In this document: positions 1 to 27,290 of the stretch, piece by piece
How the letters are laid out: every line of letters starts with the position of its first letter
How positions within the stretch are numbered: the stretch's first letter is position 1
Virus record (IMG/VR): IMGVR_UViG_3300025141_000600
Location: 1-27,290 of that record
Length of the DNA stretch: 27,290 nucleotides
Strand: one strand, 5' to 3'
Origin: a virus
Position numbers and translations under genes: made by a program
Notes under the pieces: model-generated
Seen by the model: only the letters and a program-made list of their open reading frames with translations
What the model was told of the DNA's origin: nothing
The model's database searches: none

Positions 1-39
1 TAACTTATAATTATCTAATAAAGCGTAATAATAGTCCAT
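1..39 (-). CDS. Possible 5' end of the next gene (partial, unknown)
   Basis: An ATG at 39-37 opens a reading frame that stays open for 13 codons to the window edge, giving MDYYYALLDNYKL. It starts just beyond the terminator that closes the tube gene and lies on the same strand as every other gene. Upstream there is only a weak AAGAA Shine-Dalgarno-like stretch. In T4 the portal gene (20) follows the tube gene, so the portal or a small gene before it would be expected about here, but 13 residues are too few to assign a family. It could also be chance. Confidence 0.45.
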   Translation of the reverse strand, partial: MDYYYALLDNYKL

Positions 40-54
40 GATATTCTTATTATA

Positions 55-90
55 GAAAAAGCCCAGCCCAGAATAATCCAGGCTGGGCAG
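55..90 (-). terminator. Rho-independent terminator after the tail tube gene
   Basis: Read on the minus strand, an 8-bp GC-rich stem (GCCCAGCC at 88-81 pairing with GGCTGGGC at 68-61) with a 12-nt loop is followed at once by TTTTTC (60-55). It lies about 35 nt beyond the stop codon of the tube gene. This is the classic intrinsic terminator layout and probably ends the sheath-tube transcript. Confidence 0.9.
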
Positions 91-124
91 ATACTATCTT
101 TTTATTTTTCTCACCTATGTTTAA

Positions 125-688
125 CTATTTAGAACTCGAATCGCCGTGATCCATGAAGTCGTAACGGAATTCCACCTCAATAGTATGGAACTCATTAGTC
201 CCATAATTAAATTCAGCAGTCTTCCATGATTTGGGGTATACCCCATACACAGTAGTCTCATACTTAGGCTTACCCTTAGGGTCCAAGTGTATAATAGTAG
301 CCTTCGGTGCCTTAAAGTTACCTGCGGTCTGCATTGTACCATTCATAGGATCATAAATGGACGTATACCAATTCCAAAGAGTTTCTGATATTTTATTTTG
401 ATACTGATTATCGAAGGTCACTGTCAGAGCCTCAGGACTGGACTTTCCAGGATAGAAGACCTTATCATTAACCCTGTGTACTTCAATATCCTCAGAAGCA
501 AATCCTATCTGCGTTACTTGCTTTGCAGCCAAGGTCAGGAATTTGGACTCTACCCCTGCGACAGTAGTAGGTATCTCGAAATGAATCTCGAATTGATAAG
601 CTCTTACTGAATCAAGACCTTGAGAAATCAGAGGAAGTGTAACCCCATTCATTCCTCTTTTACTATCAACTATTCTTTCTGTTGTCAT
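125..688 (-). CDS. 19: Tail tube protein, T4 gp19-like
   Basis: This 187-aa protein is the expected subunit of the inner tail tube, which stacks as hexamers inside the contractile sheath and conducts DNA. The assignment rests on its size (T4 gp19 is about 160-170 aa), its position directly after the sheath gene, and its sequence style: an N-terminal RAYQFEIHFEIP strand, a central segment with VNDKVFYPGK, and a C-terminal strand ending VEFRYDFMDHG, as in T4-type tubes. The start ATG at 688 follows the sheath stop by 12 nt and has AGGAG upstream. The gene ends with TAG and is followed by a strong terminator. Tube proteins are usually among the most abundant virion proteins. I see nothing odd in it; the family call is firm and no other role is likely. 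Confidence 0.9.
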   Translation of the reverse strand: MTTERIVDSKRGMNGVTLPLISQGLDSVRAYQFEIHFEIPTTVAGVESKFLTLAAKQVTQIGFASEDIEVHRVNDKVFYPGKSSPEALTVTFDNQYQNKISETLWNWYTSIYDPMNGTMQTAGNFKAPKATIIHLDPKGKPKYETTVYGVYPKSWKTAEFNYGTNEFHTIEVEFRYDFMDHGDSSSK

Positions 689-700
689 TTTTATTTACTC

Positions 701-2875
701 CTATAAACTTCCTAGTTGTGCTGATTGATTAGTTAGATTCAACTCGAAAACTACCATTTCTGCGGTCTTGGTTGGCTTAATTAAAACCTTAGTCCACATT
801 TCGTTTCTGTCAACTCTAACAGGTGTATTAGTAGTCTCATCACAAACTACTCTGAACTCTGTAATGCCTCTTCTTCGAGAGATATCATCTAACATTGGGT
901 TTAGAATACCCTCTACTCTTTCCCAAGTAAATTTATCATTAGGCTCAAATACTAATCTTTGAGTAGAGGCAAGAATCTGCTTCTTAATATAAATCATCAT
1001 TCTACGAACATTGATTCTATCAAGTGCAGTGGGTTGTCTCTGCGTAGTACGTTGTCCGAAGATAGCGATACCATTCTGGGGGAAGTTAACGATGGGATTC
1101 AGGCAGTTACCACCTGAGTACATTGAGTCTCTATCCCCTTGGTTGAGGACAACTTCCACATCCGTAGGCTTGGTCAAGCGTCCACGAACAAAGCCAGCAG
1201 GTGCAAACCACGGGTCTGCCACAGCATCTGTAACACCTATCTGACGGGCTCCATAGATCTCAGGGGCAAGCCAACGGTCCTTCTTGTCAAAGACTTGGAA
1301 GACCTTAACCCAAGGCCAGTACAGCGAAGCGTAAGAGCTATTAATAGCTGCTGTCCTTGTTGTAGCAAAACCATTACTCCAGTCAATAGCATCTCCTGGT
1401 TTTCCCACCGCAAATGGTGGGGATAAGAGTGCAAGGAAATCTGTAGTTCTTTCTGCGACGGTAACTAATCCATTCTGGATAGTTTGGTTGTCTCCTACTC
1501 CAGGTCCTGGAGCTATAGCAAGGGAAATATTAAGAACTGGGTCGTCCAACGCTTCCATTCCTGTCTTACCGCCGTCCGCTTTAACTTGTCCAATAATAGC
1601 AGTTGCTGTCAAAGCAGGAGTGGTTGGGACTCCATTATTTCCCCCTGCAAGATTATAAGTACCTTGAACAAGTTTAACAAATCTTGGGTTAACGGTGGTG
1701 GTGGTGGCTATGGTGCCATTGGTCCCTGTAATAGTTCCACCCACTAAACTGGCTAGAGGCTTCTCAAAGGAAGTTAATGATGTAACTGCTACGGTATCAT
1801 CATATGTACCAGTCGCAAAATTTGCAGTTATATAGTCTGATGTTCTGGCATCATAGCTATTACCAATATTTGTCTCTAAGAATGAAGAGGATAACATTCC
1901 TGATTTAAAGTTTTCAGCGACAACACCCAAGTTATTAACCTGTTCAATAGCGTTATCAGCCCCGTTAACATCAACCTCAAAGGATACTCCACTAGTAGTT
2001 CCGTCTGCCTTGGTCCCAGCGTTGTATCCTGCTCCAGGCCATATACTTTTAACAAGGTAGGAAACAGAACTTGTATTCATAATAGTCCCCGAAGCTACAC
2101 CATCTGCTGTGGCGGTTCCCGATGCTCCTAGATAATCTAACGGTGAAATCCCCTGAACATCAAGCCAATCCCCCCCTGTTGAAGATAGAATTTGCATCTG
2201 GCAGTCTACTGTTGCTAAACTTCCTGCTGCGGCACCTACAAGGAAAGAAGAAGCATCACCCGTATTTCCGTCCGCAAAGGCTCCAAATCTATCAGCGTCT
2301 AAACTTCCTCCAATAACTTTCTTCAAAGCTTGAATAGTGGTTGCCCCCTCAGAAGCAGAGGCTGTGATTGTCCCAGACGGAATAGTATAAGTTTTAGCAT
2401 CTACTATTTTTGATCTAGCATTATCGTATGTAGTAACAATAAATCTAATACCTGAAGTACCAAGGTCAGCACTTCCGATAGCGGACATTCCAATATCAGT
2501 TGGCCTATATTTAATGGGACCACTGTGCGTACCACTTACCTTAAATGCGGGACATGCTCCCAGTTGTACAGCAGCGGAAGCCTCTACAGCTACAGCGGTA
2601 TCAGCGCAGCGAATAAAGCGCAGAGAGTTTGTAGATTCTAAAATCTCCAATGCACCTTCAAGAGCTTGACCCTTAAGGTCTTCTGAAGGCTCTCCAAAGG
2701 TGTCAATAAGACCCTGTTGTGAAGTAATTAACTCGGCTTTTCTCTGATTAAGTCCAGCAATTGGACCTCTCGAAGCGAACCCTACAATACCCACAACAGA
2801 AGAGTTTAGGGTTGGTGGGTAATCAGAGATATCTTTCTCTATAACATATACACCTGGACTTACGAAATTCGGCAT
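701..2875 (-). CDS. 18: Contractile tail sheath protein, T4 gp18-like
   Basis: This 724-aa protein is the contractile sheath subunit that surrounds the tube and drives injection. The N-terminus (FVSPGVYVIEKDIS, residues 4-17, then SVVGIVGFASRGP) is the standard opening of phage sheath proteins, whose terminal arms link neighbouring subunits. The C-terminal third carries the other family hallmarks: the segment FGQRTTQRQPTALDRINVRR, and a final domain with RRGITEFRVVCD and VLIKPTKTAEMVVFELNL. It is a little longer than T4 gp18 (659 aa). The central part is rich in Thr, Ser, Gly and Ala and probably forms the variable surface-exposed domains. The start has AGGAGA nearby. It is followed by the tube gene with a 12-nt gap and preceded by a 58-aa gene, so sheath and tube are probably co-transcribed. 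Confidence 0.96.
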   Translation of the reverse strand: MPNFVSPGVYVIEKDISDYPPTLNSSVVGIVGFASRGPIAGLNQRKAELITSQQGLIDTFGEPSEDLKGQALEGALEILESTNSLRFIRCADTAVAVEASAAVQLGACPAFKVSGTHSGPIKYRPTDIGMSAIGSADLGTSGIRFIVTTYDNARSKIVDAKTYTIPSGTITASASEGATTIQALKKVIGGSLDADRFGAFADGNTGDASSFLVGAAAGSLATVDCQMQILSSTGGDWLDVQGISPLDYLGASGTATADGVASGTIMNTSSVSYLVKSIWPGAGYNAGTKADGTTSGVSFEVDVNGADNAIEQVNNLGVVAENFKSGMLSSSFLETNIGNSYDARTSDYITANFATGTYDDTVAVTSLTSFEKPLASLVGGTITGTNGTIATTTTVNPRFVKLVQGTYNLAGGNNGVPTTPALTATAIIGQVKADGGKTGMEALDDPVLNISLAIAPGPGVGDNQTIQNGLVTVAERTTDFLALLSPPFAVGKPGDAIDWSNGFATTRTAAINSSYASLYWPWVKVFQVFDKKDRWLAPEIYGARQIGVTDAVADPWFAPAGFVRGRLTKPTDVEVVLNQGDRDSMYSGGNCLNPIVNFPQNGIAIFGQRTTQRQPTALDRINVRRMMIYIKKQILASTQRLVFEPNDKFTWERVEGILNPMLDDISRRRGITEFRVVCDETTNTPVRVDRNEMWTKVLIKPTKTAEMVVFELNLTNQSAQLGSL

Positions 2876-2891
2876 TTTAAATAATCTCCTG

Positions 2892-3068
2892 TTATGCGTC
2901 TCTAATTGCTATTAGATTCCGTAATTGGAACCTTATAACGTGATCAGTAATGTATGAAGCAGGGACCTTTATTGTCTGTTTGGGGGTTAGATAAAAATCC
3001 TGGACCCCTTTGGGGGTTCTCAGTGGCAAACTCCAGCTCTGTAGACTTGTGTTGGTAATAGACTTCAT
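2892..3068 (-). CDS. Small 58-aa protein between gp15-like and sheath genes, unknown function
   Basis: An ATG at 3068-3066 with a strong AAGGAG Shine-Dalgarno sequence six nt upstream opens a 58-codon frame ending in TAA at 2894-2892. The protein begins MKSITNTSLQSWSLPLRTPK and ends LRNLIAIRDA. It is basic, has no membrane segment or signal peptide, and reads as a short beta-rich domain (PKGVQDFYLTPKQTIKVPAS) with a C-terminal helix. Without it there would be a gap of about 245 nt in an otherwise gapless operon, and its ribosome site is one of the best in the window. I do not recognise a named family. From its position between the sheath stabiliser and the sheath it may be a minor head-tail or tail-completion component, but that is inference. 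Confidence 0.8.
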   Translation of the reverse strand: MKSITNTSLQSWSLPLRTPKGVQDFYLTPKQTIKVPASYITDHVIRFQLRNLIAIRDA

Positions 3069-3083
3069 AATTGTTCTCCTTAG

Positions 3084-3091
3084 TATTTACT
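3084..3091 (-). promoter_or_regulatory. AGTAAATA box upstream of the 58-aa gene (weak late-promoter-like)
   Basis: On the minus strand AGTAAATA lies in the 52-nt gap between the gp15-like gene and the 58-aa gene. It has two mismatches from the T4 late promoter TATAAATA. It forms the centre of a 12-nt dyad (TAGTA-AA-TACTA, 3081-3092) and overlaps a hairpin-capable TACTAC-TTTA-GTAGTA (3088-3103 on the plus strand). It lies only about 15 nt from the start codon, so as a promoter it would leave almost no leader. Low confidence. Confidence 0.25.
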
Positions 3092-3120
3092 ACTTTAGTA
3101 GTATTTTTTTATAATTTTTT

Positions 3121-3846
3121 TTAATAGATTGTACTATCTGTATTAAATTCTTCAATTTCTCCTGTAGAAGTTATGAGGAATTTTGGATTAGGGATATATC
3201 CCTCTAATTTAACGGAAAATGTTCGCCTGAGGATCCTGTCCTGACGGTCATCTGCCTCTAATGTTGACCCATCTGTTTCTTGATCCAAGAAAGCAATGGC
3301 TGAATTTGTATGAGAATTCTTTATAACTAAATGTGGATTAAAAAGTAATCTTATTTGTTCTATAATTTGATCTAAATTAGCTTTGTATTTAGACCAAATA
3401 TTTATTTTATATTCAATATCTAATGCTCTTGGAGCTATACTTACTACTCTAAATGCTCGTTTTTTCTTCTCACTCCAAAAAGACTCATTAACTAGCGAGA
3501 AAGAGGCTCTTCTTCTGGGGTCGGCATTGTTTGAGGAGTTTTGATCTATAGAAATTATAGGAAGAATGATATTATTCTCTTGCGTTAGTTTTGCTATCGT
3601 TCTTTCTGGATTAGCATGAATACATTTAATATCAATCAGTTTTGATTCTGAATTAATATAACTTAAAGTGCCTAGTTTAGATATAATAAATCGCAAACTC
3701 TCTTTATAAAACATGGGAATTTGGCTTACTTTAGTAGTTTTTTCATAGATAACATCTCTAGCCCACTCAGTAGCACCCTTCTTTTTCTCTAAGTCTGGGA
3801 ACTCTCCCTTAGCTGTTGATTCTATGCTGTTTGTTTTAAAGCTCAT
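3121..3846 (-). CDS. 15: Proximal tail sheath stabiliser and completion protein, T4 gp15-like
   Basis: This 241-aa protein matches the T4 gp15 type, which caps the finished tail (tube and last sheath ring) and forms the docking surface for the head neck. Family features visible are the central stretch DIEYKINIWSKYKANLDQIIEQ followed by LLFNPHLVIK (a YELSIFTRYEDDMFQIVEQ...FQPHF equivalent in T4), then RILRRTFSVKLEGYIPNPKF near the end. T4 gp15 is 272 aa, so the size fits. Its ATG overlaps the end of the gp14-like gene by 11 nt, so translation is probably coupled. The order gp13-, gp14-, gp15-like, then sheath and tube follows T4 except that the terminase genes 16 and 17 are missing from between. 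Confidence 0.85.
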   Translation of the reverse strand: MSFKTNSIESTAKGEFPDLEKKKGATEWARDVIYEKTTKVSQIPMFYKESLRFIISKLGTLSYINSESKLIDIKCIHANPERTIAKLTQENNIILPIISIDQNSSNNADPRRRASFSLVNESFWSEKKKRAFRVVSIAPRALDIEYKINIWSKYKANLDQIIEQIRLLFNPHLVIKNSHTNSAIAFLDQETDGSTLEADDRQDRILRRTFSVKLEGYIPNPKFLITSTGEIEEFNTDSTIY

Positions 3847-4432
3847 CGTAAGAGTCCTCCAAACTTTGAATAGTATTTGGTCTTCCTAAAGGATCTGTAG
3901 TTTTTGACAAAGGTGTGTCCTGCACATCCGACGAATCACGGAGGAGTTTAGCGGAACATACTAAATGATAAACGCCATACAATTCAAAGCTATCTTCCTG
4001 AACCTCAAACACTTCATACTTTTGATTTTGGAACCTTGGCTGAAGTACATCTCCTGCTTTTATATTTCCACTAATTCGATGTTCCATATAGCTTTTATTG
4101 AATATAAATACTTGATCGTTTGTAAGCTCTATACCAAACTGGCTTAGATTTTCTTCAATCACTTTAGGTTCATAATGTCCATAAACTATAACAGGTTCTT
4201 TTGTTATGGGCTTATTGCGCTCTTCCATATACACATCATCAAATTGAGACTCACCTTGCATGTACGGAAAATAAAGTATCTCAGAGCCAGAGATTTTAAT
4301 TAGCTCGTCGTCCACTAAATTAAATAAATTAATATCAGGATTAGCGGGGTCAAAAAAGTTTAATTGGCCTGTGGATTCTTCTATATGAGGAATTGGCATA
4401 GAAGGTCCGTTGGCTTTATAATTATTATTCAT
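3836..4432 (-). CDS. 14: Neck protein, T4 gp14-like
   Basis: This 198-aa protein is probably the gp14-type neck component that, with gp13, closes the portal end of the filled head and receives the tail. Evidence is its position between clear gp13-like and gp15-like genes and its own pattern: a segment ISGSEILYFPY (residues about 48-58), acidic FDDVYMEERN shortly after, then a beta-rich core with IELTNDQVFIFNKSYME and RPKFQ-like KAGDVLQPRFQNQKYEVFEV. This pattern is what I know of gp14-like proteins in T4-type phages. T4 gp14 is about 256 aa, so this one is shorter. It starts at TAATG, sharing one base with the stop of the gp13-like gene. The family call depends partly on synteny. Confidence 0.8.
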   Translation of the reverse strand: MNNNYKANGPSMPIPHIEESTGQLNFFDPANPDINLFNLVDDELIKISGSEILYFPYMQGESQFDDVYMEERNKPITKEPVIVYGHYEPKVIEENLSQFGIELTNDQVFIFNKSYMEHRISGNIKAGDVLQPRFQNQKYEVFEVQEDSFELYGVYHLVCSAKLLRDSSDVQDTPLSKTTDPLGRPNTIQSLEDSYDEL

Positions 4433-5295
4433 TAGTATGTTGAGAACCTTGCTGGCTCTTCAAACTCATCAATCAATCTCTGTAATAGTTTTTCTTTTTC
4501 TTCTTGGCTTTCCTTAAGGAGAGCATCCCCATTAAGTTTAGCACCCCCACCAGGAGATGGGACTGTTTGGTACTTGCCTCTAATTTCTCCAAGTACTCCT
4601 TTTGCACATGCTAAGGCGTACTGCTGAATCCAGTTTCTATATGCAGGATGTAGGGTATCAGAGTTTAGTCCTCTGTAAATAATAATAACAACTTGATCAT
4701 TAGTGACGGGCTTAGGTGTTATATGTAAATACCTATTATCCAATACAGTAAAAGACCCCTCCTGACCTAAAATCTTTCTAGTCATTTCTAGATTTTGCTG
4801 AAGAAGATAAAAATCCCCTATCCCAAAATTTTGAAATAAGAAGTTATCTTGGAAGTATTTTATAAAAAAGTCAAATTCTAAGGTCCCAGCCTGAGATTGA
4901 ATAGAAAGTAAAGTCTTCTTGTATACTACATACTCTAAGTTATTTAAAATATAACTAGGTATATCATAAGTATTAATACCAGCGGTTGTCTGAAACGCTA
5001 CAAACTGTGTAGAGAATAGAGGTGCATGATTATACATAGTACTAATAGACTCATCTATACAAGTCTTTAGTTGGAAGGGCGTAAGCTCTACTCGTACAAC
5101 AGGGTGTCCCAATCTGGCTAAGATAAAATCTTTAAGAGTCTCCTCAAAGTGGCTCCACTCTACTCCATCTACTATGGTGGTAGCGTTTAATTTTTCTATA
5201 TCTATTTCGCCGTTAGGGGTTCCATCCTCAACATTCTTTCCCCCATATTGGGAGAAACTGTTACCGTAGGCCGCTAGTTTCGGTTTTATCGGCAT
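4432..5295 (-). CDS. 13: Neck protein, T4 gp13-like
   Basis: This 287-aa protein resembles gp13, the neck component that binds the portal after packaging. Diagnostic stretches are ILARLGHPVVRVELTPFQLK (residues about 57-76; compare the LG-PV-VE motif with following helix in gp13) and the C-terminal helical end WIQQYALACAKGVLGEIRGK with PSPGGGAKLNGDALL and a charged helix, which is very typical of the family. T4 gp13 is 309 aa. The start at 5295 is supported by AGAGGAT upstream and overlaps the 75-aa gene by 35 nt, an unusually long overlap here. The next gene begins at its stop codon. Confidence 0.85.
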   Translation of the reverse strand: MPIKPKLAAYGNSFSQYGGKNVEDGTPNGEIDIEKLNATTIVDGVEWSHFEETLKDFILARLGHPVVRVELTPFQLKTCIDESISTMYNHAPLFSTQFVAFQTTAGINTYDIPSYILNNLEYVVYKKTLLSIQSQAGTLEFDFFIKYFQDNFLFQNFGIGDFYLLQQNLEMTRKILGQEGSFTVLDNRYLHITPKPVTNDQVVIIIYRGLNSDTLHPAYRNWIQQYALACAKGVLGEIRGKYQTVPSPGGGAKLNGDALLKESQEEKEKLLQRLIDEFEEPARFSTY

Positions 5296-5488
5296 TAGTT
5301 ATCCTCTTTACTTTCTTCGATACTGTCTTCTTCTTCTTAGTAGTTTTAACTGGCTTTGTAGTTTCAACCAATATAAATTCAGAAGATGGAGGAGAATCTA
5401 TGTCTACAACATCCCCCCTACTAATACTAATTAGAGCATCTTCTACTAATAATACAGTTGACAAAGTTCCATTATACCTATATTTCAT
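5261..5488 (-). CDS. Small basic-tailed protein downstream of the capsid gene, unknown function
   Basis: This 75-aa protein begins MKYRYNGTLSTVLLVEDALI and has two parts. Residues 1-45 look like a small beta-rich domain (RGDVVDIDSPPSSEFILVE). Residues 46-67 are very lysine-rich (KTTKKKKTVSKKVKR) and would bind nucleic acid or an acidic partner. The start has AAAGGGG well placed upstream, and it is the first gene after the capsid terminator. Short proteins of this kind often follow the major capsid gene in tailed phages; a role in head decoration or head-tail joining is possible but not shown. Its last 35 nt overlap the gp13-like gene in another frame. Confidence 0.8.
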   Translation of the reverse strand: MKYRYNGTLSTVLLVEDALISISRGDVVDIDSPPSSEFILVETTKPVKTTKKKKTVSKKVKRITNADKTETSGLR

Positions 5489-5511
5489 AATAACCCCTTT
5501 AAGTTATATAG

Positions 5512-5556
5512 GTAAAAAATAAGGGCTTAGATATTTAAATCTAAGCCCTTATTAAT
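5512..5556 (-). terminator. Strong rho-independent terminator after the major capsid gene
   Basis: A perfect 15-bp inverted repeat (arms 5518-5532 and 5539-5553, core AAGGGCTTAGAT) with a 6-nt loop is followed on the minus strand by ATTTTTTACC. It lies about 20 nt beyond the capsid stop codon. It should end the abundant head-module transcript; the neck and tail genes beyond it need readthrough or a separate promoter. Confidence 0.93.
5532..5539 (-). promoter_or_regulatory. TTTAAATA box inside the capsid terminator loop (possible late promoter)
   Basis: On the minus strand TTTAAATA spans the loop and the inner end of the stem of the capsid terminator. It has one mismatch from the T4 late promoter TATAAATA. 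A start site a few bases downstream would give a leader of about 35-40 nt before the 75-aa gene, including its AAAGGGG ribosome site, and would explain how transcription resumes after the terminator. AT-rich hairpin loops can give this by chance. Confidence 0.3.
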
Positions 5557-5575
5557 TTCTAACAGTAGTTAGATA

Positions 5576-7120
5576 TTATGCACCAACTACGTTACCTCCT
5601 GCGACAGCAGAATTGGTAGTCTTATTACCTGGTTGGAATAACCAGTTAGCAGAGAGACCAACGAGTCTAATGATTCGATAGAATCTTGACCCTGGTGAAA
5701 CAGCAGCTTTGCCGTAACGGGTCAAGATACCCTTCCTTGGTTGGAAGGTAAGAGGATCAGTAATAGTTGGGAGCTGCTGCAATGGAATATACGGGCAATA
5801 AACAAAGCCAGAATCCATAGGACCAGAGCCCTTATAACCAATCATAATCTCGTCTTCTGGGTACATAGGATCTACATAGAGATCATACTTACCAGCAAAC
5901 TTACCCTTGTACTCAATAGAGTTAGCAGTCATATTTGTTGGACGATCAGCAGCTTGCATACCACCTTCAAGCTTCGCAGCAGATTCAAGCATAGAAGCAA
6001 CTAAAGGTGAAGTAACTACCCAAGTACCTGGACCACGGAAGGTGGTCTTGTAGATATCATTTGATGCAAAGTTAATTGCAGCAAGAAGGTTAGCATACAC
6101 ATGACCAACATGCTGTGGTGCAAAAGCAGTTCCTAGGAACGAACTTGATAGGTCCACTAAGTAGACATTGCTGTTAGTTCCTGACGGATTAAAAGCATCC
6201 TTATTAGCAAAATCGTAAAGATATTCACCAGGAATAAAACTCTCAACACCCGTTCCAGCAGTAGGAATATGTTTTGTACCCGTGTTCTTGAAGTCGTTGG
6301 AGTTGCCGTTGTCGAGTGATCCTCTGTCCCATCCACCAATATTAGAAGGATCGTATGATAGCATACGAAGATCTTCAATCAACTCACGGTCAATTTCAAG
6401 AGTAAGTTCCTTAGACAGGAGATCAGTAAGTTCGCCCTCCATATCAAGGTTGTGATACGCACGAAGATCCTGAGCTGCCTCAAGAGTCCAAAGTGCTCTC
6501 ATCTTGCGTGTACGAGCAACAACGGGTTGCTGCTCAATGTGCATATTGATTTCAGCAATTTCGTCGTCTGAAAGAGCCTCACCAGCAGAAACGCTGTAAC
6601 CAAGAATGGTCTGGCTGTCGGGCCAAGAAGCAATCTGACCCCCCATTGTGGTAGACGGTGCACCAGAAGTGTCACCTAAGATAGCACTGAAGTTTGTCCC
6701 TGCTCCACCTGCAACGTGGCCGTTGCCCGTGAAGATAGAACTTGCAGTATTACCGCCATAGGTCAGGCGATACTTGCTATAGACTGTCTCAGTGCGTGGT
6801 GTCTCGCCCAGATGGCGATCATGGCCTAGATAAAATATCTGCGAAACGGGGCCACCCATAGGCTGAACGCCTACGATGCTGTTTGCGATTAGTTGCGGAT
6901 ACACGCGACGAATGAGGGGGAATGCAAACTTTTGGAATGTACCAAGTTTACCCACTGTGGTTGGCGCAGCAACCTCGTCCACTCTATCTGCATTTTCAGA
7001 TAGGATCGACTTAGCTTGATTCTCAAGAAGCTGCGCTGTGACCTTACGGGTATAGTCATTATTAATCCCCTCAAGTACGGGTTCCCACTTGGTTAAAATT
7101 TCTGGATTTTCTTCTAACAT
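5576..7120 (-). CDS. 23: Major capsid protein, T4 gp23-like
   Basis: This 514-aa protein is the HK97-fold shell protein; T4 gp23 is 521 aa. Matching landmarks are the N-terminal ILTKWEPVLEGI (gp23 has LLNKWKPLLEG), FPLIRRVYPQLIANSIVGVQ followed by PM (residues about 67-88), LEAAQDLRAYHNLDMEGEL near residue 213, YKGSGPMDSGFVYCPYIPL near 427, and FQPRKGILTRYGKAAVSPGS toward the end. Such proteins are cut by the prohead protease after (I/L/V)-x-E; here RVDE (Glu49) just before VAAPTT is the likeliest site and LSE (Glu42) an alternative, which would remove about 42-49 residues. The start has TAAGGAAAA upstream. Scaffold lies immediately before it and a strong terminator after it, as expected for the most expressed gene. 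Confidence 0.97.
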   Translation of the reverse strand: MLEENPEILTKWEPVLEGINNDYTRKVTAQLLENQAKSILSENADRVDEVAAPTTVGKLGTFQKFAFPLIRRVYPQLIANSIVGVQPMGGPVSQIFYLGHDRHLGETPRTETVYSKYRLTYGGNTASSIFTGNGHVAGGAGTNFSAILGDTSGAPSTTMGGQIASWPDSQTILGYSVSAGEALSDDEIAEINMHIEQQPVVARTRKMRALWTLEAAQDLRAYHNLDMEGELTDLLSKELTLEIDRELIEDLRMLSYDPSNIGGWDRGSLDNGNSNDFKNTGTKHIPTAGTGVESFIPGEYLYDFANKDAFNPSGTNSNVYLVDLSSSFLGTAFAPQHVGHVYANLLAAINFASNDIYKTTFRGPGTWVVTSPLVASMLESAAKLEGGMQAADRPTNMTANSIEYKGKFAGKYDLYVDPMYPEDEIMIGYKGSGPMDSGFVYCPYIPLQQLPTITDPLTFQPRKGILTRYGKAAVSPGSRFYRIIRLVGLSANWLFQPGNKTTNSAVAGGNVVGA

Positions 7121-7137
7121 GTGTAAATTTTCCTTAC

Positions 7138-7779
7138 TTAAGATTTATCAGAAGGCATGAACTTCATGACTTCGGGGGTTAAAAAATCATTGAACGCCCT
7201 TGGATTGGACTTAGTGATTTTCTTATTGTCAACATCTTCTGAGATGATAACTGCTTTTTCTGAAGACTTGAATGGCTTTTCCTTAGATTCCTCTAAAATT
7301 GAGACTGCCTCTAATAGTTTAGCCCTATCTTCTTCAAGCTTTCCAACTTTTTTACCGAGAGCCTTAAGCGATGTCTCTAACTTTTCGGTTTCCTCAAAAG
7401 ATTTTCTGAGTTCTTCCATCAAGATATCAACTTCACCTTCAACTTCTCGCTGCTCTTGGACGAGATCAGAAATTACATTATCCTCATCATCCTTCTTCAA
7501 TTCCAAAGCCATCAAAGTTTTAACTGATTCAAAAAGGCTAGCATTCCTAATGGTTTCGTCCTCTTCGTGCAGCTCTCTAACGGCTTGGTCCTTTAATTCA
7601 TCTACTCTCGCTCTAAGAAATCCCTTTACTTTAGCTTCAAGCTGTAAAGTTTTCTCCTCGACCTGTTCGCAGATGATGTTATTTACTAATTCTGCTACAT
7701 CATTGATTGCTGCTTCTGAGAGCCCCTCAGGCAGTAATTCAGCGATGGGCAGGGTTTGTTCTTCTTTAGTTTTTTTCAT
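7138..7779 (-). CDS. 22: Prohead core scaffold protein, T4 gp22-like
   Basis: This 213-aa, highly charged protein is predicted to be the internal scaffold around which the capsid assembles and which the prohead protease then destroys. It is mostly helical: residues about 25-65 (VAELVNNIICEQVEEKTLQL onward) and about 95-165 form long heptad-like Glu/Lys/Leu helices, typical of gp22 coiled coils. A short C-terminal tail (NPRAFNDFLTPEVMKFMPSD) probably contacts the capsid protein. Possible protease sites of type (I/L)-x-E include LLPE before GLSE near residue 18. T4 gp22 is 269 aa. The order protease, scaffold, capsid is exactly T4 21-22-23. The ribosome site is TGGAG about 10 nt upstream. Confidence 0.88.
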   Translation of the reverse strand: MKKTKEEQTLPIAELLPEGLSEAAINDVAELVNNIICEQVEEKTLQLEAKVKGFLRARVDELKDQAVRELHEEDETIRNASLFESVKTLMALELKKDDEDNVISDLVQEQREVEGEVDILMEELRKSFEETEKLETSLKALGKKVGKLEEDRAKLLEAVSILEESKEKPFKSSEKAVIISEDVDNKKITKSNPRAFNDFLTPEVMKFMPSDKS

Positions 7780-7803
7780 AAAAATAAACTCCAGTCATTA
7801 TAA

Positions 7804-7811
7804 TATTTACA
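7804..7811 (-). promoter_or_regulatory. TGTAAATA box upstream of the scaffold gene (possible late promoter)
   Basis: The 60-nt gap between protease and scaffold is strongly AT-rich. On the minus strand it contains TGTAAATA, one mismatch from the T4 late promoter TATAAATA, followed by TTATAATG. A start a few bases downstream would leave a leader of roughly 20 nt holding the scaffold ribosome site. This is the natural place for an extra promoter boosting scaffold and capsid. Confidence 0.4.
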
Positions 7812-7839
7812 TATAGCATCTATATAGTAGTAAAAATTT

Positions 7840-8448
7840 TTATTTTTTGCTTAGTTTATTTTTAAGCATAGTAATAAAGATCTTTTCCGATTGGGCTTTT
7901 TCATAAGTTACCCTAACTGTATCCTCAATAAACTTTGAATTACTCTCCTCATTAACTAATCCAGGGAAGGCACCTTTAGTGGAGGGATCAGCTACCAAAT
8001 CAAAAGTTACTAACTTAAAATCGTCATTAACCATAGATTTGCCGTCTGACCGTTCTTTTAAAGATCCCATACCTCTAGAGGAAATACCAAGCTTTACTCC
8101 CCCCTTAATTAGAGCCTGAGCCACCTGTCCGCATGGGGTATTAAGTATCTCTGCTTCCCCATACATCTCATTTCCTCGCATTTCCAGCACGGTAACAAGA
8201 TGGGAAACATTGTGAAGCTTTACCGCATCTTGAGTTGGGTGATCTAACTCCCCCATTAATCTCCGCTCAGTAATTGCCTCACCTAATCTTTTCATTTCTC
8301 TGACAAGTAGTTTCTTTTCATAAATTCGATTATTATGATTAGGAGTACCCGCTCTTTGGAAAATACCTGCAATTTTCATAGTTCCTGAGCTTTTAGATTC
8401 CTCAAGAATTTGTAAATTTTCAATAATAAATGTATCTGAAATGAACAT
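7840..8448 (-). CDS. 21: Prohead maturation protease, T4 gp21-like
   Basis: This 202-aa protein belongs to the gp21 serine protease family (MEROPS S77 type) that sits in the prohead core, cleaves scaffold, core proteins and the capsid N-terminus, then degrades itself. The catalytic elements are visible: His70 in RRLMGELDHPTQ and the serine in LGISSRGMGSL (Ser123 or Ser124), both in the expected order and context. Other family marks are NHNNRIYEKKLL near residue 40 and LVADPSTKGAFPGLV before the C-terminus. T4 gp21 is 212 aa. Its ATG shares a base with the preceding stop (TAATG), pointing to coupled translation with the small core-type genes. Confidence 0.95.
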   Translation of the reverse strand: MFISDTFIIENLQILEESKSSGTMKIAGIFQRAGTPNHNNRIYEKKLLVREMKRLGEAITERRLMGELDHPTQDAVKLHNVSHLVTVLEMRGNEMYGEAEILNTPCGQVAQALIKGGVKLGISSRGMGSLKERSDGKSMVNDDFKLVTFDLVADPSTKGAFPGLVNEESNSKFIEDTVRVTYEKAQSEKIFITMLKNKLSKK

Positions 8449-8900
8449 TATTTGCCTTTCTTAGCTTTAGCTGCTGCCTTCTCAGAATTTTTAATCTTAT
8501 TCTTTGCGCCTGGACCATATAGTTTTTCAAGCCGTGCAGATTTAGTAGTTCCGTGCTTCAGCATAGTTCTAACCGAATGAGCCTTCATGCTTTTAAAATC
8601 AGCACCTGGAGTAGATGATCCAGGAGTAAACCCCTTAGCAATCTTTCCCTTGCTTTTTAATCCCCAATCAGCCTTAGAGATAACATAAACCCTATCAGCC
8701 CCCTCTGTACTGAACATCTCTCCAACCTTTCCCAACCTTAATGCGTCTGCAATGGTTGGGTAGATACGGACTCTAGACTTCTTAGCCTTAACGGCTCCCT
8801 TCTTCTTCGGGGAGTCTTTAGGGGCGGTATACTTCTCTCTGCCCTTCTTAGAGCCTTGACCAGACTCAGTTCTCGTTTCTAATATAGTAAATAGGGTCAT
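8448..8900 (-). CDS. Lysine-rich 150-aa protein before the prohead protease, unknown (prohead core candidate)
   Basis: I do not recognise a named family. The protein is strongly basic: residues about 15-45 (GSKKGREKYTAPKDSPKKKG onward) and the end (KNSEKAAAKAKKGK) are lysine clusters, while the centre has an ordered-looking segment RVYVISKADWGLKSKGKIAK followed by GFTPGSSTPGADF and a helical MKAHSVRTMLKHGTTKSARL. It is joined to its neighbours by a 1-nt ATGA overlap upstream and TAATG downstream, so it is made together with the protease. In T4 the small core proteins gp67 and gp68 occupy this slot before gp21. Its charge would also suit DNA binding inside the head. Role inferred from position only. 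Confidence 0.75.
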   Translation of the reverse strand: MTLFTILETRTESGQGSKKGREKYTAPKDSPKKKGAVKAKKSRVRIYPTIADALRLGKVGEMFSTEGADRVYVISKADWGLKSKGKIAKGFTPGSSTPGADFKSMKAHSVRTMLKHGTTKSARLEKLYGPGAKNKIKNSEKAAAKAKKGK

Positions 8901-9364
8901 CAGTCAACCACCTTACTTCTAAGCTTTTTCATTAAAAGCTCTACAATATCTTCTTCTTCGTCTTCTTGTTTTTTGGGAGCCTTTTTAACTTTCTTTTTAG
9001 CCTTCTTTTTCTTAGGTGCTAAATTGGGCGTAAACGCACCCACCGTATTAATTTCAGAAAGGGTTTGCTTAACTTCTACCAATAGATCTCTAATTTCTAA
9101 CATCATATTCGCGAAATCGTTAGACTCAACAACGGGAGCAGGGGGGGCTGGGGTCTCTTCTAACACTACCTCCCTATTTTCCACGATACTTTGAACAAAA
9201 TCGTTAGGAACCTCAACATCAGATATGTCCACCTGATCAGTAATTCGGGGGGAATATATGGAAGTATCAGATTGAAAAGAGGGCGCAGAAATTGTAGTGG
9301 CCCTCTTTTCAATCTTGTCTTGTGCTAACAAATTTTCTGCAAAATCTCCAACTGAAAATTCCAT
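8900..9364 (-). CDS. 154-aa protein with basic patch, unknown (prohead core candidate)
   Basis: No named family recognised. The N-terminal two thirds (residues 1-115) are acidic and partly disordered, with a proline run (EETPAPPAPVVE) and a helix ANMMLEIRDLLVEVKQTLSE that could form a coiled coil. Residues about 117-132 are a lysine block (PKKKKAKKKVKKAPKK), followed by an acidic EDEEEDIVELL and a basic end. Such charge-segregated short proteins before gp21 recall the T4 core proteins gp67 and gp68. It starts 9 nt after the preceding stop with only a weak ribosome site, and its TGA stop (followed by a second TGA) overlaps the next start codon. Confidence 0.75.
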   Translation of the reverse strand: MEFSVGDFAENLLAQDKIEKRATTISAPSFQSDTSIYSPRITDQVDISDVEVPNDFVQSIVENREVVLEETPAPPAPVVESNDFANMMLEIRDLLVEVKQTLSEINTVGAFTPNLAPKKKKAKKKVKKAPKKQEDEEEDIVELLMKKLRSKVVD

Positions 9365-9373
9365 AATTTATTT

Positions 9374-9859
9374 TCACTTACCCTTTGCAGAAGCCTTAAG
9401 TTCTTTTACCTTCTTCATAACTTTAGACTCTTTCTTTTTGGACTTCTCATCTACATCCTCTTCATCTTCGTCTTCGTCCTCTTCGTCTTCGTCTTCGTCC
9501 TCCCCTTTCTCGGGTGGGAATCCCATATCTTCTGGTGGTACAACTCGCCCCCGAAACTCCTCAAGCTCCTCTTCCTCTTCCTCTTCGTCCCCCATCTCCT
9601 TAACCTTCTTAGCCTTCTCCTTCAACTTAGCCTTCTTAGCCTCGCCAATACTATCTAAAGCTTCACTAATTTGATCTAAATGAGCCTTCAATTGCTTGTC
9701 TGTAATCTCTTCAGCAATAGTGGACTCACACAAAGGACAAGTAACGGCAACTTCCTCTACAACCGCTCCCTCTTTTAGAGAGACACGAGCTGCGTCCCAA
9801 GCAGCGTTTTTAATAAGGGATTCTACAAAACTGTTTTCAACTAAAATACGATCTGACAT
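9374..9859 (-). CDS. 161-aa protein with long acidic tract and CPLC motif, unknown (prohead core candidate)
   Basis: I place the start at the ATG at 9859 (MSDRILVENSFV) rather than a GTG nine codons upstream, because AAGGAA lies 7 nt before this ATG, and the GTG version would have that site inside its coding region. The protein has a helical N-terminal part, a CPLC motif near residues 41-44 that could be half of a zinc site, a lysine-rich helix, and two runs of aspartate/glutamate (about residues 90-99 and 118-134) before a lysine-rich end. It resembles a disordered, charged core protein of the gp67/gp68 kind by composition and location, not by identifiable homology. It is the first gene of the head module, after a 97-nt gap with a promoter-like box. 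Confidence 0.75.
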   Translation of the reverse strand: MSDRILVENSFVESLIKNAAWDAARVSLKEGAVVEEVAVTCPLCESTIAEEITDKQLKAHLDQISEALDSIGEAKKAKLKEKAKKVKEMGDEEEEEEELEEFRGRVVPPEDMGFPPEKGEDEDEDEEDEDEDEEDVDEKSKKKESKVMKKVKELKASAKGK

Positions 9860-9866
9860 AAGATTT

Positions 9867-9872
9867 TTCCTT
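9867..9872 (-). promoter_or_regulatory. Shine-Dalgarno site AAGGAA that sets the start of the 161-aa gene
   Basis: AAGGAA on the minus strand lies 7 nt before the ATG at 9859, an ideal spacing. It favours that start over the in-frame upstream GTG at 9886, which has no such site. Confidence 0.75.
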
Positions 9873-9912
9873 AATTTAATTAGCACAGGACAATAGATAT
9901 GTCCCTACAGTG

Positions 9913-9920
9913 TATTTACA
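9913..9920 (-). promoter_or_regulatory. TGTAAATA box before the head module (possible late promoter)
   Basis: On the minus strand TGTAAATA, one mismatch from T4 late TATAAATA, lies in the gap between the PAAR gene and the first head-module gene and is centred in a perfect 12-nt dyad GTGTA-AA-TACAC (9910-9921). The flanks are almost pure A and T. A start just downstream would give a leader of about 45 nt. This is the largest non-coding gap in the window and the boundary between tail and head genes, so a promoter is expected here. Confidence 0.4.
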
Positions 9921-9962
9921 CATTTCGATAAAAATATATTATTTTTATTTTTATTTTGCAGG

Positions 9963-10253
9963 CTATCCTCCCGCAAAAACATTCTTTGACCCCGTAGCAA
10001 CTCTAGTACACCCAGCAATACGGTCTCCTACCCTTCCACATCCTCTTCCATTTACAAAAACTGATTTACTGCCAACGGCAATAGGGGCAGTGTGGGAAGG
10101 TCATGGGCTTCCAGGAAGCAAGTGTACTGAATTATGATCTCTTTGTCTTGATATACCTAAACCATTAGCTATAACATTGGACGATCTCCCCTTCCTGTAG
10201 GGGGTGCTACAGTGAGTAACGTCTGCATCGCCATATCTTGTAACTGCTGGCAT
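9963..10253 (-). CDS. PAAR-repeat tail spike tip protein with an in-frame TGA at codon 51
   Basis: Read from ATG 10253 to TAG 9965-9963 in one frame, this is a PAAR-motif protein of 96 positions with one internal TGA (codon 51, 10103-10101). PAAR proteins form the sharp metal-stabilised cone at the tip of the central spike in contractile tails. The repeats are plain: RYGDADVTHC (6-15), VIANGLGISRQRDHNSVHLL (27-46), PIAVGSKSVFVNGRGCGRVG (57-76) and GCTRVATGSKNVFAG (81-95). Known tips bind zinc or iron with histidines and a cysteine; here His14, His44 and His54 are present, and the TGA sits at the place of the expected Cys (x-P-S-H). No frame change is needed across the TGA. The start is 5 nt after the 871-aa gene's stop with no clear ribosome site, so translation is probably coupled. 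The TGA may be recoded (selenocysteine or readthrough), or be a nonsense mutation or sequencing error. Confidence 0.88.
10068..10082 (-). promoter_or_regulatory. SECIS-like stem-loop downstream of the PAAR TGA (speculative)
   Basis: On the minus strand ATTGCC (10082-10077) pairs with GGCAGT (10073-10068) around a GTT loop: six pairs, one G-U. The loop starts 24 nt after the TGA. Bacterial SECIS elements lie just 3' of the UGA with a small apical loop that has a G among its first two bases, so distance and loop fit; a bulged U is not evident. An alternative arm ACTGCC (10091-10086) can pair with the same GGCAGT. The coding constraint of AVGS could give the hairpin by chance. Confidence 0.25.
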
Positions 10254-10258
10254 CTAGT

Positions 10259-12874
10259 TTACCAAAGTATGTCCTTAAAGGCTGGGGGGAAGTATCCTAT
10301 TTTAGGGACTGTCTTTTGATTCTGGTCGCTCTCCAAGGATGCTCCTCCACTTTTTAATCGGGTACTAGATATATAGGTCTTCTCTGAATCTGTCTTCTTT
10401 ACAGAGAATAATTTGATACCATTTAACTGCCCGAAAAATAAGCTATTTATTATACCCGAAGATAATTGGCCCATAGATAAATCAAGCATATCAGTTATAT
10501 CCATAAAGGAAAATAGATCTCCCATAGGAAGTCTTTTACCTAAGTTCCCATCTTGTAAATCATAATTAGTATCTATATCAGAAAGAGTAGTTAAAAACTT
10601 ACCTAATATAGATTTTTTAGATGAGAAGCTTTCTCCTGTTTTAGATAATAACTTTATTTTATCTCCAGCAGAGAATGCTTTGGTAAAGTTTATAGCATTC
10701 AAATCAGGCTCACTGGCCGCATTTAATCCAGTTGTAGCTTTAACTGGCTTAGTAGAAACCCTACTTTTAGTATCGGAGAATGGGCTCATTATAAAAGACA
10801 TACTCCTAGTTAGTGTTTCCCCCTCAGGGTAGGAGTTCAATATAGATCTCCCTTGGAATATATTAAAATTAGTTTTATCTGTGGGGAATATACAGAAGTC
10901 GGTTAGTATTCTTCTAGGGTATACATTTCCATCTAATGGGATATCTAAATCGTTATAAGTAACTTCTATATAAAATTCAGAGTCCGTGGCGTTAGCTTCT
11001 AAAATAAAATTCCAAACAGGATCATCTGCTGGTATGTAGAAGTTTTGTCTAGGACCTGAGAAGGCAGCTACTGTAGAATTAAAATCATCATCACTGTCGT
11101 CCCCCTCCTTCCATACCCTTTTGTACTTGGCTGTAGTAGTTCTTAGAAGCCCATCAGGGGTTGAGGGAGGTTGGTCGGTAATGCTACTACCTACTAAGGA
11201 GTACAGCATAGCATCAGGTATGGAAACACCATCAGTCACCTCAGTACCAAAGGTAGCACTTACATTGAGGTCAACACTATATTCACTAACCGCATTTGGA
11301 TTAGTAGAACGATCTCCTAATAGACCTAAAATTACGGATAGTTCAGATAAATTAAATTTATATGCTTTATCCCTATCCGAATAAAGAGCTACACCGCGTA
11401 TAGAGGAGTCTCTACGAACTACGGGCAAAAACTCATTCGTCTCAAAAACATCTTCCTCTGTGCCATCTCTTTTTACAACACTTATAGCACTATCAGCTTT
11501 AAACTTTACACCACATATAGAGGAGTCTCTCCGAACTACGGAAGCCTGAAGACGAATATCTGTGGGGACGATATAGTGCCTTTGTGCAAATCTAGAGGCA
11601 TCCCCAGACTCTGTATATTTTTGTGGATTTAAACTTATTTTCTTATTTCTTATGAGGGTAAGAGCAGTATTTCTATTTGTTATTGGATCAGAAAACGTAG
11701 GAAGTCCATTTGGAAATACCGATGCCGCTCCTTCGGCAAGAGTACTAAACAAGCGCGGATTATAATCACCAATAACACCCTTGTAGGTTGCCTGTTTAAT
11801 TGCAGCTAATAGATAAGCACCTATATTATACGATGTAAGATTTTGATTCTTTAAAAAATCTAAACTATTTATTGTTTGCTGGCTAAGAGAGTTTTTAACT
11901 AAATTAGTTTGATATAAAAATGACCCAATAGTAACCCCATTAAATGGTACAAAAGTATTTGCCCCCTTTGAAGATAGCACATCTTTTAGAACTAAACTTA
12001 AGGAGGTTGCGTATATTCCATTAGGATCTAATCCTAATCTATTAGGAGTCTGTGTTGTTGCTAACTCTAATATATCCTGATTTGCCTCAATTCCATAATT
12101 ATATTTCATATCATAAGGATTGAATGCTGGATTTGTAAGAACTAAAGACGTAATAGGCTCAGACATGCTAGCAGGTTCTGGCATCCACTCTTCGGCAAGG
12201 TATTTCTCCAATGGGAGTGGTCGAGGAAGACCTCCTGGACCTATTGGGTACTTTGGTCTTCCTGTTTCTGGTGGCATACGGATGGGTCCTCCTGGTGGAA
12301 TTGGTGTTGGGCTGCCTCCTCCTCCTCCTTGAGAAGATCCTCCTCTTGGAACTTCACCCTGTTGTCCCCCTGTGGGTGCTCCTGTGCCTGTCGGTTCAAC
12401 GAGTCCCCCTCCAATAGGATCTGTTGTTCCTGGTTCTGTTGTTCCTCCTGTTCCTGTGATTGTTCCTGTTCCTGTTCCTGTTGCTCCTCCTGCACCTCCT
12501 GCTCCTGTTCCTGTTGCTCCTCCTGCACCTCCTGCTCCTGTTCCTGTTGCTCCTCCTGCACCTCCTGCTCCTGCTCCTGTTGCTCCTCCTGCACCTCCTG
12601 CTCCTGCTCCTGTTGCTCCTCCTGCACCTCCTGCTCCTGCTCCTGTTGCTCCTCCTACACCCCCAGGGCCACCGTAAGGGGGTGTGTCGGGAGGCGTGAA
12701 ACCACTCCCAGTTCCTCGTCCACTACCACCCCCAGTAGTAGGAGGTCCAGAAGGCCACCACTTAATAGTGAAGTCTGGGGGATCTACGGTTGGAGGAGAT
12801 ATAATTATTGGAGGAGCTAAACACAAGACAGGAGCAGTAGCTACTGCAGTATTAGTTTGTTGAGGATCTGCCAT
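10259..12874 (-). CDS. Large virion protein with glycine-rich tandem repeat, unknown
   Basis: No named family recognised in this 871-aa protein. It has three parts. Residues 1-65 are proline-rich (APPIIISPPTVDPP, then KWWPSGPPTTGGG). Residues about 66-205 are glycine-rich, built on an 11-residue unit GGATG(A/T)GAGGA repeated about five times, then mixed Gly/Pro/Thr; such stretches act as flexible linkers or form polyglycine-type helices. Residues about 215-871 are an ordinary globular region with no transmembrane segment, containing a duplicated VVRRDSSI(C/R)GV spaced 39 residues apart. It starts after a good AAGGAG that overlaps the previous stop. It lies between fibre-type genes and the PAAR tip gene, so a structural baseplate, spike or fibre role is likely. 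Confidence 0.85.
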   Translation of the reverse strand: MADPQQTNTAVATAPVLCLAPPIIISPPTVDPPDFTIKWWPSGPPTTGGGSGRGTGSGFTPPDTPPYGGPGGVGGATGAGAGGAGGATGAGAGGAGGATGAGAGGAGGATGTGAGGAGGATGTGAGGAGGATGTGTGTITGTGGTTEPGTTDPIGGGLVEPTGTGAPTGGQQGEVPRGGSSQGGGGGSPTPIPPGGPIRMPPETGRPKYPIGPGGLPRPLPLEKYLAEEWMPEPASMSEPITSLVLTNPAFNPYDMKYNYGIEANQDILELATTQTPNRLGLDPNGIYATSLSLVLKDVLSSKGANTFVPFNGVTIGSFLYQTNLVKNSLSQQTINSLDFLKNQNLTSYNIGAYLLAAIKQATYKGVIGDYNPRLFSTLAEGAASVFPNGLPTFSDPITNRNTALTLIRNKKISLNPQKYTESGDASRFAQRHYIVPTDIRLQASVVRRDSSICGVKFKADSAISVVKRDGTEEDVFETNEFLPVVRRDSSIRGVALYSDRDKAYKFNLSELSVILGLLGDRSTNPNAVSEYSVDLNVSATFGTEVTDGVSIPDAMLYSLVGSSITDQPPSTPDGLLRTTTAKYKRVWKEGDDSDDDFNSTVAAFSGPRQNFYIPADDPVWNFILEANATDSEFYIEVTYNDLDIPLDGNVYPRRILTDFCIFPTDKTNFNIFQGRSILNSYPEGETLTRSMSFIMSPFSDTKSRVSTKPVKATTGLNAASEPDLNAINFTKAFSAGDKIKLLSKTGESFSSKKSILGKFLTTLSDIDTNYDLQDGNLGKRLPMGDLFSFMDITDMLDLSMGQLSSGIINSLFFGQLNGIKLFSVKKTDSEKTYISSTRLKSGGASLESDQNQKTVPKIGYFPPAFKDILW
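11391..11424. repeat. 34-bp direct repeat within the 871-aa gene, copy 1
   Basis: This 34-nt stretch matches 11508-11541 with three mismatches. The copies are exactly 117 nt (39 codons) apart and in frame, encoding VVRRDSSIRGV here. It points to an internal duplication in the protein. Confidence 0.85.
11508..11541. repeat. 34-bp direct repeat within the 871-aa gene, copy 2
   Basis: Partner of 11391-11424, three mismatches, encoding VVRRDSSICGV. A related VVKRDGTEE lies between the two copies, so the unit may have been duplicated more than once. Confidence 0.85.
12481..12660. repeat. 33-bp tandem repeat coding for glycine-rich units
   Basis: A 33-nt unit beginning TTGCTCCTCCTGCACCTCCT (plus strand) repeats at 12481, 12514, 12547, 12580 and 12613, with a partial sixth copy at 12646. 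Copies differ mainly at one base (Ala/Thr codon). The period is 11 codons, so slippage changes protein length without breaking the frame. It lies wholly within the 871-aa gene. Confidence 0.93.
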
Positions 12875-12884
12875 TCCCTACTCC

Positions 12885-15584
12885 TTATTCAATGGTTATC
12901 TTACTCACACCAGTAAGGGGAGTACCTGTTATTAAATTACCTTGAGTTCCAGGAGCTTCCACAGGAGCCACCAAAGTATTTCCCGAACCATAGGTTGATC
13001 TACTCGTAGGAGATGCTTCATATCCAATTATTGTAAACTTAACAGTTGGATAGTATGCTGCACCAAACTTAGGGGCATGTCTAGTTAAAGCGTTGAGTTC
13101 GTTAGTTTGGCCTTCCATATTCCATATATTGTTTTTAAACTCAGGCAAGCACACGGCATAAGATAGCCATTGGTATGCCAAGGCTTCGGTAATAGCACCA
13201 TTTCTGGTATTTCCCGTACCCCCAGTAACTCCCACCTTGTCTGTAATTTCCCCAAGGTTGTTAACCATGCCTTCGTTGGGACTTGCTGTTTGTGGAATAG
13301 GTTGAGCTGCTGAGTTTATTTGGAACGAAGCACTTCTAACCCCTTGTGTTGAGGTCATAGTTCCCTTATTAACAGATAACCCCGACCCAAGCCCCACATT
13401 GGTAGGAGTTGCTCCTGCACTATCTGATCTTGAGGCAGCGGCAACAGGACCACAATTAACATATTCAACTAAAATATCATAATCGTTGACCCAAGAAGGG
13501 AATGTCATATTAATTTTTTTAGAAACAACGCTAATGGAGCCTTGCCCCACATTCTCATCCCCATAACCAAAACCATAAGCCTTTGCCAAACGTGCAGTCG
13601 TAGTATTAGTAGCATTACCTGGAACTGCTCCTGGAACATAGGCTAATGGCCTATCAGAAGTTTGGCCCTCAAACCACATCCACCAAGTAGGCTTAGAGCT
13701 GGCACTCTCTCCAGTTACAGCAGCGAAATTCATACTATCCATAGGCATATCCCACTCTGGAAGTAGAGGAATATTTCTTTGCCCTGTGGCAAGTCCCAAA
13801 TATGTCTTACTAGTATTTGATACATAAGAGGTATTGGGATCTCCAATCCACTTACTTAGTTCAGTCTGTCTATTCCTATATACCCACTCCAAAAAGGCTT
13901 CGCGAGTCTTCTGAGTTGCATCATCTAAAAAGGCTTTAGAAGAAGAATAGCCAGCAAAGCTGTGGGTGTTTCCTGTACTTAGGTAATCAGAGGCTTGAAA
14001 TGCGGTTGTATTTGTGGTAGCTGTGCCCCACGGGTCGTCTATATCAGTATTGTTCTCGTTCATAGTTAATAGGGTGCCCTCAACCCCGTAAGCAAGACCA
14101 CCCATAACATAGTCCGTGTAAATTGCTCTACCAGAGTCCGAGATAGTTGCGGCTACATCCGTGGTTACATTATCTAATGCATCCTGAAGCTGGAAAGCAC
14201 CAACAGCGGGGTTAGCCAAAGATAGGGGAGGGTTGGCCGCTGCAACTCCTGCTCTTTCGTTATAAGTAAATTCAGTAGTCCGTAAAAATGGACGAATATC
14301 TATAATATCTTTTGCTACTATGTCTGTGGAGCCCTTGTTTACTACGATGTATGCAAGGGGTAGAGCGGTCTGCCCTATAAGTTGGTAATCATCTGCATCT
14401 ATATTTAAAGCCAATAGGGGAGCCATGTTAACTAAATCATCAGGAGATGGGAAACTTCCATGTACTTTATTCCCATCAATATCCTTTATCCCTAAATTAG
14501 CAGTGACATCCTTATCGTTTATATTAGCTACGATACGAGTAGAGCCTACAGCACCTGGATCATTACATCCAGCCGCTGTTTGAATACTAACAGGGCTTGT
14601 TGAATCAGACTTAGAGATACCAATACCTGCTCCCCTAATGATACCAAGAGTAGGTTGGTACATAGTTTTCTGTGTGGTTGTGGCAGTATCACAAAATCCA
14701 TCACTAAAATCTTGTGTGGCAGCAGAGTTTGAATCTATAGGGACACTATACAATACTAACAGATCAATTCTTTGGTTTGCCCCAGGTATTGGTACTGCTG
14801 AACCCGCAGAATTATGATAATAAAAATCATCATCCTTCCATTCTGGTATTTCAATCTCAGATCCGTCAAAGTCTACTACCGCTGTACGGAATACCCCTCT
14901 CCACATTTTTACAAAACCTAAATGGATTTTAGATAAGTTCTCATAAGTATATGTGGCATTGGAAACATTTTTTCCAATAATTAGACCAAGTGTGGTTGGA
15001 GTTAGTGGTGCAAAATTAGACTGACCAGGCCAAGTTGCTGATCCACGCAACATGTCAGGGCTTCCCTCTGAATTATTTTTAGATGTGGACCACCTACCTC
15101 CCATTCCTCCAGGAGAAGTATGGAAGGTATAGGTATACTCTAACCCGTTTAGGTTATATGGGCTACCTGTGGTTCCTGTACTAATAAAAGCACTCCAGAT
15201 CTCGTCTCTCTTATCCGTACTAAAGGTTTCCATTAAAGTGGGAATTAAAGTAGTTCCTCCCACAGAAGTACCTTGTAATGCTAATTGGGATAAGGGATTC
15301 CTTATATCAAAGGCATCATTAACTCTGGATGTAAAGGTTCCTGGATTAACTCCTACAAACCTTCCACCTACTGGCTTAGGTTTAAGCTGTTTAATATTTG
15401 TAATATTAATTTCACTGTTTTCAGTTAGGAAAGTAGAAGCACTCCCCTTCCCTTCTACTTGATTTTTAATATATAGAATATTCTCTTCCAGTTGCATTAT
15501 AGGAAGATTATCAACCTGATAAAAATATGGGTCATTTGCCTTGTAGTACCTAATCGGTTGAGTAAATTTGTATGGAGTTGCCAT
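12885..15584 (-). CDS. Large tail appendage/baseplate protein with DNLPI N-terminal motif
   Basis: This 899-aa protein has no signal peptide or membrane segment. Its N-terminus (YKANDPYFYQVDNLPIMQLE, residues about 14-33, then ENILYIKNQV) matches the start of the following-strand neighbour, the 1165-aa protein (SSAFYNWEQDNLPIYDLEDR), so both probably use the same short domain to dock on the same partner, likely the baseplate. The rest is beta-rich, with Gly/Thr/Asn-rich loops, a conserved-looking IDIRPFLRTTEF segment near the middle and a Ser/Thr/Gly-rich second half. Its ATG shares a base with the stop of the 1165-aa gene (TAATG). I do not recognise a receptor-binding or enzymatic domain. 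A structural fibre or baseplate-rim role is inferred from context. Confidence 0.85.
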   Translation of the reverse strand: MATPYKFTQPIRYYKANDPYFYQVDNLPIMQLEENILYIKNQVEGKGSASTFLTENSEINITNIKQLKPKPVGGRFVGVNPGTFTSRVNDAFDIRNPLSQLALQGTSVGGTTLIPTLMETFSTDKRDEIWSAFISTGTTGSPYNLNGLEYTYTFHTSPGGMGGRWSTSKNNSEGSPDMLRGSATWPGQSNFAPLTPTTLGLIIGKNVSNATYTYENLSKIHLGFVKMWRGVFRTAVVDFDGSEIEIPEWKDDDFYYHNSAGSAVPIPGANQRIDLLVLYSVPIDSNSAATQDFSDGFCDTATTTQKTMYQPTLGIIRGAGIGISKSDSTSPVSIQTAAGCNDPGAVGSTRIVANINDKDVTANLGIKDIDGNKVHGSFPSPDDLVNMAPLLALNIDADDYQLIGQTALPLAYIVVNKGSTDIVAKDIIDIRPFLRTTEFTYNERAGVAAANPPLSLANPAVGAFQLQDALDNVTTDVAATISDSGRAIYTDYVMGGLAYGVEGTLLTMNENNTDIDDPWGTATTNTTAFQASDYLSTGNTHSFAGYSSSKAFLDDATQKTREAFLEWVYRNRQTELSKWIGDPNTSYVSNTSKTYLGLATGQRNIPLLPEWDMPMDSMNFAAVTGESASSKPTWWMWFEGQTSDRPLAYVPGAVPGNATNTTTARLAKAYGFGYGDENVGQGSISVVSKKINMTFPSWVNDYDILVEYVNCGPVAAASRSDSAGATPTNVGLGSGLSVNKGTMTSTQGVRSASFQINSAAQPIPQTASPNEGMVNNLGEITDKVGVTGGTGNTRNGAITEALAYQWLSYAVCLPEFKNNIWNMEGQTNELNALTRHAPKFGAAYYPTVKFTIIGYEASPTSRSTYGSGNTLVAPVEAPGTQGNLITGTPLTGVSKITIE

Positions 15585-18500
15585 TATAAGTCTCTATCTA
15601 AATCAAACAGGTTTGCAGACCCTAACCCTATCCCGTGAGTGGCATCAGCAGCGTAGAACCCCTCTCCTGGGTAGTCTGTGGTGGATTCGTAATAACTAAA
15701 TATCTTCTTCCTGCCAGAAGTACCTAATGTACCATTCTTAGCATTAGCGAAAGTATTCATAGCTGATTCGTCTAGCCAAATCCTAGCCTCCGAATCACAA
15801 GGCAGCATAGCTGAAGTGTAGTAGAACGAAGACGCAACATTTTGTACTTGCTGATCTGCGGGTAATGTTTCTATGTACCCACTAAATCCTAAGTCCTGAT
15901 ATATTGCACTCACACTTGCAGGAGGAGTTGCACTACAATCAGAGGATGTTGAATACCCTTGAGCGAACAATTGGTATGGGGTTCCTTTTATTAAAGTTGC
16001 ATCGGACGGAAAATTATACCCCATACTATTAAAAGCAGTGGGATTTTGCGGAGGCATATAGAAATGTCCTGCTGCTGTCTTTGGATGCCCTAAGAATTTA
16101 GCTTTAGGGTGTGGAGATACATAAATTCTAAAGGGACCAACATTTTGGAAAGTGGTTCTTCCATAATAACCCAAACCTCCTCCATGATTAACACCTTGTC
16201 CAAAAGTATCCAATACGCTAAGGCTTGAAGTATTAGGCGTAGATGAGGGAGCCCCAGAAAGCGGTGTCCATGCTGCTCCCGATACCCAACATGCACTAGG
16301 TCCGTAATAAATACTACTAAGATCTTGGGGGTGTGTAGTCCCTAAAGCATTTAGAGTTGAATTGCCTGTAGATAGGTAGGAAGCATGTAATTCTGAGTTA
16401 TCCGCAATATTCCAAATTCTAAGAAGTTCACAATGACCTACTGTAGAGAAGTCGTAATATGCACCTGAGGTGTTTTGCCATCCCACGGGGAAGGTCACAT
16501 TCTTTACATTGACTTGGCTATCCCCGACTGCCCTAACACACATACCTCCATATGACAGCCCAGACACTGAGTCAGCTGCTGGCAAGCCTATTTCTTTTAG
16601 AGGATTCGCTGTCGCTGGGACAGTTCTCGCGGATGTAACCACGAGGGCGGCACCCGCAGTTGAGGGGAATTTAGCTTGGTTCACCAAATTATAAGAAGTA
16701 TAGTTTACAAAGGGATTTGGATAAAACTGTAAGTATCCAGAAGCACACAGAGACGATAAGGCATACCCACCTGTACCTGTTGGGTAGTCTTTATTTGTAA
16801 GGTACTTACTATCCCAGTGTTGGTGATAGTCTCCCATGTCGTGAATGTCAAGTACAGAGTTTCTATTAGCCACTAAACAGGCTCTTGTTGCATGTAGATC
16901 TACCTTGGTGTGATTACCTGTATCCCCCAAGTTCCATCCACTAGCATCTATAATGCCGTCCTTGTGGTGCGGACCAAATTCTATAGTTGATCCGTCTTCG
17001 GCCAGTGCATCAACACCAAACTGCCCTATGAATGTGGGTCCCGCAACGTAAACATGGGAACCAGTTCCTGCATAAACCCCTGCTATCTTTTGTTGCTTAG
17101 ACCATTTCTGTGGACCTAAGATTATGGTATTATCGTTCTTATGCCCAAACATATCAAGATTACTATTATTTGTGACCCTAAATGCAGCACCCTTTATAGC
17201 ACCTGTTGCTTGGTAAGCGGTAGCGAGTTCGTCTGCTACATCCAAGTTTAGATACTTACACCCTACCGCATTCATGTAAGATCCGTTATCCACTACAACC
17301 GCAGGTAGAGTTTGTTTGGTTGTAGTAGCACCCTCTACCCTACTCTCTACTTGATGGTTTCCACTGAAGGATAATCTCTCATAAACAGAATCCATACCGC
17401 TTACATAAGTGGGTACAAATTCAGATGAGTCTAATAATACATGTTGGCCGTTAGCCTCAAAATTGGTTACAGGATAGAACGGACCAGCCTCATAACCAGT
17501 AGCGGTAGCATTTTTGTTATAATTAAATATGGATCCCTTGGCGACTAAACCCCCTTCGGCGTTATTATCAACCGTAACTTGGGAGACTTTACACACAGAG
17601 TTTTCTAAAAGAATTCCTATTTTGTTCTGGAAGGAAGCTATTCTATGGCTTGTATCAATTAAGGATTCTTTTGCCCGAATACCTTCTTGTACATTAAAGA
17701 AGGTTTGTAAGACAATAGTTTCTGACCCATCAACTTGTGCAAGCGAGTCACCTGCCATATTAGTCCCCTTCCTTGTGTTAGGGGGGGTTATAATATTAGA
17801 ATTATTTAAATCTATCCCTATTAAATTTCTATAGAAGCAGAACGGAGAATCAGCAGGTAATCCCTTGCCATTCTCTGTGGACGCGCTTAAAGTTACATTA
17901 GAATTATATGCTCGTAACCCAGCAGTAGGATTAGTTGTTACTTTAGAATCTAGAAAGTTAGGATTAGTTTCCAATTCATAATTATGAAAAGCAATAAATC
18001 CTCTACTCAAAATTACATTAGAATTATTTAACTGCATCCCTGCATCCGTACATCGCGCAGCAGTACAGTTCTCTATGACCACCTCAGAGTTTGTTATATC
18101 AAATCCAACTTTTGTAGTCTGTGACCCCGCAGCAGTTATATTAGCTTGGCTTGCTCCGTCAACGCAGAAGCCTCTAATGTACACTTTTCCTGCACAATCT
18201 TTTACGGAAACATTACTTAAGGAGTTTGCATACACAAACCCTATAGTTCTCTTGGTACTTAATGGAGCAACAATACCAGCCCTTTGCTGTGCAATTCCGT
18301 TATTAAGCACCACAGTATCAGAGCTAACAGAACTATCCTCATAAATATTAACATTAAACTGGTTTGCATTAGCCGCCCCAGTACTAAGTAAGGTCCCAGC
18401 AGTATCATTAAATCTTGAAGAAATGGTTACTGTTTTTCCAGCATTCTCCCCCACTACACCCCACTCAGGGTTTAGTACAAAGGCTCTTGTATATTTATTC

Positions 18501-19081
18501 CACCAACTCGTCTTATCTGGGTTTTTAGAACCAACAACAACTCCCAACCCTAAAGACTTAGAGTCTGTCATCGTATTGCTTGCGTCTGCGGAGGAGAAAG
18601 TTAATATAGCACTAGCATTAGCATTCACTCCCGAAACTGCGGAGGAGGGTGATGTTGAACTACCACATAAAACTTTAGCAAAGCCTCTATTAATTATCTC
18701 TATACCTGCTCCAGAACCTTCAAATTCTTTACTCTCTAAACGTAAATCACCTAAGGAACCGCTTGTACATACCTCAATTATTACTGGGAATCTGAGGGTG
18801 TTTGGTAGAGCATCAATAGCTGCGGATACTGTCCCAAAAACCTTCTTGTTGTCAATACCACAGTCGGATACTGTCAACATTAAACCGTCTACAGATGAGG
18901 CGGGATATCCTGCCATCTCATATAAGAAATTATCTCGATCTTCTAAATCATAGATTGGGAGGTTATCTTGCTCCCAGTTATAGAATGCGCTGGAGTCGAA
19001 CTTGTATACAGGATCTACCCAGTTATTAATTAACTGACCTGTGCCAGATGCTAGATATAAATCTTGAGGTAAAAATGCCAT
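15584..19081 (-). CDS. Right-handed beta-helix tail protein (putative tailspike or fibre)
   Basis: This 1165-aa protein begins with the same DNLPI-x-x-LE docking motif as the 899-aa neighbour (residues about 38-48), then AGYPASSVDG. From about residue 85 to 760 it shows the regular short-strand pattern of a parallel beta-helix: repeated V/I-x-I triplets and asparagine ladders such as VGFDITNSEVVIENC, GMQLNNSNVILSRG, LRAYNSNVTLSA, IGIDLNNSNIITP and GILLENSVCKVSQVTV. Such helices form trimeric phage spikes that bind or cut surface polysaccharide. I cannot pick out catalytic acids, so enzyme activity is open. The end is not repetitive and includes HGGGLGYYGRTTFQNVGPFR. It starts 1 nt beyond the stop of the 208-aa gene. 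Confidence 0.87.
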   Translation of the reverse strand: MAFLPQDLYLASGTGQLINNWVDPVYKFDSSAFYNWEQDNLPIYDLEDRDNFLYEMAGYPASSVDGLMLTVSDCGIDNKKVFGTVSAAIDALPNTLRFPVIIEVCTSGSLGDLRLESKEFEGSGAGIEIINRGFAKVLCGSSTSPSSAVSGVNANASAILTFSSADASNTMTDSKSLGLGVVVGSKNPDKTSWWNKYTRAFVLNPEWGVVGENAGKTVTISSRFNDTAGTLLSTGAANANQFNVNIYEDSSVSSDTVVLNNGIAQQRAGIVAPLSTKRTIGFVYANSLSNVSVKDCAGKVYIRGFCVDGASQANITAAGSQTTKVGFDITNSEVVIENCTAARCTDAGMQLNNSNVILSRGFIAFHNYELETNPNFLDSKVTTNPTAGLRAYNSNVTLSASTENGKGLPADSPFCFYRNLIGIDLNNSNIITPPNTRKGTNMAGDSLAQVDGSETIVLQTFFNVQEGIRAKESLIDTSHRIASFQNKIGILLENSVCKVSQVTVDNNAEGGLVAKGSIFNYNKNATATGYEAGPFYPVTNFEANGQHVLLDSSEFVPTYVSGMDSVYERLSFSGNHQVESRVEGATTTKQTLPAVVVDNGSYMNAVGCKYLNLDVADELATAYQATGAIKGAAFRVTNNSNLDMFGHKNDNTIILGPQKWSKQQKIAGVYAGTGSHVYVAGPTFIGQFGVDALAEDGSTIEFGPHHKDGIIDASGWNLGDTGNHTKVDLHATRACLVANRNSVLDIHDMGDYHQHWDSKYLTNKDYPTGTGGYALSSLCASGYLQFYPNPFVNYTSYNLVNQAKFPSTAGAALVVTSARTVPATANPLKEIGLPAADSVSGLSYGGMCVRAVGDSQVNVKNVTFPVGWQNTSGAYYDFSTVGHCELLRIWNIADNSELHASYLSTGNSTLNALGTTHPQDLSSIYYGPSACWVSGAAWTPLSGAPSSTPNTSSLSVLDTFGQGVNHGGGLGYYGRTTFQNVGPFRIYVSPHPKAKFLGHPKTAAGHFYMPPQNPTAFNSMGYNFPSDATLIKGTPYQLFAQGYSTSSDCSATPPASVSAIYQDLGFSGYIETLPADQQVQNVASSFYYTSAMLPCDSEARIWLDESAMNTFANAKNGTLGTSGRKKIFSYYESTTDYPGEGFYAADATHGIGLGSANLFDLDRDL

Positions 19082-19082
19082 G

Positions 19083-19709
19083 TTAAAAGTTCAAAGTCCA
19101 TTTAAATACTAATGCAAAGTCGTTAGTTTTTGCTATATTTGTGAAAGGTCTATAAGCAACTAATTGAGACCTTTTCGTATTTCTTCCTAAGGGATTCTGC
19201 ATAAATAACCCAACTTCATTGACAGTTAAGTTATTACAGGACTCCTTATCTATGTAAAGTATATAGGTAAGAGAATTAAGATCCACTCGTTTAATACTAT
19301 TATCAGAGATCAGACCAAAAAACCAAGTATCTCCATAACTTCCTCCTACCGTGGGCTTCGCCCCTCCATCCCAGTCCATTAATTCGTGCGCCTCTAAAGG
19401 TAGAAAGGAATCAGTGGTGGTTTGGTATTGGGAACCACCCCCTACTTGCCCCAAAGCGGAAACCAAGCTAGTTTCAGACACGCCATACGAGCCAACCTTA
19501 GTATCCCCAGACACGCCTATTTGGAAATAACGAATTTGGAAATTAGTTATATCCGCAGCACCTGACCCTGCGTAAAGAAGTCCCAGACCAACACCCATAC
19601 CTGATGTGATGGTATTGGGATCATTAAGAACCCTTTCTTCGGTCCCATCCCCAAAAACTTTATATATTTCGAGATGTCCTGAAACATTTAAATTATCATT
19701 ATTACTCAT
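19083..19709 (-). CDS. Small tail protein, paralogue of the 225-aa and 661-aa neighbours
   Basis: This 208-aa protein shares its layout with the 225-aa gene just before it: near the N-terminus GHLEIYKVFGDGTEERVLND, then a FQIGVSGDT element near residue 69, then EVGLFMQNPLG, and a closing LVAYRPFTNIAKTNDFALVF with KWTLNF as the last residues. The paired ending (AYR-F-x4-KT-x-F-L-V-W-F) is the clearest link. I do not know a formal family name; proteins with this kind of ending occur among phage baseplate and fibre-connector genes. It probably builds a small beta-sandwich that attaches to the baseplate or fibres. It is followed at once by the beta-helix gene, for which it might act as a connector. 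Confidence 0.8.
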   Translation of the reverse strand: MSNNDNLNVSGHLEIYKVFGDGTEERVLNDPNTITSGMGVGLGLLYAGSGAADITNFQIRYFQIGVSGDTKVGSYGVSETSLVSALGQVGGGSQYQTTTDSFLPLEAHELMDWDGGAKPTVGGSYGDTWFFGLISDNSIKRVDLNSLTYILYIDKESCNNLTVNEVGLFMQNPLGRNTKRSQLVAYRPFTNIAKTNDFALVFKWTLNF

Positions 19710-19733
19710 CTTTTACCTACTTATTATAGCTAA

Positions 19734-20411
19734 CTATACTCCTGTATAATGGTTATCTACATTGGTAGATATACCCAAAAATCCAACTGACCAATGGACA
19801 ACTAATGAAAACTCAGAGGTTTTTGTTACGGGAGTAAAACTTCTATAAGCCATCAATAGAGGGGAGTCTTCTTTAAACCCTTTTGGGTTCTTTGCAAATA
19901 AACCTATTTCACTTATTTCCTTACCGTTTCCTGTTTTTTCATCTAACACAATTTCTGATTCAAAGGAATCCATAAAAAACTTGGATAGTCTTCCTTCTTT
20001 GATCTTGGAGAAATACTCATCAGTACCTGAGAACGCTATTGAGGAGAGCACAGCACTAGTAAATAAAAGCTCCGTATAGGTGCTCCCCCCATCATCTGTG
20101 GAGGCATTAAACCCTCTATACTTACTTTCTACAATAAAGTCTGTGTCGTCTCCGTAATCATCCCAACTAAATGGGGTACTAAGATGATAGAAATAACTAG
20201 ATGTAGTAACAGCAGGATCATAATCCATAGAGCTTGTTCCCACTTGAAAATAATAAGGAGAGTAACTATCTGTATTTAGGGATCCTCCCCCTCTTTGTAT
20301 ATCAATAAAGGAAGACCCTAGACCCGCAGTAACCAGATTAGCTCTATCTACTATTGTGTCTTCAGTTCCATCACTGTAAACTTTACAAATTGTAATATGT
20401 CCTCTAAGCAT
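19734..20411 (-). CDS. Small tail protein, paralogue of the 208-aa and 661-aa neighbours
   Basis: This 225-aa protein starts GHITICKVYSDGTEDTIVDR, has a YYFQVGTSS element near residue 55, EIGLFAKNPKGF near 170, and MAYRSFTPVTKTSEFSLVVH then WSVGF close to the end. All four elements recur in order in the 208-aa protein, so the pair came from a tandem duplication; the first and last also occur in the 661-aa protein. Its ATG overlaps the end of the 661-aa gene by 8 nt and it stops with TAG 24 nt before the next gene. Role as tail or baseplate accessory protein is inferred from position and likeness to its neighbours. Confidence 0.8.
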   Translation of the reverse strand: MLRGHITICKVYSDGTEDTIVDRANLVTAGLGSSFIDIQRGGGSLNTDSYSPYYFQVGTSSMDYDPAVTTSSYFYHLSTPFSWDDYGDDTDFIVESKYRGFNASTDDGGSTYTELLFTSAVLSSIAFSGTDEYFSKIKEGRLSKFFMDSFESEIVLDEKTGNGKEISEIGLFAKNPKGFKEDSPLLMAYRSFTPVTKTSEFSLVVHWSVGFLGISTNVDNHYTGV

Positions 20412-22389
20412 TTCCTGTTGCCCTAAAATCTAGTGTCCATCTTATTTTTAAATCTGCATAATTTAAAGAACCTGCTGTTGCTCCGTTATCACTAATTCTT
20501 GATAAATTATCTATAAATTTCTTAGAACTAAATAGTCTATATCTAAGTGGGTTGTCTATTGGATCAAAAACAAAGGGAGGAGAAGAATATTTAAGTGCTT
20601 CCTTTATATCCACAGTCCATAACCCTATGTTGTATATACCCCCATAAAGGTTAGCCAGCCCAAGATCACCAGACAACACGTTAGTTTCGTATACTACCCT
20701 ACCATTATTTTGATAAGATGCAGCTTGAGAAGACACAATTAATCCGTGTCCTGACAAGGTTACACCGTTTCCATCATCTCCAACTCTTTCATTTATAGGA
20801 TCATAAACCCTACCCACATATCCAGAAATATCCATAGAGCTTGCTTCATTAAAGCCGCTGTTATAATTTCCTGAGACAATTTGATTTTCAAAAGCAGCAG
20901 ACGTTGTTAAACTACTGACCATAGACCAGTTTGTACCTCCCGTGCTAGACCCTTCAGGAAAACATCCTAATTGATAAGCATTTACTCCAATATAATTATT
21001 AGGTACACCATCAGAGGAGTTTTTAGCATTCCATAAAGAAGATAAATTATTCTGTTCTATAAATTTAGACTGCAAAGCAAACTTCTGTCTATAGGGTATT
21101 AAATTTAAATTTTGACCCAAATCAAAACCCGTAACCACAGAGCTTAAAGAAAACTCTGATTCCGTATTAGACCCCTCTAATCGTCCGTCTAAGGGGTCGG
21201 GGTATGTGGGGAGTCCAGTATAGGGGTAGTACGAGGAAACATCAGGAGGACCGCTCACACGGACGATAGGAGCACTAGCCGCAGACTCCAACCCAACTCC
21301 AGAGAAAGACCTACCCATAGCCAACGTGGATCCTGAGAAGTCCCAATTATTGGGGCATACTCCGTCTGTCCTAAATTGAAGCTCCGTTGGGAATTTACCT
21401 ACCTCAAGTTGGCACCCATATATATAAGCACCTCCTGATGCGCCACCATCAGTACATAGCGCAGGATAAAAAACCGCTTCTATCCCTGAAGTTGCGGAGG
21501 GAGAAAGAACGGAAACCCAAGCCCTATACCAATTATCCCCCGCATATTCTACTCCAGCATTTGCTTCCCAATTAGGAACAACCCAGCCATTTGCCTCTGT
21601 TCTGGCAGATTCAGTTCTCCACGTTTGGTTTACGCCACTTATAGACCCATTAGTTAGATCAGTATATAAATTAATAGCGGTTCTTGCATTACCTAAACCC
21701 GAATCTCCGCTGTAACCATCCCCCTTACTTGTTAGCTTTATATGTATACCTCCATGATCAGTATCATCGTTGCTGTTGCAACCAGTGTTATTAATGGGGT
21801 AATCACCAAAAGCTTGTTTTGTGTATAGGGACCAACACAACCAAGTATCTTGAAAAGCACTTGCGGTAAAATCTACTCCCCCATACCCTTCAAGCATACG
21901 GCACGGATGGAAGTACCCCGAAGTAGCTCCAGCGGCGAGATTTATATCATCATCCACCACCGTAACAACATGTGCGGTAGAGGAGGGTATATTAGAAAAC
22001 ATTGAGGGGGGCGAAACTTCAGGAGTAGAACTAATACTATTAATAGTCCCACCAACTACTGAAAATAAATCTGTGGACGAGGGTGTTGAGTAGGGATTTA
22101 AATTTCTATTAGCTACTGTTAGTCCAGGTGACGGACAAGTATAAGAAGAAACAGGATAAGCATGGGCATTTCTGAAGTACCCCTGTGCGTCCTTTCCAAA
22201 GGATATGGCCTGTACAACCCAGTTTGAAGTATCCATAACTCTAGGTGCAATACCCAAAGTGCTTGAGGGTGCAGTAAGCATATCGACAATAGTTTGCCCT
22301 GCTCCGTTTACGACAAGATTATCCTCCTCGTAAACAAGCTTTTCTCGATCTCCATCTAAGACCGCAAATATTTCTACCTTACCTTTCAT
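20404..22389 (-). CDS. Tail fibre/baseplate protein with jelly-roll-like insert
   Basis: This 661-aa protein looks like the same fold as the 225- and 208-aa neighbours split by a large insert. Residues 1-80 (KGKVEIFAVLDGDREKLVYE, then NLVVNGAGQ and VQAISFGKD) match their N-terminal elements, and the last 75 residues (PLRYRLFSSKKFIDNLSRIS ... LKIRWTLDF) match their endings. The insert, about residues 150-345, has the pattern of phage carbohydrate-binding jelly-rolls: DNWYRAWVSVLSPS followed by AYIYGCQLEVGKFPTELQFR. That suggests binding to host-surface glycans, as an inference. Its start lies 2 nt after the stop of the gp7-like gene, so it belongs to the same operon. Confidence 0.82.
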   Translation of the reverse strand: MKGKVEIFAVLDGDREKLVYEEDNLVVNGAGQTIVDMLTAPSSTLGIAPRVMDTSNWVVQAISFGKDAQGYFRNAHAYPVSSYTCPSPGLTVANRNLNPYSTPSSTDLFSVVGGTINSISSTPEVSPPSMFSNIPSSTAHVVTVVDDDINLAAGATSGYFHPCRMLEGYGGVDFTASAFQDTWLCWSLYTKQAFGDYPINNTGCNSNDDTDHGGIHIKLTSKGDGYSGDSGLGNARTAINLYTDLTNGSISGVNQTWRTESARTEANGWVVPNWEANAGVEYAGDNWYRAWVSVLSPSATSGIEAVFYPALCTDGGASGGAYIYGCQLEVGKFPTELQFRTDGVCPNNWDFSGSTLAMGRSFSGVGLESAASAPIVRVSGPPDVSSYYPYTGLPTYPDPLDGRLEGSNTESEFSLSSVVTGFDLGQNLNLIPYRQKFALQSKFIEQNNLSSLWNAKNSSDGVPNNYIGVNAYQLGCFPEGSSTGGTNWSMVSSLTTSAAFENQIVSGNYNSGFNEASSMDISGYVGRVYDPINERVGDDGNGVTLSGHGLIVSSQAASYQNNGRVVYETNVLSGDLGLANLYGGIYNIGLWTVDIKEALKYSSPPFVFDPIDNPLRYRLFSSKKFIDNLSRISDNGATAGSLNYADLKIRWTLDFRATGNA

Positions 22390-22391
22390 AC

Positions 22392-25300
22392 TTAGCCTTC
22401 TACTATATTTAACTCTGTAAGATTTCCGTAGCTTCCACTCACTGGATCATACATATGAGATTGTGATCTATAATTCATCCTGCTGCCTCCACTAACCTCC
22501 ATCACACTTGAAGTAATTGTTGCATTTTTACTAGCTAGTCCCGTACTTATATCTTTAAAGAATCTAAATACAGCCTTTAAATCATTAGAATCTAATTGTG
22601 CATCTCCATATTTAGTCTGTATTACAGCTTTATTATAGTTCGTGATATCTCTAATAGAAATGTCCTCAAACACTATAAACTTAGTATTACTTCCCTGAGA
22701 AGCAAATAATTCTAGTGTATATTTTTGATTTGTTCTGTGTACTTTTCCAAAATTCTGTAAGTAGTCCCCTGTTGGAGTAAGTGCTTTGTTATTTTTTGTT
22801 GTAAACCTAAACTTAAGCTCCTGTAAAGTATTCTCATTTATATTAGCTATAGCTTGGGGGTTTGATCCAGGAATAACGGTCTCTACAAAAAGAGGCTCCC
22901 AACACCTTCTGTCATAAACATCAACAGTAATTGGTGCCAGATCATTAGATCCTCCCTCCCCAGATCCCGTCATGCTGTCTAAGTTCTTTACAGCAAATTC
23001 TTGGTTCTGTGCTAAATTTCTGACTTGGTTTATTCCGTTAGCAACAAAAGCGGTAGTGTCATAGGAGTCCCACTTATCTAGATGCACACCACACTCATCA
23101 TTAATCCCTAAAGGAGAGTAAGACCAGATCTTATTATTTTCAGGTTCTGTGTGTATCCAAAACCCCAAAGATAGCCCCCCAGTCAGAGAGCTGCTAACGT
23201 CCATGCAATGAGCCTTAACCGTAACCTCGTACTCATGCTCTGGCTCTAAGAAGTTTCTAGACTTGTTAGTTAGATCAGAGTTATCAATCTTTATCCTAAC
23301 CCTAGGCAATCTATCGCTTCCCTCTGGGCAGTGATATTTAATGATTTGGTTATTTATTAAATATTTAGCAAAGGAGTATTTATTTTGATCATTTCTAGAT
23401 AAATTAAAGATTGAGAATATCGGATGACTATCAAAGGTAGAGGGGGTAGAGGTATCCACCAACTCAACAGCACTAACCAAGTGATTATTTCTAAACTCTG
23501 GGTTTGTTAGATATACATCAGAAGCATCAGATGCGGTATATGTTCCCACATCTGCATGAGTACCCGAAACTCCCGATGCACTAAGCACCCCGCTTCCTCC
23601 ATAATACGACAAATCAACTTCGTATACAGGAGAACTTGCAGCAAAATACCCGCTAGTTCCTAATGCAGATCCGTCAATATCAAAATTAGAGTTATAAATT
23701 AATGGTCCAAAAGTATGGCTAAACAAGTTAGGAATACCCATTAAGTTATAGTTATTGTTAGTACCGTGGCCTCCGTATAAGCTGTTGTATACGTTATAAA
23801 ATGCAGACACCTTTCTTCCAAAAGTAAAGTGTTCATAATAATTTAAGGATTGATCTTCGGCCTCACTATTTATTAGGTAGTTTCCAATTGATCTTGGTAC
23901 ATCTATTCCTCCATAAAGAGCAGCTTCCCCATACCAAGAACTAAAATTAACAGGATTTATGAGATTACTACTAACGGGCCAAGAAACATTCCTACTTCCG
24001 TCCTCATTAAAGTAACCCGAAACTATGGAGCTTGCCTGTAAATATTTCTCTGCATCGTGTATCTTGTTCATCATATAGAGAATTTCAGGCAATTGCCCTC
24101 TTCTACCGTAGGTTACACAAGAAGATGTTGGTACGTTTTGTTTAACTCTAGAAGCAAAAGTATTACTTATGTCGTACCCAAACATAGAGCTTGGGGATAA
24201 CAGGTTCTGGCATATGTCCCATACTGGGTGGAGGTTGGAGGTATCTATCAGTTCCCCGATTCCGTTGCCCCAATCATTTTGTCTCTTAGCTACTTCTTTA
24301 AAATCCATTGATGAGGGTATAAACCCTAAAGGTAAATAACCTAGAGAAGAGGAATAGTAAGTGGTGGATAGTTCTAAACTTCCTGGATTATTCTTCCCCC
24401 CTCTAGTGAACATCTTGTTCTCTGGGAGAAGGTTGTGGAAGTTTCTCCTACGCAATGAGTTTCTTGGGACTGATGATATAAAGGAGGTGTTTCCAGATAG
24501 CAATACATCGTTTATATTATTTACATCTGTTCTATGGAACCTTTTAGGGGTAAGTCCGTTGGCGGCGGCAAGAGCCTCCATGTCTAAGGCACAAGTCCCA
24601 TAATTGGTAGTAACGTGGGCTGATCCTTCATACAGATTATTAAAATTAGGTCTCCACTCTCGGCAATCATTATCAGCCAAGGCATCCAAAGCATCTGCTA
24701 CATCAGACACGGAAAGCAAAACACGAGACACAGCATGAGCAGGTATTACTTGATCTAATACTCTCATTACTTTTGTCATTCCATACTTCGACGTAGAGTT
24801 AAGCTGCTGCGATGACCAATCAAAGGTACTAGAATCGAAGGACATTAAGAAGTGAGAAGACTTGCCGTTCCACATACTTAACAGGCTTACGGGATCTGGT
24901 GTCTTCTGCTTAGTTGCGTTCTTTAATATAGTATTATAATTTGGTGGATACTGCTTGTCTTTTGTAAAGATTAAAAAGTTATTAATAACTTTTGAAAGAT
25001 CAACACTGTTTATAAGATTATCATTTAAGTACTTTCGTACTTCCTCTGCAAAGTTCTTATCCACGCCATAACAGATTAAATAATATTTAATTCTATCTAG
25101 CATATTATCTGTTACAAAAGTTTGTGTGTAATACTGCCTCTTCTCATAGGGAGGTACTAAATAAGGTCTATCCCTATAGAAGAATACAAAATTAGGATCA
25201 TAATCTAAAACTAGGTCCTCAGAGCTAGAAGTGTGTACATCCCCCGTCATAAATGTGGGCCAATTATAATCATTAGGATCATACTCACCACTAGGGGGCA

Positions 25301-26861
25301 TTATATGATAAACACCTGTATAGGCTTCTCCATCTAAAAGAAGCTTAGGTTGGGGGAAGGGCTCACCAGCTAACAAGAAGCTATTTGGAAATTCTCGAAC
25401 CAAATCAAACAGAATCTTATCTACCAAATACTTAATATTGGTATCCATACTATTCGGAGAATAGTTAGCCACTCCAAACTGCCGCGCCAGCGCGGGGGTA
25501 TAAACATCCAAACTATCTAAAGCGGGGGAACTTGTAGCTAAAGAATAGTAGAGTATATCAGGAATATAGGATTCCCACAACTCAGATAAAGTATCGCTAG
25601 TAGTTACATTAAAGACTCCTGTAGAGAATAAAGTATCCAACAAATATTGAATAGATCTACGGGTGCCCTTCATCTTATAAATGTCTACAGCGTTTCTAAG
25701 TTGAACTCTCCACTTATCAACATCAGCCCCTATAAACTGCCATCCAATAAGCTCTCCTAGTAACTCTAAAAACTCATCAGGGCATTTGCCTATATCGTAA
25801 AGAACCCCTATCTCGTTATGCTCAGTCAGCCTGTCGCTCATACAGAAAGACATGGCCTGTAAGAATCTAGTAAGGGGTCCTGCCTCCTCAGTATCCGTTA
25901 TAAGGACACCATCATCACTTACTGTTGAAGTTGCAAAGTAATTACTGAAGGAATCTTCTACCTTAGTATCTGGGGTGTCCATAAACTGCGGAGAGTATAC
26001 CACGCTGTTAAGTGTTTGAAGTCTATCTAATAATTGGGTTCCGCTAGTCCATGTTCCAGCACTAATGTCTACAGAAGAAGTATAGTGCTGTGGTGTAATC
26101 CTATCTGATAACCCCCAATACTGCTCGTTCTTCCAAAGATACTCTTGATAAATATTAAGAGTATCTTCTAATTCTACGGATCTTCCCTGCCAAAGAGTGT
26201 CCGTAAGCAATGTGGCTATGGAGTTAGATGGATCAAATCCACCTGCTGGTCCGCCTCTATTTAGGAAATAAACCCACCCTAGATTATTAGCCAAGTACTT
26301 GTATGTCCCTGAAGAATCATTAGCGTAAGCACTGGCCGTTAGGGTAGCTAAGTCCTTGTCCGCCGTTGTAACAGCAGGGATAGATGGTAGAAATGTTCCA
26401 CTAATATATGACAAGAAGGCTTCGCTTGTGCTGTATTCAGAATACTTCCTACCTAGGGGAAATAATATATTTCTTTGGAAATCATCAGGACGTATCTCAG
26501 CAGGAGCATTTTGTTTATAGAAATATTTAGCAAACCCTTTTGGTGTGCCTATAGAAGATAAGTAAGTATCATATGTTAATGCAGACACAGGCAGAATAGT
26601 GTTCTGATTTTTATTAGCTAGTATATGTGAATTTATTAACTGATTTGGATAAGATACATGCGTTCCACTTATAGTCTGCTCGTCTGCAAAGTAGAACTTG
26701 GGAATAATCTTCTTTAGAGCATCTAAATAATTTCTCTTAAAATACGTCTGTGGAGAACTTATATTTTGGACATTATTTTTAGATGAGACTACTGAAACTA
26801 TTTCAGGAATAATCTTATCTAAATCATTGAACCTAGATTTTTTTACATATCTTCTTGCCAT
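22392..26861 (-). CDS. Baseplate wedge protein, T4 gp7 / P2 gpI-like, with large C-terminal extension
   Basis: This 1489-aa protein is the longest in the window. Around residues 335-430 it holds the feature that identifies P2 gpI and related wedge proteins: LYDIGKCPDEFLELLGELIG followed by DVDKWRVQLRNAVDIYKMKG and TRRSIQYLLDTLF, the pattern W/K-R-x-x-I/V-x-x-A-x-x-I/Y-x-x-KGT-x-x-x-I/L-x-x-L. It directly follows a gp6/J-like gene, the standard wedge pair (J then I). P2 gpI is only about 176 aa and T4 gp7 about 1032 aa, so most of this protein is phage-specific. The C-terminal 300 residues include strand patterns such as EHEYEVTVKAHCMD and KYTLELFASQGSNTKFIVFE that resemble jelly-roll carbohydrate-binding modules. 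It begins at TAATG with the previous stop. Confidence 0.82.
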   Translation of the reverse strand: MARRYVKKSRFNDLDKIIPEIVSVVSSKNNVQNISSPQTYFKRNYLDALKKIIPKFYFADEQTISGTHVSYPNQLINSHILANKNQNTILPVSALTYDTYLSSIGTPKGFAKYFYKQNAPAEIRPDDFQRNILFPLGRKYSEYSTSEAFLSYISGTFLPSIPAVTTADKDLATLTASAYANDSSGTYKYLANNLGWVYFLNRGGPAGGFDPSNSIATLLTDTLWQGRSVELEDTLNIYQEYLWKNEQYWGLSDRITPQHYTSSVDISAGTWTSGTQLLDRLQTLNSVVYSPQFMDTPDTKVEDSFSNYFATSTVSDDGVLITDTEEAGPLTRFLQAMSFCMSDRLTEHNEIGVLYDIGKCPDEFLELLGELIGWQFIGADVDKWRVQLRNAVDIYKMKGTRRSIQYLLDTLFSTGVFNVTTSDTLSELWESYIPDILYYSLATSSPALDSLDVYTPALARQFGVANYSPNSMDTNIKYLVDKILFDLVREFPNSFLLAGEPFPQPKLLLDGEAYTGVYHIMPPSGEYDPNDYNWPTFMTGDVHTSSSEDLVLDYDPNFVFFYRDRPYLVPPYEKRQYYTQTFVTDNMLDRIKYYLICYGVDKNFAEEVRKYLNDNLINSVDLSKVINNFLIFTKDKQYPPNYNTILKNATKQKTPDPVSLLSMWNGKSSHFLMSFDSSTFDWSSQQLNSTSKYGMTKVMRVLDQVIPAHAVSRVLLSVSDVADALDALADNDCREWRPNFNNLYEGSAHVTTNYGTCALDMEALAAANGLTPKRFHRTDVNNINDVLLSGNTSFISSVPRNSLRRRNFHNLLPENKMFTRGGKNNPGSLELSTTYYSSSLGYLPLGFIPSSMDFKEVAKRQNDWGNGIGELIDTSNLHPVWDICQNLLSPSSMFGYDISNTFASRVKQNVPTSSCVTYGRRGQLPEILYMMNKIHDAEKYLQASSIVSGYFNEDGSRNVSWPVSSNLINPVNFSSWYGEAALYGGIDVPRSIGNYLINSEAEDQSLNYYEHFTFGRKVSAFYNVYNSLYGGHGTNNNYNLMGIPNLFSHTFGPLIYNSNFDIDGSALGTSGYFAASSPVYEVDLSYYGGSGVLSASGVSGTHADVGTYTASDASDVYLTNPEFRNNHLVSAVELVDTSTPSTFDSHPIFSIFNLSRNDQNKYSFAKYLINNQIIKYHCPEGSDRLPRVRIKIDNSDLTNKSRNFLEPEHEYEVTVKAHCMDVSSSLTGGLSLGFWIHTEPENNKIWSYSPLGINDECGVHLDKWDSYDTTAFVANGINQVRNLAQNQEFAVKNLDSMTGSGEGGSNDLAPITVDVYDRRCWEPLFVETVIPGSNPQAIANINENTLQELKFRFTTKNNKALTPTGDYLQNFGKVHRTNQKYTLELFASQGSNTKFIVFEDISIRDITNYNKAVIQTKYGDAQLDSNDLKAVFRFFKDISTGLASKNATITSSVMEVSGGSRMNYRSQSHMYDPVSGSYGNLTELNIVEG

Positions 26862-27290
26862 TAAATTAGAACAGTATTTATTGTAAAGTTATTTAATTGA
26901 ATAATTTCATTAAAATCTACTTCGGTTATTTCTGGTAGATTATCCACGGTGGAGTATCGCACGTTAGGTAGTCTGAATATTTCTCTACTAAGCTCAGTAG
27001 AGATAAAGGCTTTTCCAAAATCAGTATTATCCAATAAGAAGTGATTACGAATAACTCCAGCAACTTCTTGCTCCACTGTACTTTGGAAGTTTTCTAATTC
27101 TCTATCTATGCGTATAGTTACTACTATATCTAATGTCCTAATAAGGCCATCTACCACGGCTATCTCATCAGTTAACATCTTCTTAGGTTCTATTTCTGCT
27201 AATAAAGATTCTTTAAATGTAGTTGAGGCTTTCTGTAGTCTAAGCTCATCTAGCTTTTCTAACACATATACATCAATAATGTTTGCGGAA
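26861..27290 (-). CDS. 3' end of a baseplate wedge protein, T4 gp6 / baseplate-J-like (partial)
   Basis: The frame is open through the window edge: nine codons upstream of the apparent GTG at 27265 read SANIIDVYV without a stop, so that GTG is internal and the gene begins outside the window. The visible 143 residues are the C-terminal part: NIIDVYVLEKLDELRL, then EIAVVDGLIRTLDIVVTIRI, a helix RELENFQSTVEQEVAGVIRN and FISTELSREIFRLPNVRYST. In baseplate J-like and gp6-like proteins this end of the molecule carries exactly such an 'x-N-V-x-V-Y-V-L' strand and a 'V-x-V-x-I' strand followed by a helix. Position immediately before the gpI/gp7-like gene supports the call. Ends with TAA overlapping the next ATG. 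Confidence 0.75.
   Translation of the reverse strand, partial: SANIIDVYVLEKLDELRLQKASTTFKESLLAEIEPKKMLTDEIAVVDGLIRTLDIVVTIRIDRELENFQSTVEQEVAGVIRNHFLLDNTDFGKAFISTELSREIFRLPNVRYSTVDNLPEITEVDFNEIIQLNNFTINTVLI

Follow-up and report, generated by a model that had tools for sequence, protein, structure and literature searches.

A gene cassette with exchangeable, probably sugar-binding modules that appears to belong to the tail baseplate of an uncultivated T4-like virus

How are three neighbouring genes of very unequal length related, what do they build, and what does the longest of them carry? They lie in a 27,290-nucleotide stretch of viral DNA, IMG/VR record IMGVR_UViG_3300025141_000600, called the window here. 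All three are on the minus strand, with spacings of -8 nt between the first and second and +24 nt between the second and third. The initial annotation had read them as tandem duplicates, one of which had gained a sugar-binding insert. The features of the locus are as follows; the boundaries between scaffold and module in the 661-aa protein were read by eye from alignments.

22162..22389, minus strand: scaffold at the N-terminus of the first paralogue, residues 1-76, sharing homology with the beginning of the other two
21355..22161, minus strand: slot-1 module, approximately residues 77-345, missing from the 12 compact orthologues of alignment A3
21385..21651, minus strand: part resembling NF048003 GTA_spike_fiber, residues 247-335, below cut-off, containing WYR...YIYGCQLE
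20404..21354, minus strand: C-terminal scaffold, residues 346-661, with RWTLDF near its end
20404..22389, minus strand: first paralogue, 661 aa, putatively a divergent wedge protein of gp8 type whose slot 1 holds a large module
19734..20411, minus strand: second paralogue, 225 aa, compact in the window, enlarged in 21/43 complete relatives
19083..19709, minus strand: third paralogue, 208 aa, with a predicted fold that resembles gp8/gp105, compact in 66/66 complete relatives
22392..26861, minus strand: gp7-like baseplate wedge protein with a Tail_P2_I / TIGR02242 region, both below cut-off
26861..27265, minus strand: C-terminal part of a gp6-like wedge protein (phrog_6 baseplate wedge subunit, weak, E 0.019), probably cut by the window end
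15584..19081, minus strand: downstream 1165-aa protein, homologues of which were used to mark the third paralogue

The 208- and 225-aa proteins are, judged from their sequences, clear paralogues: the shared elements and aromatic ending noted in the initial annotation are borne out by BLASTP (27% identity over 214 columns, E 7e-23) and by profile-profile comparison (E 3.5e-32, probability 99.9%). PHROG 5417, of unknown function, touches the C-termini of both. The 661-aa protein is more distant. BLAST against the single 208- and 225-aa sequences was near chance (best E 0.068 and 0.006), and the first family profiles matched its N-terminus alone (E ~1e-4, probability 58-59%). With wider profiles the N-terminus matched at E 2.6e-6 (probability 89%, query columns 4-75) and the C-terminus, in the same order, at E 7.9e-5 (probability 61%, columns 272-373). 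The N-terminal profile score was 50.8; among 60 column shuffles the highest was 21.8, and the reversed profile gave 15.0. With sub-profiles, none of 100 shuffles attained the N-terminal score against either partner, while the C-terminal score was attained by 0/100 shuffles against the 208-aa family (probability 26%) and by 1/100 against the 225-aa family (probability 8%). The shared start and ending are thus above chance, the ending more weakly so, and the claim that all three proteins begin and end alike stands, with less force for the ending. If the first gene were unrelated to the other two and these ends were short convergent motifs, then near-chance BLAST, the N-terminal restriction of the first profiles and the low C-terminal sub-profile probabilities would all be expected. 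We consider this highly improbable, since both ends match in order within one comparison and the N-terminal score is far beyond that of any shuffle. Common ancestry of the three genes is supported, the 661-aa protein being related to the others through its two ends and at profile level only.

Outside this group, the 661-aa protein fell into no Pfam or PHROGs family. No match was returned by tblastn against 50,697 phage records for the 661-aa protein at E 0.01 or the 225-aa protein at E 1, and the 208-aa protein reached three Vibrio phages at E 0.3. Scanning bacterial and archaeal genome contigs with the paralogue profile gave 17 pattern matches, none confirmed as a relative. The relatives number at least 246; among cultured phages, the third gene has relatives in Vibrio phages D69, D181 and D148 and in Pseudomonas putida phages, vB_PpuM-Voja-6 and kin.

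The cassette is encoded with wedge genes. It follows a gp6-like gene, so labelled from the phrog_6 match and its position, and a gp7-like gene that adjoins it. The related L026/L010 locus has gp25 (Pfam E 7.5e-13), gp6-like and gp7-like genes and then the cassette; there the gp7-like orthologue of L010 lies just over the Pfam cut-off for Tail_P2_I, and the gp6-like protein (535 aa) has no Pfam match. Other families in the window are gp23, gp19, gp15, gp21 and the sheath. In T4, gene 8 comes after gene 7. From this setting, the cassette genes appear to build part of the tail baseplate of an uncultivated T4-like virus.

Structure prediction points, moderately, the same way for the third paralogue. 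In the PDB, the four best Foldseek rows for its model (pLDDT 72, pTM 0.76) were three chains of A511 gp105 and the phi812 arm, with a best E of 2.5e-3, although the TM-scores to gp105 were only 0.31-0.37 with an rmsd near 16. VIA returned eleven rows at Z 5.1-7.1, in a range that the tool calls common and below Z 8, where a match is not decisive; every one is a protein of the tail, baseplate or neck of a tailed virus, including T4 gp8 (1n7z, Z 5.4) and A511 gp105 (Z 5.7), and after these eleven the Z value drops to 2.7. The best BFVD rows were mostly uncharacterised and included archaeal filamentous virus proteins and two named tail fibres, with one named baseplate protein in a weaker row; the fold may thus extend beyond wedge proteins. 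Profile searches against PDB sequences gave no gp8 or gp105 match, and a weak one between the 208-aa family and Phi92 gp135 (E 0.14). With moderate confidence, we predict that the 208-aa protein has the wedge-connector fold of T4 gp8 and A511 gp105. The model of the 661-aa protein was unusable (mean pLDDT 36), and its VIA and BFVD rows were discounted as evidence of fold.

Complete first-gene orthologues measure 290-422 aa in 39/58 cases, and in alignment A4 (14 rows) 12/14 are 362-417 aa long and lack the insert, the other two, the window and L020, being those that match GTA_spike_fiber. A module does lie between the shared ends of the 661-aa protein, as first suggested, for these orthologues lack about 265 residues at that place (roughly 77-345). 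The original figure of 450 extra residues is correct as arithmetic against the shorter paralogues, but the excess over its own orthologues is only about 265; the remaining length is, by alignment, a longer scaffold common to the aligned orthologues, which rules out a single insertion of 450 residues. In the relative L047 this slot is also occupied, by a module whose BLAST similarity to that of the window is marginal (best E 0.002, 48 columns), and one recent insertion in both was rejected. Among relatives, slot 1 holds the same module, another module or none, and compact/occupied pairs exist, for example the 393-aa L016 and L047.

The first gene has also moved apart from its surroundings. Its tree groups the window with L020 (support 100/100), whereas the flank tree rejects that grouping (p-AU 0.0015) and holds the split of L020 and L030 from the rest. 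For the first gene, this split is rejected with the window included (p-AU 2.7e-5) and recovered without constraint with the window left out. Most of the window's copy has, to judge from these trees, been exchanged with an L020-like lineage independently of its neighbour genes. The local sequence of events first proposed, tandem duplication and then insertion, is not supported in that simple form, given this exchange, the divergent first gene with its longer scaffold and an insert of about 265 aa.

Enlargement follows gene position. Complete genes over 500 aa in related clusters make up 19/58 of first, 21/43 of second and 0/66 of third genes, and NF048003 matches occur in 15/50 related records, that is, in 15/23 with an enlarged gene and 0/27 without one; these counts run over related contigs and are not phylogenetically independent. 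In the 50 contigs searched, all 20 GTA_spike_fiber match rows fall in first or second genes. Second genes of relatives also contain hydrolase-like regions, in two cases, and a sulfatase in one.

The window insert is probably sugar-binding, by analogy. The 661-aa protein matches NCBIfam NF048003 GTA_spike_fiber at 32.2 bits (E 1.4e-7), under the cut-off of 36, so we term the module GTA-spike-like and not a member of the family. L047 is likewise below cut-off (E 3.2e-7, 31 bits), and its module matches the structure of the RcGTA head spike fibre (6tb9, Rcc01080) at E 0.0033. Five of the 50 related records exceed the cut-off (L109, L100, L020, L107 and L141); L020 and L107 do so in a record scan in which neighbouring pieces are summed, and as single proteins they score 31.9 and 34.4 bits. 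In control genomes the match occurs in 5/14, over cut-off in 3. Pfam carbohydrate-binding families (CBM_4_9 and others) gave no match to the window module or to the L020 and L047 proteins at E up to 5, nor did Pfam contain a family for the L047 module alone at E up to 1; a further relative, L146, has a weak CBM_4_9 match (E 0.007). The original suggestion of a sugar-binding insert is thus plausible as to carbohydrate type, through NF048003 and 6tb9, but finds no counterpart among the Pfam carbohydrate-binding families; the surface loop of that suggestion is likewise putative. VIA matches of the insert, from a low-confidence model, were generic beta-sandwiches (Z at most 6.3). Platelet-activating factor acetylhydrolase subunits in the PDB profile search of the module (E 0.13 or worse) were judged to be chance. 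With tblastn the module gave weak rows only, the best being cyanophages at E 2, and scanning viral contigs with the modules returned only already-known contigs. The cyanophage matches have in common a WYR...Y.WGA motif, which lies in a giant structural protein adjacent to gp7.

Based on these observations, we think it likely that the locus is a gp8/gp105-like wedge cassette of a T4-like phage with an exposed, exchangeable module. The three genes would encode baseplate wedge connectors of a contractile-tailed, uncultivated phage, for which we infer both the baseplate location and the oligomeric state. The wedge scaffold would anchor the first protein in the baseplate, and the GTA-head-spike-like beta-sandwich, placed in the loop after the last conserved strand of the N-terminal part, would face outward and there, most likely, bind capsular or extracellular polysaccharide of the host at first contact. 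The first gene is traded between phages apart from its neighbours. As the slot can be empty or hold this module or others, and the gene itself is exchanged, the cassette would act as a plug-in display site.

The same genes could instead be wedge or tail components whose insert is structural, serving assembly or stability by packing on tail proteins or fibres and binding no sugar. The weak best structural matches of the insert, from a low-confidence model, include a Pa193/E217 baseplate/tail-fibre protein and the connector T4 gp9, which would suit such a role. However, related phages manage without a module in the same slot, modules of unlike sequence substitute for each other, and the sulfatase and hydrolase-like regions of other cassette genes suit work at the host surface better than internal packing, and we regard a purely structural insert as improbable. 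Alternatively, the three genes might encode adhesin-like accessory proteins outside the wedge, such as the garland of phage Milano, in which, according to the available part of PMC10811340, the gp125/gp127 pair (~30% identity) has the T4 gp8 / A511 gp105 fold and lies outside the wedge. The window likewise has two paralogues at 27% identity. Yet the cassette genes stand directly after gp6- and gp7-like genes, as in T4, and a garland seems to us unlikely.

Returning to the wedge-cassette reading, a broader version is tentative and could well prove wrong: that uncultivated T4-like phages of a large group use the cassette as a general plug-in display, with a plain third gene, modules on the first and second, and traded alleles. 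The third paralogue would stay plain as a fixed connector; in the first, two internal loops would receive binding modules, and in the second, modules would occupy a single internal loop or extend the C-terminus as a tail. Second-gene modules, including a complete-looking sulfatase and two esterase-type hydrolases, would strip host polysaccharide. If whole alleles are traded, adsorption specificity could change with the tail fibres untouched.

T4 has one gp8 gene, whose product is not known to carry such a module. Connectors of the gp8/gp105 kind are dimers in the virion baseplate and link the wedge to the fibres. The cassette resembles T4 gp8 and A511 gp105 (BW3TFN; available portions of PMC3004832 and PMC10811340) in its place after a gp7-like gene and, with moderate confidence, may do so in the predicted fold of the 208-aa protein; it differs in having no sequence match and two or three paralogues. 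A wedge protein bearing carbohydrate-binding modules is already published: as described in the accessible text of PMC11406892, Gp119, the baseplate wedge 3 protein of Bacillus phage Vp4, is related to A511 gp105, binds cells and carries such modules, which the Deep-Blue and A511 homologues lack. The likeness is that of a gp105-related wedge protein with a carbohydrate-type module, here predicted. In contrast, Vp4 is a phage of the Bacillus cereus group with one protein and CBM16- and xylanase-CBM-like domains, whereas here, in uncultivated T4-like phages, the cassette has two or three paralogues, GTA-spike-like modules and insertion sites that recur, and trees show exchange of the gene. The module type is shared with Rcc01080 (NF048003), the RcGTA head spike fibre, and the binding of capsule polysaccharide is a property of RcGTA (PMC10218006 and PMC7296036, as far as their available text goes); that fibre sits on the head, whereas the module here lies inside or behind a wedge-like scaffold and, in the window, does not reach the cut-off of the family. 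In siphophages, 'evolved' Dit proteins with CBM insertions also place CBM-type domains on a conserved distal tail protein (accessible parts of PMC10688798 and PMC6669499), but protein and position differ, and the likeness is one of working.

Among the papers listed by searches of an open-access library, none reports a module cassette or a sulfatase on the virion; subscription papers lay largely outside this search, so absence in print is weak evidence of novelty. The available parts of PMC9853417, PMC13288928 and PMC12724379 describe no virion sulfatase as an enzyme, and in the last of these, tail proteins with FGE-sulfatase domains are targets of diversity-generating elements. If our reading is true, a virion-borne sulfatase would be a phage route through sulfated exopolysaccharide unreported in the open-access literature searched. 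Enzymes against exopolysaccharides of bacteria or algae might be drawn from sulfatase and hydrolase domains that lie behind a wedge-like domain. Compact/occupied pairs such as L016 and L047 make the question of display testable. Tail fibres are the usual guide to phage host range; if exchangeable modules that bind or cleave polysaccharide sit on wedge connectors, host prediction for uncultivated phages should include this cassette. A slot with exchangeable modules suggests a plug-in way for the virus to change its grip on the host.

The window carries a major capsid protein of T4-like character (Pfam Gp23, E 2.9e-80) and further T4-like genes for sheath, tube (gp19), tail sheath stabiliser (gp15) and prohead protease. 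In this virus record of 27,290 bases, the three paralogues, here termed the cassette, lie between a gp7-like gene and a gene for a 1165-aa protein, with successive spacings of 2, -8, 24 and 1 nt.

20404-22389, minus strand: first gene, 661-aa protein
19734-20411, minus strand: second gene, 225-aa protein
19083-19709, minus strand: third gene, 208-aa protein

Two related loci, L010 and L026, have the order gp25, gp6-like, gp7-like, cassette; gp25 is recognised by Pfam (E 7.5e-13), the gp7-like gene narrowly passes the Tail_P2_I cut-off of 20.6 with 21 bits, and the gp6-like gene has no Pfam match of its own. Contigs L002 (100% identity over 13,139 bases) and L001 (99.97% over 7,295) are near-identical to the window and so provide no independent evidence. 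In locus L003, two ORFs (1465-4188 and 4201-8001; 907 and 1266 aa) replace the single gp7-like gene, the second containing Tail_P2_I (E 1.9e-5). Elsewhere in the window, 10259-12874 encodes an 871-aa protein with no Pfam family and, close to its N-terminus, a long Gly/Thr/Ala-rich repeat.

The 208- and 225-aa proteins are clearly paralogues, judging by their sequences (E 7e-23; profile E 3.5e-32). Kinship of the 661-aa protein to either was not recognisable by single-sequence comparison, and in the first profile comparisons its N-terminus alone matched (E about 1e-4). A wider hhalign comparison, setting alignments of 17 compact first-gene relatives against 22 of the second and third genes, gave two collinear matches, one N-terminal (E 2.6e-6, probability 89%) and one C-terminal (E 7.9e-5, probability 61%). 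For the N-terminal match, the score of 50.8 compares with a column-shuffle maximum of 21.8 (n = 60) and 15.0 for the reversed profile; when the ends were tested separately, the observed score was reached by 0/100 shuffles in three of the four comparisons involving the first gene and by 1/100 in the other. The ends are homologous, the C-terminal match being the weaker of the two.

Structure prediction for the 208-aa protein gave a model of moderate confidence (mean pLDDT 72, pTM 0.76). Its top four PDB chains in Foldseek were three of the baseplate wedge connector A511 gp105 and a phi812 arm segment, with a best E of 2.5e-3 and low TM-scores (0.31-0.37). In VIA-align, 11 rows with Z 5.1-7.1 all came from tailed viruses, as components of the tail, baseplate or neck, among them T4 gp8 (Z 5.4), phi812, phiKZ gp139 and HFTV1; row twelve was a porin (Z 2.7). 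The predicted model thus points to, without proving, the gp8/gp105 wedge-connector fold, which may extend more widely, since proteins of archaeal filamentous viruses are among the top, mostly uncharacterised, BFVD rows. In T4, dimeric gp8 contacts gp10, gp7 and gp6 (excerpted text of PMC3004832), and proteins of the gp8/gp105 type link receptor-binding proteins to the baseplate (from part of PMC10811340). For the 661-aa protein, whose model has a mean pLDDT of 36, a like fold is suggested by the homology of its ends.

Modules are present, absent or replaced at recurring places in these genes. In A4, an alignment of 14 first-gene proteins, 12 have no insert (362-417 aa) and two do, those of the window (661 aa) and L020 (725 aa), between the strand ending '...AISFGKDA' and the conserved 'LP.YP.P' region. 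We term this place slot 1 (residues ~77-345 of the window's protein). An ncbifam scan of A4 found NF048003 GTA_spike_fiber in the same two proteins, the window's match (residues 247-335) scoring 32.2 bits, under the 36-bit cut-off. L047 (629 aa) combines a scaffold nearest to that of compact L016 (70% identity) with a module in the same slot, its BLAST likeness to the window's being marginal (E 0.002, 48 columns); with scaffolds so close, L016 and L047 form an empty/occupied pair. The L047 module matches NF048003 (E 3.2e-7, 31 bits) and, at E 0.0033, structure 6tb9 of the RcGTA head spike fibre; this gene transfer agent fibre binds the Rhodobacter capsule (portions of PMC10218006 and PMC7296036). 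The first cassette gene of L003 encodes 1540 aa, with additional sequence in slot 1 and, judged by eye, close to the C-terminus. In L070 1-8778 (Synechococcus phage S-ShM2), a giant structural protein adjoining gp7 contains GWYRAF...VYMWGAKL, resembling the C-terminal half of the window module (tblastn E 2).

Among viral contigs, the second/third-gene profile recovered 246 or more relatives, of which 80 were kept, and the post-cassette gene, used as a marker, located 66 distinct clusters. Excluding L047 and L058, whose contigs end early, none of 66 complete third genes (189-221 aa) exceeds 500 aa, against 21 of 43 complete second genes (compact forms 217-272 aa) and 19 of 58 complete first genes (compact forms 290-422 aa); Fisher p versus the third gene is 6.9e-11 and 8.3e-8, respectively, for rows that are related, L109-L112, for example, being near copies. 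Profile matches break at the window's slot in 16 of the 19 enlarged first genes and at a later loop in three (L100, L101, L108); in enlarged second genes they break at an internal loop (8/21) or a C-terminal tail (13/21). The second genes of L105, L107, L109-L112, L118 and L119 hold ~360-410 cargo residues in the internal loop, at G profile positions ~101-118.

GTA_spike_fiber was searched for in 50 of 63 records, 13 related ones having been removed by hand. At E 1e-3 it matched 15 of the 50, five over the cut-off, and 5 of 14 control genomes, three over it. All 15 belong to the 23 records in which a gene is enlarged, and none to the other 27, L050 showing its first gene only. In the records searched, such matches are confined to first and second genes (20/20 rows), the L109 match, which extends past its locus, being assigned by its open frame. 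Predicted catalytic cargo also occurs. The L128 second gene (1784-5953) fuses a gp8-like wedge domain (residues 1-204) to a complete-looking sulfatase (PF00884, E 1.2e-23; 1/50 records) with CSPTR at residue 300, which we take to be the sulfatase signature. The third cassette gene follows directly; as cassette genes flank the sulfatase gene on both sides, a chimeric contig is unlikely. A tblastn search of 50,697 phage records at E 1e-3 gave no match to the sulfatase portion. In L144 (4971-7613) and L058 (9023-10816), a gp8-like domain precedes an alpha/beta-hydrolase region of PHA-depolymerase/esterase type that contains the motif GFSMG (NF050058, E 4e-6 and 2.4e-6, every match under curated cut-offs). 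L146 has a weak CBM_4_9 match (E 0.007), and many enlarged genes hold cargo without a match in the family searches.

The first gene has been exchanged independently. Its tree (369 common columns) unites the window with L020 (support 100/100, branch 1.35), whereas a quick tree of flanking genes (1877 columns, 12 rows) groups the window with L013 and L016 and leaves L020 and L030 outside. Flanking genes reject a window-L020 grouping (p-AU 0.0015) and the first gene, window included, rejects the flank-tree split of {L020, L030} from the rest (p-AU 2.7e-5), values that are descriptive because the groups were chosen after identity tables and trees had been inspected. Without the window, that split is the best first-gene tree's own (support 87/88); the window therefore causes the conflict. 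Sliding identity does not discriminate over residues 1-60 (four flank relatives 58-68%, L020 62%), but L020 is nearer at 31-90 and in every comparable stretch from 331 through to the C-terminus (43-76% versus 18-61%); the residues between lie within the module and have no counterpart in compact relatives. Most of the first gene, including its module, was thus exchanged.

A CBM-bearing wedge protein and CBM insertions in Dit proteins are already known: the Bacillus phage Vp4 wedge protein binds cells and has CBMs that its homologues lack (according to part of PMC11406892), and siphophage Dit proteins carry such insertions (extracts of PMC10688798 and PMC6669499). In the open-access literature searched, we found no report of a multi-paralogue cassette with recurring slots, of GTA-spike-type cargo, of the exchange or of catalytic cargo. 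We consider the whole reading, an exchangeable baseplate-wedge cassette whose slot-1 module binds host polysaccharide, fairly probable, a confidence lowered slightly because of the low TM-scores in Foldseek and the matches in control genomes; we are less confident of sugar binding itself. The cassette proteins would be located in the baseplate wedge, the third as a plain connector, and the slot-1 module may be exposed there and bind host polysaccharide ahead of fibre engagement.
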